From: a virus
DNA: 53,779 bases
Strand: one strand, 5' to 3'
IMG/VR virus record: IMGVR_UViG_3300027974_002090
Coordinates: 1 to 53,779 of that record
The position numbers and the translations under genes were made by a program. Shown here piece by piece: positions 1 through 53,779 of the stretch; the first letter of the stretch is position 1, and each line of letters opens with the position of its first letter. The notes beneath the pieces are model-generated. The model ran no database searches, was not told the origin of the DNA, and saw only the letters and a list, made by a program, of their open reading frames with translations.

Positions 1-605
1 TATCGCTCTTTGGTTTTTTTAGTATAATATTTAGACATAGTTATCCATCCATCACCATCTAAAACACCTCTCCAAAAAAATTTATATAAAGATTCATCTA
101 TAATAGGTATTTCACAATTAAAGGTTTTTTTATTATCTATACCTAGTTTTAATAAGTGGTCACAAAACACATTGGATATTAATCTTATAGAGCAAAACCC
201 GTCTGTTGTAGTATATGAGCTATTACTGTATTTTTTGTAATATTTTTTAATAGAATGTGTAGAATTTATAAATTTTTTAAATTTTTGTAAATGTGAATAA
301 TCTTTATTACTTAAATTTAATTCAAATGTATGTCTAGAAACATTTAAATAACCATCTGCTAATATAAATCCTAACCAATAAGCCTTTTCTTCACAATCAA
401 TAGTTTCGAACATCGTTTCGCAAAAATTATATTTTTTTGAAATATCTTTCATTTTACGAATTGATCCTCCTTGCTTTTTAACATAGTATATTACGGACGA
501 TGCATTCAAATTCAATATTTTTGCTATTTCTATCGAACTTTTGTTATGTAAAATATATAAATCGTATATTGACTTTTGTGTTTCTGGTGTTATGATATTA
601 CTCAT
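1..605 (-). CDS. LAGLIDADG homing endonuclease, partial at window edge
   Basis: The start codon is at 605 and 201 codons are visible before the window ends; the C-terminus lies outside. Residues 8-50 look like a helix-turn-helix (SIEIAKILNLNASSVIYYV), expected to help DNA binding. Two LAGLIDADG helices are clear: WLGFILADGYL at about 77-87 and FWRGVLDGDGWI at about 177-188. The spacing fits a single-chain two-motif enzyme that makes a double-strand break to spread its own gene. It is divergent from the metallophosphoesterase gene, with only 41 bp between the start codons, so it probably inserted in that intergenic region. A TATAAT box (629-634) lies in that gap, but no -35 box is visible ahead of it. 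Confidence 0.85.
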   Translation of the reverse strand, partial: MSNIITPETQKSIYDLYILHNKSSIEIAKILNLNASSVIYYVKKQGGSIRKMKDISKKYNFCETMFETIDCEEKAYWLGFILADGYLNVSRHTFELNLSNKDYSHLQKFKKFINSTHSIKKYYKKYSNSSYTTTDGFCSIRLISNVFCDHLLKLGIDNKKTFNCEIPIIDESLYKFFWRGVLDGDGWITMSKYYTKKTKER

Positions 606-646
606 ATATGTATTTACTAAAATCGACGTATAATACACCAATTTTT

Positions 647-1387
647 ATGAAAGAAACAAAAATAAAAACAAATATTGTGCTCTGTGGCGACATTCATGGT
701 GCGTTTAATAAACTTCGCTATGATGTTAACCGTTTACATGAAGATGCATACATTATTCAAGTAGGAGATTTTGGAATGGGATTCCAAAAACCGAATTATT
801 ATAAAGATCATGCATTTCCTGATTTGAATGAGGTTTTGGAAAAAAAGAATTGTCACTTGTATGTTATTCGTGGCAATCATGATGATCCATCTTATTTCAA
901 CCAAACAAATAATCCATTTGATTTTAGTAATATTACATTATTAGAAGACTATTCAGAACTTGATCTACTTGATAAAAGTATTCTGCTTGTTGGTGGTGCA
1001 GTGAGCATTGATCGTCGCTTTCGAATAGAAGGTAAAACATGGTGGAGTGACGAAAACTTCAACCTCAAGCTAGAAGATCAATTTCCTTACAAAGATCGAG
1101 AGTATGACTTGGTTGTTACACATACACGCCCATCCGTTTGTGGTGCATTCAAGGGATTTGATAATATTAAGTATTGGTGCGATCAAGACCCTGATTTAAT
1201 CAATGATTTGATTATTGAAAGTCAATCTATGGATAAACTTTGGGAATGGACTAAACCTAAGTGGTTTTGTTATGGACATTTTCACAAATCTTTAACCACT
1301 CAGTACGAAAATACGACTTTCAAATGCTTAGGTATTCATGAACATTATCAATATTTTGTGTTGACAAGCCCTGATTCCTCTATATAA
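647..1387 (+). CDS. Calcineurin-like metallophosphoesterase
   Basis: A 246-residue protein with the ordered metal-binding motifs of the calcineurin-like phosphoesterase fold: GDIHG (about 14-18), GDFG (about 40), GNHDDP (about 77), THTRPS and GHFH near the C-terminus. These ligate two divalent metals and hydrolyse phosphomono- or diesters; the substrate cannot be told from sequence. An in-frame upstream ATG at 608 exists, but 647 is preferred because the TATAAT at 629-634 lies between them. It is followed 9 bp later by a small gene with its own promoter. Phages use such enzymes in nucleotide or RNA metabolism or against host signalling; which applies here is unknown. Confidence 0.85.
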   Translation: MKETKIKTNIVLCGDIHGAFNKLRYDVNRLHEDAYIIQVGDFGMGFQKPNYYKDHAFPDLNEVLEKKNCHLYVIRGNHDDPSYFNQTNNPFDFSNITLLEDYSELDLLDKSILLVGGAVSIDRRFRIEGKTWWSDENFNLKLEDQFPYKDREYDLVVTHTRPSVCGAFKGFDNIKYWCDQDPDLINDLIIESQSMDKLWEWTKPKWFCYGHFHKSLTTQYENTTFKCLGIHEHYQYFVLTSPDSSI

Positions 1388-1388
1388 T
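1361..1388 (+). promoter_or_regulatory. Early sigma70-type promoter, leaderless
   Basis: TTGACA at 1361-1366, a 16-bp spacer and TATAAT at 1383-1388. The ATG of the next gene is at 1397, 8 nt after the -10 box. It lies inside the end of the metallophosphoesterase gene. Confidence 0.7.
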
Positions 1389-1396
1389 ACAACTCT

Positions 1397-1672
1397 ATGA
1401 AAGACATCGACATTGATAACGGACTAAAACAAGCAGACCCAGAACTATATGAACACCTTATGGAATGTGTTCATAAATTTGAGATTAGAGGAAGTGAAGA
1501 AATCTTTTTAAAAGATTGGTTTGGTAAAGCAATAGTGAAAGAATCGCTTCTTTCTTTAATGCGATCAAAAATGGTTAATGTAGTAGGAGTTCGTGATTCT
1601 AATAATGAACTTGAACCAATGTTTAAGCAAAATTTATTAAAAAATGATGAAGAAATTCTAGAAGATGTGTAA
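1397..1672 (+). CDS. Small hypothetical early protein
   Basis: A 91-residue, acidic, soluble-looking protein with no family recognised. The start at 1397 is set by the consensus promoter whose -10 box ends at 1388. No signal peptide or membrane segment is visible. Lying between a phosphoesterase and a lipoprotein gene, it fits the small early accessory genes common in T4-like phages; no function can be inferred. Confidence 0.7.
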   Translation: MKDIDIDNGLKQADPELYEHLMECVHKFEIRGSEEIFLKDWFGKAIVKESLLSLMRSKMVNVVGVRDSNNELEPMFKQNLLKNDEEILEDV

Positions 1673-1720
1673 TGATAATACAACATCTGTTTCTTTGTAT
1701 AAAAATTATAAAAAAATAAC

Positions 1721-1748
1721 TTGAAAATAACTCAAAAAGTGATAAGTT
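1721..1748 (+). promoter_or_regulatory. Probable early promoter
   Basis: TTGAAA at 1721-1726, a 16-bp spacer and TAAGTT at 1743-1748. The ATG at 1756 starts 7 nt later. It is weaker than the other early promoters but has the same geometry. Confidence 0.5.
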
Positions 1749-1755
1749 AAAGTCT

Positions 1756-2022
1756 ATGAAAAAATTACTATTATTCGTAACAACCCTAATGTTTGTATCT
1801 TGCTCATCAGTAAAAGATACTGCAAATGCAGTGCTTGAGAAAGCACGTTCTAGTGCTTCTGTAGGCTTCAACACTGAGCGTGTTGAAAATGGCTACCAAG
1901 TTTCTGGTCGTGCATCTACAAACGTGTTTGGTATAGAACCATACGGTTCTTTTTCTACTGGTGTTCGATACACACCCCGTCGAACAGTTCAAACACAATC
2001 ATCAACTGTATCAACAAAGTAA
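1756..2022 (+). CDS. Small lipoprotein
   Basis: An 88-residue protein with a lipoprotein signal peptide: a Lys-Lys start, a hydrophobic stretch (LLLFVTTLMFV) and a lipobox ending in Cys at about residue 16 (FVSC, then SSVK). The mature part is short, polar and Ser/Thr-rich. It should be lipid-anchored in the host envelope. Phage lipoproteins often block superinfection or assist lysis; either is possible here and neither is shown. A strong terminator begins at the stop codon, so it ends its transcription unit. Confidence 0.75.
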   Translation: MKKLLLFVTTLMFVSCSSVKDTANAVLEKARSSASVGFNTERVENGYQVSGRASTNVFGIEPYGSFSTGVRYTPRRTVQTQSSTVSTK

Positions 2023-2047
2023 AAAAAGGGGGGAAATCCCCTTTTTT
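2022..2047 (+). terminator. Intrinsic terminator
   Basis: AAAAAAGGGG and CCCCTTTTTT arms (2022-2031 and 2038-2047) with a 6-nt loop, followed by more T residues. It sits directly after the lipoprotein gene and just before the next promoter. Confidence 0.85.
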
Positions 2048-2050
2048 CTT

Positions 2051-2079
2051 TTGACAAAAGCCTTTTTTTGGAGTAATAT
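2051..2079 (+). promoter_or_regulatory. Early promoter, leaderless
   Basis: TTGACA at 2051-2056, a 17-bp spacer and TAATAT at 2074-2079. The ATG at 2085 begins 5 nt after the -10 box, so transcription should start at or next to the start codon. Confidence 0.75.
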
Positions 2080-2084
2080 AAAAT

Positions 2085-2672
2085 ATGGAAAACTTTGAAG
2101 AATATTTAATGGAAAAATATCCAGACCTCTTTTATAAAAAAGAGGATGGAAGTTTGGATTGTCCTTGTGGTGTATCTGCGCCTAACGGCTGGCATACTAT
2201 TATTGACAATTTATGTGGTGCTATCACATCATATACAAAAAATTCTTTTCATACAAAAAGAGTAGTAATCAATAACAAATATTACTTTTGGAAAGGTTGT
2301 TCAGATTTTCTTAATTGGGGTTATAAATATTTCATTAAATTCTTTCCAAAATATAATAAATGGGAGTATAACAAATCATTTTTTGCATTTGTCGAGAAGT
2401 TTCGTCAACAATATTACAAATGTGTCAAATACAACAAAGTTTACCCACCAGAAGTAAAAATTAATCAGATTAAATCAAAACTATCTGATTTAAGATTCTA
2501 TTACTCTGGTGGCAACAAAGAAGTTGCTGGCATGGTCAGTTTTGCAGAATATCTATGTAGTAAAACTTGTGAAAACACAGGAGAGCCAGGAATTAAATGT
2601 ATTAATGGTGGTTGGTATGCAACTCTTTCTCCAAAAGAAGTAGAAAGATTAAGATACTCTACTATTGAGTAG
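2085..2672 (+). CDS. Conserved phage hypothetical protein (Cys/Trp-rich)
   Basis: A 195-residue protein of a type I associate with T4-like and cyanophage genomes. The N-terminal half has a CPCG motif followed by GWHTIIDNLC. The C-terminal half has a segment near SDLRFYYSGGNKEVAGMV followed by a CENTGEPG-type Cys motif and a GGWYATL ending. The paired cysteines suggest metal binding. Its biochemical role is unknown. The start is fixed by the promoter ending at 2079, and its end overlaps the possible start of the SET gene by 8 nt. Confidence 0.75.
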   Translation: MENFEEYLMEKYPDLFYKKEDGSLDCPCGVSAPNGWHTIIDNLCGAITSYTKNSFHTKRVVINNKYYFWKGCSDFLNWGYKYFIKFFPKYNKWEYNKSFFAFVEKFRQQYYKCVKYNKVYPPEVKINQIKSKLSDLRFYYSGGNKEVAGMVSFAEYLCSKTCENTGEPGIKCINGGWYATLSPKEVERLRYSTIE

Positions 2673-3099
2673 ATTTTCAAATATTATACATAAAAAGATT
2701 ATGCAGCATATTTACTCTATTCAAATAATTGAAGGCATGGAACGAGGCATTATTGCCGAGAGAGACATCAAGCAAGGCGAGATTGTATCAGATTGTGAAA
2801 TTTTAGTCTTGTCTCCAAGTGATACCGCAAGAGTTAATGAAACAGATTTAAAGTGTTATACCTTTGTTTTTGACAAAAATACAAAACAAGACTGCTTAGT
2901 CTTGGGTGATGGTGAGATATTTAATCACAGTGATGATGCAAATGTACTCTATAATTTGATTGAATGGAATAATAGAAAAATAATGAGGTTTCAAACGTCA
3001 AAAGATATTAAAAAGGGTAGTCAGTTGCTTATTGACTATAGGACTGACGTAGAAGGTTTATCCGGTATCTTAGAAAAATATACAACGAATTTAATTTAA
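2665..3099 (+). CDS. SET-domain protein (putative lysine methyltransferase)
   Basis: This is a minimal SET domain of about 130 residues. The motifs are in the expected order: RGIIAERDIKQGEIV (the S-adenosylmethionine-binding G-x-G-type start), FNHSDDANV (the N-H-S-x-x-x-N core) and GSQLLIDY (the G-E-E-L-x-x-D-Y core). SET proteins transfer methyl groups from S-adenosylmethionine to lysines, so a host or phage protein is the likely substrate. An ATG at 2701 gives a start right before the domain. The ATG at 2665 overlaps the upstream gene by 8 nt, an arrangement repeated elsewhere in this genome. No pre- or post-SET zinc clusters are present. Confidence 0.8.
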   Translation: MSRFSNIIHKKIMQHIYSIQIIEGMERGIIAERDIKQGEIVSDCEILVLSPSDTARVNETDLKCYTFVFDKNTKQDCLVLGDGEIFNHSDDANVLYNLIEWNNRKIMRFQTSKDIKKGSQLLIDYRTDVEGLSGILEKYTTNLI

Positions 3100-3116
3100 A
3101 ACTTTTCTATAACCAC

Positions 3117-3356
3117 ATGGAAACTCCAACACGCCCCGCCCCGCCCTTTGTCCTCGACCGACTTGTTCGCCTTCTTTTGAGGTGGATATGCCGAAATCTG
3201 GTCAAGCAGGGATCGCTCCACAGACCCCGAATTATCGCCTACTATCGCATCATGCGGGAAGCGGCGGAATTTGAGTTCACGGAAGACAATCAGCCAACGC
3301 TCGATGCTTTCTTGGGAGAGTGTCATTCTGAGGCGAACATGTTATATCCGCAATGA
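3117..3356 (+). CDS. Small ORF in a GC-rich island, origin unclear
   Basis: A 79-residue ORF starting with ATG in a stretch of clearly higher GC content than its neighbours. It uses codons such as CGC, GCC and CGG that are rare in the rest of the window. The product is basic in its first half (LDRLVRLLLRWICRNL) and acidic in its second, with no family recognised. An overlapping minus-strand ORF (3096-3326) is equally open, so the coding strand is not certain. The composition suggests recent acquisition, perhaps from a higher-GC host. Confidence 0.45.
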   Translation: METPTRPAPPFVLDRLVRLLLRWICRNLVKQGSLHRPRIIAYYRIMREAAEFEFTEDNQPTLDAFLGECHSEANMLYPQ

Positions 3357-3395
3357 ATACATGTTTAATCATACAAAAGGTCACGGAGATTCTTG

Positions 3396-3424
3396 TTGAC
3401 AAACAGTTCTAACTGTGTTAAAAT
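3396..3424 (+). promoter_or_regulatory. Early promoter with dyad in spacer
   Basis: TTGACA at 3396-3401, a 17-bp spacer and TAAAAT at 3419-3424. The ATG at 3431 follows 6 nt later. The spacer holds an inverted repeat, ACAGTT-ct-AACTGT (3403-3416), that could be an operator. Confidence 0.75.
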
Positions 3425-3430
3425 CCTTTA

Positions 3431-3796
3431 ATGGAAATTGACACAACAAATAGAACTGAGAACATGAACTGGAAAGAAATAAGAGATAGAACATTAGTAG
3501 ACGAAGATTTTAAATTTGAGGTTATCGGACCTCTAATTGATAATTTTATAGACAATATAACCTTGGATGAATATAAAGAAAATGAAATAACATTAGATGA
3601 TTATTTTGATGATTGTAAAATCATTTGTCAAGATCTTTATAAATATTGTGATATTTGTATCAATCCGATGCAGACATTTTGGTTGAATAAGAAATATTCA
3701 GATACTAGGGACGCAATATTTTTATCAGTCAGTCAGAATATTAGCTGTTGGTTAATTCTAGAATGGTTGATGATGAACGAAAATTATGTAAAATAA
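3431..3796 (+). CDS. Hypothetical early protein
   Basis: A 121-residue acidic protein, rich in Asp, Glu, Ile and Tyr, with several Cys/Trp residues in its C-terminal half (CDICINPMQTFW). No family is recognised. It is the first gene of an apparent operon running to about 6561, with the next start codon 2 nt after its stop. The leaderless promoter fixes the start; a second in-frame ATG lies 11 codons downstream. Confidence 0.65.
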   Translation: MEIDTTNRTENMNWKEIRDRTLVDEDFKFEVIGPLIDNFIDNITLDEYKENEITLDDYFDDCKIICQDLYKYCDICINPMQTFWLNKKYSDTRDAIFLSVSQNISCWLILEWLMMNENYVK

Positions 3797-3797
3797 T

Positions 3798-4235
3798 ATG
3801 CCTATTATTAATAACATATCTAGAATAGAAGCTGTCAATTGGAAACCCCCGGTTGATCCAGATAAAAATATTTGGATTAGTATTCAAGAACCGGAAAAAC
3901 CACATATTCAAAATTCGATTCTTGATCAAATACCCAATTTAAAAATACGATTCTGGGATCTAACTGCACCAGTTCAAAGAATTGAATTAAGTGAGTATTT
4001 TTATCCTCCTACTGAATATGATGCGAAAGAAATTGTGGATTTTTTATTGGCACACCAGGGTAAAAATGTGGTGGTCAACTGTAAGGCGGGCGTCTCGCGC
4101 AGTTCCGCAGTTTCCCAATTTTGTGTATATTATTTGGGATATGAATGGCACGCTGATGGTTATAAACGAGCGGTTCCAAATCATTTGCTGTATAATATGA
4201 TGGCAGAATATTATGAAAAGCTGAAGAAACTTTAA
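3798..4235 (+). CDS. Dual-specificity / tyrosine phosphatase-like protein
   Basis: A 145-residue protein with the cysteine phosphatase signature C-x5-R in VVVNCKAGVSRSSA (about residues 93-106). It is preceded by a strand-forming segment and an acidic region that could supply the general acid. Length and motif fit the compact dual-specificity phosphatase family, which removes phosphate from proteins, nucleotides or other small molecules. In this operon it sits with a macro-domain protein, and a kinase-like protein lies elsewhere in the window, so the phage may manipulate phosphate or ADP-ribose signals. The substrate is unknown. Confidence 0.8.
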   Translation: MPIINNISRIEAVNWKPPVDPDKNIWISIQEPEKPHIQNSILDQIPNLKIRFWDLTAPVQRIELSEYFYPPTEYDAKEIVDFLLAHQGKNVVVNCKAGVSRSSAVSQFCVYYLGYEWHADGYKRAVPNHLLYNMMAEYYEKLKKL

Positions 4236-4247
4236 TCCTTTTGACCG

Positions 4248-4541
4248 ATGACTGAACAAATGAATAACAACCTAGAAATGTTTAAGCATTTGCAAGAAAG
4301 CAAATGGCCCAACGTTGGTGATAAAGTAAAATTCAAAAATGCTGAAGGAATGTTCTATCCACACTTCACCAATGTTATTCAATTTGCTAAAGACAACTTA
4401 AAGGCTGGAGAAATTTATACAGTTCGTAAATGTAAAGTTTACTCTAGCTGGTGCGCTGTTTGGTTGGATGAAATTGAAGGTGACCATTTCTTTCACCGCT
4501 CTATGTTTGAATGGCCAATAAAGGAGGAAACAAATGAATAG
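4248..4541 (+). CDS. Hypothetical protein
   Basis: A 97-residue protein with a VGDKVKF-x8-FYPHF core and a GEIYTVRKCKVYSSWCAVWLDE stretch that looks like a small beta-barrel (SH3-like). This pattern is typical of short phage proteins of unknown role. The stop overlaps the start of the first YopX gene by 8 nt, and an AGGAGG Shine-Dalgarno sequence for that gene lies inside its end. An alternative start is the ATG at 4260. Confidence 0.65.
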   Translation: MTEQMNNNLEMFKHLQESKWPNVGDKVKFKNAEGMFYPHFTNVIQFAKDNLKAGEIYTVRKCKVYSSWCAVWLDEIEGDHFFHRSMFEWPIKEETNE

Positions 4542-4914
4542 ACAACTAAAATTCCGCATCTGGGATAAACAGAATAAAGAGTGGATTTATGAATGGGATG
4601 CTTCACATAAACGCTTAGCAATCTCTTTGGTGGGTCTAGTTTATCATGGCGGTTATGATGATGTTTTGCTAGAAAATGATTATGTTATCCAGCAATACAC
4701 AGGATTAAAAGATTCCAAAGGTAATGACATTTACGAAGGTGATATTCTTACCTGCAAATATGCTGATCAAGAAGTCACTGAAGCAATCTCGTACTCAGAA
4801 GATTATGCGTCATTTACACATGGAGAACATGCATTGTGGCGAGGCTGGATTGGAGAAGCAGAAATTATTGGCAACATTTTTGAAAATCCTGACTATTTTA
4901 AAAACAATGAATAA
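4534..4914 (+). CDS. YopX-family protein, copy 1
   Basis: A 126-residue protein with the YopX-family layout: an N-terminal LKFRIWDKQNKEWIYE segment, the central IQQYTGLKDSKGNDIYEGDIL block, and a GNIFENPDYF ending. YopX proteins are common in phages and prophages but have no established function. A good Shine-Dalgarno sequence (AGGAGG) precedes the start. The last 8 nt overlap the start of the next paralog, giving translational coupling. Confidence 0.9.
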   Translation: MNRQLKFRIWDKQNKEWIYEWDASHKRLAISLVGLVYHGGYDDVLLENDYVIQQYTGLKDSKGNDIYEGDILTCKYADQEVTEAISYSEDYASFTHGEHALWRGWIGEAEIIGNIFENPDYFKNNE

Positions 4915-5344
4915 TAAACAACTAAAATTCCGCACTTGGGATAAACAATTAAAACAATTTGCCGAATGGACAAACCGTGATCCATTTTTTGATACCTCGC
5001 ATGGTCAAATTTTCTTTTGGGAAAGAGTTCAAAGAGAAGATGGCTCTTATGATGGAGATATTATTCTGCAAGATTATGGTGATCGTTTCATTCTACAGCA
5101 ATACACTGGATTAAAAGATAAAAATGGAAAAGAAATCTACGAAGGTGATATTTGTAACGCTGGAATGGTGACTGGACCTATTGACTTTATTATTGGGGGG
5201 TTTTCTTTAGCATCAAATCCTCTTATAGAGTTTCTACCTAAAGACGCTTGTATATTTTCACCTGATTATGATCCATCATGGATTGATGTAGAAGTCGTTG
5301 GTAATGTTTGTGAAAATCCTGACTATTTTAAAAACAATGAATAG
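4907..5344 (+). CDS. YopX-family protein, copy 2
   Basis: A 145-residue second YopX paralog with the same LKFRTWDKQ start, an LQQYTGLKDKNGKEIYEGDI core and a GNVCENPDYFKNNE end nearly identical to copy 1. The start at 4907 overlaps the previous stop by 8 nt, the same junction as between copies 2 and 3, so the junction itself was duplicated with the gene. The middle region differs from copy 1, so the copies have diverged in their variable part. Confidence 0.88.
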   Translation: MNNKQLKFRTWDKQLKQFAEWTNRDPFFDTSHGQIFFWERVQREDGSYDGDIILQDYGDRFILQQYTGLKDKNGKEIYEGDICNAGMVTGPIDFIIGGFSLASNPLIEFLPKDACIFSPDYDPSWIDVEVVGNVCENPDYFKNNE

Positions 5345-5801
5345 ACAAATAAAGTTCCGCATTTGGGATAAACAGAATAAAAAGTGGCTAGAAAACAGCA
5401 GCAGTTTTCATTGCAACAGCAATTGGACAATTTGCCCATTCACAGGTAATGTTGTTGATTATGTTGAAACTTGCGACGAGAATGGTGAGAATTTTTCTGC
5501 TTCACCTGCTAATGATTATTATTGGGAAGATGGAAAACTAATCAAAGAACCAAGATATGTTATCCAGCAATACACTGGATTAAAAGACCCCAAAGGAGTT
5601 GAAATTTATGAAGGTGACATTGTTAAATACTATTTTGATGATCCAAAAGCAGATTTTGTTGACTTAGTAGCATGGGAGCATTATGGTTGGGTGCTTCTTC
5701 ATTTTGATGGAACGGAAAGTAGTTCATGGCCATTTACTCCGCTGCCAACTATGGAAGTGGTTGGAAATATTATGGAAAATAAAAAACTTTTAAATTTATG
5801 A
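5337..5801 (+). CDS. YopX-family protein, copy 3
   Basis: The third tandem YopX paralog (154 residues), with an IKFRIWDKQNKKWLE start and an IQQYTGLKDPKGVEIYEGDIV core. Its variable N-terminal part is longer and contains a Cys-containing insert. It starts 8 nt inside copy 2 and ends 4 nt inside the macro-domain gene, so the whole group is one translationally coupled block. Function unknown. Confidence 0.88.
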   Translation: MNRQIKFRIWDKQNKKWLENSSSFHCNSNWTICPFTGNVVDYVETCDENGENFSASPANDYYWEDGKLIKEPRYVIQQYTGLKDPKGVEIYEGDIVKYYFDDPKADFVDLVAWEHYGWVLLHFDGTESSSWPFTPLPTMEVVGNIMENKKLLNL

Positions 5802-6304
5802 ATATAATCAATAAAGACATTCTTACAGTAGATAAAGGAGTAATCGTTCATTCTGTTAATTGCATTGGAGCAGTTGGTGGACTTGCAGGTGCAATTGCAC
5901 ACAAATGGCCCAAAAACGCTGATGAATATCGTGCTCATATCAAACGTCAAAAACTACCAATTATGCTATTAGGAAGCGTGTTTCAAGTGAATGTAGCTCA
6001 TAATGTTATTGTTGCTAATTTGTTTGGACAAGACAATATTGGAACAAAAGAACAACAAACAGAATACTCTGCACTCATTACAGGTTTCAAAAGAATCGCA
6101 AGTACAAATTTCTATGGTGATGATAAAGAAACTATTTATTTTAGTGGTATTGGTTTAGAAGATGTAGCCAATACATTAACAGACATTTATATTCCATATA
6201 AAATTGGATGTGGTCTTGGTGGTGCTGATTGGAATCTTGTAGAAGAAATTATCGAGAAGATTTTTCTGAACTCTCACAAAAATGTTTTTATCTGTAAAAT
6301 TTAA
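5798..6304 (+). CDS. Macro-domain (ADP-ribose-binding) protein
   Basis: A 168-residue single macro domain. The N-terminal DILTVDKGVIVHSVNCIGAV and GGLAGAIAHKWP segments match the ADP-ribose-binding loop. IPYKIGCGLGGADWNLVEEII matches the second phosphate-binding loop and last helix. It resembles the ADP-ribose-1''-phosphatase group. It should bind or hydrolyse ADP-ribose derivatives, either in RNA or nucleotide recycling or to remove NAD-derived defence signals or ADP-ribosylation. The start overlaps the upstream YopX stop by 4 nt. Confidence 0.85.
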   Translation: MNIINKDILTVDKGVIVHSVNCIGAVGGLAGAIAHKWPKNADEYRAHIKRQKLPIMLLGSVFQVNVAHNVIVANLFGQDNIGTKEQQTEYSALITGFKRIASTNFYGDDKETIYFSGIGLEDVANTLTDIYIPYKIGCGLGGADWNLVEEIIEKIFLNSHKNVFICKI

Positions 6305-6561
6305 TGAAAAATCTTTTGAACATTATTCATTTTAATTCTTCTCCTGCTATTAAAGAATTATTAGTTCAATACAAAGAAATTCAAGACGAATTAAATGAAT
6401 GCCGAAAGAAATATGTTTCAGTGAGCGGAGGTCGTCCACACTATGCACCGGGATATTCTACACAATGCAACATTTTAAATTCAAAAGTTAAAAATATTCA
6501 AATTCGCCTCAATCAGGAAGTTATGAAAAAAAGCAGAAAGAAAAAAGTAAAAAAGCTTTAG
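6304..6561 (+). CDS. Hypothetical basic protein
   Basis: An 85-residue helical protein with a very basic tail (KKSRKKKVKKL). Its start codon shares its first base with the last base of the preceding stop codon, so it is the last gene of the coupled operon. No family recognised. The basic tail could bind nucleic acid. Confidence 0.6.
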   Translation: MKNLLNIIHFNSSPAIKELLVQYKEIQDELNECRKKYVSVSGGRPHYAPGYSTQCNILNSKVKNIQIRLNQEVMKKSRKKKVKKL

Positions 6562-6648
6562 AGTCCTTGTTTAGCCAATATATATCACTCATAATTTAAA
6601 TGTTTTCTGTAAAAGGATTTTTTATTGCTTAATGTTTTTGATATAAAA

Positions 6649-6688
6649 AACCCGCCAAATTTCGCATCGTGGAGAGGCGTGGCGGGTT
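6649..6688 (-). terminator. GC-rich hairpin, reads as a minus-strand terminator
   Basis: Perfect 9-bp arms AACCCGCCA (6649-6657) and TGGCGGGTT (6680-6688). Read on the minus strand the hairpin is followed by a T-run (TTTTTTATATC), giving an intrinsic terminator. On the plus strand no T-run follows. No minus-strand gene now ends here. The nearest lies beyond the IS607-type unit, which suggests the unit inserted between that gene and its terminator. Confidence 0.5.
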
Positions 6689-6715
6689 GACAACAGTTAC
6701 CCGATAATCTAAAAT
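6687..6715 (+). promoter_or_regulatory. Possible promoter upstream of the IS607-type unit
   Basis: TTGACA at 6687-6692, a 17-bp spacer and TAAAAT at 6710-6715. Unlike the other early promoters it is not next to an ATG; the first gene starts at 6782. The -35 box overlaps the 3' arm of the hairpin. Confidence 0.4.
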
Positions 6716-6781
6716 ATCTAAAGAAAGTTAAAATATTTTCACTTTTTTCTTCCAAAATCTAAACTTTTAGTGTAAATATAT

Positions 6782-6958
6782 ATGAAGCCAAAAATGATTA
6801 CAAGAGTTACAACAACAGAATTTGAAACAGATGATGGAGTTATCCATGATATTCCGTTTGAATTAGATGAAGTCCCAACAATAGAGGAATTTCAACGAAT
6901 CTATGACGAATGGTTTAGAATATTTCAACAGAAAGGATTGATAGACAAAAATGGATAA
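6782..6958 (+). CDS. Small phage hypothetical protein ahead of tnpA
   Basis: A 58-residue acidic protein with a TTTEFETDDGVIHDIPFELD strand-rich start and a helical EEFQRIYDEWFRIFQQKG end, of a type seen in phage genomes. The stop lies 8 nt inside the tnpA start, in a context (ATGGATAA) like that of this genome's other coupled genes. It is either a phage gene now joined to the mobile unit or part of it. Confidence 0.55.
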   Translation: MKPKMITRVTTTEFETDDGVIHDIPFELDEVPTIEEFQRIYDEWFRIFQQKGLIDKNG

Positions 6959-7583
6959 AAAGATTCTATCAATCAGCGATGCTGCATCTATTTTGGGCGT
7001 TTCTGACGAAACCCTTAGAAATTGGGAGCGTGAAGGCAAATTAACACCATTTCATACAGAAGGTGGTCATAGACGTTATTATAGAGCCGATATTGAGAAG
7101 TTGGCAGGAATCTATGTAGAACCCGTTAAAGTGTCAGATGGTAAGCGTGTGGGCATTTATTGTCGCGTTAGCTCGCATGAGCAGAAGACCAAAGGTGATT
7201 TAGAAAGACAAGTTGGCAGAATGACTACGGAAGCATTAAAGCGCGGTTATTCTATCATTGCTGTTTTTGACGAAGTTGGTTCGGGAATGAATGATAATCG
7301 TAAGAAATTGCAGAAACTCTTTGAATTGGTTGAGCAGAAAGAAATTGATGTGGTTTTAATTGAACATAAAGATAGATTGTCGAGATTTTGTTTTAATTAT
7401 CTTTTGTCTTATTTTAATTCTTATGGAGTTAGGATTGAGAAGGTTGAAGAGGTAATGAGTAAGAGTTTTGAAAACGAACTGGTGGAAGATATTCTATCTT
7501 TGATGGCATCATTTTCGGCGAAAATTTACGGAAGGCGTTCAAGTCAGAACCGTAAAAAGAAAGAAAAGGAGGAGGCAGAATGA
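6951..7583 (+). CDS. tnpA: IS607-family serine recombinase TnpA
   Basis: A 210-residue protein. Residues 1-55 form a MerR-like DNA-binding domain (LSISDAASILGVSDETLRNW, GGHRRYY). Residues 65-200 form a serine-recombinase domain with the YCRVSS motif carrying the catalytic serine and the SRFCF region of the resolvase fold. IS607 TnpA differs from other serine recombinases in having its DNA-binding domain at the N-terminus, as here. It catalyses transposition through a circular intermediate. The stop overlaps the methyltransferase start by 4 nt. The protein looks intact. Confidence 0.92.
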   Translation: MDKKILSISDAASILGVSDETLRNWEREGKLTPFHTEGGHRRYYRADIEKLAGIYVEPVKVSDGKRVGIYCRVSSHEQKTKGDLERQVGRMTTEALKRGYSIIAVFDEVGSGMNDNRKKLQKLFELVEQKEIDVVLIEHKDRLSRFCFNYLLSYFNSYGVRIEKVEEVMSKSFENELVEDILSLMASFSAKIYGRRSSQNRKKKEKEEAE

Positions 7584-8305
7584 AACAACAAATTTGGTAT
7601 GGAGATTGTTTAGAGTTGATGAAAAATATTCCAGACGGGAGCATAGATATGATTTTATGTGATTTACCATATGGCACTATTTCTTGTGCATGGGATGTAA
7701 TTATTCCGTTTGATGAATTGTGGGAACAATACAACAGAATATGCAAGTCTAATGCGGCAGTTGTATTATTTGCCAGTCAACCATTTACCACGGATTTGAT
7801 ACTATCCAACAGAAAAAATTTTAAGTATCCTTTAGTTTGGAATAAGAACGTTCCAACTGGAATGTCGGCGGCAAAGTATAGACCAATGAAATATCACGAA
7901 GACATTCTTGTTTTCCATCGCGAACAACCTACATATAACCCTATTATGAAAGAGCGAGTTGGTGTTGGCAAGGCTTGTTATAATTATGACCATTATTGTG
8001 GCGATTCTAATCATGTAAAACTAGATAAAATCAAAAAGAAATATGACCCAAATTTTGTTCAACCTAGTTCTGTTTTAGATTTTAAAGTTGTCCCAAATCG
8101 TAACGGAAAGTTGCACCCAACTCAAAAACCCGTAGAACTTTTAGAGTATCTGATTAAAACATATAGTAATGAGGGGGAATTAATTCTTGATAATTGTGCT
8201 GGTTCAGGCTCAACCTTACTTGCCGCTAAAAATCTCAATCGTCAATTCATTGGGATTGAAAAGGAACAAGAGTATTACGATATTTGTTTAGAAAGATTAA
8301 AATGA
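7580..8305 (+). CDS. DNA adenine-type methyltransferase between tnpA and tnpB
   Basis: A 241-residue amino-methyltransferase. The catalytic motif IV DLPYGT is near residue 30, and the S-adenosylmethionine-binding motif (DNCAGSGSTLLAAKN) and GIEKEQEYYD are at the C-terminus, the order of the beta class. LHPTQKPVELLEYLI supports this. Such enzymes methylate N6 of adenine or N4 of cytosine; the target site is unknown. A Shine-Dalgarno-like GGAGGAGG precedes the start. Its 4-nt overlaps with both neighbours mean tnpA, methyltransferase and tnpB are probably translated as one unit. It could modify DNA to control excision or TnpB cleavage (inference). Confidence 0.88.
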   Translation: MKQQIWYGDCLELMKNIPDGSIDMILCDLPYGTISCAWDVIIPFDELWEQYNRICKSNAAVVLFASQPFTTDLILSNRKNFKYPLVWNKNVPTGMSAAKYRPMKYHEDILVFHREQPTYNPIMKERVGVGKACYNYDHYCGDSNHVKLDKIKKKYDPNFVQPSSVLDFKVVPNRNGKLHPTQKPVELLEYLIKTYSNEGELILDNCAGSGSTLLAAKNLNRQFIGIEKEQEYYDICLERLK

Positions 8306-9522
8306 TTTTACGCGCCTATAAAGTTCAACTAGATGTCAATAACAAGCAACAAAACTTGTTATTGCAGCATATTGGTTGTGCTAGATGGGCATATAATTGG
8401 GCATTATCTAATAAGAAAGAATCGTTTGATAAAAAAGAAAAGATTCCTAATGCTATTGAATTACATAGAGAGTTAAACAAGCTAAAACAATCAGATGTTC
8501 CTTGGATGTATAATTCAAGCAAGACTTCGCCGCAAAATGCACTAAGAGATTGCGACAAAGCATTTCAAAATTTCTTCATCCGTTGCAAGAAAAAGGTCAA
8601 AGGTAAGAAAGGATTCCCCAAATTCAAATCCAAAAAGAACGAAAAGCAATCATTTAGATTGGATGGAGTAATTTCGGTTGAATCTGGTTGTATTAAATTA
8701 CCTAGAATTGGAAAACTTAAATTAGCGGAGAAAGATTATATTCCTACTGATTGTAAAATATTGTCTGCTACAGTCTCCAAACGAGCGGGTAAGTGGTTTG
8801 TATCAGTTCAAGTAGAAACGCCCGACAGAGAGCATTCTGACGCTAAGAACGAGGTAATAGGGATAGATTTAGGGATTAAAACTCTGGCTACTTGCTCAGA
8901 CGGGACAGCTTATGAAAATCCCAAAGCACTTAAAAATAATTTAAAGAAACTTAAAAGAAAACAAAGACAATTAAGCAGAAAGAAAAAAGGAAGTAAAAAT
9001 TATGGAAAAGCAAAACAAAAATTAGCGAAATTACATTTTCACATATCAAACATTCGTAAAGATTGCTTGCATAAAATCACTTCTAAAATTATAGACGAAA
9101 ACCAAGTTATAGTTTTGGAAGATTTGAAAGTGAGCAATATGATGAAAAATCATTGTTTGGCGCAAGCTATTAGTGATGTTGGACTTCACGAATTTCGCCG
9201 TCAAATCATTTACAAAGCAGAATGGAATAATAGAAAAGTTATCTTTGCAGATACTTTTTATCCTAGTTCTAAACTATGTTCATGTTGTGGATGGAAAAAT
9301 TCAGATTTGAAGTTGACAGACAGAATATTTGAATGTAAGGTATGCGATATGAAAATAGACAGAGATTTAAATGCGAGTTTGAATCTAAAACAAATTTATA
9401 GGGAAAGTTCTTCCCGAATTGACGCTTCTGGAGATGGGAGTTCATCAAACGCAAGTTTGGTTAGCCCGTCGTTGAACGAAGAATTTAACAAAAAATCGAG
9501 AGTGTATATCTTAAAAATATGA
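8302..9522 (+). CDS. tnpB: TnpB RNA-guided nuclease of the IS607/IS605 type
   Basis: A 406-residue OrfB/TnpB protein. The RuvC catalytic triad is complete: Asp in GIDLGIKT (about 189), Glu in VLEDLKVSN (about 273) and Asp in DRDLNASLNL (about 355). A four-cysteine zinc ribbon (CSCCG, then CKVC) lies at about 326-347. The N-terminal KVQLDVN, CARWAYNWAL and later FPKFKSK segments match the family. TnpB is the ancestor of Cas12 and cuts DNA guided by an omega RNA made from the element's right end. The start at 8302 overlaps the methyltransferase stop (ATGA). Confidence 0.93.
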   Translation: MILRAYKVQLDVNNKQQNLLLQHIGCARWAYNWALSNKKESFDKKEKIPNAIELHRELNKLKQSDVPWMYNSSKTSPQNALRDCDKAFQNFFIRCKKKVKGKKGFPKFKSKKNEKQSFRLDGVISVESGCIKLPRIGKLKLAEKDYIPTDCKILSATVSKRAGKWFVSVQVETPDREHSDAKNEVIGIDLGIKTLATCSDGTAYENPKALKNNLKKLKRKQRQLSRKKKGSKNYGKAKQKLAKLHFHISNIRKDCLHKITSKIIDENQVIVLEDLKVSNMMKNHCLAQAISDVGLHEFRRQIIYKAEWNNRKVIFADTFYPSSKLCSCCGWKNSDLKLTDRIFECKVCDMKIDRDLNASLNLKQIYRESSSRIDASGDGSSSNASLVSPSLNEEFNKKSRVYILKI

Positions 9523-9588
9523 CTTTAGATTTTTGTAAGTTTAAAAGAACGGTATGATATTTATATTTATATTACAATTGCGGTGATT
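9390..9588 (+). ncRNA. Predicted omega RNA / right-end region of the TnpB element
   Basis: In known TnpB elements the guide RNA is encoded by the last part of tnpB and the adjoining right end, with the guide coming from the flanking DNA. This interval is assigned by position only; no structure was computed. If the right end is near 9588, the guide would begin with TGTAAACTATTTTCG, a sequence also present at 10406. Confidence 0.35.
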
Positions 9589-9626
9589 TGTAAACTATTT
9601 TCGTATATTAGAGATAAATTATCCAT
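9567..9626 (-). pseudogene. Truncated copy of the MDNLSLIYENSL gene start
   Basis: From an ATG at 9626 the minus strand reads MDNLSLIYENSL, identical to the start of the gene at 10443. It then diverges at the repeat boundary and stops after 19 codons. It has a TATAAGTA late-type box (9637-9644). It is probably a paralog cut off by the IS607-type insertion, or a duplicated gene start. Confidence 0.55.
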
Positions 9627-9650
9627 ATGATATATGTACTTATAGTATTT
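9589..9650. repeat. 62-bp direct repeat, copy 1
   Basis: Identical to 10406-10467 except for one base (TATAAGTA here, TATAAATA there, read on the minus strand). It carries a minus-strand late promoter box, a start codon and the first 12 codons of a gene. Confidence 0.9.
9637..9644 (-). promoter_or_regulatory. Late-type promoter box TATAAGTA
   Basis: T4 late-type box on the minus strand, 10 nt upstream of the ATG at 9626, inside direct repeat copy 1. Confidence 0.45.
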
Positions 9651-9682
9651 TCTACTATCTTTCTCAGTTCAACGCGCTACTT

Positions 9683-10443
9683 TCAGTATCCATTCCCACC
9701 TATTATTTTTTGGATGTTCATCGCTTCTTGTTCTAATGCACTAACTGCTTTAGACATTTTATCAACATAATCTCCCAAATTATCAAAATTAGAAGTATTT
9801 AACTTCATACCTTCTATAATTTGATTTAATCTTTTTACAGACACGGTTAACTCTGGTTTTCTGTCCTCGGGACGCAATTCATTGTACTCGCGACGAATTT
9901 CATTTTCCTGTTCAATATCGTCAGTAAATCCAATAATTATGTTATTGCGTACGTCTTGTAATTTTAAAATATTTTCTCTTTGACGAAGTTCGAGTTCAGG
10001 ATTATTTCTCTTGGACAATGTCAGGTTTCGATTTATTCTTTGTATTTCGTTTAAAACCCCGGACCATTTCTGCTCCACTTCTCTTAAAGATTCCACCTGG
10101 GATTCAAAAGATTTAACCCTAAAATCTTGTTCTTGATATTGATTAGTTCTCATTGCCTGCGGATTTTCCATAGGAGTTTCACCTCTTGCTGCACCTGCTG
10201 CCATTAATCCTGCTGCTGCATAAGGTGCAGCTTTTTTAGCAATATTTTTAACACCTTGACCTATTTTCTTTAAAAATCCTTGTTCTGTTAATATTCTAAC
10301 TCTGAAACATTTAATACATGTTCAATCATATATTCTGCTTTTTGATGTTTGTTATTAGTTTTTTGATATATAAATTCTTGAACGACATCGCGACGAATTC
10401 TATTATGTAAACTATTTTCGTATATTAGAGATAAATTATCCAT
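9683..10443 (-). CDS. Probable virion or internal protein, broken by a frameshift
   Basis: The first frame starts at 10443 (MDNLSLIYENSLHNRIRR...) and stops at 10288. The rest continues in another frame (TEQGFLKKIGQGVKNIAKKAAPY..., then to 9683). Joined by a -1 shift near 10300 they give one 253-residue protein: a signature N-terminus, an amphipathic or glycine/alanine-rich segment, then a long coiled-coil region (about 90-250). The gene at 22368 starts with the related MDDPLATIYENNM and also has an alanine-rich segment followed by helices. No classical slippery heptamer is seen at the junction, so mutation or sequencing error is likelier than programmed frameshifting. Without the shift the downstream part could start at 10204. 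Confidence 0.65.
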
Positions 10444-10467
10444 ATGATATATGTATTTATAGTATTT
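10406..10467. repeat. 62-bp direct repeat, copy 2
   Basis: Second copy of the repeat at 9589-9650 with one mismatch. Here it forms the true promoter and first 12 codons of the minus-strand gene starting at 10443. Confidence 0.9.
10454..10461 (-). promoter_or_regulatory. Late promoter box TATAAATA
   Basis: An exact T4-type late promoter sequence on the minus strand, 10 nt upstream of the ATG at 10443. Confidence 0.65.
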
Positions 10468-10507
10468 ATTTTTTTTTTGATGTTTTAAAGTTCATGATTT
10501 TATTTAT

Positions 10508-10535
10508 TTGACAACCTTTCTTTCCTCTTTATATT
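10508..10535 (+). promoter_or_regulatory. Early promoter for rIIA
   Basis: TTGACA at 10508-10513, a 16-bp spacer and TATATT at 10530-10535 (or TATTAT at 10532-10537 with 18 bp). The rIIA ATG is at 10546, 8-10 nt later. Confidence 0.7.
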
Positions 10536-10545
10536 ATTCGCGCCT

Positions 10546-12462
10546 ATGAAAATGCAGCTAACTACAAATCCTCTTATCGTCTCCGAAGAAATGCCAAGTT
10601 CTGTAATGGGAATGGATTCTTCTGGAATGGACCAAGCTTGTTACTTTCTTCGTGACAAGATTTATAGCGACAAAGTACTTGCTGTTGTTCGTGAATATAT
10701 TACAAATGCTCTTGATGAGCACGTTAAATACAATATCGAAAAACCTGTTACAGTTCGTTTAGTAAACAATGTATTTTCTGTTCGTGATTATGCTATGGGA
10801 TTGAACGAAAATGATGTTCGTAATGTGTTTGGAATGTATTTCAAGAGTTCTAAAAGAGAAGATAATAAACAATCAGGTTGCTTTGGATTAGGTTCTAAAG
10901 CAGCACACTGCTACACTGATTCTTTTTATGTTAAAAGCTTTCACAACGGTGTTTGCACTCTTTACACTTGTGTTCTTGGTGGAGGCAAAAACGGTGTTCC
11001 TGTTGGTCAGATTATGAAGATTAGTGAAGAACCAACGAATGAAACTGGTCTTGAAATTTCTGTAGAAGTTGAACCTTCTAGTATTAGTAATTTTTACAAA
11101 TGTACACTTTCTGTAGTAGATACTTGCAGCAAAAATATTGAGTTTTATTATAATGATGAACTTAATGTTCCTTTTTCTCCTGTTGAAACAGTTGAAAATA
11201 ATGGATTTTTGTTTAAACTTTATAAAAAAAATCCAAAATCTACCTATTGTGCTGATGTTTATTATAAAATGGGAGAAGTCATTTATAAAACTGATAGTAT
11301 TGTTCAAATTACTCTAAATGTTTTGATGAAACAAAATCATTTTCTTGTGGTAGAAATTCCTATTGGAAAAATGAGTCTTCCAATTTCCCGTGAAAGTTTT
11401 GAAGATACTGTTTCTAACAAGAGAAACCTCGAATCTATTAAAAATCACATTAACCATATCTACAATGAGGATGCAAAAAAACAATCTCTTCTTTCTGTTG
11501 AAGAACTGTTAGCTAACGTTAACGAAATGTATCTTTACGGTAAGTTTTTTGATTTTAAAAAAGCAGACCTCTATCCAAACCTTTATCATCTTCTTCGTGA
11601 TTTAAAGCAAGTTACCGTAAGTCTTAAAATTGAAGAAAAAGATAACAAGAAAATTGTTGCTCTTATTCCAAATAAAGACAGTAAAGATTATTGGATTAAA
11701 AAGTTTTGCAATCATGTAATTTCTAAGAGTAAGTGTTATATGTATGTTACTGATGCATATTATGAGCGATGCAGTGAAGACGATAAGAAAAAATTAGAAG
11801 AACTTTTTCTTTTCAAAAAGGTAAAAAGCTCATTTTTTAATTGGCCTAAAACTAATAAAAATCAAATATCTATTAACACTTTTAAAGCAAAAGTCGTTTT
11901 TAGTTCTGATTGGCGTTCTAGAGATTTTATAGGTACTGCTCTTGAGATTCATAACTACGTAAGAAAAGATCTGAATCTTTCAGAAGCAAAAGATATTAAT
12001 GAAGCTAAAGAACAATTAAAAAATACTGATTGGGTAAATTTTAATAATTTAAATCGTTTTACAATTGAAAATACTTCTACAACTACTAATAAAGTAAAAA
12101 CATTAAGTGGAAACATGTTTAATTTTTTAATTGAGCTTGGTTGGTTTAAAGCACATTCACCAGAATATTTAGCAGTAATTAAAAAGATTGAAGAAAAGAC
12201 AAATCAAGAAAAAGAATTTAATAAAATGACAGAATTAGTTACTTTTAATTTCTTTTCTTTTAGTGAACAGGATAAGTTCAAAAAGAAATTTTTAAAGAAT
12301 AAAAAGTTTCTAATCAAAGCTAGTAATATTTGTAAAAAACTTATTGATGAAAAGAGTTTGCGTGGAATTATTTTTGAAACTATGCAACGTGAAAGTAAAA
12401 GTCATTGGTTCAACAAATATATTTCTCGAAAAGACCTTCGTAAAATTCTCACACTAAAATAA
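10546..12462 (+). CDS. rIIA: RIIA-like protein (GHKL ATPase fold)
   Basis: A 638-residue protein matching phage RIIA. The N-terminal third has a GHKL ATP-binding fold: REYITNALDEH (N box, about residue 50), VRDYAMGLNENDV (G1-like) and SGCFGLGSKAAH (G2-like, about 105-116). The rest is lysine-rich and mostly helical. In T4, rIIA and rIIB are membrane-associated early genes involved in lysis inhibition and in escaping exclusion by a lambda lysogen. It is directly followed by rIIB, the T4 order, although each gene here has its own early promoter. Confidence 0.88.
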   Translation: MKMQLTTNPLIVSEEMPSSVMGMDSSGMDQACYFLRDKIYSDKVLAVVREYITNALDEHVKYNIEKPVTVRLVNNVFSVRDYAMGLNENDVRNVFGMYFKSSKREDNKQSGCFGLGSKAAHCYTDSFYVKSFHNGVCTLYTCVLGGGKNGVPVGQIMKISEEPTNETGLEISVEVEPSSISNFYKCTLSVVDTCSKNIEFYYNDELNVPFSPVETVENNGFLFKLYKKNPKSTYCADVYYKMGEVIYKTDSIVQITLNVLMKQNHFLVVEIPIGKMSLPISRESFEDTVSNKRNLESIKNHINHIYNEDAKKQSLLSVEELLANVNEMYLYGKFFDFKKADLYPNLYHLLRDLKQVTVSLKIEEKDNKKIVALIPNKDSKDYWIKKFCNHVISKSKCYMYVTDAYYERCSEDDKKKLEELFLFKKVKSSFFNWPKTNKNQISINTFKAKVVFSSDWRSRDFIGTALEIHNYVRKDLNLSEAKDINEAKEQLKNTDWVNFNNLNRFTIENTSTTTNKVKTLSGNMFNFLIELGWFKAHSPEYLAVIKKIEEKTNQEKEFNKMTELVTFNFFSFSEQDKFKKKFLKNKKFLIKASNICKKLIDEKSLRGIIFETMQRESKSHWFNKYISRKDLRKILTLK

Positions 12463-12491
12463 TTGACAGACACATAAACCTATAGTATATT
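12463..12491 (+). promoter_or_regulatory. Early promoter for rIIB, leaderless
   Basis: TTGACA at 12463-12468 (it starts on the last base of the rIIA stop region), a 17-bp spacer and TATATT at 12486-12491. The rIIB ATG is at 12499, 7 nt later. Confidence 0.75.
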
Positions 12492-12498
12492 AAATCCC

Positions 12499-13494
12499 AT
12501 GCAATACATCATCAACAGCAAAAGCATCGTATTATTCTTTGACAACAAACCAACAAAAGTTGGAAAAACAGACTTTCGCTTCTCAAAGATCATTAAGTGT
12601 TTTGATCTTCCAGAAGATGAGCAAGAGTCTGCTGTAAAAGATATTATTTCTTCTAGCAATAATAGTCTTCAAACAGAAAAAGACTTTGAAGTTAAAGATC
12701 AAGATGTTTACCTTGAAGGTGAAAAGCTTCCACCTATTCTTGCCAAAAAGGTTTTAGATCTTGTAGCTCAAGATCTTCCTATAAATTTGTTTAAAAAGTT
12801 TTGGAAAAATCTTCGTGACAATCCATCGCAAACTAGCGTAAACGAATTGTATGATTTCCTTGCATATAAGGAACTTCCTCTTACAGAAGATGGTTGTTTT
12901 CTTGCTTATAAAGGTCTTTTAAATAACTTCTGGAGTATTAATGGCAACAAAGATACAAAAGTTCTTAAAGGTGAAGTTGATGAACAAGGACACATCTTTA
13001 ACGGAATTGGCGAAGAAATTGAAGTTCTTCGTCGTGATGTTGATGATAATCGTGCAAATCACTGTTCAAACGGTTTACATGTTGGTAGCCATGATTATGC
13101 TTCTAGTTTCTCCCAAGGTAAAATAGTTGTAGTAAAAGTAAATCCAAAAGACGTTGTAAGCGTTCCAAGTGATTATAATTGTCAGAAGTGTCGTGTAAGT
13201 GCATACACTGTTGTAAGTGAATATATTTCTGAAATTACTGCACTTGCAGTTTCCGAAGACAATACTCCTATGAAAAGTGTTTCTGATGAAAATCGTGACG
13301 AATTTGTTGATCGTATTTATGCATATTTGACTCGTCAGCTTGAAAAAGGTGAGGAAAGTGTTTCTATTCGTAAGATTCAAAATTCTTTCTCTCCTGAATA
13401 TCCTTCTCGTCAACGAGTGCTTGATGCTCTTGATGTTCTTGGTTATTATTGGCAAGAATTTGAAGATGGTTATTATGTATACCTGACCGATTAA
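12499..13494 (+). CDS. rIIB: RIIB-like protein
   Basis: A 331-residue protein of the phage RIIB family. The family's core is visible at about residues 125-200: LPLTEDGCFLAYKGLLNNFW, a basic and acidic linker ending in DVDDNRANHCSNGLHVGS, then a strand-rich VVVKVNPKDVVSVPSDY segment. The C-terminal 70 residues look like a winged-helix-type domain (SVSIRKIQNSFSPEYPSRQRVLDAL). It pairs with the upstream rIIA. A strong terminator follows. Confidence 0.88.
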   Translation: MQYIINSKSIVLFFDNKPTKVGKTDFRFSKIIKCFDLPEDEQESAVKDIISSSNNSLQTEKDFEVKDQDVYLEGEKLPPILAKKVLDLVAQDLPINLFKKFWKNLRDNPSQTSVNELYDFLAYKELPLTEDGCFLAYKGLLNNFWSINGNKDTKVLKGEVDEQGHIFNGIGEEIEVLRRDVDDNRANHCSNGLHVGSHDYASSFSQGKIVVVKVNPKDVVSVPSDYNCQKCRVSAYTVVSEYISEITALAVSEDNTPMKSVSDENRDEFVDRIYAYLTRQLEKGEESVSIRKIQNSFSPEYPSRQRVLDALDVLGYYWQEFEDGYYVYLTD

Positions 13495-13510
13495 AAAGAA
13501 AAAGTTTAAG

Positions 13511-13549
13511 GAGGAGTCTTAGATAAATATCTAAGACTCCTCTTTTTTT
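13511..13549 (+). terminator. Strong intrinsic terminator after rIIB
   Basis: 15-bp perfect arms (13511-13525 and 13528-13542) followed by TTTTTTT. An A-rich stretch precedes the hairpin, so it may also terminate minus-strand transcription. Confidence 0.92.
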
Positions 13550-13690
13550 AACTTTTTTAGCTTTTTTTGGATAAAAAATGAGAAAAAAACCTTATTTAAT
13601 AGTGTATTTTTTTTCATTTTTATGGTAATGTAAAAGACATTATAGAAAGTAAGTAGCTTATACTTATTTACGAGTACTAATAAATTAATC

Positions 13691-15958
13691 ATGGATATAA
13701 CAATTATAAAACGAGATGGAAAAAGAGAGACATTTGACGCAAACAAGATCAATAAAGTCTTAGAATGGGCAACCGAAAATATAAAAGATGTTAATGTAAC
13801 AGATATTATTGTTAAAGCTAAACTTTCAATTATAGATTCTATAACATCAGAATCTATACATGATGCGCTTATTGCTTCGGCAGAAGACCTTATAACTATT
13901 GATTCTCCAAATTATGAAAAAGTTGCAGCTAATCTCTTAAATTATAAACTAAGAAAAATTGTATGGGGTGGTAAAAATCCTCCAAAATTATTAGATTTTT
14001 TAAAAAACTTAATAAGTCAGAAGTATTATGACTCTTCTCTCTTAGAGAAATATTCGGAAAAAGAAATCAACAAAATAAACGAGATGATTGACCATGACAG
14101 AGATTTCTTATTTCCTTATGGCGGATTAACTCAATTAATGAGTAAATATCTTATTCAAAATAGAAAAACTAAACAAATTCTGGAAACTCCGCAATTTCAG
14201 ATTATAGGAATGGCTATGTCTCTTTTTGCCAATGAAAAGGAAGATAGAATAAATTGGATTAAGAATTTTTATATAGAAACAAGTAAGAATTTTTCAGTTA
14301 ATTGGCCAACTCCTGTTTTGGCTGGTGCAAGAACTCCAGTAAAATCTTATAGTAGTTGCTGTCTCATAGATATTTTGGACACAAAACATAGCCTGTTTGC
14401 CGCTAATACTACTATGGGAATGGTGACATGTGATAAATTTGGTGTAGGTTTTAACCTATCCCGTCTTCGTCCAATCAACTCCACCATTAAAAACGGAGAG
14501 ACGCTACACAGTGGTGTTGTAGCATGGCTAAAAATGTATCAAGAAACTATCAAGGCATGTCAGCAAGGTGGTGCAAGACGAGGAGCAGCAACAGTAACAT
14601 TTCCTATATTTCATCCAGAGATAATGACTATTCTGCAATTGAAGAATAACCAAGGAACGCATGAAAACAGAGTTCATCACTTAGATTATTCTATAGGAAT
14701 ATCTAATATTTTCTGGAACCGCATTAAAAATAAACAAAAAATATCACTATTTTCTAGTAAAGATGTTCCTGATTTATACGAGGTTTTTGGAACACCAGAT
14801 TTTGATAATTTGTATATCAAGTACGAAAACGATAAAACAATACCACGTATAGAAGTTCAGTCTATAGGATCTGATGGATTGGCTACAATGCTAATGACAG
14901 AAAGATTAGAAACTGCTAGATATTACATACTCAATGTTGATCATTCCAACGAGTATTCTCCATGGAAAGACACTATTCAGATGAGTAACCTATGTCAGGA
15001 AATACTACAACCGCTAAAAGCAGAGAGATTTACAAATGATCCAGAAGCAGAAATTGGGGTTTGTGTTTTAGCGTGTGTTAATATGCTAAAAATTAAAAAT
15101 GACGAACATCACCGTAGAGTGTGTCAGTTAATCGTAAAAACTTTAAATAATCTTATTGACATTCAAGAATATACAGTAAAGGGATGTGAAAATTTTGCAA
15201 AAAATAAAAGATCATTAGGAATAGGAGTTACTAATTTTGCTGGGTGGTTAGCATCTAAAGGTTTTAATCATGAGAGTCAAGAATCACTCGAATTGACAAA
15301 TGAATTTTTTGAGAAGCAACAATATTATTTGATGGATGCTAGTACACAATTAGCTAAAATTGATGGACCTGCTCCTCATTTTCATCGTTCGAAATATCAT
15401 AAAGGAGAATATAGTCCTCTAGATTTGTATTGTAAGAACGTTGATAAATTAGTTAAAAGTAACAATTTAGATTGGACTGGATTGATGAAAGACATATCAG
15501 AATATGGTATGAGAAATATGACATTAACTGCGCAAATGCCTGTAGAAAGCAGCAGTGTAGTTCAAGGTTCTACAAACGGAGTTGAACCCATAACATCGTA
15601 CATTATAAAAAAGAGTTCTTTAGAAAAGACCGCAATTCAAATTGTTCCAAATTTAAAATATAAACATGTTTATACTAAAAAATCTGACATTAAAAATAAC
15701 GAAAAATTAATAAAACTTAATGCGGTTATTTCTAAATGGTTAGATATGTCTAGTAGTTTCAATATGTATTTTGATAGCGAAGTTTATCCAGATAGCAATA
15801 TTCCTTTAAGTGTTTTATTAAAAGAACATATGATGGCAACACACTATGGGATAAAAACTTTTTATTATTGCAACACCAAAAAGAAAAAAGATAGTTTAGC
15901 AAATGCTGAACTTGAAGATAATCAATCCGAATGTGCAGGTGGAGCCTGTACGCTTTAA
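13691..15958 (+). CDS. nrdA: Ribonucleoside-diphosphate reductase, large subunit
   Basis: A 755-residue class I NrdA. Residues 1-90 form an ATP-cone-like domain (IIKRDGKRETFDANKINKVL). The catalytic core has the SSCCL cysteine, FGVGFNLSRLRP, QQGGARRGAATV, NLCQEI (radical-bearing loop) and MPVESSSVVQGSTNGVEPI. The C-terminus CAGGACTL carries the two shuttle cysteines that pass electrons from a redoxin. It reduces ribonucleoside diphosphates for phage DNA synthesis with the NrdB subunit encoded next. The length agrees with the T4/E. coli enzyme. The 200 bp upstream hold the rIIB terminator but no clear promoter. Confidence 0.96.
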   Translation: MDITIIKRDGKRETFDANKINKVLEWATENIKDVNVTDIIVKAKLSIIDSITSESIHDALIASAEDLITIDSPNYEKVAANLLNYKLRKIVWGGKNPPKLLDFLKNLISQKYYDSSLLEKYSEKEINKINEMIDHDRDFLFPYGGLTQLMSKYLIQNRKTKQILETPQFQIIGMAMSLFANEKEDRINWIKNFYIETSKNFSVNWPTPVLAGARTPVKSYSSCCLIDILDTKHSLFAANTTMGMVTCDKFGVGFNLSRLRPINSTIKNGETLHSGVVAWLKMYQETIKACQQGGARRGAATVTFPIFHPEIMTILQLKNNQGTHENRVHHLDYSIGISNIFWNRIKNKQKISLFSSKDVPDLYEVFGTPDFDNLYIKYENDKTIPRIEVQSIGSDGLATMLMTERLETARYYILNVDHSNEYSPWKDTIQMSNLCQEILQPLKAERFTNDPEAEIGVCVLACVNMLKIKNDEHHRRVCQLIVKTLNNLIDIQEYTVKGCENFAKNKRSLGIGVTNFAGWLASKGFNHESQESLELTNEFFEKQQYYLMDASTQLAKIDGPAPHFHRSKYHKGEYSPLDLYCKNVDKLVKSNNLDWTGLMKDISEYGMRNMTLTAQMPVESSSVVQGSTNGVEPITSYIIKKSSLEKTAIQIVPNLKYKHVYTKKSDIKNNEKLIKLNAVISKWLDMSSSFNMYFDSEVYPDSNIPLSVLLKEHMMATHYGIKTFYYCNTKKKKDSLANAELEDNQSECAGGACTL

Positions 15959-15969
15959 AATCAAACTAT

Positions 15970-17028
15970 ATGAACACAGTACTAAATAAAAAACCAGTAG
16001 ATATTTTACAACAGCCAATGTTTTTTGGCGAAGACTTAGGATTGCAGAGATACGATATTGTAAAATATCCAGAATTTCAAAAATCTTACGAGAATCAACG
16101 AAAAAATTACTGGCAACCTAATGAAATTCCTATTTCTAACGACCGAGCGCAGTTTGAAAATTTAACAGAAACAGAAAGATTTGTTTTTGTAAATAATCTA
16201 TCCTTTCAGACAGTAGGCGATTCTTGTCTTTCGAGAACTATTGAAAGTCTTAAAAAATATGTTTCAAATTCTGAATTAGAGTTTGCTATGAATTGGTGGA
16301 CGCTTATGGAAAATACGCATTCCGAGAGCTATACGCATATTCTTAGAAACATTGTAAAAAAACCAAGTGAATTTTTTGATAGCATTTATGAAAATGAAGA
16401 AGTAATGAAACGTGCTTCTCAACTCACTGAGCAATTTGATAAATTACTGTCGTCCGTGGGTAATTCTCCGAAAGAAGAGATATTTAAAACGGTTCTCTCA
16501 CTACAAATAGCAGAGGGTATATTATTTTATGTAAGTTTTGCATGTACTTACTGGTTTGGTAGTCGTGGTCTTATGAAGGGAAATGCAGATATTATCAAGC
16601 TTATTAATAGAGATGAAGATTTACATGTAGCCATTACACAAAATATCATTCGTAGATGGAAAACTGATCCATCTGAAGGTTTTTCTGATATAATTAATCA
16701 AAACGAAAATTTAATTTATGAATTTTATAAAATGGCTGTTCAGCATGAAAAGGATTGGGCTACATATTTATGTAGTCGGGGTCCGTTATTAGGTCTTTCT
16801 CTTCAGCAACTTCAAAGTTATCCTGAATGGTTGGCCAATATTCGTCTTCGTTCAATGGGGTACGACCAAATTTTCGAAACAAAGAAAAACCCAATGGGAA
16901 GTTGGATCAAGGAATATATAAATTCGGATGAAATTGATGTGGCTCCTCAAGAAAAACCTATATTAGACTACGAAAAGGGAAAGATTAGTAACGATCTTGA
17001 TTCAATGGATTTAAATTTCGAATTTTAA
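15970..17028 (+). CDS. nrdB: Ribonucleoside-diphosphate reductase, small subunit
   Basis: A 352-residue class I NrdB. The diiron ligands are in ENTHSESYTHI (E-x-x-H with the radical tyrosine four residues after His), LQIAEGILFYV and NRDEDLHVAI (E-D-L-H). The conserved aromatic segment FACTYWFGSRGLM is present. It generates the tyrosyl radical used by NrdA. The start at 15970 is 11 bp after the nrdA stop; a longer in-frame start would overlap nrdA and adds nothing conserved. The C-terminus ends in SMDLNFEF, fitting the usual NrdA-docking tail. Confidence 0.95.
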   Translation: MNTVLNKKPVDILQQPMFFGEDLGLQRYDIVKYPEFQKSYENQRKNYWQPNEIPISNDRAQFENLTETERFVFVNNLSFQTVGDSCLSRTIESLKKYVSNSELEFAMNWWTLMENTHSESYTHILRNIVKKPSEFFDSIYENEEVMKRASQLTEQFDKLLSSVGNSPKEEIFKTVLSLQIAEGILFYVSFACTYWFGSRGLMKGNADIIKLINRDEDLHVAITQNIIRRWKTDPSEGFSDIINQNENLIYEFYKMAVQHEKDWATYLCSRGPLLGLSLQQLQSYPEWLANIRLRSMGYDQIFETKKNPMGSWIKEYINSDEIDVAPQEKPILDYEKGKISNDLDSMDLNFEF

Positions 17029-17030
17029 AA

Positions 17031-17618
17031 ATGAAATCTAAACAAAGATGGAATAATGAAGAAGATTCTTTTATAATTGAAAATTATGAAAGAATAGGAG
17101 CTAAGGCTTGTGCAACAAAATTACAAAAAACGCTATCTTCGATATATTCTAGAGCTACTACTTTAAATATTCAGAAAAAAATAGAGCTATCAAAAACAGG
17201 AGTTATTCCTAAGAGAATTATTAATCAGATAAAAGTTCACGCGAAATCTAAAAACAGGATATGTGATATAACCGAAGAAGATATTTTAGACTTATGGATT
17301 AAACAGAATAAAAAATGCGCTTTAACAGGTACATATATCCAATTCCATAACGTATTTAAATTATCAACGGCTTCTGTTGATAGAATAGATTCTAAAAAAG
17401 GTTATACTATTGATAACGTGCAACTTCTACATAAAGATATAAATTTATCTAAAAGAATATATTCAGACGAATATTATATTTATTTATGTAAATTAGTTGC
17501 AGAAAATAATAAAAATTCTGAATTTGAGAGAAAATCCTTAGTTTGGCTGGACGACTATTACAACGATACCATCTATCCAGTAAATACTATGTTTGGGTGT
17601 GCAACTTGTGAAGATTAA
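17031..17618 (+). CDS. HNH-type endonuclease between nrdB and an epimerase gene
   Basis: A 195-residue protein. Residues 1-50 look like a Myb/SANT or helix-turn-helix DNA-binding segment (RWNNEEDSFIIENY, then IGAKACATKLQKTLSSIYSR). Residues 85-150 hold an HNH-type domain (KKCALTGTYIQF, then SVDRIDSKKGYTIDNVQLLHKDIN), the form with an Asp-Arg-Ile-Asp core. It starts 2 bp after nrdB and is probably a homing endonuclease in the nrd operon, a common site for such elements. The last 25 residues (ending NTMFGCATCED) do not look like HNH sequence and may derive from another gene. Confidence 0.8.
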   Translation: MKSKQRWNNEEDSFIIENYERIGAKACATKLQKTLSSIYSRATTLNIQKKIELSKTGVIPKRIINQIKVHAKSKNRICDITEEDILDLWIKQNKKCALTGTYIQFHNVFKLSTASVDRIDSKKGYTIDNVQLLHKDINLSKRIYSDEYYIYLCKLVAENNKNSEFERKSLVWLDDYYNDTIYPVNTMFGCATCED

Positions 17619-17621
17619 CAT

Positions 17622-18401
17622 ATGAAAAAAAAATATCTTTTAATAGGAAACAATATAGTTTCAGAATACTTTAAAAATAATCCAGACTTTGAAGTTGTAT
17701 CTTGGCAATGGGTTTATGATTCAATTGACCGTTTAGATCAATACTCTGCGGTAATTTATTGTGAAGAAATGAGAGAAGGAAATTTTGCTGAGTTACTAAC
17801 AGTTAATTACTCTATTCCTTCGCATATTTTAGATTATACAAAACAAAAGAAAATTCCATTTGTTTATATTTCCACTGCTGAACTATACAAAGGTAACTAC
17901 GAGTGGAACAATACAAAAGAAGATTTAACCGAATTAAATACTTCAAGCACTTATTTATTAACTAAGCGATTAGCCGAAGTTCTTATTGAAAAAAGTAACG
18001 GACTTATACTTCGAATAAAAAATCCTTTTAGCGAATATTATCATTCTGATAACTGGCTTGTAAAAATAACACATAGTGATGTTCCTAAAAACTGGATGGA
18101 TTGTCACACTTATCTTCCAGACTTAGAAAAAGCTTTACTAACTTTGTTAGAAAACAAGAACAATGGAATTTATAATGTTGTTCAGACAGAAACAGGTTCA
18201 GATTTATATTATTTACAAATTCTTAAAATTGATAAATTTGCAAGTTTAAGTATAGATAATGACGGTGATGTATCAGAAAAGCAAATAGGTGCAGATGTCA
18301 ATTCAACAAAAATTAGAAACTATATAGATTTACAGCCTATGGACTTTGCAGTATTATATTGTTACACAAAATTAAAAGATAAACTTGACAATTTCCTCTA
18401 A
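17622..18401 (+). CDS. NAD(P)-dependent epimerase/dehydratase-like (RmlD-type SDR)
   Basis: A 259-residue extended short-chain dehydrogenase-like protein. FVYISTAELYKGNYEWNNTKE matches the catalytic Ser/Thr strand, and STYLLTKRLAEVLI carries the Tyr-x-x-x-Lys pair. The region after it (LILRIKNPF, then the HTYLPDLEKALLTLLEN segment) fits sugar-nucleotide epimerases and dTDP-4-dehydrorhamnose reductases. The N-terminal nucleotide-binding loop is degenerate (LLIGNNIVSEYF), so cofactor binding is uncertain. It may modify a nucleotide sugar used by the glycan module, though that lies far away. Confidence 0.75.
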   Translation: MKKKYLLIGNNIVSEYFKNNPDFEVVSWQWVYDSIDRLDQYSAVIYCEEMREGNFAELLTVNYSIPSHILDYTKQKKIPFVYISTAELYKGNYEWNNTKEDLTELNTSSTYLLTKRLAEVLIEKSNGLILRIKNPFSEYYHSDNWLVKITHSDVPKNWMDCHTYLPDLEKALLTLLENKNNGIYNVVQTETGSDLYYLQILKIDKFASLSIDNDGDVSEKQIGADVNSTKIRNYIDLQPMDFAVLYCYTKLKDKLDNFL

Positions 18402-18467
18402 TCTAGTAAGTTGAGGTGTGTGTATAATAAAATATATTACTCAGATTTCCTTTAAAACTCCAAAACT

Positions 18468-18758
18468 GTGAAAAAAACTAAACAACAACAACATCCTGAT
18501 TCCGAAGTAGAGAATGTAGAATACCAGGATATTCTCAATCCTTCTCCTGATTCGTTTATACATTCATATCGTCCGTTAAATTTTTCTTTATTAGATTTAT
18601 GTATTAAATATTACTTTTTTTTACAAAAAACCTATTTTTCTTCTTATTTATTGCAAAATAAAAAAGAAGAAATTGTTATCAAAAAAATTAAAAAAACTAA
18701 TAAGAAAGGAAAAAACAGTGAATTTAAGAGATATTGTAAATTGCAATCAAAATTATAA
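18468..18758 (+). CDS. Doubtful small ORF with GTG start
   Basis: A 96-residue ORF starting with GTG, very rich in lysine and aromatic residues, with no recognised family. It overlaps the following gene by 41 bp in another frame. A TATAAT occurs upstream (about 18423) without a good -35 box. It may be coding, or part of an A-rich leader region for the next gene. Confidence 0.3.
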   Translation: MKKTKQQQHPDSEVENVEYQDILNPSPDSFIHSYRPLNFSLLDLCIKYYFFLQKTYFSSYLLQNKKEEIVIKKIKKTNKKGKNSEFKRYCKLQSKL

Positions 18759-19356
18759 AATTTATATCGCTGGACCTATGACAGGTCTTCCAGAGTATAA
18801 TTACCCAAAGTTCTATGAGATAGAAAGCCTTTTGCGTGAAATTGGTTATTCTTTCATTTTTAATCCTGCTGAAATTGCAAATGGTGAAACGGGTCATCAT
18901 TACAGTTATTACATTCGTGAATCACTTAAAATGATTTCAAAAGCAGATGCAGTAGTTTTCTTAAATGATTGGGAAAATAGTAAAGGCGCTAATCTTGAGT
19001 TTCATGCAGCAAAGTTAATGGGTCTTAAATGTTGGAACGAAAATCTTGATGTTTTAGAGCTTAAAAAAGATGAACATGAAAAAAGTATTTGCGAAATTGC
19101 AGATCATCTTGTAAGCTTTGATCGTCAGTCATTATATGGTCATCCTTATGATAATTTTACTGACATTGGCAGAGTATGGGGAATGCAACTTGGTCTTCCA
19201 GACATTTCACCAGAAACGGTTGGACTTATGATGGTTGGTGTGAAACTTTCCCGTGAAAAGTTTCAACCAAAAAGAGATAATTTAATTGACGGAGCTGGTT
19301 TTTTTAAATGCGTTGATATGATTCATCAAAAGAAAACAGAATTAAACCATAAATAA
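18718..19356 (+). CDS. DUF4406-like (deoxyribosyltransferase fold) protein fused to a phage C-terminal domain
   Basis: A 212-residue protein. Residues 12-115 resemble DUF4406/nucleoside 2-deoxyribosyltransferase-like proteins: IYIAGPMTGLPEYNYPKF at the start, FNPAEI, and a helix with KADAVVFLNDWENSKGANLE. Residues 135-205 form a second conserved phage domain with SLYGHPYDNFTDIGRVWG and VGVKLSREKFQPKRDNLIDGAGF (DUF6378-like). A GTG start at 18718 is chosen because AGAAAGGA precedes it at Shine-Dalgarno distance. It lies just ahead of a MazG-like gene, so a nucleotide-pool role is likely but not shown. Confidence 0.78.
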   Translation: MNLRDIVNCNQNYKIYIAGPMTGLPEYNYPKFYEIESLLREIGYSFIFNPAEIANGETGHHYSYYIRESLKMISKADAVVFLNDWENSKGANLEFHAAKLMGLKCWNENLDVLELKKDEHEKSICEIADHLVSFDRQSLYGHPYDNFTDIGRVWGMQLGLPDISPETVGLMMVGVKLSREKFQPKRDNLIDGAGFFKCVDMIHQKKTELNHK

Positions 19357-19388
19357 AATTGCCGAGAAAAACAAAAAAAAACAAACTT

Positions 19389-19730
19389 ATGAATACAAAT
19401 ACAACATTTATAGAAACCTTTAACATTATATCCAAAAATGTTCATGAAACGGCTAAAGAAAAAGGCTGGTGGGAAAATGACCGAAACGACGGAGAACTTA
19501 TAGCTCTTATTCATTCTGAGCTTTCAGAAGCTCTTGAAGCATTGCGAAACGATAATCCTCCTGATGATAAGATTCCTGAATTTAGTGGAGCAGAAGCAGA
19601 GTTAGCTGACGTTATAATTCGTATAATGGATTTTACAGCAGCAAGAAAATATCGTATTGCAGAAGCATTAGTAGCAAAAATCGAAATGAATAAGACTAGA
19701 AGTTATAAGCACGGAAATAAAAAGTTTTAA
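19389..19730 (+). CDS. MazG-like nucleotide pyrophosphohydrolase
   Basis: A 113-residue all-helical protein with the MazG signature: ELIALIHSELSEALEALRN supplies the E-x-x-E metal ligands, AELADVIIRIMDFTA the E-x-x-D pair, and KIEMNKTRSYKHG the C-terminal basic helix. Such enzymes hydrolyse dNTPs or ppGpp-like nucleotides; phage versions are thought to tune nucleotide pools and the host starvation response. The ATG at 19389 starts the conserved part. It ends the plus-strand early or middle gene run before the late region. Confidence 0.85.
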   Translation: MNTNTTFIETFNIISKNVHETAKEKGWWENDRNDGELIALIHSELSEALEALRNDNPPDDKIPEFSGAEAELADVIIRIMDFTAARKYRIAEALVAKIEMNKTRSYKHGNKKF

Positions 19731-19751
19731 TCTATAAAAAATCTATACAAT

Positions 19752-19785
19752 CGTTGGGCATGAATAAATATTTTCATGCCCAACG
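19752..19785. promoter_or_regulatory. Perfect hairpin holding a late promoter box and a start codon
   Basis: 13-bp perfect inverted repeat (19752-19764 and 19773-19785, CGTTGGGCATGAA and its complement). AATAAATA (19763-19770) spans its 8-nt loop. The start codon of the subtilase gene (19776) lies inside the second arm. A transcript begun upstream would fold the start codon into the stem; one begun at the late promoter would lack the first arm. Confidence 0.75.
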
Positions 19786-20771
19786 AATGTTTTCTTCCCC
19801 GATACGAAATTCACGATGTAGGTAGTGCTCATGTACTATCTCAGATTTATCCTCAAAATGTGAGAGATTTAAATATACCAAAAATTTGGAGTAAAAGTAA
19901 AGGTAAAAGAGTAAAAGTAATGGTTCTAGACACTGGTTGTCCAATAGATCATCCTGATTTGATGAAAAACATAGACTTAAGTAAATGTCAGTCTTTTATT
20001 GACGGAGAAGATATATTTGATTCTTATATTGGCCATGGATGTCACTGCACCGGCACGATTGGTGCAATAAACAACACAGAAGGCATTGTTGGTATTGCGC
20101 CTGAAGTTACAATTATTACAGGAAAAGTGTTAGATAAAAATGGTCGTAGTAAAAATGATAGCATTTTAAAAGGATTACAGTATTGTTTAAAAATATGTCC
20201 TGATGTAATTAATCTTAGCCTTGGCGGTCCAGATCCAATGCCAGAAGTTCATGAGGTTATTAAAAAACTAGTTTCGAACGGAACTGTAGTAGTTTGTGCA
20301 GCAGGTAATAATGGTGAAGAAAACATTCTTTATCCTGCAAAATATGAAGAAGTAATTACAGTTGGTTCTTATTCTGATACAATTTTAAAAGATCGTTCAA
20401 AGTTTTCTTCATGGGGAAAAGAATTAGATATTATGGCACCAGGAGATAAAATTCTTTCAACATATCTTAACAAAGGTTATGCGGTTCTGAGCGGAACAAG
20501 CATGGCAACTCCTGTTATTACTGGTGTTGTTGCTCTTATTATTTCAAAATATAAAGCAGAAAATAAAAATTTAACTGTTGACGAAATTAAGAAAATGTTA
20601 TATAGTACTGCAATTGATGTAGAGAATAAAGGCTGGGACAATCACAGCGGTTGGGGAATTGTAAATCCTGAAAGTATTTTTGGGGAAGTTGTAACAATTC
20701 AATCAATTGCTAGCTTTTCAAAGCTTCAAAAACTATTCGATAAAGTTCTTAAATTTTTTAAACTAAAATGA
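19776..20771 (+). CDS. Subtilisin-like serine protease (S8)
   Basis: A 331-residue subtilase with the full catalytic triad in order: Asp in VMVLDTG (about 53), His in GHGCHCTGTIGA (about 89; Cys replaces the usual Thr) and Ser in GTSMATPVITG (about 248). The oxyanion Asn lies in CAAGNNGEE. There is no signal peptide or long propeptide, so it acts in the cytoplasm or in the virion. It is not the T4-type prohead protease. Its start codon is in a hairpin with a late promoter box. It could process virion proteins or degrade host proteins late in infection. Confidence 0.92.
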   Translation: MPNECFLPRYEIHDVGSAHVLSQIYPQNVRDLNIPKIWSKSKGKRVKVMVLDTGCPIDHPDLMKNIDLSKCQSFIDGEDIFDSYIGHGCHCTGTIGAINNTEGIVGIAPEVTIITGKVLDKNGRSKNDSILKGLQYCLKICPDVINLSLGGPDPMPEVHEVIKKLVSNGTVVVCAAGNNGEENILYPAKYEEVITVGSYSDTILKDRSKFSSWGKELDIMAPGDKILSTYLNKGYAVLSGTSMATPVITGVVALIISKYKAENKNLTVDEIKKMLYSTAIDVENKGWDNHSGWGIVNPESIFGEVVTIQSIASFSKLQKLFDKVLKFFKLK

Positions 20772-21070
20772 CTATTACAGATTTATTTCTTTTTTTATTC
20801 GCAACAGCAGGTCTTACATTTATAATTGTTCATTCAACAATTATGGACAAGCTTCGTATTCGCCAAACACTTAATAAAAATTCTTTTCTAAAAGACTTAA
20901 TTAAATGCTCTCTTTGTACAGGATTTTGGGTTGCAGCTTTTTTCTCAACTATTGTTTTTCCTTCTAAAATGTTCTTATTAACATTTGCTGGTAGTGCATT
21001 TGCCTTTTTATTTGAAAGAACTACTATTTTTTTGGACGAAAAAATTCACCAAATTACAAAACATGAATGA
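20768..21070 (+). CDS. DUF1360-like small membrane protein
   Basis: A 100-residue protein with hydrophobic segments at about 4-22 and 52-90. A Cys-containing LIKCSLCTGFWVAAFF motif characteristic of DUF1360 lies between them. It should sit in the inner membrane. The start overlaps the protease stop by 4 nt, so the two are co-translated. Function unknown; a role in lysis or membrane remodelling is only a guess. Confidence 0.75.
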   Translation: MTITDLFLFLFATAGLTFIIVHSTIMDKLRIRQTLNKNSFLKDLIKCSLCTGFWVAAFFSTIVFPSKMFLLTFAGSAFAFLFERTTIFLDEKIHQITKHE

Positions 21071-21308
21071 ATCACAACATATAAACATAACATCTCTCTG
21101 TGACGGATATGCACAGGTTGAACCTGACGAAATAGAAAATTTCAAAAATATTTACTTTCATGTTGTTCGTGATGAACAAACTTTATTTCCTTTTATATAT
21201 CTAGAGAGTAGTCTTATAAAAGGTTATGTAGAAAAAACTATAATTAATATTCGTAAAAACGAATACATAATTGAAAAAGAAGGAAAGAAAACTACTTCTT
21301 CTTTTTAG
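21063..21308 (+). CDS. Small hypothetical protein
   Basis: An 81-residue acidic protein of predicted mixed alpha/beta content with no family recognised. It overlaps the upstream DUF1360 gene by 8 nt, so it belongs to the same late operon. Its 3' end overlaps the convergent minus-strand gene ending at 21292. Confidence 0.6.
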   Translation: MNESQHINITSLCDGYAQVEPDEIENFKNIYFHVVRDEQTLFPFIYLESSLIKGYVEKTIINIRKNEYIIEKEGKKTTSSF

Positions 21309-21540
21309 ATTTCCAAGATATTCTTTTAGAACTTTTCTTTTTCTTCATAGAAGAATTACACTGAGAAAGTGTAGGACGACAGGCGGGATAGCTTTTACGC
21401 TTCTCGCCTTTTTGTCGTCCACAAGGTTTTTTAGTTTTACAGTCTACCCATCCTGGCTTTCCGCCACTTTTATGAGAAAACCAGTCATGAAGACTTTCTT
21501 CTCCTAAGATAGAATTTACAAAACTGTCAAATTGATTCAT
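21292..21540 (-). CDS. Conserved basic Cys protein (DUF5872-like)
   Basis: An 82-residue, strongly basic protein with the block KPGWVDCKTKKPCGRQKGEK, then YPACRPT, which I associate with marine and T4-like phage proteins (DUF5872-like). The three or four cysteines suggest a small metal-binding or disulfide unit. A lysine/serine tail follows. Its start codon overlaps the stop of the next upstream gene, in an ATGA arrangement. Function unknown; possibly a DNA-binding virion protein. Confidence 0.7.
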   Translation of the reverse strand: MNQFDSFVNSILGEESLHDWFSHKSGGKPGWVDCKTKKPCGRQKGEKRKSYPACRPTLSQCNSSMKKKKSSKRISWKSKKKK

Positions 21541-21674
21541 TTCTTTTTAGATTTTCCCCAATTGCTTGCACCTTTCTTACGACACTGCACAAGAGCACCG
21601 CTTGAATAAGCACTAGGGAATACCCGATAACGTGCTTTTACTTTATGATAACATGCATCTTTTTTTCCAGCCAT
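21537..21674 (-). CDS. Tiny conserved phage protein
   Basis: A 45-residue basic protein beginning MAGKKDACYHKVKARYRV and ending in GASNWGKSKKK, a pattern familiar from short proteins of cyanophage-like genomes (ACYHKVK, PSAYSSGALVQCRK). It is coupled to the downstream gene by an ATGA overlap. The basic composition suggests nucleic-acid binding or packaging, but no function is known. Confidence 0.72.
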   Translation of the reverse strand: MAGKKDACYHKVKARYRVFPSAYSSGALVQCRKKGASNWGKSKKK

Positions 21675-21676
21675 AA

Positions 21677-22060
21677 TTATCTACAAGAAGATGAGCAAAT
21701 ATAGTCCTCTGGTGGGAACTTAGAATATTGATAAGCAATCGCCTTACCACTTGCGAGAGTAATGCTTGTTAATGGTGCAAACCATGTTTGACTAGAAGTG
21801 AAAGCAACATTTGTAAAGCTTGATCCATTTACTTGATAGATTAAGGTTTTATTATCGTCTGCTATAGAACGAAATCCTGCACTAGAAACAACAGAATTTG
21901 CTAAGAAGTCTATTTTATAAAATACAAAAGAAGATGTACTAGGAGTAAAAGTTCCTGCTCCACTCAAATAAACTTGTCCGTGTCCGCCTGTCATTAATTC
22001 CCATGCAAATAATTCTCTGCGGTCATTATAACTTATGCTTGTGCTTGGTTGAAGATACAT
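21677..22060 (-). CDS. Probable virion surface protein
   Basis: A 127-residue protein rich in Ser, Thr, Ala and Gly with alternating beta-strand patterns (GQVYLSGAGTFTPSTSSFVFYKI; ITLASGKAIAYQY) and no basic or catalytic motifs. It resembles short head-decoration or tail-accessory proteins. A late box AATAAGTA (22067-22074) sits 6 nt before its ATG, in line with late structural expression. A Cys pair lies near the C-terminus (CSSSC). Confidence 0.6.
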   Translation of the reverse strand: MYLQPSTSISYNDRRELFAWELMTGGHGQVYLSGAGTFTPSTSSFVFYKIDFLANSVVSSAGFRSIADDNKTLIYQVNGSSFTNVAFTSSQTWFAPLTSITLASGKAIAYQYSKFPPEDYICSSSCR

Positions 22061-22065
22061 ATCTT

Positions 22066-22368
22066 TTACTTATTTAATTTTCTTATTTCATCATCAGAAA
22101 CTCCCATTTCACGAAGTTTATTAATTATAAATTTTAAACGGGAAATTTCATTTTCTTTTTGTTTTAATAAATTATTTCTTTTATTAGCATCATTTGTCAA
22201 ATTTATTTGTGAATCAAAAGTTTTAATATAATTTGCAATTTGAGAAGCAGCAGTTTTATAATCTTGCGGAGAATCTTTTGCAGCAAGTGGAGAGGTAGCA
22301 AGCGTTAGTGCTGCTCCAATACCACGAAGCATATTATTCTCATAGATTGTTGCAAGAGGGTCGTCCAT
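22066..22368 (-). CDS. Coiled-coil protein with IYEN-type N-terminus
   Basis: A 100-residue protein starting MDDPLATIYENNM, then an alanine-rich segment (GIGAALTLATSPLAAKD) and a helical, charged region likely to form a coiled coil. The N-terminus resembles MDNLSLIYENSL of the gene at 10443. The start at 22368 is fixed by the palindromic late promoter shared with the divergent gene. A longer ORF upstream would run through that promoter. Likely virion-associated. Confidence 0.65.
   Translation of the reverse strand: MDDPLATIYENNMLRGIGAALTLATSPLAAKDSPQDYKTAASQIANYIKTFDSQINLTNDANKRNNLLKQKENEISRLKFIINKLREMGVSDDEIRKLNK
22067..22074 (-). promoter_or_regulatory. Late-type promoter box AATAAGTA
   Basis: Minus-strand late-type box, 6 nt upstream of the ATG at 22060; it overlaps the stop codon of the upstream gene. 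Confidence 0.5.
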
Positions 22369-22399
22369 ATTTCTATTTATCTTTATAAATAGAAATATG
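22366..22399. promoter_or_regulatory. Palindromic divergent late promoter
   Basis: A perfect 14-bp inverted repeat (22366-22379 and 22386-22399, CATATTTCTATTTA and its complement) whose outer ends are the start codons of the two divergent genes. Each strand carries a late box ending 5 nt from its ATG (TATAAATA at 22384-22391 on plus; GATAAATA at 22374-22381 on minus). Confidence 0.75.
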
Positions 22400-22804
22400 A
22401 ATTTCAATGATTTTTATTTAAATTTTTCAAAAACCTATTCTAGAGAATTAGGCGAAAGTTTATGTTCTGAGAGCGAGAAAAAAGAAACGCAAAAAGATGC
22501 ATTTCAAAAATTTGCAGAAAAACGTAATTCTGGTGCTGAAAAGATAGCTGATGCGGCACATGAAAAAGGTGGTCCTGCTATGCTAACATATCATCACTTC
22601 AAAGTAAAATTACCATATTATAAAAAAGCCGCAAATGGTAAATTTGATATAGCTCAAGCAAAAAAGCAATTAAAACAACTTACTAACCAATTAAATGATG
22701 CTATGGACGGCACTATCAAAATGCAACAAACAGAATTTCAAAAAATTGTAGGTTTGATTGAAGTGTTGGGAGAATTAATTATTTTTTCTCAAACTCATGA
22801 ATAA
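22397..22804 (+). CDS. Late protein with capsid-targeting-like N-terminus
   Basis: A 135-residue protein starting MNFNDFYLNFSKTYSRELGE. The M-x-F-[KN]-x-[FL]-[YF] start recurs in several unrelated late genes here and resembles the T4 internal-protein signal MKTYQEFIAE. LGE at 18-20 fits a prohead-protease site. The rest is helical and lysine-rich (KKQLKQLTNQL), with an AEKRNSGAEKIADAA stretch. It probably belongs in the head interior; its activity is unknown. Confidence 0.65.
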   Translation: MNFNDFYLNFSKTYSRELGESLCSESEKKETQKDAFQKFAEKRNSGAEKIADAAHEKGGPAMLTYHHFKVKLPYYKKAANGKFDIAQAKKQLKQLTNQLNDAMDGTIKMQQTEFQKIVGLIEVLGELIIFSQTHE

Positions 22805-22828
22805 AGACTTTACAGGATAAACAAAATT

Positions 22829-23266
22829 ATGAGATTTAAAACGTTCTTCTTATTATATGAAAATTTATCTATAACTGGAGCAAAGATAACGCCAGAAGAA
22901 TCTATCTCAAGTGCTGCTATTAGAAATAAAAAAACAGGAGAAATAATAGAGGGAGCCTTTCACTATGATGCACAAACCTCTGCATGGGAAAAGGGATGGT
23001 TTCCTAAAAGTATAACCGATAAATTCTTAAATGGAATAAGAGAACTTCAAGACGAAAAAGATGGTTATACAATAATAAACGATATTCTCGAAGATGGTTT
23101 TACCACTTCCAAAGGAAGATTCTTGTCTAGACAAGATGCACTTAAAATAGCCAGAGCAGCAAGACAAATAAACCCAAGAATGCGTCCTGACGATGATATG
23201 ATAAGTCATTATAGCAATGGTCCAAAAGTAAAAGATATATATCTAAGATCAGAGGAGTTGCTATAA
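22829..23266 (+). CDS. Late hypothetical protein with MxFxxF N-terminus
   Basis: A 145-residue protein beginning MRFKTFFLLYENLS, a variant of the shared N-terminal signature. The body carries AAIRNKKTGEIIEGAFHYDA and EDGFTTSKGRFLSRQDALKIA, a strand-helix pattern seen in phage proteins of unknown role. No catalytic motif is recognised. It follows the previous gene by 24 bp without a strong promoter box. LYE at 9-11 is the only early protease-type site, so processing is uncertain. Confidence 0.6.
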   Translation: MRFKTFFLLYENLSITGAKITPEESISSAAIRNKKTGEIIEGAFHYDAQTSAWEKGWFPKSITDKFLNGIRELQDEKDGYTIINDILEDGFTTSKGRFLSRQDALKIARAARQINPRMRPDDDMISHYSNGPKVKDIYLRSEELL

Positions 23267-23269
23267 AAT

Positions 23270-23277
23270 AATAAATA
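23270..23277 (+). promoter_or_regulatory. Late promoter box AATAAATA
   Basis: Late-type box ending 5 nt before the ATG at 23283; the trailing GAAAT is the same as after the box at 22384. Confidence 0.6.
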
Positions 23278-23282
23278 GAAAT

Positions 23283-25808
23283 ATGACTTTCAAGGAATTT
23301 TATTTCAATGTTTTTCTTCCACAAACTATTATTGCAGAAGATTATACATCATCAGTTAATCAAATAACAAAAATAGTTAATAACAATGGTTTACCACCAG
23401 AGGATGTTGATAAAATTTTAGATATTTATAATAATGTAAGAGTTGATGAAGGTAGAGAAAAAGCTAAAAAAGATTCTGATCTTGTTGCACTAACATATGT
23501 GTATATGGTTGGAGAAAATATCGGTTTATCTATAGAAAACATCAAAAGAGAATATTCTGCTTATCTAAACTCAGAAACATCTGTGGGTAAAAAATTATTA
23601 TCAGATTATGTAATAAATTTACAAAACGAAATCAAATCCAAAGGATTATTCAAACCTGATAAAAAGGCAGAAAAGTTAGAATTAATTAAAAGTAAAACAA
23701 TAAAATTAATAGAAACTATTCATCGCTATCAAAAAAAAGAAGAATTTAGTGGAAAAATAATGAACGAAGAAGAAGATAAAGTTTATGAAGATAATAGTAT
23801 AACTATTTTTAAAGCAGATTCTAAACAAAAATGTATTTATTATGGAAGAAATACTAATCTTTGTATTTCTACAAAGTCTGGTAATTATTACTGGAAATAT
23901 AGAATGGGTAAAATGCAAAATTTAGGAATGACTACATATTTCATTATACCTAAAAATAGAAAAGAAAATGAACTAATTGTTATTGATGCAATGGGAAATG
24001 AAGAAGGTAGTAGTAATACATTCGGATATACTGTTGTAGAACCTTCAGGAAAACAGATTGAAGATTTATATAATATATCTGAAAAAGAATTAGAGAATAA
24101 ATTTCCTATGTTACAAAAACCGTTTAATCAAAATGTATTTCAATTTATACCATACGGTGAAAAAGAAAAAAGATTTCAATCTATTGATGAAGGTGACATT
24201 GGTTTTGTTAAATTATCAGGATATGAAGATTATGAAATGTATATTCAAACAGATCAGTTTGACTCTGATAATTGGAATATAATTGAAAAAAATGTAAATG
24301 ATAAAGATTTTGAAAAATTACTTTTATTAGCTTCTGAATTACAAAAAATTATTCCTTATGATTTGACTGAAAAATATTTCTCTGAAAAACAAAAGGAAAG
24401 ATATTTTGAAAATATAGCAAAAGATCCAGAGTATTCTTATCTTTATGCCAGAGATGTATTAAACGGACAAAATGTTCCACCTATTATATTACAAAGTATT
24501 GCAAAAGGTCCAGAATATTCTTATGATTATGCTGTAAATGTATTAGAAAAAGGACAAAATGTTCCAGATATTATAGAACAGGGTATTGCAAAAGATCCAG
24601 CGTATTCTTATTATTATGCTAAAGAGGTATTAAAAGGTCAAAATGTTCCAGATATTATAGAACAAAGTATTGCAGAAAATATATATTATTCTTATAATTA
24701 TGCCAAATATGTATTAAAAGGAAAAAATGTTCCGCCTATTATATTACAAAGTATTGCAACAAGTCCAGAATATTCTTATAATTATGCTAAAGATGTATTA
24801 AAAGGACAAAATGTTCCAGATATTATAGAACAGGGTATTGCAGAAAATACATATTATTCTTATAATTATGCTAAAGATGTATTAAAAGGAAAAAATGTTC
24901 CGCCTATTATAGAACAAAGTATTGCAGAAAATACATCTTATTCTTATAATTATGCTAAAGATGTATTAAAAGGTCAAAATGTTCCGCCTATTATATTACA
25001 AAGTATTGCAAAAGGTCCAGAATATTCTTATCTTTATGCCAGAGATGTATTAAAAGGTCAAAATGTTCCACCTATTATATTACAAAGTATTGCAGAAAAT
25101 CCAGAATATTCTTATGATTATGCCAAATATGTATCATTAAACGGTCAAGTTATTCCACCTATTATATTACAAAGTATTGCAGAACCTCCAAAGTATTCTA
25201 ATAAAAGTCTTACAGAAGCCAAACAAAGTTTAACAGAAGCAACACTAAATTCTCTCTCAACAGATGTAATTCGTTCTAATTCAACAAATATAAACAGTAT
25301 TGAAGATAGAAATTTCTCATCAGACTATGCAGCAGATGCAAGTTCAGTAATTAGAGATTCAACAATGAGCGGTTTTATAGGAGAAGGTATATTTGATGAC
25401 TCAAACCAATTAGTAGGTTATGGTTATGGTTATCGTATGGATGTGAATAGTGAATATAATATGCTAGAATACGTGGACACTAGTGAAATTACCTTTTTCG
25501 ATGATAAATTTGAACAATCTGTTATTAATAATGGAATAGAAAATATATGTACTCCAAAAAATACATTTTACGTTTCTAATCTTGTTGTTGATAAACCTTA
25601 TCGTTTACATGTAAAACCGTTGTTAAACACATTATTAAATCGTATTAGTAATAGAGGATACAAATATATAACATTCAACGGATTAAGTGATACTATACGT
25701 TTATTTGACTCTGCTAGAAAAGCTAGTCGTTTAAGTGGTAATAACTTGACAAAATTAGCAGAAATTGATACAGGAGAATCTAAATTTGTTCTTTTCTATA
25801 TTAAATAA
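23283..25808 (+). CDS. Large repeat protein with targeting N-terminus and GNAT-like C-terminus
   Basis: An 841-residue multidomain protein. Residues 1-19 are a targeting-like start (MTFKEFYFNVF, then IIAE as a possible protease site). Residues 170-240 contain IYYGRNTNLCISTKSGNYY, like the YGxxTxxC domain I associate with phage proteins. Residues 378-643 are nine near-identical 28-residue repeats. Residues 695-841 look like a GNAT acetyltransferase fold (FYVSNLVVDKPYRLHVKPLL and the following helix), though the acetyl-CoA loop is not canonical. It is probably packaged or virion-associated, with an enzymatic tail. The domain calls for the middle and end are tentative. Confidence 0.7.
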   Translation: MTFKEFYFNVFLPQTIIAEDYTSSVNQITKIVNNNGLPPEDVDKILDIYNNVRVDEGREKAKKDSDLVALTYVYMVGENIGLSIENIKREYSAYLNSETSVGKKLLSDYVINLQNEIKSKGLFKPDKKAEKLELIKSKTIKLIETIHRYQKKEEFSGKIMNEEEDKVYEDNSITIFKADSKQKCIYYGRNTNLCISTKSGNYYWKYRMGKMQNLGMTTYFIIPKNRKENELIVIDAMGNEEGSSNTFGYTVVEPSGKQIEDLYNISEKELENKFPMLQKPFNQNVFQFIPYGEKEKRFQSIDEGDIGFVKLSGYEDYEMYIQTDQFDSDNWNIIEKNVNDKDFEKLLLLASELQKIIPYDLTEKYFSEKQKERYFENIAKDPEYSYLYARDVLNGQNVPPIILQSIAKGPEYSYDYAVNVLEKGQNVPDIIEQGIAKDPAYSYYYAKEVLKGQNVPDIIEQSIAENIYYSYNYAKYVLKGKNVPPIILQSIATSPEYSYNYAKDVLKGQNVPDIIEQGIAENTYYSYNYAKDVLKGKNVPPIIEQSIAENTSYSYNYAKDVLKGQNVPPIILQSIAKGPEYSYLYARDVLKGQNVPPIILQSIAENPEYSYDYAKYVSLNGQVIPPIILQSIAEPPKYSNKSLTEAKQSLTEATLNSLSTDVIRSNSTNINSIEDRNFSSDYAADASSVIRDSTMSGFIGEGIFDDSNQLVGYGYGYRMDVNSEYNMLEYVDTSEITFFDDKFEQSVINNGIENICTPKNTFYVSNLVVDKPYRLHVKPLLNTLLNRISNRGYKYITFNGLSDTIRLFDSARKASRLSGNNLTKLAEIDTGESKFVLFYIK
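24417..25211 (+). repeat. 84-bp coding tandem repeats (nine units)
   Basis: Nine full units and one partial unit encode 28 residues each (29 in two), with the consensus IAENPEYSYNYAKDVLKGQN followed by VPPIILQS. Units differ mainly at the first residues and at ILQS versus IEQG. DNA identity between units is high, which points to recent expansion. The helical pattern suggests a solenoid. Confidence 0.92.
25799..25807 (+). promoter_or_regulatory. Late-type box TATTAAATA
   Basis: Variant late box overlapping the stop of the repeat protein, 5 nt before the ATG at 25813. Confidence 0.4.
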
Positions 25809-25812
25809 CTAT

Positions 25813-26604
25813 ATGAAGTTCAACGAGTTTTACGATATAATCGAAAATAAATTATGTGTATTATCAGAATCACAAAATTTTGATTTTGAAAGACATAAAT
25901 CTATGATTATGAGCTTTATTCAAAAAATAAAAAGCAATAAAACATTAACAGAATATGATAATCCTTTTTATAAACTAATTGTAGGAGATGTTGGAGGTTC
26001 TGTTGGCGCACACAGAAATACAGGTTTTACTCAAGAGCAAAGTGACCAATGGAAAAATTATTTCTCATCAAAAGTTTTTGATACAGATGGTGTTTGGAGT
26101 CAAAGAAATTTAAATAAAAATTTACCAAGAAAAAGCGGAGACAGAACTTATAATTATTACATAAGCATCGCAAAAGATAAAAATAATATACTTAAATTCT
26201 GGAGTAAACTTGGACAACTAGATGCTGCATTATCCAAATTATCAAATGATAGTGGGGTTCCTATAAGTTATAAAACCCATAGACTTTTAGATGTATTTTT
26301 AGCACATAATGATAGTCTTAAAGTTTATTATTACGATGCACAATTAAAACCTCAGATTGAGAGTATAGTTAAAGATTGGTTAAATAGTAACGGTATAATC
26401 CAAGGAGATAGAACACACCATCATGGTGTGGATAAACCTGATGCTAGTGGTAAAAAGCTTTCGTTTGGACAAATATTATCAAATCAAGTAGCTCAACAAT
26501 TGATAAATGCTATAAAACAAAATCCAAACGTAGAAGACGAAAAATGGTTTGAATGGGTTAAAAAATATACCCCTGAAATTATTCGGAAAATACAAGTACA
26601 ATAA
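25813..26604 (+). CDS. Late protein with targeting N-terminus, effector-like
   Basis: A 263-residue protein starting MKFNEFYDIIENKLCVLSES, with the shared signature and LSE at 17-19 as a possible cleavage site. The body has RTYNYYISIAKDKNNIL, a helix, and YKTHRLLDVFLAHNDSLKVYYYDA, then VKDWL. This is distantly like the HopA1 bacterial effector layout (a hypothesis only). The start at 25813 is chosen over an upstream in-frame codon because the late box and signature agree. Confidence 0.6.
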   Translation: MKFNEFYDIIENKLCVLSESQNFDFERHKSMIMSFIQKIKSNKTLTEYDNPFYKLIVGDVGGSVGAHRNTGFTQEQSDQWKNYFSSKVFDTDGVWSQRNLNKNLPRKSGDRTYNYYISIAKDKNNILKFWSKLGQLDAALSKLSNDSGVPISYKTHRLLDVFLAHNDSLKVYYYDAQLKPQIESIVKDWLNSNGIIQGDRTHHHGVDKPDASGKKLSFGQILSNQVAQQLINAIKQNPNVEDEKWFEWVKKYTPEIIRKIQVQ

Positions 26605-26608
26605 AGTT

Positions 26609-27100
26609 ATGAATTTTAAAGAACTATACGATTTAGTAAAAGAAAGTATTGAAGGAAGACTAGCAGAAAATAATGCAAGAGAAATATTCGGTTCGGACGA
26701 TGAACCTAATATTCGTGGATATATTTACCAAGATGGTAGTTTTTTAAACTTAGGTTCTGGACAAGATCATCGAGAAATAAACTTTGCATACTTTCCAGAT
26801 AGTGACGAATACCCATCTTTACAAGAAATAGAAATTGAAGAAAACAACTTAGGTTCAAGTAAATATATGATTCATTTTATGAGCGAAGCTGGAGCAATAA
26901 GATGGGCTAGGATTAATACTGATCTCTTAGTATTATCATATGTAAGAAAACCTACATATGCACAAAAAAGAGCAATCACAAAAATAATAGATAATTATAA
27001 TATATCAACAGTATCAGTAGATGTTTATTCACCTAAATACCAAACCTTAAAATCTGTTGAAGGTGATGTTTGGGATGATGATGTACAAAAATTAATTTAA
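26609..27100 (+). CDS. Late phage protein with targeting N-terminus
   Basis: A 163-residue protein starting MNFKELYDLVKES, with LAE at 18-20 as a possible protease site. It then has NIRGYIYQDGSFLNLGSGQD followed by HREI, a small domain I recognise from many phage proteins of unknown role. An EAGAIRWARI strand follows. It ends the late plus-strand group; a bidirectional terminator follows at once. Confidence 0.65.
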   Translation: MNFKELYDLVKESIEGRLAENNAREIFGSDDEPNIRGYIYQDGSFLNLGSGQDHREINFAYFPDSDEYPSLQEIEIEENNLGSSKYMIHFMSEAGAIRWARINTDLLVLSYVRKPTYAQKRAITKIIDNYNISTVSVDVYSPKYQTLKSVEGDVWDDDVQKLI

Positions 27101-27103
27101 TAA

Positions 27104-27129
27104 AAAACCCACTCAATTGAGTGGGTTTT
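27104..27129. terminator. Bidirectional terminator
   Basis: A perfect 26-bp palindrome (AAAACCCACTCAA and its complement) between the convergent genes ending at 27100 and 27135, with T-runs on both strands. Confidence 0.9.
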
Positions 27130-27134
27130 CTTTT

Positions 27135-28427
27135 TTATCCTATTAATTCTTTTATAGGTTCAGATTTATTACCAACTGTGAATGGTCGGTTACTTGGACT
27201 CATCCATACGTGATCATGTTTAATCCCAAGAAGATACCCAATCGTTGCATTAAGTTCTCCAATTTCAGTTGGACGTTCTACAACCTTACTTCCATTCTCG
27301 TCGGTTTTACCAACAACCTTACCACCAAGACCACATCCACCAATTAGGCATGAAAAAGCACTTGGATGATGGTCACGACCTTCATTTTTATTTAAACCAA
27401 GTAAATTATTCTCGTTTTTAGAATCTATTGTTCTACCAAACTCTGTTGCAATTACAACAAGAGTTTCTTTTAATAATCCACTTTCACTTAAATCACTAAA
27501 AAGAGAAGCTAATGCTTTATCATAGTATTCTGCTTTGTTAGTCATTGCTGTGCTAATGTCATTGTGCATGTCCCAGCCACCGTCACCAATCTCTATGTAA
27601 CGCACTCCGCGAGAGATTAAGCGTTTAGCAAGAAGGCAACCTTGACCAAAGTTGCTACGTCCATAACGGTCACGATTTTCAGGGGTTTCTTTGGTAAGAT
27701 CAAAAGAGTCTAAGTCTTCACTTTTTAAAAGTTTAAGAGTTTCATCATAAAGAACATTATACGAATTAACATCCTTTACTCCATAGCCTTCTCGGAAATT
27801 TCTGTCAAGAGCATTTAACACGCTGAGTCTATTGTTAAGACCACTTTCACTAACAGACAATTTACTAAAACGAAGTCCTTCGTTTGGATTTATAATAGGA
27901 AGAGGAGTAAATTTTTTATCTAGATAACCTTCTCTTGGATGATCATTATCACCAGAGATAAGAATATTATCAGGAATGCTATCATGACTTTTGCCTAATA
28001 GATATGAGCTTATTGCACCCATTGCAGGGTGAATTGTTAAACCGTTTTTATTATAAGAAGTTCTCATAAGATATTGACCTTGTGAGTGTGCGCCTGTTTT
28101 AGATGTCATTCCTCTTAATAGAGAAAACTTGTCACCGTGCTTTGCTAATTCTTTGAAATATTCAGAAACTTGAAAGTCTCCACTTGTTTGAACACTTTTA
28201 ACGCCACCCATTACATTTTCACCTTTAGGATCAAATGAATCTAAATGACTCATACCACCATTGTTATAAATGTAAATAATGTGTTTAGCTTTGCCGAAAA
28301 AAGCAGAAGAAACATTTTCTGCTAAAGAAGGAGTACTTAATACACTAACACCAAATGTTGTGTATGCGAGTTTTTCGATGAAATCTCTTCTACCAAGAGA
28401 GCAACTGAGGTTGAGGTTTTTTTCCAT
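27135..28427 (-). CDS. DUF1501 protein with Tat signal, copy A
   Basis: A 430-residue DUF1501-family protein. Residues 12-35 form a Tat-type signal (GRRDFIEKLAYTTFGVSVLS). Family blocks follow: IIYIYNNGGMSHLDSFDPK, MTSKTGAHSQGQYLM, GVRYIEIGDGGWDMHND, LVVIATEFGRT and GRDHHPSAFSCLIGG. The family is related in fold to sulfatases and alkaline phosphatases and is typically paired with DUF1549/1553 proteins in Planctomycetota and Verrucomicrobiota. It should be exported folded. It is last in the minus-strand unit after the DUF1549/1553 gene and a small gene. Its function is not established, and its presence in a phage is unusual. Confidence 0.92.
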   Translation of the reverse strand: MEKNLNLSCSLGRRDFIEKLAYTTFGVSVLSTPSLAENVSSAFFGKAKHIIYIYNNGGMSHLDSFDPKGENVMGGVKSVQTSGDFQVSEYFKELAKHGDKFSLLRGMTSKTGAHSQGQYLMRTSYNKNGLTIHPAMGAISSYLLGKSHDSIPDNILISGDNDHPREGYLDKKFTPLPIINPNEGLRFSKLSVSESGLNNRLSVLNALDRNFREGYGVKDVNSYNVLYDETLKLLKSEDLDSFDLTKETPENRDRYGRSNFGQGCLLAKRLISRGVRYIEIGDGGWDMHNDISTAMTNKAEYYDKALASLFSDLSESGLLKETLVVIATEFGRTIDSKNENNLLGLNKNEGRDHHPSAFSCLIGGCGLGGKVVGKTDENGSKVVERPTEIGELNATIGYLLGIKHDHVWMSPSNRPFTVGNKSEPIKELIG

Positions 28428-28560
28428 AATTTTGTTCTATATCTTCAATATTTTTAGATTTATTATTTTCTATGTAACTTGATGCAGCTACAATAGAATC
28501 GTAAAATCTTTTTTCTTTTCTTGCGTTTTCTTCTTCTTGAAGTATTAATATTTCTTCCAT
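28390..28560 (-). CDS. Small coupled protein between DUF1549/1553 and DUF1501 genes
   Basis: A 56-residue helical, glutamate- and lysine-rich protein (EEILILQEEENARKEKRF). Its ATG lies 1 nt after the stop of the DUF1549/1553 gene and it overlaps the DUF1501 start by 38 nt in another frame. The tight spacing on both sides supports translation. No family recognised; no signal peptide. Confidence 0.5.
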   Translation of the reverse strand: MEEILILQEEENARKEKRFYDSIVAASSYIENNKSKNIEDIEQNYGKKPQPQLLSW

Positions 28561-28561
28561 A

Positions 28562-30322
28562 TTATTTTCTAAATAAAAATTCTCTTGAGTTAATCAAAGC
28601 CCATACAAGATCATCTGTTTGAGTTTTTGATAAAATTACTCTTTCGTCAACTTTACTAGGACGACTTAGTATACTTAAAAACAAGCTGTCCTTTTGTTTA
28701 TCTTTTGAGAAGTTTTGATAAATTTGACTTTTTTTATCTATTAAAAGTTCAACGATTGGTGAATTCATAATAGTTAAAACTTGTGTTATACTACCTTTGT
28801 CATTACTTGAGTCAATAAGAACACGATCACTACTGCCATATTCTTTTAAAAATTGACCTACAAAAGAGTTACGATTCATAAGATATGATGCACGCACCAA
28901 ATCTATATTTTTATATTTTAAAAATTTTTGATTAATTAGACGATCATAGTTTCGAAGGTCTTCAACTTTTTGAAGAAGATATTTTCCATTAATATCTTTC
29001 CAATCAATTTTTACAAGATTAGAATATTCAGAAAAAGAAAAACGACTATAATTTACATCAGGAACTACAAGAGTTAAAATGCTGTCCCAAATCTGGTATG
29101 CATTCATTCTTTTTACAAGTATAGATTGATAAGCATAACTTTCATCTTTTCCAGTATATGCTTCTCTGTTATAAAAGTCACTGGTTGATATAAGACGAAG
29201 AAGACTTTTAATGCTGTAGTTATGTTGTTTGAAATAATCTCCAAGAAAAGTTAACACTTCACCTTCTGGATAATCTGATAAAATAAAGTTTGTTTCAGGA
29301 ACTATAAGTGCTTTTCCTACAATATTCGCCCACACTCTATTTGAAATAGAGTGTGTAAAGTCTTCGTGTTCAACAATCCATTTAGAAGCAACATCTCTTT
29401 TATTTTCTTTTATACTTTTAAATTTGCTGTCAAGTGTATTTGGTTCAACAACGTCAAAAGGTTTTGCATCTTTATACCTATAATCATGAGGAAGTTTTAA
29501 TGTTTTATTATCATCATCTTTTAAATTAAAAAGATTTGCTGATAATAATTGACGAACATTATTGTCTATACGGTCTTTTTTTGTAATCTCTTTAATCTCG
29601 TTATCTACTTTTTTAATAATATCATTATATTCTTTTCTTCTTTCTCTTGTATCTAAAGAGTTAAAAAAAGATGCCATTTGATAAAACTGCATTTGAGTAT
29701 AGTCTTGAAATGGATCATCGTGACACTGCGCACAAGCTAAGTCTTTGCCTATAAAAAGCTGTAAACTTGTAGCAAGATTGTCAAGAGGCATACCATTGTC
29801 ACGAAGCATATATCCAGCAGCACCATTGTCAGAGAATTTACCATCCGCAGAAAGTAAAGAATAAACAAAATCTTTGTAGGATTTGTCGTTTCTTACAAAT
29901 GATTTTACATAATCTATGTAAGGATATGACTTTAAGAGTGCTACATCATCAGCAAGTCTTTCAGGTCTGATACGAAAAATATCAGCCCAAAAATTATAAT
30001 AATTATTAACATAATCCTCAGACAACAATATTTTATCAACAGTCTTTTCTTTTTTCTGAGAATCTTTATCTTTTATAAACGTATCAATTTCATTATATGT
30101 AGGAATTCTTCCTGCCAGATCAACATAAACACGTTTAATCCAAGTATATTCATCTGTTAATTTTGCATTACCTTTAACTGTATTTTTAACGTAATAAGTT
30201 CTTAAAACGCCGTCTAATTCATTTGTTGCAAAAGCAGATACCGAAAAGAGAGAGAACATTAAAATGACTAAGATTTTTTGCATACCTGATAACATACTTA
30301 CCAAATAACTCTTTTCTTTCAT
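28562..30322 (-). CDS. DUF1549/DUF1553 protein, secreted
   Basis: A 586-residue protein with both domains of the planctomycete-type pair. There is an N-terminal signal peptide (QKILVILMFSLFSVSAFA). The DUF1549 part has YVDLAGRIPTYNEIDTFI and a CAQCHDDPF motif resembling a heme c C-x-x-C-H (about 198). The DUF1553 part has NRVWANIVGKALIVPETN, TIMNSPIVELLI and DLVWALINSREFLFRK. Related proteins often carry an extra cytochrome-c-like domain, absent here. It should act outside the cytoplasm with the adjacent DUF1501 protein. The CxxCH could bind heme or only resemble such a site. It lies directly after the clamp-loader gene. Confidence 0.92.
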   Translation of the reverse strand: MKEKSYLVSMLSGMQKILVILMFSLFSVSAFATNELDGVLRTYYVKNTVKGNAKLTDEYTWIKRVYVDLAGRIPTYNEIDTFIKDKDSQKKEKTVDKILLSEDYVNNYYNFWADIFRIRPERLADDVALLKSYPYIDYVKSFVRNDKSYKDFVYSLLSADGKFSDNGAAGYMLRDNGMPLDNLATSLQLFIGKDLACAQCHDDPFQDYTQMQFYQMASFFNSLDTRERRKEYNDIIKKVDNEIKEITKKDRIDNNVRQLLSANLFNLKDDDNKTLKLPHDYRYKDAKPFDVVEPNTLDSKFKSIKENKRDVASKWIVEHEDFTHSISNRVWANIVGKALIVPETNFILSDYPEGEVLTFLGDYFKQHNYSIKSLLRLISTSDFYNREAYTGKDESYAYQSILVKRMNAYQIWDSILTLVVPDVNYSRFSFSEYSNLVKIDWKDINGKYLLQKVEDLRNYDRLINQKFLKYKNIDLVRASYLMNRNSFVGQFLKEYGSSDRVLIDSSNDKGSITQVLTIMNSPIVELLIDKKSQIYQNFSKDKQKDSLFLSILSRPSKVDERVILSKTQTDDLVWALINSREFLFRK

Positions 30323-30327
30323 TTTAA

Positions 30328-31044
30328 TCAGAGTTTACTTTTTAAATTGAATAATAGTGCAGAGAAATTAACTTCTGGGTCCATTACAAAAGAATGTCGA
30401 TACATATACTCGCTGATAAGAATACTTGCAATACTATTACACTCTCTTACATACAAGTGGAACAAGTCTTTCATAAGACTATGATAATCATTTCCGAACT
30501 TGTCACTTTCATCTACAATCTTTTGACGAATCTGGAAAACGTCTTTACCCTCTTTCAGATTTTCTTTAATCTCTCTGGCAAAATCATTTCCTAACTGCTT
30601 GCTATAAATGAATGTTCCTGAGATGCAGCATCGTTGCAACTCGTTGATTGTTTTACGAATATCAGGGAAAAGATCTTTTACAAGACCTCTAATGTTCTCA
30701 AGATTTTCTTTTTGAACCAAAACTTTCTCAGATTTGAGAATATTTACGATTCTTTGCAATACTTGCTTTTCTGAACAAGTAAAAGTAAACTCTTGACAAC
30801 GAGAACGTAATGCTTCAATAAGTTTGTTTCGATAATTTGCTGTAAGAATAAACTTAACAGAGTCAAGATAATCTTCCATAACTGAACGAAGAGCTTGCTG
30901 TGCCGTCATCGACATGCCATCACAATTACTTGTCATAATTCCTGTTTGTCCGACGAAAAAATTATGGGTTCCGCCTACACTCAAATCATATACATGTGAT
31001 AGTGTTTCGAGTTTTTTGATATTCTTAATTCTTAATTTTTGCAT
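30328..31044 (-). CDS. 44: Clamp loader gp44-like, C-terminal part with IntC
   Basis: A 238-residue protein. Residues 1-40 are a split-intein C-fragment ending in the HNFFVGQTGIMTSN block, with the terminal Asn that cyclises during splicing. The C-extein begins with Cys41 (CDGMSMTAQQALRSVMEDY), the continuation of the Walker B region, then ILTANYRNKLIEALRSRC (sensor 1 and the SRC motif) and the helical clamp-loader C-domain. After trans-splicing with the protein at 31981-32604 it gives a loader of about 301 residues, close to T4 gp44. Its start overlaps the end of the endonuclease gene by 20 nt. Confidence 0.92.
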   Translation of the reverse strand: MQKLRIKNIKKLETLSHVYDLSVGGTHNFFVGQTGIMTSNCDGMSMTAQQALRSVMEDYLDSVKFILTANYRNKLIEALRSRCQEFTFTCSEKQVLQRIVNILKSEKVLVQKENLENIRGLVKDLFPDIRKTINELQRCCISGTFIYSKQLGNDFAREIKENLKEGKDVFQIRQKIVDESDKFGNDYHSLMKDLFHLYVRECNSIASILISEYMYRHSFVMDPEVNFSALLFNLKSKL

Positions 31045-31945
31045 ATTTTTGTACCTTTTTGTATTGTTCTTTAGCAGATTCGTTATTGTTTATTAAATTA
31101 ATATTTAAAAAATTATGTATATTATTCTCATTTATCCATATAAATTTCATATTATTACTCAAACAATAATTTATAAAAGTGTTTATTTTTTCGATCTCTT
31201 TGTTAAATTGAGATACTGGTTTTATCTCATATAAAATTCTATTTTTTTCATCATAAAAATCATTAACATAAACTCGGTCTCCGTTTCTGATTCTGATGTT
31301 TTCGTATAATAACTGCTGATTACAGAACCAAAAGCACGCTTCCCATGAACTTCTAAATTTATAAATATTATCATCTATAGTAATTTGAGCATTCCAATGT
31401 GTCCATGTATTTGTAACGTTTGGTGTAAATTTACCTTCTAATATTTGTTTTTTGAGATAATCTGATTGTTTTTTAGCTTTTTCTTTTTGTATCTGCTTTC
31501 CCCTTTCTGAATTATTGAATTTTTTATGGGAAACAGTCATTTTTTTCCTTATTTCTATACCCTGTTCAGAATCCATAATCTCTTTAATTCTTTTAGATAA
31601 AAGAGATTTTGTTTTTTCAGAAGTAATATAGTTTTTAGTCCATACTTTCTTATCTATCTCGTCTTTAGAAAATCTACAAAAGCCTCTCTTTAAATTAAAA
31701 TCTTCAAATGTCAATCTTTCCCCCGAATATTCACTATATGCTGGTGAATGGTCTAGATATAAAAAATAACGAAGACAATCAGGAAACATCTTTACAGAAA
31801 GACTAGCTTTCCAAGCTATTTTATTTTTTAATATTTTTCCAGTAATAGGGTTATAAAATTCTATATTTTTGTTTTTATATAAATTATAAAAATTTTCGAT
31901 TTCTTCTTTAGTATAATTTTGCCTTCGTAATGTATTTCCGCCCAT
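31025..31945 (-). CDS. Homing endonuclease inside the split clamp-loader locus
   Basis: A 306-residue protein with a basic N-terminal half (ERGKQIQKEKAKKQSDYLKK). Its C-terminal domain has YKFRSSWEACFWFCNQQLL, then VNDFYDEKNRILYEIKPVSQF, a Vsr/PD-(D/E)xK-type nuclease pattern. Free-standing endonucleases of this kind are known from fractured genes with split inteins. It sits between the two halves of the clamp loader, on the same strand, with its own TATAAATA late box, whereas the loader N-part has an early promoter. T4 endonucleases such as I-TevI also use late expression. Confidence 0.85.
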   Translation of the reverse strand: MGGNTLRRQNYTKEEIENFYNLYKNKNIEFYNPITGKILKNKIAWKASLSVKMFPDCLRYFLYLDHSPAYSEYSGERLTFEDFNLKRGFCRFSKDEIDKKVWTKNYITSEKTKSLLSKRIKEIMDSEQGIEIRKKMTVSHKKFNNSERGKQIQKEKAKKQSDYLKKQILEGKFTPNVTNTWTHWNAQITIDDNIYKFRSSWEACFWFCNQQLLYENIRIRNGDRVYVNDFYDEKNRILYEIKPVSQFNKEIEKINTFINYCLSNNMKFIWINENNIHNFLNINLINNNESAKEQYKKVQKYAKIKN

Positions 31946-31951
31946 ATATAT

Positions 31952-31959
31952 TATTTATA
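31952..31959 (-). promoter_or_regulatory. Late promoter box TATAAATA for the nested endonuclease
   Basis: Exact late box on the minus strand, 6 nt upstream of the ATG at 31945. Confidence 0.7.
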
Positions 31960-31980
31960 TGAGCAAGTATATATATTCCG

Positions 31981-32604
31981 TCAAACTGTAAGAATTTCCA
32001 AAATATTATTAGAAATAATATCTTTTAATTTTTTTCTTGTGATTTCTCCTGTCATAGAGTCTTCTACGTACCATTTATGATCTTCTGTACAAACAATAAA
32101 CTCTCCGTTTTCAAATTCTACTTCATAAACTTCTTGAACCCCTTTATCAATCTTAAAAAACGGTCTATATTCAATTCGAGATAAATCGAAATTATACGTC
32201 TTCACCAAATCATTATCAGGGTCAACATCTTTAATGGGAATTTTTTGTTCAGACCCATCTTTTAGAATTGAAACTAGAGTATTTTCTTCCAAACATTCAT
32301 CTAAAATAACAATTTTTTGATTGCCGTCAATACTCATTACAGATATAAATTCACTAATCAAGTTTCTTACTGTATCAATGTTACCTTGTTCAGATGCATT
32401 AATATACATGTAAGAATTTGGTGAAAACTTTTTAGCAAGAATCTTTGCAATTGTACTCTTCCCGATGCCTGGACTTCCTACAAGAAGAAGATTATTTGGA
32501 ACTTCTTTAAGAGAAGAGAAATACTCTTTTTCTTTGTCATTTAAAATAACGTCTTCAATGTTTTGTGGGCGATACTTTTCAGTCCAAACTTGGTTAATAG
32601 TCAT
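31981..32604 (-). CDS. 44: Clamp loader gp44-like, N-terminal part with IntN
   Basis: A 207-residue protein. Residues 1-103 are the N-half of an AAA+ clamp loader: WTEKYRPQNIEDVILN, Walker A GSPGIGKST (about 44-51) and the Walker B start KIVILDE. At Cys104 the sequence becomes an intein N-fragment (CLEENTLVSILKDGSEQ, then TEDHKWYV, the block B His), ending at 207. The break is exactly within Walker B, so neither half can hydrolyse ATP before trans-splicing. An early leaderless promoter fixes the start at 32604. Confidence 0.92.
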   Translation of the reverse strand: MTINQVWTEKYRPQNIEDVILNDKEKEYFSSLKEVPNNLLLVGSPGIGKSTIAKILAKKFSPNSYMYINASEQGNIDTVRNLISEFISVMSIDGNQKIVILDECLEENTLVSILKDGSEQKIPIKDVDPDNDLVKTYNFDLSRIEYRPFFKIDKGVQEVYEVEFENGEFIVCTEDHKWYVEDSMTGEITRKKLKDIISNNILEILTV

Positions 32605-32609
32605 GGGTG

Positions 32610-32638
32610 ACTTTACTCTTATACTGCTATTATGTCAA
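32610..32638 (-). promoter_or_regulatory. Early promoter for the clamp loader N-part
   Basis: Minus strand: TTGACA (32633-32638), a 17-bp spacer, TAAAGT (32610-32615), and the ATG at 32604 after 5 nt. Confidence 0.72.
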
Positions 32639-32643
32639 GTTCT

Positions 32644-32651
32644 AATAAATA
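32644..32651 (+). promoter_or_regulatory. Late promoter box AATAAATA
   Basis: Late-type box ending 5 nt before the ATG at 32657 of the kinase-like gene; divergent from the clamp-loader early promoter. Confidence 0.55.
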
Positions 32652-32656
32652 TAATT

Positions 32657-33403
32657 ATGAAATTCAAAGATTTTTATATTAACAGATATTTAAAAGAAAG
32701 TGACGAATACAATACAGCAAATTTTAGTTCTTCGTCATCTGAAGATATAAACGATAATGAAGATTTTGACATGGTTTACGACCGATTAAAAGCAAATGGT
32801 TGGAAAGAAATAGGATCAGGTAGTTTTGCAAAAGTTTTTGAACATCCAGAAAAAGACTATGTTATGAAACTGTTCACTGATCAGTGTTATTTAGCTTTTC
32901 TTCGCTTTTTAGAAAGACATCAAAACAACCCACACATTGTTAAAGTTAAATCAATAGATATTATTCCAAAGGGAGATAATGTAGGTTTAGTAGCAATTGA
33001 AAAATTAAAGAAAGCAAATTTTTCAAATTGGAGAAATAATTTAGCTTTATCTTTCGGAGGTTATCTATCTTCTACCACTATTGGAAATCGCTCTTTGGAA
33101 ACAGTGGTTGATGGTTTTATGAACAAAGTTAAAAAAGACGAAAATTCTATGAAACAATATTACGTTGTAAAGAATCAAGATACGCCTGAAAAAGATTTTA
33201 GACAAAAAATATCCCATCATGATCGCTTATTAAGAAGAGTAGAGTTTTTCATAGAAGATAATCTACCTCTTGCTAGAGCACTATATGAACTTTCTAAGTA
33301 TTTAGAAATGAACCACAAATACTGTGCTTTTGATCTACACAGCGGAAATTTTATGATTCGTCCATCAACAGGAGAAATTGTTATAACTGATCCTGTAGCT
33401 TAA
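32657..33403 (+). CDS. Protein-kinase-like protein with targeting N-terminus
   Basis: A 248-residue protein. MKFKDFYINRYLKES is the shared targeting-like start, with LKE at 12-14 as a possible protease site. A kinase-like domain follows: glycine-rich loop IGSGSFAKVF (52-61), VMKLF with the likely ATP-binding Lys71, catalytic loop FDLHSGNFMIRP and ITDP in place of the usual Asp-Phe-Gly. Sizes and motifs fit small phage protein-kinase-like proteins. If packaged, it could phosphorylate host targets at entry. A decayed copy lies just downstream. The start is set by the late box at 32644. Confidence 0.78.
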   Translation: MKFKDFYINRYLKESDEYNTANFSSSSSEDINDNEDFDMVYDRLKANGWKEIGSGSFAKVFEHPEKDYVMKLFTDQCYLAFLRFLERHQNNPHIVKVKSIDIIPKGDNVGLVAIEKLKKANFSNWRNNLALSFGGYLSSTTIGNRSLETVVDGFMNKVKKDENSMKQYYVVKNQDTPEKDFRQKISHHDRLLRRVEFFIEDNLPLARALYELSKYLEMNHKYCAFDLHSGNFMIRPSTGEIVITDPVA

Positions 33404-33421
33404 CAGGATTATATTGTATAA

Positions 33422-33429
33422 TATAAATA
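33422..33429 (+). promoter_or_regulatory. Late promoter box TATAAATA before the kinase remnant
   Basis: Exact late box ending 5 nt before the ATG at 33435. Confidence 0.6.
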
Positions 33430-33434
33430 ACTTT

Positions 33435-33621
33435 ATGAATTTTAAATATTTTTATGAACAAAACGTTAACAGAGATCTTGAAATTTTTAAAACTTTTTAT
33501 AGACTTAGAAAATTTTTAGAAAAAAAATAACAAAACACATTTATATGATCTACATTCTGGTAATTTTATGATGCGTCCATCAACAGGAGAAATTGTAGTA
33601 ACTGATCCAATCGCTTTTTAA
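33435..33621 (+). pseudogene. Decayed second copy of the kinase-like gene
   Basis: The start reads MNFKYFYEQNVNRDLEI, the shared signature, and continues to FLEKK and a stop at 33530. In another frame the DNA goes on with YDLHSGNFMMRPSTGEIVV and TDPIAF up to 33621, nearly identical to the kinase C-terminus. Removing one A from the 8-A run near 33521 joins the frames and then aligns without gaps with the intact gene. The middle, including the glycine-rich loop and lysine, is deleted. It has kept its late promoter. Confidence 0.85.
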
Positions 33622-33782
33622 GCTATAATATCAGTTAAAATTTTTCCATCTCTTACAATATCAACTGGACGTAAATCGCTTGTCATTAAGCGTTTCTCAT
33701 AATTTATTCCCATAAGAGAATACATGGTTGCTGCAAGATTTTCAGGAGATATTTTTACTTTTGCAGTTCTTCCAAATAAGTA
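33618..33782 (-). pseudogene. C-terminal remnant of a third DUF1501 gene
   Basis: The minus strand reads SYLFGRTAKVKISPENLAAT, then MYSLMGINYEKRLMTSDLRP and VDIVRDGKILTDII. This aligns with the last 60 residues of the DUF1501 protein at 34768-36018. Everything upstream of this point is missing and replaced by the HNH gene, whose late promoter and start lie at the boundary. It converges with the kinase remnant; the two stop codons overlap. Confidence 0.88.
33775..33782 (+). promoter_or_regulatory. Late-type box AATAAGTA for the HNH gene
   Basis: Late-type box 5 nt before the ATG at 33788; it lies inside the DUF1501 remnant. Confidence 0.5.
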
Positions 33783-33787
33783 ACTAT

Positions 33788-34771
33788 ATGGATGAACTAC
33801 ATAGTTATAAAACAAACTGTCTAAATTGTAACAAAGAAATGGATTTATATCAATCGAGTACTATTAAGGGAAAATTATATTATAGAAAAGATCGTGTAAA
33901 CAAATTCTGTAGTAATAAATGTAATGGAGAATATAAAATTAGAAACATACCAAAAAAATGTCCTACTTGTTCAATCGAATTTTTTACTAAACCACATGAA
34001 AGTAAATTATTTTGCTCCACTAAATGTAGTACAACACGTAAAAATTTTACAAAGAAATGTGATTCTTGTCAAAAGGATTTCGTATCGTCGCATATAAGAT
34101 CGAAATTCTGTTCTAAACAATGTCATAGAAATAATAGACTCTCTGAAGTAAGAACTAAAAACAACACCCAAATTTACACTAAAAAATGTCAGAGTTGTGA
34201 TAATTATTTTAAAGGTTCTTGTAAACAAATATTTTGTTGTCGAGAATGTAAAAGACCGAAAAAACATGTTTATAAAGAACGCGCAATAAATATAAAAAAA
34301 GAACTTGTACAGTTAAAAGGTGGTTGTTGTCAAATATGTAAGACGTATTTTGATGAATTATCTAAATATTGTTTTCATCATATCAGGGATAAAAAATTTA
34401 CTCTAGATCAAAGTAACTTATTAAAATATTCAATGAATGAAATATTAAATGAATTAGATAAATGTGTGCTATTATGTCACAATTGTCATGTGATTGAGCA
34501 CCAAAACGCTAAAAATAAACGAAAAATAAGAAAAGGACAGCAAATAAAAGAAATTCTTATAGAACAATTAGGAAATGTTTGTTCTGAATGTGGCTGGAAT
34601 TCCAAATACACCGCAACACTATCGTTTGACCATTTGTATGATAAAAAATTTGAATTAAATATAAAAGAATTATCATATAGAACTATAGACGAAATAAACG
34701 AGGAAGTTAAGAAATGTCAACTTCTATGCATTAATTGTCATATTGGAAAGAATGAAACAAAAGATCGTTAG
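33788..34771 (+). CDS. Zinc-rich endonuclease with two HNH domains
   Basis: A 327-residue protein. Residues 10-160 hold four or five short Cys4 zinc-ribbon units (CLNCNKE, then FCSNKC; CPTCSIEF, then FCSTKC; CDSCQKDF, then FCSKQC; CQSCDNYF, then FCCREC). Two HNH domains follow: CCQIC, then YCFHHIRDKKF and LLCHNCHVIEH (about 197-240), and CSECGWNS, then LSFDHLYDKKF and LLCINCHIGKNE (about 267-325). Two HNH units in one chain is unusual. The gene lies between a complete DUF1501 gene (convergent, 4-nt overlap) and a DUF1501 remnant, so it is probably a homing endonuclease. Confidence 0.85.
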   Translation: MDELHSYKTNCLNCNKEMDLYQSSTIKGKLYYRKDRVNKFCSNKCNGEYKIRNIPKKCPTCSIEFFTKPHESKLFCSTKCSTTRKNFTKKCDSCQKDFVSSHIRSKFCSKQCHRNNRLSEVRTKNNTQIYTKKCQSCDNYFKGSCKQIFCCRECKRPKKHVYKERAINIKKELVQLKGGCCQICKTYFDELSKYCFHHIRDKKFTLDQSNLLKYSMNEILNELDKCVLLCHNCHVIEHQNAKNKRKIRKGQQIKEILIEQLGNVCSECGWNSKYTATLSFDHLYDKKFELNIKELSYRTIDEINEEVKKCQLLCINCHIGKNETKDR

Positions 34772-36018
34772 ATTATAATATCGCGTAATAGTGTTCCTCC
34801 GTTAATAATATCTATGGGTCTAAGATCAGATGTAACTAGTTGTTTTTCAGGTTCAATGCCCATAAGAGAATACATAGTATATGCCAAATCTTGTGGAGAT
34901 ACAGGGTTTTCGTCCGGTTCCATAGCCAAAGAATCTGATTTTCCATATGAAAATCCTTGTTTTGTCCCTCCTCCTGCCATAACAACACTAAAAACCTTTG
35001 GCCAGTGATCTCTTCCAGAAGTAGAGTTCATCTTTGTTCTTCCAAACTCACTTGTAACCAAGACAAGAGTGCTGTCTAGCATTCCACGGTCACTTAAATC
35101 AGATATTAATGCAGAAAATGCTTGGTCAAAGTTTGGTGCTTGACTAAGCATTGCAGAATTCAAATTACTGTGATGATCCCAGCTACCATAATTAACTGTT
35201 ACCATTCGAACTCCTGCTTCTACGAGACGACGCGCCATTAAGAAACGCATTCCAGCAGAATTGTTTCCATAGTTTTCTTTTGTTTTAGTAGTTTCTTTAT
35301 TTAAATCAAAAGCATCTCTGGCTTCTGAAGAAGAAATTAAATTAAATGCATTTTGATAAAAAGAATCCATTGCTTGAACAGAATCACTTTTTTCAATATT
35401 CTTGAAATGGTTATCCACTATATCTAAAAAACGACGACGACGCTGTAATTGACCTTCGTTAATTCCTAAAGGAACATTCAAATCTCTTACTTGGAAATCA
35501 GAATTTTCTGGATTACTGCCAAGTGCAAACGGTCCATACTTTGTTGAAAGATAACCAGTTCCGTTTTCTGGTGCAAATTGATTTGGCACAAGAACATAAG
35601 GAGGTAAATTGTTTCTTCCGCCTAATTCATGTGAAACAATGCTTCCAAATGAGGGATATTGAATAGCAGGACTTGGACGATAACCTGTGAGCATGTTATG
35701 AACTCCTCGTTCATGTGCAGCTTCTCCATGAGTCATGCTTCTAATGACTGTTAATTTATCACTAATTTTAGCGGTTTCTTTTAACAATTCACCAAAGAAA
35801 ACATCACTTATTTTGGTTTTAATTCCACTAAAAGGTCCACGATATTCAGAAGAACCATTTGGTTTATAGTCCCATGTATCTTGGTGAGCCATTCCACCAG
35901 GAAGAAAGATGTGAATAACACTAGTTGCTTTCGTAGCTTTTGTTTCGTTGGCTTTGAGCCAAAAAGGAAGATTTATTCCTGCGGCGGCTCCTACTTGAAG
36001 AATGGTTCGTCTGTTCAT
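34768..36018 (-). CDS. DUF1501 protein with Tat signal, copy B
   Basis: A 416-residue DUF1501 protein with a short Tat-type signal at its start (NRRTILQVGAAAGINLPF). Family blocks are VIHIFLPGGMAHQDTWDYKP, MTHGEAAHERGVHNMLTG, GVRMVTVNYGSWDHHSN, LVLVTSEFGRTKMNSTSGRD and HWPKVFSVVMAGGG. The C-terminal VSPQDLAYTMYSLMGIEPEK matches the remnant at 33618. Unlike copy A it has no DUF1549/1553 partner next to it. It should be exported; function unknown. Confidence 0.92.
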   Translation of the reverse strand: MNRRTILQVGAAAGINLPFWLKANETKATKATSVIHIFLPGGMAHQDTWDYKPNGSSEYRGPFSGIKTKISDVFFGELLKETAKISDKLTVIRSMTHGEAAHERGVHNMLTGYRPSPAIQYPSFGSIVSHELGGRNNLPPYVLVPNQFAPENGTGYLSTKYGPFALGSNPENSDFQVRDLNVPLGINEGQLQRRRRFLDIVDNHFKNIEKSDSVQAMDSFYQNAFNLISSSEARDAFDLNKETTKTKENYGNNSAGMRFLMARRLVEAGVRMVTVNYGSWDHHSNLNSAMLSQAPNFDQAFSALISDLSDRGMLDSTLVLVTSEFGRTKMNSTSGRDHWPKVFSVVMAGGGTKQGFSYGKSDSLAMEPDENPVSPQDLAYTMYSLMGIEPEKQLVTSDLRPIDIINGGTLLRDIII

Positions 36019-36023
36019 AATTA

Positions 36024-36098
36024 TTAATTGTCACATTTGGTATTCACTAATCCCCAAATGGTTATTGAAATTGCGAAAATTAAAATAGCTGTTATCAT
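36024..36098 (-). CDS. Tiny membrane peptide
   Basis: A 24-residue ORF (MITAILIFAISITIWGLVN, then a polar end) that is one transmembrane segment. Its ATG overlaps the stop of the upstream gene (ATGA), and it ends just before the DUF1501 start. Coupling on both sides supports it, but at this length it may be chance. Confidence 0.4.
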   Translation of the reverse strand: MITAILIFAISITIWGLVNTKCDN

Positions 36099-36271
36099 CC
36101 GTTGATAAGTGATTTACCTTGATATTGAATATAAGGAGTGTTTTCTGAAACTTGAATGCTTTGTAAAGACGCAAGAAGATTCAATACTTGATGAACTTTA
36201 TCAGCAGGAATACTAAAAACTTGGCCTGCTACTGTTACATTGATTCTATTTGATGATATTGTATTTAACAT
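36095..36271 (-). CDS. Small hypothetical protein
   Basis: A 58-residue protein (INVTVAGQVFSIPADKVHQV, then LNLLASLQSIQV) with a strand followed by a helix, of the form seen in small phage proteins. The start at 36271 avoids the divergent early promoter. It is first in the minus-strand unit leading to DUF1501 copy B. Confidence 0.55.
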   Translation of the reverse strand: MLNTISSNRINVTVAGQVFSIPADKVHQVLNLLASLQSIQVSENTPYIQYQGKSLING

Positions 36272-36288
36272 AAATTTTGAGATACTTA

Positions 36289-36317
36289 TTGAAAAGTGTT
36301 GGTAAACACCATAAACT
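36289..36317 (+). promoter_or_regulatory. Early promoter with dyad in spacer
   Basis: TTGAAA (36289-36294), a 17-bp spacer, TAAACT (36312-36317) and the ATG at 36324 after 6 nt. The spacer contains GTGTT-ggta-AACAC. Confidence 0.65.
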
Positions 36318-36323
36318 ATATGT

Positions 36324-36596
36324 ATGGAACAGTCAAGAGAAAATTTACAAATGAAAATCAAAAAGTATGGCTTTTATGCTTTTAGTAAAGATTTTGCTAA
36401 AAATGGAATGGGCTTAATCATTTTTGAAATGAACGATAACGACATAAAAGGAATAAGATTAAAGATTGGAAATCCTGAAAAGTTCGAAATGAATCGAACA
36501 CTATTAGAAAATTTGTTAGTATATGAGAGTATAGAATATGTAGAGACATTGCCTAAAACTGTGTGGAAAGATTTTTATAAGATTTATAAAAAATAA
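36324..36596 (+). CDS. Small hypothetical early protein
   Basis: A 90-residue protein with strand-rich MKIKKYGFYAFSKDF and GLIIFEMNDNDIKGIRLKI segments and a helical end. No family is recognised. It is read from its own leaderless promoter and followed at once by the exonuclease promoter. Confidence 0.6.
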   Translation: MEQSRENLQMKIKKYGFYAFSKDFAKNGMGLIIFEMNDNDIKGIRLKIGNPEKFEMNRTLLENLLVYESIEYVETLPKTVWKDFYKIYKK

Positions 36597-36597
36597 G

Positions 36598-36626
36598 TTG
36601 ACAAGCACTTTTATAAAGTGTATTAT
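36598..36626 (+). promoter_or_regulatory. Early promoter for the exonuclease, leaderless
   Basis: TTGACA (36598-36603), a 17-bp spacer, TATTAT (36621-36626) and the ATG at 36633 after 6 nt. The spacer holds CACTTT-tat-AAAGTG. It shows that the start is 36633, not the in-frame ATG at 36618, which lies between the -35 and -10 boxes. Confidence 0.75.
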
Positions 36627-36632
36627 AAGTTT

Positions 36633-37553
36633 ATGTCACAACATTACGACAAACTAATCATTGATGGTAATAATTTATTATTTCGCGCTTTTTTTGTAAA
36701 ACGCCCAGATAAATTTGTAAACGAAATTAACGTTACTCCTATTCATCAATTCTTATCTATGCTTAAATCCTTAACAAATAAGTTTAAGCCAAATGAAATT
36801 ATTTTAACATGGGATAAAAAGCTTAATCCTACAAAGAAAAATTTTCGTAAGAATATTGTTGCTTATAAAGAACAACGAGTAGAAACAGAAAAAACAAACG
36901 ATTTGTTTAGTAAAATTAGTTATATTCAAAAATTTATTGATGCTCTTGGTATTAAAACAATTTATCCTGTTAATATGGAAGCTGATGATGTTATTCGTTA
37001 TTTAAGTATAAACCATGAAGAATCTGTTCTTATTATTTCTAGTGATCGTGACTTATTACAACTTGTAAATAATCATGTTTCCGTTTATTTACCAAACAAA
37101 GATATTATTGTAGATAATAATAACTTTGAAACAGTTGCAAATGTTAAAAAAGACTTGTTTGTGCTTTATAAAAGCATTTTAGGTGACGTTTCAGACAACA
37201 TTATTGGATTAGAAAAATTTGGTCCTGTTCGTGCCAAAGCTCTTGCAGAAAAAATTTATTGTGAAGAGAACAATTCTTTTTATACAGAAAATCTTTCTGA
37301 AGAACAAGTCGAAGTTATTAATAGAAATCTTTCTGTAATCGACTTGTCAAGAACCGAAACAGTTTATCCTGATGAGTATAGTTTTTATAAAAAGCAAGAA
37401 GAAGAATATAATGGAAAGTTTGATTCTGACTTACTCAAAGACCTTTTTAAACAATACGGATTTGTGCCTTTTTTAACTAGTTTTGGCGAATGGAATACAC
37501 TTTTTAATAAAAATTCATTAAGTTGTGATTTACTTTCATGTATTTCCTTATAA
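36633..37553 (+). CDS. FEN-family 5'-3' exonuclease (phage RNase H-like)
   Basis: A 306-residue flap-endonuclease-type protein. Acidic metal-site motifs are LIIDGNNLLFRAFF (about 9-22), MEADDVIRYL (about 117) and IISSDRDLLQLV (about 136). The helix-hairpin-helix-like KSILGDVSDNIIGLEKFGPV is at about 182-205. It should remove RNA primers and 5' flaps during replication, the role of T4 rnh. The start is fixed by its promoter. Confidence 0.88.
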   Translation: MSQHYDKLIIDGNNLLFRAFFVKRPDKFVNEINVTPIHQFLSMLKSLTNKFKPNEIILTWDKKLNPTKKNFRKNIVAYKEQRVETEKTNDLFSKISYIQKFIDALGIKTIYPVNMEADDVIRYLSINHEESVLIISSDRDLLQLVNNHVSVYLPNKDIIVDNNNFETVANVKKDLFVLYKSILGDVSDNIIGLEKFGPVRAKALAEKIYCEENNSFYTENLSEEQVEVINRNLSVIDLSRTETVYPDEYSFYKKQEEEYNGKFDSDLLKDLFKQYGFVPFLTSFGEWNTLFNKNSLSCDLLSCISL

Positions 37554-37556
37554 GTA
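37549..37556 (+). promoter_or_regulatory. Late-type box TATAAGTA
   Basis: Late-type box at the exonuclease stop codon, 8 nt before the ATG at 37565. It would start the five-gene run that ends at the 39411 terminator. Confidence 0.5.
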
Positions 37557-37564
37557 TCTGAACT

Positions 37565-37756
37565 ATGATGACATTACAAAATACACCAATTCCTTGCAGA
37601 GCTTGTGGTCAAATGACTCCTGGTAGAGAATCTCCTGCTCGTAAATCGGACGGTTCTCTAGTTATGGAGTGTCAGTGGAGATGTGGAAGATGTGGTTGCT
37701 TTTTGAAGCAAGGCATTACACGAATCATTGAACCAGCAAAAAATGAAAACCAGTAA
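37565..37756 (+). CDS. Small zinc-ribbon protein
   Basis: A 63-residue protein with CRACG and CGRCGCFL knuckles separated by about 29 residues, a four-cysteine zinc ribbon. Such proteins bind nucleic acid or protein partners. It overlaps the start of the next gene by 14 nt. Confidence 0.7.
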   Translation: MMTLQNTPIPCRACGQMTPGRESPARKSDGSLVMECQWRCGRCGCFLKQGITRIIEPAKNENQ

Positions 37757-38138
37757 AAAAATATTAATATTAGCAGTTTCTTTAGGGTTAACATCATTAA
37801 TAAGTGGTGGTCTTGCACTAGGTCTTAGTGCTTTTTTCTCAATTTATTATTGGGCAAGTTTCTGGTTTTTCTTTTGCGCACAAATTTTGGGTTCATTAGC
37901 ATGGGACAGATTTGGCGAAACAAATAGAATATTAGAAGAAGTTAAAGAATATAATAGAAAACCTTATAGAAAATATCTTATTCCTTTAAACTGCGCTCAT
38001 TGCGGTCATAAAAACGAAATCGAATTAGATTTAACTGATACTGAGTTTCGTTGCACTAATTGTTTAAAATATAATGGTATTCATACAAATTTCATGACTG
38101 CTGCAATTACTGAACCTGTTTCTCAAGTAGAATCATGA
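37743..38138 (+). CDS. Membrane protein with C-terminal zinc finger
   Basis: A 131-residue protein with two transmembrane segments (about 7-30 and 33-55, ILILAVSLGLTSLISGGLAL and SIYYWASFWFFFCAQILGS), then a cytoplasmic Cys4 zinc finger (CAHCGHKN, then CTNC). The start at 37743 overlaps the preceding gene. It overlaps the next gene by 4 nt. Function unknown. Confidence 0.7.
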   Translation: MKTSKKILILAVSLGLTSLISGGLALGLSAFFSIYYWASFWFFFCAQILGSLAWDRFGETNRILEEVKEYNRKPYRKYLIPLNCAHCGHKNEIELDLTDTEFRCTNCLKYNGIHTNFMTAAITEPVSQVES

Positions 38139-38572
38139 GCTTTTTAACACCTGATTACGATTACGATCCATTACAAGAAATGTACAGTCCTCCAGAAGGA
38201 GAAGACTATGCACCGTCTAAAATATTCGTATCAAAAACAGAACTCTCTAAAAATATAAGAGATTTTTGTAAAGATGTTCCAGAAGTATCTTTACATCGTT
38301 TTTTTGGCAATGTTGCATTATCAATGAAAACAAGCACAAATGTTTTTGATGGTGTGGCTTTTTATAAAAAGTTCTCTGACGGATTTTTACATTCATTAAA
38401 AACAACTTTTAAAGAATTACCACCTGAAAAAATAGAAGAAATAGAAGAATCTTTAAATCAAACGCAAAGTTTACTTGCAGAATCTTTAAAAAGTAGTAAT
38501 GTAGAGAACAAATACCTCTTATTCTTAGCTTTAGGCTTAACAGAAGGTATGTTAGCGTTTGAAAATTATTAA
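38135..38572 (+). CDS. Hypothetical helical protein
   Basis: A 145-residue protein with a disordered acidic start (PDYDYDPLQEMYSPPEGEDY) and a helical rest (KIEEIEESLNQTQSLLAESL). No family recognised. ATGA overlap with the upstream gene; the next ATG is 2 bp after its stop. Confidence 0.6.
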   Translation: MSFLTPDYDYDPLQEMYSPPEGEDYAPSKIFVSKTELSKNIRDFCKDVPEVSLHRFFGNVALSMKTSTNVFDGVAFYKKFSDGFLHSLKTTFKELPPEKIEEIEESLNQTQSLLAESLKSSNVENKYLLFLALGLTEGMLAFENY

Positions 38573-38574
38573 TT

Positions 38575-39120
38575 ATGGAAAACATAGATAACATTATATT
38601 GCCTGATTTTAAGGCGAAAAAAACACGTTCTAAAAAAGAACCTAAAAAAGTTTTGGTAGAGAAAGAAACTCTACCACGAACAAACCGTACAGTGGTTTGT
38701 AAATTCTGTGAATCAGATAGAATCTTAAATCCTGATCAATATCAGAGTTTATTTGACCTACATGGCAGTGAAGAGAAAATTTCACAAGAATTCTGCTGTA
38801 AACCCTGTGAAATGAACATGAAGAATAATCCTTTTTCTTTTTGGGCAATATACGGTGATCATTTACAAGTGTTAAGTAAGAATCTTAGAACTGCATTTGA
38901 CTTATATAAGTCTTCTTCCAAGAGTCCTGCTGATGCAGTTGCATTACAGAATATGAGCATTGCCTTCTTAAAAGAAGCTAAAATACTTGAGCCAAATTTC
39001 GAGTTTATAATTATAGATTATCTTCCAGTAGGAATGAAAATAAAGAATTTTCCTTTTGTAGGAACTGTTATTTTAAATGTTTATGAAAACAAAAAACAAA
39101 GAATCACTATCATCGGTTAA
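38575..39120 (+). CDS. Hypothetical protein with zinc knuckle
   Basis: A 181-residue protein with a basic start (KAKKTRSKKEPKKV) and a Cys4 unit (CKFCESDRIL, then CCKPCEMN at about 63-81), then helices and a strand-rich end. It may bind nucleic acid. Its end overlaps the next gene by about 40 nt. Confidence 0.6.
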   Translation: MENIDNIILPDFKAKKTRSKKEPKKVLVEKETLPRTNRTVVCKFCESDRILNPDQYQSLFDLHGSEEKISQEFCCKPCEMNMKNNPFSFWAIYGDHLQVLSKNLRTAFDLYKSSSKSPADAVALQNMSIAFLKEAKILEPNFEFIIIDYLPVGMKIKNFPFVGTVILNVYENKKQRITIIG

Positions 39121-39406
39121 TTATGAATTAATGTCTGAGTATGATATGAGTGAACAAGAATTTTGTAATTGGCTCGCTCTTTGTAATGCTCTTAAATTTA
39201 TTAACAATACATCAGAATTAACTGGAAAACATGTTGATGAAAAAGATATTAATTATAGAGAAATGATTAATTATATTAGTGCTGTTAGCGGAGATATTGC
39301 TACATGCTTACGAGAAAAGCGAGGTGTTCCTTTTAAATATAGTTTAGATGCAACTTTAAAAGAAAGTTTAGAAATAGAAGATTTAACTTATGAATTCTTA
39401 AACTGA
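39077..39406 (+). CDS. Hypothetical protein
   Basis: A 109-residue helical protein (EQEFCNWLALCNALKFI; YREMINYISAVSGDIATCL), last of the operon before a terminator. Either ATG (39077 or 39083) could be the start. No family recognised. Confidence 0.6.
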   Translation: MFMKTKNKESLSSVNYELMSEYDMSEQEFCNWLALCNALKFINNTSELTGKHVDEKDINYREMINYISAVSGDIATCLREKRGVPFKYSLDATLKESLEIEDLTYEFLN

Positions 39407-39410
39407 AAAT

Positions 39411-39436
39411 AAAAACTGAGAGAAATCTCAGTTTTT
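39411..39436 (+). terminator. Intrinsic terminator
   Basis: AAAAACTGAGA and TCTCAGTTTTT arms around a GAAA tetraloop, then TATTTTAT. It lies directly after the gene ending at 39406. Confidence 0.9.
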
Positions 39437-39487
39437 ATTTTATATATTCATAATTACATTTATATAAAATAAAAATTTGATTTTCTC

Positions 39488-39495
39488 TATAAGTA
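39488..39495 (+). promoter_or_regulatory. Late-type box TATAAGTA for the tail tube gene
   Basis: Late-type box 9 nt before the ATG at 39505. Confidence 0.6.
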
Positions 39496-39504
39496 ATACT
39501 ATAT

Positions 39505-40158
39505 ATGGCACTCGGTACTATTAAAGACGCTTATGATATTTTTCAGAAACATGATTTCTCACGCTCATTTCAGTTGAGATTTTTAGATATTAATGCTCCT
39601 GGCAACGCAGGAAAAAAATTAAAAGAGGAACTTGTAGACAACAATGGTCGTTATTACATTACTACTATGGTTGTTCCAGGTAGAACAGTTCAGAATATTG
39701 ATGTTCCTTATCAAGGATTTCAATTTAAACTTCCTGGTCAAGTTTCTTATGATACTCCGAACCCATGGCAAATAGCTATTCGAACACCAGGAGACTATAT
39801 TGTAAGAAATGCTCTCGAACAACTCTCTTTTCAAACTGCAAATGATGAAACTGGATGTGGTGTTTCTAACCTTCCTTGTAAAGACATTTTGATAAAAATT
39901 GGTGTTTTAGATTCAAAATGTGCGATAATGCGTGCATATGTTCTTCACGGCGTATATATTCAGAATATTTCTGAAATTAGTTACAATCAAGAAAATACAG
40001 AAGGAACAACTTTTAATGCGTCTTTCCACTATCAATACTGGCGTCCAAGCACAGATGGCATTGGTAAAGATGCACCTACTCCAGCAAACTTAGACAACGT
40101 ATTCGACACATACTCTAATAATATAGCTGCGGCGAAGGGTGAATGTCCAACAGTATAA
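39505..40158 (+). CDS. Tail tube protein (gp19-like)
   Basis: A 217-residue protein with the strand pattern of myovirus tail tube proteins. It has a short helix near the start (KHDFSRSFQLRFLDI), then TTMVVPGRTVQNIDVPYQGF and FKLPGQVSYDTPNPWQIAIR, and later LHGVYIQNISEISYNQEN and FNASFHYQYW. Length and motif order fit T4 gp19. It should form the inner tube for DNA passage. It has its own late box and a terminator directly after, consistent with strong, separate expression. Confidence 0.82.
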   Translation: MALGTIKDAYDIFQKHDFSRSFQLRFLDINAPGNAGKKLKEELVDNNGRYYITTMVVPGRTVQNIDVPYQGFQFKLPGQVSYDTPNPWQIAIRTPGDYIVRNALEQLSFQTANDETGCGVSNLPCKDILIKIGVLDSKCAIMRAYVLHGVYIQNISEISYNQENTEGTTFNASFHYQYWRPSTDGIGKDAPTPANLDNVFDTYSNNIAAAKGECPTV

Positions 40159-40181
40159 GAACTTCTTATATAATATAAGGG

Positions 40182-40213
40182 AAAAAACGCACTGATTTCT
40201 CAGTGCGTTTTTT
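40182..40213 (+). terminator. Intrinsic terminator after the tail tube gene
   Basis: 14-bp perfect arms (AAAAAACGCACTGA and its complement) with a TTTC loop, then a T-run. The A-run on the other side lets it also stop the convergent minus-strand gene. Confidence 0.92.
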
Positions 40214-40232
40214 TTAACAATGTTTTTATATT

Positions 40233-40565
40233 TTACAGGTTTCGATCAATATAAGATGCAATCCATTTAAAGGAAAGACCTTTATCAGAGAAATCTGAAA
40301 TCTTTTCAATAAAGTCATAATTCTGATATAGTGGAAGAGGAAGAAAACGATAGTGTTTTCCGCTTGGAAAAACACGCTTTGCAATGTCTCTATCATCAAT
40401 ACCAGCTACTCTGTAAGCTACACCTACAGCATCATAAGACTTGTCTTCTGGATTATACATTAGTCCAGCACCTTCTTTATATTTTCCACTACGAAGTGCC
40501 TCAGTCCATTTACGTTTGAAGCCTTCGGATAGTTTTACTTTTTCGTTTGTTGTTTCGTTAAACAT
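40233..40565 (-). CDS. Conserved phage hypothetical protein
   Basis: A 110-residue protein with FKRKWTEALRSGKYKEGAGL, then DAVGVAYRVAGIDD, a block seen in small phage proteins. The start at 40565 is set by a consensus -10 box (40573-40578); a longer in-frame ORF would read back through the promoter. Function unknown. Confidence 0.7.
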   Translation of the reverse strand: MFNETTNEKVKLSEGFKRKWTEALRSGKYKEGAGLMYNPEDKSYDAVGVAYRVAGIDDRDIAKRVFPSGKHYRFLPLPLYQNYDFIEKISDFSDKGLSFKWIASYIDRNL

Positions 40566-40572
40566 AGAACTT

Positions 40573-40601
40573 ATTATAACACTTTTTCTTTGCTTTTGCA
40601 A
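40573..40601 (-). promoter_or_regulatory. Early promoter, leaderless
   Basis: Minus strand: TTGCAA (40596-40601), a 17-bp spacer, TATAAT (40573-40578) and the ATG at 40565 after 7 nt. It begins right at the end of the IF-1 gene. Confidence 0.72.
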
Positions 40602-40817
40602 CTAAAATTTTCGAGAAATTCTTCCTTTTTCTGTGTCTGTTACACTCATTTCAATAAGAACGTTATCACCTAAATCTGGTTTAATAAATTTTTTACTCAT
40701 TTTACCACAAAGATAACAAAGTATTTCTTTTTCAAAGTTTGATAACTTTGCTCTATACATAGCATTAGGTAATACTTTTGTAATAGTACCTTTAACTTCA
40801 ATAATTTCTGTTTTCAT
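40602..40817 (-). CDS. infA: Translation initiation factor IF-1 homolog
   Basis: A 71-residue protein matching bacterial IF-1 along its whole length (usually about 72). It starts with a GTITKVLPNAMYRAKL segment (compare GTVLETLPNTMFRVEL in E. coli), has the central LCGKMSKKFIKPDLGDNVLI (compare [20 protein letters not shown]) and ends TDTEKGRISRKF. This is the S1/OB fold that binds the ribosomal A site during initiation. A late-type box (TATTAAATA) lies 5 nt upstream. Phage IF-1 genes are rare; it could adjust host ribosomes to phage mRNAs. Confidence 0.88.
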   Translation of the reverse strand: MKTEIIEVKGTITKVLPNAMYRAKLSNFEKEILCYLCGKMSKKFIKPDLGDNVLIEMSVTDTEKGRISRKF

Positions 40818-40822
40818 AAAAG

Positions 40823-40831
40823 TATTTAATA
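40823..40831 (-). promoter_or_regulatory. Late-type box TATTAAATA before infA
   Basis: Minus-strand variant late box ending 5 nt before the ATG at 40817. The 200 bp further upstream (to 41035) hold no gene that can be supported. Confidence 0.4.
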
Positions 40832-41035
40832 AGGCACTAATACGTTTTTCAACCTGGTTTTCTCAATTCCCTTACTATGTAATTCTGCCGACCACGTTTT
40901 AATTTTTACTGATTACGTTTTGAGATTTAAAAAGTCAAAAATTTAAACTTTAAAATTCAAAATCAGAATCGAGAATTTAGGTCAATACATTGAAGTATTG
41001 ATAATGGCTTTTCCGTTTCAGGGAAGAGAGAAAAA

Positions 41036-41500
41036 TTATACAAAATCTATTTTTGTAATTGCATTAAACTCGTCAATTTTATCTTGAAGAAAATCAAGAC
41101 GCTTCTTGTTTTCTTTAACGAGATTGTTCTTAGACGATTCATCAATAAAAGAGTTCCAAACAACTGTTTTAAGAGAAGAGTTTACACCATAACCAATTTG
41201 TGTATCTTCTTTACCTTCTTTAATTGGTAGGCTTTCAAGAAAAGAAATTGTGCCTTTAGTTTCTGCAAGATCAACTAGATATGGAGTAATCGGTGATGTT
41301 GCTATAGCAATTTTACTCTTTAACTCAACAATACGATTAGAAGTGTTTTGAATATCTTCCCAAACTTTAGGAAGTTGAACACTTTTTTGTTCACGACTTT
41401 CATTTGGAAGAGAGTTGTGTTGACGAGCAACAGCTTGTAAGCTTGATAATTCTCCAACAAGACGGTTTTTTACTTTTAGTGCTTTTGCTAAGGTAATCAT
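41036..41500 (-). CDS. DIP1984-like helical protein
   Basis: A 154-residue helical protein starting MITLAKALKVKNRLVGELSS, similar in pattern to the DIP1984/septicolysin-like family (L-A-x-A-L-x-x-R/K). The C-terminus is a coiled coil (ENKKRLDFLQDKIDEFNA). Family function is unknown. Its promoter carries a 9-bp dyad over the -10 box. Confidence 0.6.
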   Translation of the reverse strand: MITLAKALKVKNRLVGELSSLQAVARQHNSLPNESREQKSVQLPKVWEDIQNTSNRIVELKSKIAIATSPITPYLVDLAETKGTISFLESLPIKEGKEDTQIGYGVNSSLKTVVWNSFIDESSKNNLVKENKKRLDFLQDKIDEFNAITKIDFV

Positions 41501-41503
41501 AGG

Positions 41504-41538
41504 ATTGTTATAATACTATAACAATGTAACTATGTCAA
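41504..41538 (-). promoter_or_regulatory. Early promoter with operator-like dyad
   Basis: Minus strand: TTGACA (41533-41538), a 17-bp spacer and TATTAT (41510-41515); the ATG at 41500 follows after 9 nt. A perfect inverted repeat ATTGTTATA-N4-TATAACAAT (41504-41525) covers the -10 box. Confidence 0.72.
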
Positions 41539-41744
41539 TAATTTTCTTGAACTTTTTCTATACTGTATGTATTGTTACAATGAACTTGAACTTGATTTGT
41601 TAAAAAATGCATAACTTTTCCACCATCTTTTAAAGCAACTGTCCAAACATCGTTTTCATGCATACCATTTTCTTTAATATACAAGAGAAATCCGTCGCCT
41701 ATAGGTGTTACCACGGGAATTGGATATCTTGGTTCATAAATCAT
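41535..41744 (-). CDS. Small hypothetical protein
   Basis: A 69-residue protein of beta-strand character (PIPVVTPIGDGFLLYIKENG, then NDVWTVALKDGG), resembling short SH3-like phage proteins. Its stop overlaps the next gene's -35 box. No family recognised. Confidence 0.55.
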   Translation of the reverse strand: MIYEPRYPIPVVTPIGDGFLLYIKENGMHENDVWTVALKDGGKVMHFLTNQVQVHCNNTYSIEKVQENY

Positions 41745-41753
41745 ATTGATTAA

Positions 41754-41916
41754 TTATTTGTTTTTCTTAAAACAAGAAATGATCTTTTTAATTATACTCC
41801 ATGAAATAATTGGAATAAATCCTTTTTTGTAGCCATAATTCTCGTCATTTTTTGATTCGTGTGCGTTTTGTAAACGCTGATTTCGTATAGTCCAACTCTC
41901 GTTATCTTCTTTCATA
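41754..41916 (-). pseudogene. Small frameshifted ORF
   Basis: From the ATG at 41916 the minus strand reads MKEDNESWTIRN and then stops early. One base removed near 41881 joins it to QRLQNAHESKNDENYGYKKG and a basic, hydrophobic end up to 41754, making a 53-residue protein. Either a decayed gene or a sequencing error. Confidence 0.3.
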
Positions 41917-41951
41917 GTAAACTTGTTAATTTACAATATTTAATCAGGAAA

Positions 41952-42200
41952 TCAATCTTTTTTACGAAAAAAATCAAAAATTATGGCAACTACTCCACAG
42001 AGTATAATAATTTGTGTAAACACTCCGCAAACTACTAACGTAAAAAACGCTTGTAAAACTGAACTGTTAAATGGAACCACATTACAATCTTTACAAGAAC
42101 GAATATAATTTTGCATAAAGTATAAACCTCCTAATGAATAAATAGTGTAATAAATAATACCATACCAAATAAAATCTCTTGTAAATATATTTTCTAGCAT
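41952..42200 (-). CDS. Small membrane protein
   Basis: An 82-residue protein with hydrophobic segments at about 11-30 (WYGIIYYTIYSLGGLYFM) and 48-77 (VLQAFFTLVVCGVFTQIII and following), with CKDC between them. The start at 42200 follows a perfect consensus promoter; an upstream in-frame start would place the promoter inside the gene. Function unknown. Confidence 0.65.
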   Translation of the reverse strand: MLENIFTRDFIWYGIIYYTIYSLGGLYFMQNYIRSCKDCNVVPFNSSVLQAFFTLVVCGVFTQIIILCGVVAIIFDFFRKKD

Positions 42201-42207
42201 ATTTAAT

Positions 42208-42236
42208 ATTATACTACAAATAGACGTTTGTGTCAA
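42208..42236 (-). promoter_or_regulatory. Consensus early promoter, leaderless
   Basis: Minus strand: TTGACA (42231-42236), a 17-bp spacer, TATAAT (42208-42213) and the ATG at 42200 after 7 nt. The spacer holds ACAAA-N6-TTTGT. The -35 box overlaps the divergent late box at 42235. Confidence 0.8.
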
Positions 42237-42242
42237 TAAATA
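42235..42242 (+). promoter_or_regulatory. Late promoter box AATAAATA
   Basis: Late-type box 6 nt before the ATG at 42249 of the giant virion protein; its first two bases are shared with the divergent early -35 box. Confidence 0.6.
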
Positions 42243-42248
42243 TTTTCA

Positions 42249-45200
42249 ATGTATTTTAATTCTTTAAGCTCATCTGGTTACGAAAACGAACTCATACAAA
42301 TAAATTTCAATGAGGTAAATCCTCCATTCCAAAATGCACGTATAGGAACTCGTTTTTATCATTTTTACTATGATACTTGGAATGAAAAAATTAATTTCAG
42401 TAATATCACTGTAAATACATTAACTGGTAATAATGACTGGAACAGAACAATCACAAATGCATACGCAAAAGATTACGTATTATCTGGTTTTGAAGTAGAT
42501 GATGAAATTTTAGCGGAAAATGTTTCTTATGCAATATCGCCAACAGTTTTCGGAAATCCAAATGATTTTCAAAAATTATTATGGAGAGTAAATGGAAATC
42601 GCGAATTTTTATATTTCAATTATATTGCTGGAACTGGTGCAGCTAGTATTTATCCAAGCCATGTTTATCCAAAAATAGAGAAGATAGATAATAATACTTT
42701 AAGAGTTTCTGCTTGTATGATGCCTGCTACAGGATTTGACGGTCTTGTTACATACACGGATTTTAAACAAAAAGTTGCAGCAAACCCTTCTGTTCTAATT
42801 GGTTTACCAAACTTATTAAGTGCCACAAATGTTGGAACAAAAGCACATACTCCATATGTTAGCAAAACAAGAATCAACAGTCTTTTAGGAACAAACAGAA
42901 ATTTTATCAGAAATTATTATTTAGCATCTGTTGGAAAAAATATTATAGCAAATAGCTTTAAAATTGAAGTTCCTGTTTTAACATCAAGAGTTGATCCCGA
43001 AATTAGTGGAGAAAATGGATATAATTTAACATTTACCACTGGAAGTGTTACGGGGCAACCTAAAAATATATCATCATCATTAATAAATCTTTCATGTCTT
43101 ACAAGTGAAAATTTATCAGGATTAAATATAGCTTATCCTTATACTCCAACATATAGTCGTTTAAACCCTAGCACAGGTCAATTATGGTTATATTTCAGAG
43201 AACCACTTTGGATTGAACCAAATGCTCCAATTACAGTAACATATCAAACAAGTTCTTTTCAACCAAATATTTCTATAACTAATAATACTATAGGAAGCAA
43301 TGCTAATTACTGGGAAATTTCTGCTAACGATGTAAATCCTGTTAGATCTGGTGTTTTCTATTACAACTATAAATTTGCAAGAGGAACATATTATGATAAT
43401 AATGCAGAAGACGCATTTACCATTTCTTTCCTACCATCTTCTTTTGTAACAAATATTGCTTATAGTGCAATAACTGTTGATACAGTTATGGTTGATAACT
43501 ATTATCAAACAAGTTTCCAACTAACCGACACTACAAAAACTAAATTAGTAAAAAGATTTGTTGAACAAACAAATGATAATTCTTTGAGTGCAGTTCATAT
43601 GAATAGCACTCAAAGAATTAAAAATAATACATGGTTTCGTGCTGATGGACCTATAAAGTTTTATAACAATAATGTAGGAAATCGTCACTTTGTAAAAATT
43701 CAATTATCGTCTTATACAGGAGCAATTTACGAAGAAGAAAAACAAATAGAATTTTTGATTAATAAAAAAGATATTATTTTTTCTCCATTAATCACAGAAA
43801 GCGGATCAAATTCTGCAACAATAACAACAATCATTTATCCATCTCAAAGTGATGATTTTGGTTTTAAATGGGCAGCAATTCCGCCAGAAAACGTTGTGTT
43901 TAAAAATTTAGATGGTGAAACTCTTTCTGCAAATGTATTTTATTCAAATATAACAGATGTTCAAGTACAGTATCTTGGTGTTGATAAAACAGAAATAGTT
44001 GTTTATTCAGAAGAGTATGCAACTTCTGCATCAACATTTTGGTTTCCTCCAAGCACTGTTGTAAACGACATGTATCTTGAAATAAAAGGACAAATAGATG
44101 ACAATAACAAAACTGGAACTGGAACCATTAGTGCATTTTGTAATCGCAATGGACGCTCCTATCGTGTTCCAGTAGATGCAAATATTATTTGGGACGAAGT
44201 TGCAGATGATTCTCGCGGAGCTATAAGTTTCACTACAAGAAACGGTTCTCGAAATGTTGATAAAGGAACAATATACTCATCTTCTAATGATTATTCTTTA
44301 ATAAATACAACTATAAGCAGTATTCCTGTAGATCAAAATCCTAAATATATTCTTTTCAACGTTACATGCAATGCATCAAGAGGAGATTTTGCATTAAACT
44401 CTTCTAAACTATTCCTTTATCGTGAATATCCATCAGGAAACTTATTATCAGTTAGTGCAACAAGTGGAAATAATAGTTTGTTTAGTAACTTAAATAGACA
44501 AAATATTGTTTTTACAACAAGTGCAAATTTAACTCTTAGTGCAATTTATCCAAACCTTAACACAAGTACAATTCGTTGGGAAGCATTCCGCGCAACAGTC
44601 AGCGGAAACCTAGTTCCTTTCTTATATGGAACAGGAAACAATTTTAATTTCTCATTATCAACACTGAGTAGTGTTTGTGTTCAAGTTTCTGCATTATCTG
44701 CAAAACCTTTTCAAGGAGATTTTAAAAGATATAATTTTGAAGACAAAGTGTGCTTCTATTATTTGAGTTCTCTTACAAATCTAAACTATATAGGTTTTCC
44801 TGAAAATCAATATAATCCAACAAGAAAAGCAGCAAATTCTGTTGTAGATTATGGAAAGTGTGGTAGCGGTTATGAAAATACAGTTTTCAGCATGTATACA
44901 AGTTCACATGGTATGACATCTTATAAACCGTGTCATACTGAAAATTTTTATTTTTCTGCAAGTCCAGGTTTTACCAAATATGTATGGAATGTAGGTAATA
45001 TTGTAGCAGAGTCAAATTCAAATAAAATAATTATTCCAGTTTCTTATCAGAATGTTTCTGCAAATAACAACATACGTGTTAGTGCTTTTAATGATATATT
45101 TTTAGAAACTGACCCTATTACTAATTTTAATTTTGCATCTTCTAATAATAGTAATGTTTATCGTCAACGAATTTCATTTTTAGATTTTCCAAACCCCTCT

Positions 45201-47591
45201 GTAAGTATAGAGCTAACAAATAATGTTGTTAATACAAATCTTTATTCGTCACTTCCTCGATTAATCGCAACAATAAACTCTGGTAATTTTGATATTACCG
45301 ATTATACATTCAATATCGTGTTAAGTAGTGCAGATTTTGTTCAAACAAAACTTGTTCAAAATAATCGTTCTGTATTTAATGCATTAATTAACATTGGAAT
45401 CGAAGATTCTGATTTTATTATTAATGAAAATTCATTTAACAAATGTGTAATTTTTCTTAGCGGAAACGCATCAGTAACAATAAACGGTTTTGATTTTTGT
45501 TCAACAAGCAATCCAGTGTCTTCGAATATCTTAGGTCTTTCGGCTTACAATGGACCTAACTTAGAACTCTACTGTGAGAAAAACATTGTTTCCGCAGGTG
45601 AAACTGTAACATTCTATAACGGTAGTAATAAGAACTTTATAAGTGTTCCGTTTATAAACTTTCAGTCATTCACATTTGATAACGGTGAAGGATCAATTAG
45701 CTATCCTCTTTCTGGTAGTTTATACTTTACAACAACTTACTCTACAGAAGGCTCAAAAACACCTTCTCTTACAGGAGTATTGAACACTGGTGAAACTGTT
45801 GTAGCAAGTTGGAAAGATTTTATTTCTGTGAAAAATTCATTTGAAAATTACGATTCTAATATCTCAAGAGCATTTTATGAAAAGTTAGAGTTACCTTATA
45901 ATTTAGATAGTGTTCGTGTAAAGCCTAATGATTGGCAATATGCAAGTACGCTTAATAGTTCTTTTGATAAGTTTAAGACTAACATATATTACTTGAGTGC
46001 ATCTTGTGCAATTAATAACATTAACTTCCCAAAAGCATATGGTGGTTATCTTGGAACACGTTTTGGTAACTTTAAGTGGCACACACAATATGCTGCTGAA
46101 AACCTTCAAAATGACTTGTTTTATAGTCTTCGTAGTGCTCAGATAGTAAATGAAAAGGCAATCATTCTTAACGGAAATAATATTGAAATTTTTGATATTT
46201 CAGAAAATCCATCTAAATTATTCTCAACAAACAGAATAAGTGATGCAGAAGTTTTATTAAACCCTGTAAAACTAAATTATCTAAGCGTTGAGAAAAGACT
46301 ATATGTTCTCGATAATACTAAAAAAATAATATATGTTTGTAACTTTGATATAAACAATCCTTCTGATATTGAATTAACTCATTATTGGGGTGGAGTTGGC
46401 AGTAAAGAAGACCGAACCAAATTTAATAATCCAGTAGATTTCTGCTTAGATAATAAGAAAAATCTTTATGTAGTTGACAGTGATTCGGCCATTATTAAAG
46501 TTTATAATAAAAACTTAAATTGGATCAGAAATATATCAATTTCAAATTTTGATAATAACAATCCATTAAGCATTTCTGAAAAAAATGGTTTGTTTTGTGT
46601 ATCTACACAAAACAGCATTAATATATTAATGGATGAATTTGGTAATGTTTTAGAAAATATAACACATTCTGGAAGCACAAAATCAATTTTAAGTACTTTA
46701 CATGAAGGTATAATTTATATAGTAAATGGTAAAAACATAGCCAAATATACTATTAATAATACATTTATCAATGAAAATACATTTAATGATAATGTAGTTG
46801 ATATTGTATTTGATGAGTTTCATGGTTATGTAGTGTTCAGCGATTACATTCTTAAGTTTGTTGACTTTATCGAAATTAATAAAGTTATAAATAATAACGA
46901 GTCTCTTTCTGGTTTTAACTGGAATAGTATTTTTATAAATGAAAATGAATTTGTAACGGATTATATTTACAACGATTCATTTAAGAAAATACATGACAAC
47001 ATTTCTCTTCTAAATGGTAGAATCGAAGAACGCTTAATAGTAGACTTAGATAGATATTACAGAGTAATTAATCAGACCACAACAGCATACACTCCGAGTG
47101 CAATAACAGATCACGATATTTTTATTGCAACAAATGAACCTGTTCTTTATGATACTATAAACCGTGGAATTGAAAACTTATACTCTAATGTAGAAGAATT
47201 AAAAGATAATATTTCTGCAACATTCTCGATTCCAAATAACAATAATAATATTCAGTGGAGATGGAGCTATCACTATATTGATAGTATTCAATTACCAACA
47301 TTAGATAAAAATCCTGTTTCTTGGAAAGAAATGACAAGCTCTAAAATAATAGGAAGTAATCATCTTAGTGCATACTCTGCATGGTGGACAACTAGAGAAG
47401 GTCGAGGCGGTAATCACTCTGAAATTTGTTGGAATTATGAACAACTTCAGTGTAACAGCTTGTTTCCTCTTTCTTGGCATGACACTGAATGCGGTAACTT
47501 ATCTGGACATATTTTCACATGGAAAGATTTTGAAAAAGATTGTTGTGTTCTTCCTGATTTTGTTTTTGCAGATTGTGTATCTACTTGCTAA
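42249..47591 (+). CDS. Giant virion structural protein with beta-propeller-like region
   Basis: A 1780-residue protein, Ser/Thr/Asn-rich and almost wholly beta-strand, typical of tail fibre, baseplate or adhesin proteins. Repeated Ig-like strand patterns fill residues 1-1280. Residues about 1300-1540 contain NHL/beta-propeller-like blades (NKKNLYVVDSDSAIIKVYNK; KNGLFCVSTQNSINILMDEF). The last 60 residues are rich in Cys, including CWNYEQLQC and DCCVLPDFVFADC. It is first in a row of four structural genes and has a late box. A host-binding or baseplate role is likely, by inference. Confidence 0.8.
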   Translation: MYFNSLSSSGYENELIQINFNEVNPPFQNARIGTRFYHFYYDTWNEKINFSNITVNTLTGNNDWNRTITNAYAKDYVLSGFEVDDEILAENVSYAISPTVFGNPNDFQKLLWRVNGNREFLYFNYIAGTGAASIYPSHVYPKIEKIDNNTLRVSACMMPATGFDGLVTYTDFKQKVAANPSVLIGLPNLLSATNVGTKAHTPYVSKTRINSLLGTNRNFIRNYYLASVGKNIIANSFKIEVPVLTSRVDPEISGENGYNLTFTTGSVTGQPKNISSSLINLSCLTSENLSGLNIAYPYTPTYSRLNPSTGQLWLYFREPLWIEPNAPITVTYQTSSFQPNISITNNTIGSNANYWEISANDVNPVRSGVFYYNYKFARGTYYDNNAEDAFTISFLPSSFVTNIAYSAITVDTVMVDNYYQTSFQLTDTTKTKLVKRFVEQTNDNSLSAVHMNSTQRIKNNTWFRADGPIKFYNNNVGNRHFVKIQLSSYTGAIYEEEKQIEFLINKKDIIFSPLITESGSNSATITTIIYPSQSDDFGFKWAAIPPENVVFKNLDGETLSANVFYSNITDVQVQYLGVDKTEIVVYSEEYATSASTFWFPPSTVVNDMYLEIKGQIDDNNKTGTGTISAFCNRNGRSYRVPVDANIIWDEVADDSRGAISFTTRNGSRNVDKGTIYSSSNDYSLINTTISSIPVDQNPKYILFNVTCNASRGDFALNSSKLFLYREYPSGNLLSVSATSGNNSLFSNLNRQNIVFTTSANLTLSAIYPNLNTSTIRWEAFRATVSGNLVPFLYGTGNNFNFSLSTLSSVCVQVSALSAKPFQGDFKRYNFEDKVCFYYLSSLTNLNYIGFPENQYNPTRKAANSVVDYGKCGSGYENTVFSMYTSSHGMTSYKPCHTENFYFSASPGFTKYVWNVGNIVAESNSNKIIIPVSYQNVSANNNIRVSAFNDIFLETDPITNFNFASSNNSNVYRQRISFLDFPNPSVSIELTNNVVNTNLYSSLPRLIATINSGNFDITDYTFNIVLSSADFVQTKLVQNNRSVFNALINIGIEDSDFIINENSFNKCVIFLSGNASVTINGFDFCSTSNPVSSNILGLSAYNGPNLELYCEKNIVSAGETVTFYNGSNKNFISVPFINFQSFTFDNGEGSISYPLSGSLYFTTTYSTEGSKTPSLTGVLNTGETVVASWKDFISVKNSFENYDSNISRAFYEKLELPYNLDSVRVKPNDWQYASTLNSSFDKFKTNIYYLSASCAINNINFPKAYGGYLGTRFGNFKWHTQYAAENLQNDLFYSLRSAQIVNEKAIILNGNNIEIFDISENPSKLFSTNRISDAEVLLNPVKLNYLSVEKRLYVLDNTKKIIYVCNFDINNPSDIELTHYWGGVGSKEDRTKFNNPVDFCLDNKKNLYVVDSDSAIIKVYNKNLNWIRNISISNFDNNNPLSISEKNGLFCVSTQNSINILMDEFGNVLENITHSGSTKSILSTLHEGIIYIVNGKNIAKYTINNTFINENTFNDNVVDIVFDEFHGYVVFSDYILKFVDFIEINKVINNNESLSGFNWNSIFINENEFVTDYIYNDSFKKIHDNISLLNGRIEERLIVDLDRYYRVINQTTTAYTPSAITDHDIFIATNEPVLYDTINRGIENLYSNVEELKDNISATFSIPNNNNNIQWRWSYHYIDSIQLPTLDKNPVSWKEMTSSKIIGSNHLSAYSAWWTTREGRGGNHSEICWNYEQLQCNSLFPLSWHDTECGNLSGHIFTWKDFEKDCCVLPDFVFADCVSTC

Positions 47592-47601
47592 ATAATATAA
47601 A

Positions 47602-48309
47602 ATGGATTACCCAAGACAAATTTGTAAAATAACAAACAATCAAATAGTTTTCCCTATTAAGGATTATGAGAGCGTAGGCGATTCATTATCATCAATAAAC
47701 TACAATTTCAATGCATTAGACATTTATACTTGTAATTTTGAATATAGTGCCTCAAGTTTATGGAACTCAATTTATAATCAATTTAGTGAAAACAGTGCAA
47801 ATTGGGTGAGTACCATGAATCTTGTTAAAACAAATTCAGGATGTTGGACAGATACTTATAACAGTGTTAGAACTTTAAGTTCTGTTTGGTTAAAGCCTAT
47901 TTCTCTCATTTATCCTTATGCTTCGGAATTTAATATTGATGGCGCAACAAATGATCTTATCTCTGTTGTTACAAATTGGATAAACGAAACACTACCAGTT
48001 TTTAGCGGAACATGTTTTAACTTTATTGTTGGTCAAGAACTTTATATATTCACACCTCTTTATTCAGAATTGAATCGTGTTCTTTCACAATCTAAAATAA
48101 CAGGTAAAAAAAGTGTTAAAGTTCGATATTCGTGTTCGTGTATTGGTAAAGGCACACAAGTAGGCTTTACTAATGGCACTGTTGATTGCGGAGCACAAAC
48201 ACTAGACGTTCAACTTCCTGATAGATATGTAAGCGAATTTGTAGGTTTAAAATATATTGTTGATGACACTGTTTCAAGATGGGTTTACTCCTCTTCACTT
48301 TATAATTAA
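47602..48309 (+). CDS. Virion structural protein, paralog 1
   Basis: A 235-residue protein. Its N-terminal YESVGDSLSSINYNFNALDI, followed by a Trp-containing helix (ASSLWNSIYNQFSENSANW), is similar to the next gene product. The C-terminal half is beta-rich with Cys (YSCSCIGKGTQVG). It is probably a baseplate or fibre-connecting protein. It starts 10 bp after the giant gene. Confidence 0.65.
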   Translation: MDYPRQICKITNNQIVFPIKDYESVGDSLSSINYNFNALDIYTCNFEYSASSLWNSIYNQFSENSANWVSTMNLVKTNSGCWTDTYNSVRTLSSVWLKPISLIYPYASEFNIDGATNDLISVVTNWINETLPVFSGTCFNFIVGQELYIFTPLYSELNRVLSQSKITGKKSVKVRYSCSCIGKGTQVGFTNGTVDCGAQTLDVQLPDRYVSEFVGLKYIVDDTVSRWVYSSSLYN

Positions 48310-48310
48310 A

Positions 48311-49405
48311 ATGATTCAACAAATTTCTCAATATGAATATCTAGGAAATAGTTTACAGAAATTTAATTCGAATATGAACGAATTAAATGTTCGAATAGAC
48401 CATCTTTATTCCGATTCAAACAAATGGAATAGTATGACCAATACTTTATCTGCATTGTTGTCCTCGCTTAATTCATTTTCAACATTAGTAGCATCAAATT
48501 CCTCAAACTGGAAAAGAAGTTCCGATTTAGTTTATAACCTTCGTGGATATTGGGAAGAACCTATTATGGTTGTTTACAAAAATACATTCAACTGTGTAGC
48601 AAATATGACAGAAATTGAAACATGGTTAAATGATAATTTTCCGTCTTCAAATTTTTCTCCAACACAAATAATGCGTTGCGACTTTTTATGTAAAAATTAT
48701 AGTGCAGAAGGTCTTGCAGGAGTACGAATTAGAGAATATAAACCAGAAGTTCAAGAATTACTTGCAGCAAACTATTCTGTAACTGTTGGTGAAATTTATG
48801 ATTTCTTAAGTTATAAAAATATATTAGAATCTCTTATTGTTGTATTCAACTCTCTTTTTAGAAAATATGGAAAAGAAAGCTTAAACATCTCTGGTATAGA
48901 TGCAATGACAGAAATAGTAAACTATGTTTATTATAATGTTAACACAGATTCTTTTGAATCTGCTGAATTAATCAAATTAAGCCAAACTGATTTAAAAATG
49001 TTTCATTCATATGTGTATCAATATGAAACAGCTATTGTAAAATATAACCTTTTTGTTCAACGTAATTTTTTGAATATTCCAAACAATGTTCTTGTTCAAT
49101 TTGAACCTCGTAATATATCAAACTATACTGGTGGACGATTCTTTTTTAAAATAAGAAATAAACGCTGGAGTTATCACGATTATAAGAACATTGAATTTTG
49201 TGCAGCAAACTTATGCAATGATTGCTTTGAGGCATTACCTATAAATGAGCTTTATATAGGTGAAAAAGACTGCCCACAAAGATTTAAATATCTCTTAACA
49301 GAATGTGAATTTGAACCATCATATGTATCTCCGTCTGCTGGGCCATTAATGCTAAACGTTCCTGATAACGAAGATTATAACATATTAGACCATTTATTCT
49401 CATGA
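48311..49405 (+). CDS. Virion structural protein, paralog 2
   Basis: A 364-residue protein. YEYLGNSLQKFNSNMNELNV, then a Trp-containing helix (DSNKWNSMTNTLSALLSSLN), repeats the plan of the previous gene product and suggests duplication. A longer region and a Cys-containing end (FCAANLCNDCFEALP) follow. The start at 48311 is 1 bp after the upstream stop. It overlaps the next gene by 4 nt. Confidence 0.65.
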   Translation: MIQQISQYEYLGNSLQKFNSNMNELNVRIDHLYSDSNKWNSMTNTLSALLSSLNSFSTLVASNSSNWKRSSDLVYNLRGYWEEPIMVVYKNTFNCVANMTEIETWLNDNFPSSNFSPTQIMRCDFLCKNYSAEGLAGVRIREYKPEVQELLAANYSVTVGEIYDFLSYKNILESLIVVFNSLFRKYGKESLNISGIDAMTEIVNYVYYNVNTDSFESAELIKLSQTDLKMFHSYVYQYETAIVKYNLFVQRNFLNIPNNVLVQFEPRNISNYTGGRFFFKIRNKRWSYHDYKNIEFCAANLCNDCFEALPINELYIGEKDCPQRFKYLLTECEFEPSYVSPSAGPLMLNVPDNEDYNILDHLFS

Positions 49406-50607
49406 AAAAAATATCAAAAGACGACAATTTTAATAATTATATAAACAAGTTTATAGATATAAACATTGAAGGAACTGTACGTAAATTTTCTGTTTCTAAA
49501 ATAGATTCTGGTAGTATAACTACAAACGCAGGAATTTTATTTCCAAATACTTTCTCTATATTAAGAGAAAGTCCTGTACAAGAATGTCTTATATGTGAAG
49601 ATCCGTGTGCTTTTAGTGTTCCGATTATAGAACTTAATTTCCGTGGTAAAGGAAATTGGGCAGACTATAACTATTTAATAAATAATAAGATTAATGAGAC
49701 ACACGATGTATTTGTAAATAACCACAAAGTTTGTAGAATAGATACAAAAGTTCTTTCTGCGGCGTTTAATAGACTTTGGTTAATACCTTTTTATTCTAAC
49801 AATGTTCAAATACCTAATTTCTTTGATGATCAAAAGAGTACGCCTACTGTTAGTATCCAAACATCATGTGTATTTTTCGATCCTTCATTTTATAATTCAA
49901 AAGATTGGAATTCTTTAACAATACAACCAGTATCGGCATATAATCCTAGTAGTGAATCAGATCCTATTCGTCCTGTTGAAACTTTTTATACATATTTTTA
50001 TGAAGATCTATACCAGACCGAATACAGCACCCTCACTGCTGCATTTCGTAGAGTTACTTGTAGTATTTTAACAAATAAAATATTATTAAACTCCACAGGA
50101 GTTTCTTCAGTTTCGTGTGCTGCTTGGCGACAATATGATGTAAATAAAACTGCTGGAAGAGTTTTTATAAATTCGTGTTATGGTACAGATTGTTCGTATC
50201 TTTCTACTGATCTTAAATTTGGTACTTTAATGCAACCTGCTTCGACATTTTTCCTTGATTTAGATCCTTGTCAAAATCCAAATGAATATTCTTCGGGGTT
50301 TACGTATGATATGGATAATTATTATACAAACATTTCGTCTTATGATTATAGACCTGCGTATATAGAAACTGGCACTGATTATGCGCCTGCTTTAAGAAAA
50401 TATATTTTTTATAAGGATTGCAGTCTTACTGATACAATAGAATTATATTGGGGATCGAATGATGCGGCTCCGAGGCATTATTTATGGTTTTCAGATTTAG
50501 GATTAAATGGTTATACTGGTAATTTTTATGTAGCTAATGCATATACGTATGGACCCTTAATAACTGTTGTTGATGGAAATGTAACTAACAGTGAACCATG
50601 TTCATAA
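49402..50607 (+). CDS. Virion structural protein
   Basis: A 401-residue beta-rich protein with many aromatic residues and paired cysteines (CLICEDPC; CYGTDC). It lies in the same coupled operon (ATGA overlap with the previous gene). Likely a tail or baseplate component; no family recognised. Confidence 0.6.
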   Translation: MKKISKDDNFNNYINKFIDINIEGTVRKFSVSKIDSGSITTNAGILFPNTFSILRESPVQECLICEDPCAFSVPIIELNFRGKGNWADYNYLINNKINETHDVFVNNHKVCRIDTKVLSAAFNRLWLIPFYSNNVQIPNFFDDQKSTPTVSIQTSCVFFDPSFYNSKDWNSLTIQPVSAYNPSSESDPIRPVETFYTYFYEDLYQTEYSTLTAAFRRVTCSILTNKILLNSTGVSSVSCAAWRQYDVNKTAGRVFINSCYGTDCSYLSTDLKFGTLMQPASTFFLDLDPCQNPNEYSSGFTYDMDNYYTNISSYDYRPAYIETGTDYAPALRKYIFYKDCSLTDTIELYWGSNDAAPRHYLWFSDLGLNGYTGNFYVANAYTYGPLITVVDGNVTNSEPCS

Positions 50608-50611
50608 AATT

Positions 50612-51676
50612 ATGAATGATAAAAAAATTATAATGGCAGGTCTTGCCAACAACAAAACTTCATTAGGTGAAGTTTTTCGTAGATATGTAGATTGTTTCAA
50701 AACATTCAGCAAACCTGATGTTTTTGATTTACAACCTTTTACAAAAAACCAGGAGTTTAAATTAAATTTGTTTCCACAATATACTGGACCAATAAATCAT
50801 GATATTAAATACTTTCACTCTACTTTTAATCTTTATCGTGCAATAAAAGAAAAAACCAAACCTTTTCCAAGAAGTTCAGATGTTAAAAAGATTGGTTATT
50901 TTGTTTGGGAAAGTTCCGAATTACATAATCAAGATGCTGAAGTTTTAAAAGATTTTGATGAAATATGGACTGCAAGCAACTATTGTAAAGATATTTTTTC
51001 ACAATATATAGATTCAAATCTTATAAAAGTAGTTCCTCATCCTATTCCAATTCCAGCTAAACTTCCTAAAAAATACAAAAATTTTACAATACTAATTATG
51101 GGAAATATTTCTAGTAATGTAGATCGTAAAAATATTGTTGGTAATTTAGAAGTTGCTAAAATTATAAAACAAAAATACAAAGAAGTTAACGTAATTTTTA
51201 AAACTTTTACTGGTTCAGACAAGGAGCGTGATCTTTTAAAACAAATTATAGGAGATTTTAAAATAAAAGTTATTGACGAATATTATTCCTCTGAAAAAGT
51301 TCAAGACCTTATTGGTAAATGTCATGTAATTTTATCTCTTCATCGTAGTGAAGGTTTCGGTTTAACTCTTGCAGAAGCAATGGCTATTGGCACCATTCCT
51401 ATAGCTACCGGATATTCAGGAAATATTGATTTCATGAAAGACCAAAATAGTTTTTCAATAGATTATAAACTTATAGATGTAAATGTCTCTCATTTTAAAG
51501 GTCAATGGGCAGAACCAAATAAAGATGATGCTGTAAATAAATTAGATTTCTGTATTAACAATAATATAGAATTACATTCTATGCAACAGAATTCATCTAA
51601 ATTTATTATTAGAAATTTATCACCTAGATGTATATCAGATTTATTAAAAAAATATTATGAATCATTATTTATATAA
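50612..51676 (+). CDS. Glycosyltransferase, GT4-like
   Basis: A 354-residue GT-B-fold glycosyltransferase. The C-terminal domain has the donor-binding block LSLHRSEGFGLTLAEAMAIG, then TIPIATGYSGNIDFM (E-x7-E type). The middle has ILIMGNISSNVDRKN. The N-terminal half contains IGYFVWESSELHNQD and DEIWTASNYCKDIF, as in GT4 relatives. It transfers a sugar from a nucleotide donor. Right after the tail genes, it may decorate virion proteins or host surface glycans. The start at 50612 is an ATG; a GTG at 50591 is also in frame. Confidence 0.85.
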   Translation: MNDKKIIMAGLANNKTSLGEVFRRYVDCFKTFSKPDVFDLQPFTKNQEFKLNLFPQYTGPINHDIKYFHSTFNLYRAIKEKTKPFPRSSDVKKIGYFVWESSELHNQDAEVLKDFDEIWTASNYCKDIFSQYIDSNLIKVVPHPIPIPAKLPKKYKNFTILIMGNISSNVDRKNIVGNLEVAKIIKQKYKEVNVIFKTFTGSDKERDLLKQIIGDFKIKVIDEYYSSEKVQDLIGKCHVILSLHRSEGFGLTLAEAMAIGTIPIATGYSGNIDFMKDQNSFSIDYKLIDVNVSHFKGQWAEPNKDDAVNKLDFCINNNIELHSMQQNSSKFIIRNLSPRCISDLLKKYYESLFI

Positions 51677-51677
51677 T

Positions 51678-52577
51678 TCAAATAGAAATTATTTTATTTG
51701 ATAACACTTTATCAAAATCTTCGAATATAGATTTATTATAATTGTTGAAATCAAAAGGTAATACATTTTCTCTATCATATGCAGAAAAATAGTGTAGTCT
51801 TTTAGATTTATCTATAAATCCATATTTTTCTTGATTTTTATTTTTAATTCCTGTTATGATATTTTTATTGTTATATGCTGCATAACAATACATTGAACTT
51901 TCAGAACTTAATATTCCGTCACATAAGTCAATAAGATGTAAATTTCCAGATATACTCATTTTATTAATTAAATCAATAGAATCTCTTTTTATTCTATATT
52001 CTGGTGTATGATTAACTTGGCTATAATTAGAACCGTCAAAACCTATTTGAACAATATTATATTTGTGTTTAAACCTTTCATAAAAATCATTAATTATATA
52101 TTCTGGTAGGTTTCTATCTGAAGTGCTGGCTGATGCAGCTACAATAAGAAAAGGTTTGTTGTATTTTAAAACACTTTTAATAAAATACTGATCTTCATAG
52201 GTTAAAAAATGATCCATCTTTCTTTTTTCGGGTTTAAAAATATTGAAACTTCTATCAATGTTAAGATTTATTTTATCTTTTTCTAACAGAACATTTTCGT
52301 ACTTTTCCATAGCGGCGAATCTTTGAGCACCATGATAAGAGAAAATATCATCCCATCTATTACCTTCTTTTAGATAATCATATATTATTATATTATCAGA
52401 AAAAGGAGTATTTAAAAATAAAGAAAGAACATTTAAATTATGTGTATAGAGTGACACAATTATTTTTTTATGTTCGGAATATTTAATGACATTATTCCAT
52501 TTATTATTTTCAATACATGATATTATAACATCACCAAGTCCTCCCCAAAATCTTACTAAAGCATCAACATTATCCAT
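51678..52577 (-). CDS. GT9-like glycosyltransferase
   Basis: A 299-residue protein. ALVRFWGGLGDVIIS at the start resembles the acceptor loop of ADP-heptose transferases (GT9). FLIVAASASTSDRNLPEYII, then YNIVQIGFDGSNYSQV and LIDLCDGILSSESSMYCYAAY, match the sugar-donor half. It ends 2 bp from the convergent GT4 gene. It probably adds a sugar to a glycan; the specific donor is unknown. Confidence 0.72.
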   Translation of the reverse strand: MDNVDALVRFWGGLGDVIISCIENNKWNNVIKYSEHKKIIVSLYTHNLNVLSLFLNTPFSDNIIIYDYLKEGNRWDDIFSYHGAQRFAAMEKYENVLLEKDKINLNIDRSFNIFKPEKRKMDHFLTYEDQYFIKSVLKYNKPFLIVAASASTSDRNLPEYIINDFYERFKHKYNIVQIGFDGSNYSQVNHTPEYRIKRDSIDLINKMSISGNLHLIDLCDGILSSESSMYCYAAYNNKNIITGIKNKNQEKYGFIDKSKRLHYFSAYDRENVLPFDFNNYNKSIFEDFDKVLSNKIISI

Positions 52578-52584
52578 ACATTTA

Positions 52585-53214
52585 TTATTTTTTTATAAAA
52601 ACTCCTGTTAAAATATTAGGACTATTATTAGAATCTTTTCTAATAATATCCTCTACATTAGAAATTACTAAACATCTATAACCTATCTCATCAAAAAAGT
52701 TTTTTAATGAACAATCATTAAAAAACCATAGATGTTCATTAGGTTTCCTATGTTTCCATTCGTTAAACCATTCATCTGATTTATAACAACAATTAGGTAA
52801 AGATACATAAAAAATATCTGTTTTTAAATTACGTATATCGTATATATCATCAAAATGTTCCAGAACATCAAAAAGACATATAACATCATAAAAATTTTCA
52901 TACATATTTTTTATATCAACGAAAGTGACGTTTTTTGGTAAATGGTATGTATTATCTATATCTGAACCATAACACTTTTCAATAATATCTGATGCTACTG
53001 ATAAAAAATCACCATTTCCGTATCCAATATCTAATAAAGTCTTTGGGGTATTTTTAATTACACCTAATAAATACCCCAATCGTAAATAAGACATTCTTTT
53101 TCCTAATTCACCCAGTTTATCATAATTTTTAGAGTACTCTAAACCATATTGGAAAGGAGTTCTATGTATCTGTGTAATAACATTATTATCGAGTGATTTG
53201 TAATTTTCTAACAT
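52585..53214 (-). CDS. Class I SAM-dependent methyltransferase
   Basis: A 209-residue protein with motif I LLDIGYGNGDFLSVA (about 64-78), YGSDID (motif II), FYDVICLFDVLEHFDDI (motif IV region) and HLWFFNDCSLKNFFDEIGY. This is the Methyltransf_23-like layout often found in glycan gene clusters. It may methylate a sugar. It is followed 7 bp later by the GT9-like gene on the same strand. Confidence 0.85.
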   Translation of the reverse strand: MLENYKSLDNNVITQIHRTPFQYGLEYSKNYDKLGELGKRMSYLRLGYLLGVIKNTPKTLLDIGYGNGDFLSVASDIIEKCYGSDIDNTYHLPKNVTFVDIKNMYENFYDVICLFDVLEHFDDIYDIRNLKTDIFYVSLPNCCYKSDEWFNEWKHRKPNEHLWFFNDCSLKNFFDEIGYRCLVISNVEDIIRKDSNNSPNILTGVFIKK

Positions 53215-53363
53215 TATATATCGAAATACTTACATATCAAATACGAACAATCAACATTAAGTAAGTTTGTAAAAATGTAATTATTAATTTATATTATAAC
53301 TAAAAAATATTTAATATTTGCATATATTAATACTCATAATTAAATATATACGTATTTACATTT

Positions 53364-53779
53364 ATGAAAAAATTTTTAATATCTTCTCCAATGAGAGTTG
53401 GATCAACATTAATTGGAAGAATATCTTGTAGACTATTTTATCAAAAAGACTCTTTATTATTTCTTGATAATGAGTGTATAAAGGATGATAAACTAGATAC
53501 TGAATATATAAAAAATATAATACATGACGAAAATGTTCCTATGTATTTAAAAAGTCATAAGATAACTCCAATAAAAATGTTAGAAATTTTTAATACAGGA
53601 ATAGACTTACCTATAATAAATATTAAACGAAATTTAAAAGATGCATGGATAAGCAGATTTTTTTATACACGTTATCATAGAACAATAACTGATATAGGTC
53701 TTCCTAATGATTTATTGGACGAAATAACTGATATGAATCACTTATCAGATTCAGAATTTATGAAATTTTTATGCAGACA
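53364..53779 (+). CDS. Sulfotransferase-like protein, partial at window edge
   Basis: 139 codons are visible; the C-terminus is outside the window. SPMRVGSTLIGRI near the start fits the 5'-phosphosulfate loop (P-x-R-x-G-S-T/S) of PAPS-dependent sulfotransferases. IIHDENVPMYLKSHKITPIK and INIKRNLKDAWISRFFY fit the 3'-phosphate-binding region (R-x6-S). It may sulfate a glycan made by the neighbouring enzymes. The start at 53364 is the first Met before the motif. Confidence 0.75.
   Translation, partial: MKKFLISSPMRVGSTLIGRISCRLFYQKDSLLFLDNECIKDDKLDTEYIKNIIHDENVPMYLKSHKITPIKMLEIFNTGIDLPIINIKRNLKDAWISRFFYTRYHRTITDIGLPNDLLDEITDMNHLSDSEFMKFLCR

Follow-up and report, generated by a model that had tools for sequence, protein, structure and literature searches.

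Why should a run of putatively late genes with dissimilar products begin with nearly the same seven residues? The question is raised by a virus record of 53,779 bases (the window, the whole stretch of DNA that was analysed), in which the first-pass annotation had pointed out seven starts of the form M-x-F-[KN]-x-[FL]-[YF] and had read them as the mark of proteins that are taken into the prohead, trimmed and injected.

Six genes and a relic with a common start

The features of the window that bear on the question are as follows.

21292..21540, minus strand: very basic protein of 82 aa with a class B leader type, MNQFDSFVNSILGE; candidate head protein
22066..22368, minus strand: late gene beginning in yet another way, with MDDPLATIYEN, a third pattern whose status as a leader (class C) is speculative
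22385..22396, plus strand: late-promoter-like ATAAATA + 5 nt, abutting the ATG of 22397
22397..22804, plus strand: tagged protein, 135 aa, MNFNDFY..LGE (18-20); homologues with the same leader in the contigs G003 and G004
22829..23266, plus strand: tagged protein, 145 aa, MRFKTFFLLYE (9-11); PHROG 839, E 1.1e-9
23271..23282, plus strand: late-promoter-like ATAAATA + 5 nt, preceding 23283
23283..25808, plus strand: tagged protein, 841 aa, MTFKEFY..IIAE (17-19); central tandem repeats and a GNAT-like C-terminus
25813..26604, plus strand: tagged protein, 263 aa, MKFNEFY..LSE (17-19); in G004 the mature part is kept and the leader is different
26609..27100, plus strand: tagged protein, 163 aa, MNFKELYDLVKE (10-12), LAE (18-20); in G004 the same upstream DNA and a different gene
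32645..32656, plus strand: late-promoter-like ATAAATA + 5 nt, preceding the kinase gene
32657..33403, plus strand: tagged kinase-like protein, 248 aa, MKFKDFYINRYLKE (12-14); GSGSFAKV, VMK, DLHSGN, TDP
33435..33621, plus strand: relic of another tagged kinase gene, with its leader preserved and its body decayed

All seven starts are present in the sequence: MNFNDFY (22397), MRFKTFF (22829), MTFKEFY (23283), MKFNEFY (25813), MNFKELY (26609), MKFKDFY (32657) and MNFKYFY (33435), the last running for 31 codons before a stop. The bodies had been called unrelated, and past residue 20 the best mutual BLASTP match among the six intact proteins indeed has an E of only 0.025. The kinship asserted for the last two was likewise borne out: the relic at 33435 is a decayed kinase copy, the start of which resembles that of an intact kinase in G004 (MNFKQFYEQN), and LYDLHSGNFMMRPSTGEIVVTDPIAF, resembling the end of the 32657 kinase, lies downstream in another frame.

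The five [IL]-x-E triplets noticed earlier lie where the annotation had put them, namely LGE at residues 18-20 of 22397, IAE at 17-19 of 23283, LSE at 17-19 of 25813 (which also has IIE at 9-11), LAE at 18-20 of 26609 (which also has VKE at 10-12) and LKE at 12-14 of 32657. The sixth intact protein, 22829, also has such a triplet (LYE at 9-11), so that six of six window genes carry [IL]-x-E within residues 9-20. The placement of the glutamate at residues 12-20 thus stands for those five, but it is not found only there; among the family representatives described below its commonest position is near residue 12, six to eight residues past the second conserved hydrophobic.

We infer, from the sequence and by analogy and with a probability of about 0.78, that the common start works as a capsid-targeting sequence of the T4 type, serving an enlarged enzyme cargo, and that packaging, cleavage and injection would go with it. 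On the proposed route, the tagged genes would be transcribed late from promoters abutting their start codons; the leader, with large hydrophobics at residues 3, 6 and 7 and a later [LIV]-x-E, would bind the scaffolding core as in T4 and thereby bring the protein into the prohead; and a gp21-type protease, the gene of which was found, would cut after the glutamate. Once freed, the proteins would stay by the packaged DNA and accompany it into the cell; there the kinase, the ADP-ribosyltransferases and the NUDIX and acetyltransferase-like proteins may act on host targets or defences. Cargo genes are swapped between related phages behind the conserved promoter and leader segment, at which homology break-points are seen.

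The phage, its probable prohead protease and the T4 precedent

In sequence comparison the window matches contig G001 (82,488 bases) over 50.7 kb at 99.9%, and G001 in turn overlaps G006 (75,059 bases) through 28,792 bases at 99.997%. G006 encodes a T4-type portal with about 30% identity to cyanophage gp20 across half its length, and its end has 115 identical bases in common with contig L195, the metagenome number of which is that of G001. A gp21-type protease gene, the finding of which the first-pass annotation had proposed as a check, is present in L195 (PHROG head maturation protease, E 4.4e-36) together with a T4-type major head protein gene; gp23 was confirmed by PHROGs in L195 and G020. 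Taken together, the overlapping contigs, the portal of G006 and the protease and head genes of L195 identify the window phage, as judged from sequence, as T4-type, and it very probably has a gp21-type protease, though the 115-base link to L195 is short. Such a protease gene is also carried by nine of the 13 relatives with a portal gene, near-duplicates among them. The Pfam profiles for gp21 and gp23 were silent in G000, G001, G006 and the contigs matched by DNA pattern, which we do not take as absence since they matched no control genome either. The gene in the scaffold (gp22) position had no PHROG match and is named by position only. A DUF1501 gene at 34768-36018, the best matches of which (among the best 80 of 105) lie in Verrucomicrobiota and Planctomycetota at up to 61% identity, hints at the host without proving it. 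A literature search of titles and abstract openings returned no description of such a clade, although absence is not proven thereby.

Candidate sites with [LIV]-x-E occur at the N-termini of the clade capsid proteins, each followed by a variable stretch: MVQE-AGG (G015, G017), LLQE-APL (G018, G021), VIQE-TNY (G019), LIQE-TSG (G020) and SLIQE-TGM (L195). No such obvious site was seen in the capsid N-termini of the more distant G024-G026. The gp21 N-terminus reads RKLIVE in six of nine contigs and in L195. If these capsid and gp21 sites are cut, as the T4 precedent suggests, the clade protease would accept [LIV]-x-E, in agreement with the triplets of the leaders.

The comparison with T4 internal proteins drawn in the first-pass annotation agrees with the T4 record, in which ipII and ipIII begin with MKTYQEFIAEA and ipI with MKTFKEF..ITEA. 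Capsid targeting in T4 through an exchangeable N-terminal signal is established; residues 4 and 7 of the leader direct targeting, residues 8 and 10 processing, and the cut falls after [LI]-x-E (PMC9026906). The clade leaders share with those of IPI-III the hydrophobics at i, i+3 and i+4 (Y4, F7 and I8 in T4) and the [LI]-x-E, and in both cases the mature parts are unrelated and a gp21-type protease and T4-type head genes are present. They differ in number, the known part of the window phage having about 23 tagged genes and the scanned 50 kb of T4 only the three ip genes, and in the enzyme cargo of the window clade. They differ also in their promoters: the clade promoter abuts the ATG, whereas no ATAAATA lies within 60 nt of a T4 ip start and these genes carry ordinary ribosome-binding sites with AGGA upstream, so that an abutting promoter is not a T4 ip feature. 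Of 19 T4 genes examined, 8 have ATAAATA within 60 nt, and in these it lies at -21 to -42. The motif scan of T4 (50 kb of 169 kb) gave five matches, consisting of ipI, ipII, ipIII and two that are probably due to chance; the scan of cyanophage P-RSM4 (100 kb of 176 kb) gave three, the most leader-like of which, MYYQDFIKLVE, lies slightly upstream of the large terminase.

A diversity of such targeted proteins has been described in T-even phages (PMC12373910, PMC3012670), and the first of these papers also reports that T4 Ip1-3 block type IV restriction. The variable T-even ip genes resemble the tagged set in specifying diverse injected proteins with a common N-terminal signal (PMC12373910), but their products inhibit type IV restriction, whereas the present genes belong to another phage clade, probably with another host. 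Closer in content are the head-packaged ADP-ribosyltransferases (ARTs) and NUDIX proteins of myoviruses, where the same domain classes have been predicted to be packaged and injected (PMC9503650); there the prediction came from fusions and neighbours, whereas the clade genes each have a leader-type N-terminus.

Domains and exchange of the proposed cargo

The kinase-like protein claimed among the cargo (32657) matches PHROG 15752 (E 4.6e-18) in addition to its motifs listed above; a phmmer search against the PDB gave a single match, at E 0.82. The acetyltransferase-like end of the 23283 protein fared less well. It has moderate support from Foldseek, in which four matches at E <= 0.001 were all acetyltransferases, but the model of this C-terminus has a mean pLDDT of 37.8, and such low-confidence models can mislead; the protein has no Pfam match. 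For 25813 (mean pLDDT 51.4) Foldseek returned no match at this threshold, and we therefore claim no function for it. None of the six window proteins rises above a Pfam cut-off, and their PHROG matches are confined to the kinase, one family without an assigned function and repeats; the Pfam, PHROG and Foldseek searches together assign no function to four of the six (22397, 22829, 25813 and 26609). The class B protein at 21292..21540 has neither a Pfam nor a PHROG match; class B leaders were also found in G006, G014, G017 and G020.

Among 20 proteins scanned from the clade, three ART-PolyVal, one NUDIX and two GNAT domains were found above cut-off, along with weaker matches to Arr-ms and to DUF3990, which we take to belong with the ADP-ribosyltransferases. 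When 16 clade records were searched by domain first, 11 ART-PolyVal genes emerged in 10 records. All 11 have a class A or class B leader and 10 also have the promoter (with up to two mismatches), compared with 165 with the motif and 120 with motif and promoter among 750 ORFs of the same records, tallies that contain near-duplicates. These genes do not count as 11 independent cases: they reduce to eight non-identical ones (those of G015, G016, G017 and G023 agree in position and sequence), which form five groups, and at least two of the groups are distant relatives of each other. The domain search also gave two NUDIX genes, which are orthologous and both tagged. Two of three distinct GNAT genes are tagged (G003 and G018), and the untagged one is common to G001 and G006, indicating that enzyme type alone does not predict the tag. 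By analogy with T4 Ip1-3 and with the predicted packaged ARTs and NUDIX proteins, as described in PMC12373910 and PMC9503650, the cargo would likely serve to disarm or reprogram the host at the start of infection.

The mature parts, unrelated among themselves, are exchanged between related phages as judged by their sequences. Over its full length the 25813 protein is 92% identical to its counterpart in G004, and the two are nearly identical after S18-E19; within residues 8-17 only K13 agrees, with M1, F3, E5, F6, Y7 and S18-E19 kept. The homology of the window to G004 or G003 breaks off 5 to 41 nt past the start of a tagged gene at eight of 17 right-hand ends (22402, 22414, 22839, 22841, 23303, 26643, 32677 and 33476), and 14 of all 32 homology ends fall within -20 to +45 nt of tagged starts, an interval that makes up 3.4% of the region. 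Where the window has its cargo at 22841-27100, G003 has instead a GNAT gene and another gene whose DUF3990 match is weak and below the cut-off. Pairwise break-points among 10 contigs, the endpoints of which are not independent within one genome pair, number 117 at tagged starts against 10.3 expected and 105 at other late starts against 24.4; as the latter are enriched too, more weakly, part of the excess belongs to gene boundaries. On this evidence the leader segment is a preferred joint, though gene boundaries generally are as well.

The alternative that survives best is that the tagged proteins go into the prohead to play a structural part, in the core, in the scaffold or in condensing the DNA, and are neither effectors nor injected. 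It draws on a 70-aa class B protein, the gene of which in G020 and L195 is flanked by gp21 and the scaffold-position gene, on the location of the T4 core genes 67 and 68 directly before gp21, and on the small size and basic character of several tagged proteins. We consider it unlikely in view of the enzyme domains on several tagged proteins (ART, NUDIX, GNAT and kinase) and the exchange of tagged genes among relatives; given the position of the class B protein, though, some of the tagged proteins may be something other than injected effectors. That the leader sends its proteins to another structure, whether baseplate, tail or host membrane, could be argued from the several tagged genes among the tail and baseplate genes of G006, but its spacing and cleavage triplet match the T4 head leaders, the triplet also matches the candidate [LIV]-x-E sites in the clade capsid and protease, and no signal-peptide-like hydrophobic run was seen in the leaders on inspection by eye, making this destination highly improbable.

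A wider proposal, to which we give even odds, is that in this clade the capsid-targeting sequence has developed into a general delivery platform. A single virion would then receive, through two or more leader classes, over 20 different proteins (among them kinases, several ADP-ribosyltransferases, and NUDIX and acetyltransferase-like enzymes), and the DNA of promoter and leader would serve in addition as the joint for cargo swaps. So large and varied a tagged cargo appears unusual. What seems new, judging from the sequences, is the clade itself, the number of tagged proteins and the enzymes among them, the second leader class, the promoter so close to the ATG that an mRNA leader would have little space or none, and the break-points inside the leader. 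Phage-injected proteins are usually unknown and are found one virion at a time; a leader readable from sequence would allow candidate injected effectors, even those without a known domain, to be listed for T4-type phages that are uncultivated, and predicts that injected effectors are swapped between phages through recombination inside the promoter and leader segment.

Leader motif and late promoter across the clade

When all six frames of the window were scanned for a looser motif combined with [LIVFYM]-x-E, eight matches appeared, six of them the tagged genes, the scan being blind to the short relic. Extension of the motif search to more of the genome, as the first-pass annotation had suggested, gave 10 matches in G001 and 16 in G006, with two common to both; the match at window position 2085 is probably due to chance, leaving about 23 tagged proteins in two leader classes.

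The clade-wide tallies comprise 11 contigs (G001, G003, G004, G006, G008, G014, G017-G020 and G022). Excluded were G010 (99.95% identical to the window), G012 and G013 (97% identical tail tube), G015, G016 and G023 (tagged genes those of G017), G021 (the same as G018), G024-G026 (portal 39-42% identical, while G022 at 46% was retained) and G002, G005, G007, G009 and G011, which had been chosen by DNA pattern alone. Among 11 contigs matched by that pattern, G005 and G011 have no fitting class A ORF of at least 50 aa.

In the 11-contig set ATAAATA clusters at -11 to -14 of ATGs: 110 open-frame ATGs have it 12 nt (+/-1) ahead of them, whereas spacings of 8-10 or 18-20 nt yield counts of 2 to 6. 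Of the 110 ATGs with an exact phased ATAAATA, 34 are followed by the motif core, compared with 93 of 2919 other ATGs. Over the whole window ATAAATA is not over-represented (38 found, 45.8 expected) and only its position is special; the sites of 22829, 25813 and 26609 are imperfect. Late transcription probably proceeds from promoters abutting start codons, and the phasing of the promoter to the ATG suggests that late mRNAs probably begin at or near it.

Motif and promoter together (at most two mismatches) pick out 79 proteins, which fall into 38 families by their residues from 23 on; the 26609 promoter match is too weak for inclusion, and a few genes are counted twice within families owing to the overlap of G001 and G006. 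A few chance-looking matches are contained in these families, e.g. MHWDCFS, MINIFFS and MENFEEYL. When one representative is taken per family, 34 of 38 have [LIVFYM]-x-E with its glutamate at residues 9-20, compared with 105 of 434 for internal windows drawn from the same proteins and 21 of 60 for the N-termini of other late genes; the strict [LI]-x-E gives 23 of 38, 52 of 434 and 16 of 60, respectively.

The phasing of the promoter might also suggest that the pattern acts at the level of nucleic acid, late mRNAs without a leader needing a particular AT-rich start and the peptide motif being a by-product, but the portal, baseplate-wedge (presumably gp25), gp21 and scaffold-position genes have the same promoter without the motif, the pattern reaches as far as the [LIV]-x-E near residue 12 and matches T4 leaders of genes with ordinary ribosome-binding sites, and synonymous codons vary within it, so that we reject this very improbable reading. 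In 18 class A representatives F3 is encoded by TTT 11 times and by TTC seven times, and residue 7 by TAT 11 times and TAC four times, being F otherwise. Given this codon variation and the promoter-sharing genes that lack the motif, the conserved unit is most likely the peptide.

Late promoters and start codons

Throughout the clade, start codons are preceded, at a distance of 11-14 nt, by ATAAATA, a late promoter of T4-like type, with examples in the window at 22385, 23271, 32645, 33423 and 19764; with so short a spacing, transcripts of the late genes probably have no leader. In T4, by contrast, ATAAATA is located 21-42 nt upstream, in 8 of the 19 genes examined (within 60 nt of the start). 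Start codons account for 22 of the 28 hand-listed early positions, and a Shine-Dalgarno-like site is found at five of these 22. A subtilase gene possesses the phased late promoter and lacks an N-terminal leader.

Window 19776-20771, plus strand: subtilase gene (Peptidase_S8, E 1.2e-53)

Further recurrent N-termini

A second leader class (class B) follows the pattern MT[RE]NFDxFxxxxLxE and is carried by ADP-ribosyltransferase (ART), basic and unknown proteins; in a 396-aa protein of this phage's contig G006, it is repeated internally, ahead of an ART domain.

G006 10962-13926: class B leader genes
Window 21292-21540, minus strand: class B leader gene

The third recurrent N-terminus, [DP]LxxIYE[NS], occurs on late and head-module genes, including those of the related contig G020 and the protease- and capsid-gene-bearing contig L195; it may likewise be closed by a cleavable [IL]-x-E.

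Window 22066-22368, minus strand: [DP]LxxIYE[NS] N-terminus
G020 12026-12355 and 291-1127: same N-terminus
L195 10239-10592: same N-terminus

Paralogous genes starting with MKETIAQ and featuring YWxKxEYDxNG-type repeats are arranged in tandem in G006 and G001, the contig matching the window.

G006 43875-46363, minus strand, and the corresponding part of G001: MKETIAQ paralogue array

Clamp-loader and DUF1501-type genes

Reading by eye, the gp44-like clamp-loader gene is apparently split by a putative intein and an inserted endonuclease-like gene.

Window 30328-32604, minus strand: gp44-like clamp-loader gene

This T4-type phage also carries Planctomycetota/Verrucomicrobiota-type genes for DUF1501 and DUF1549/DUF1553 proteins, together with a putative DUF1501 fragment; DNA matching these regions is present in two related contigs (G003 and G004).

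Window 27135-30322 and 33618-36018, both minus strand: genes for DUF1501 and DUF1549/DUF1553 proteins, and the putative fragment
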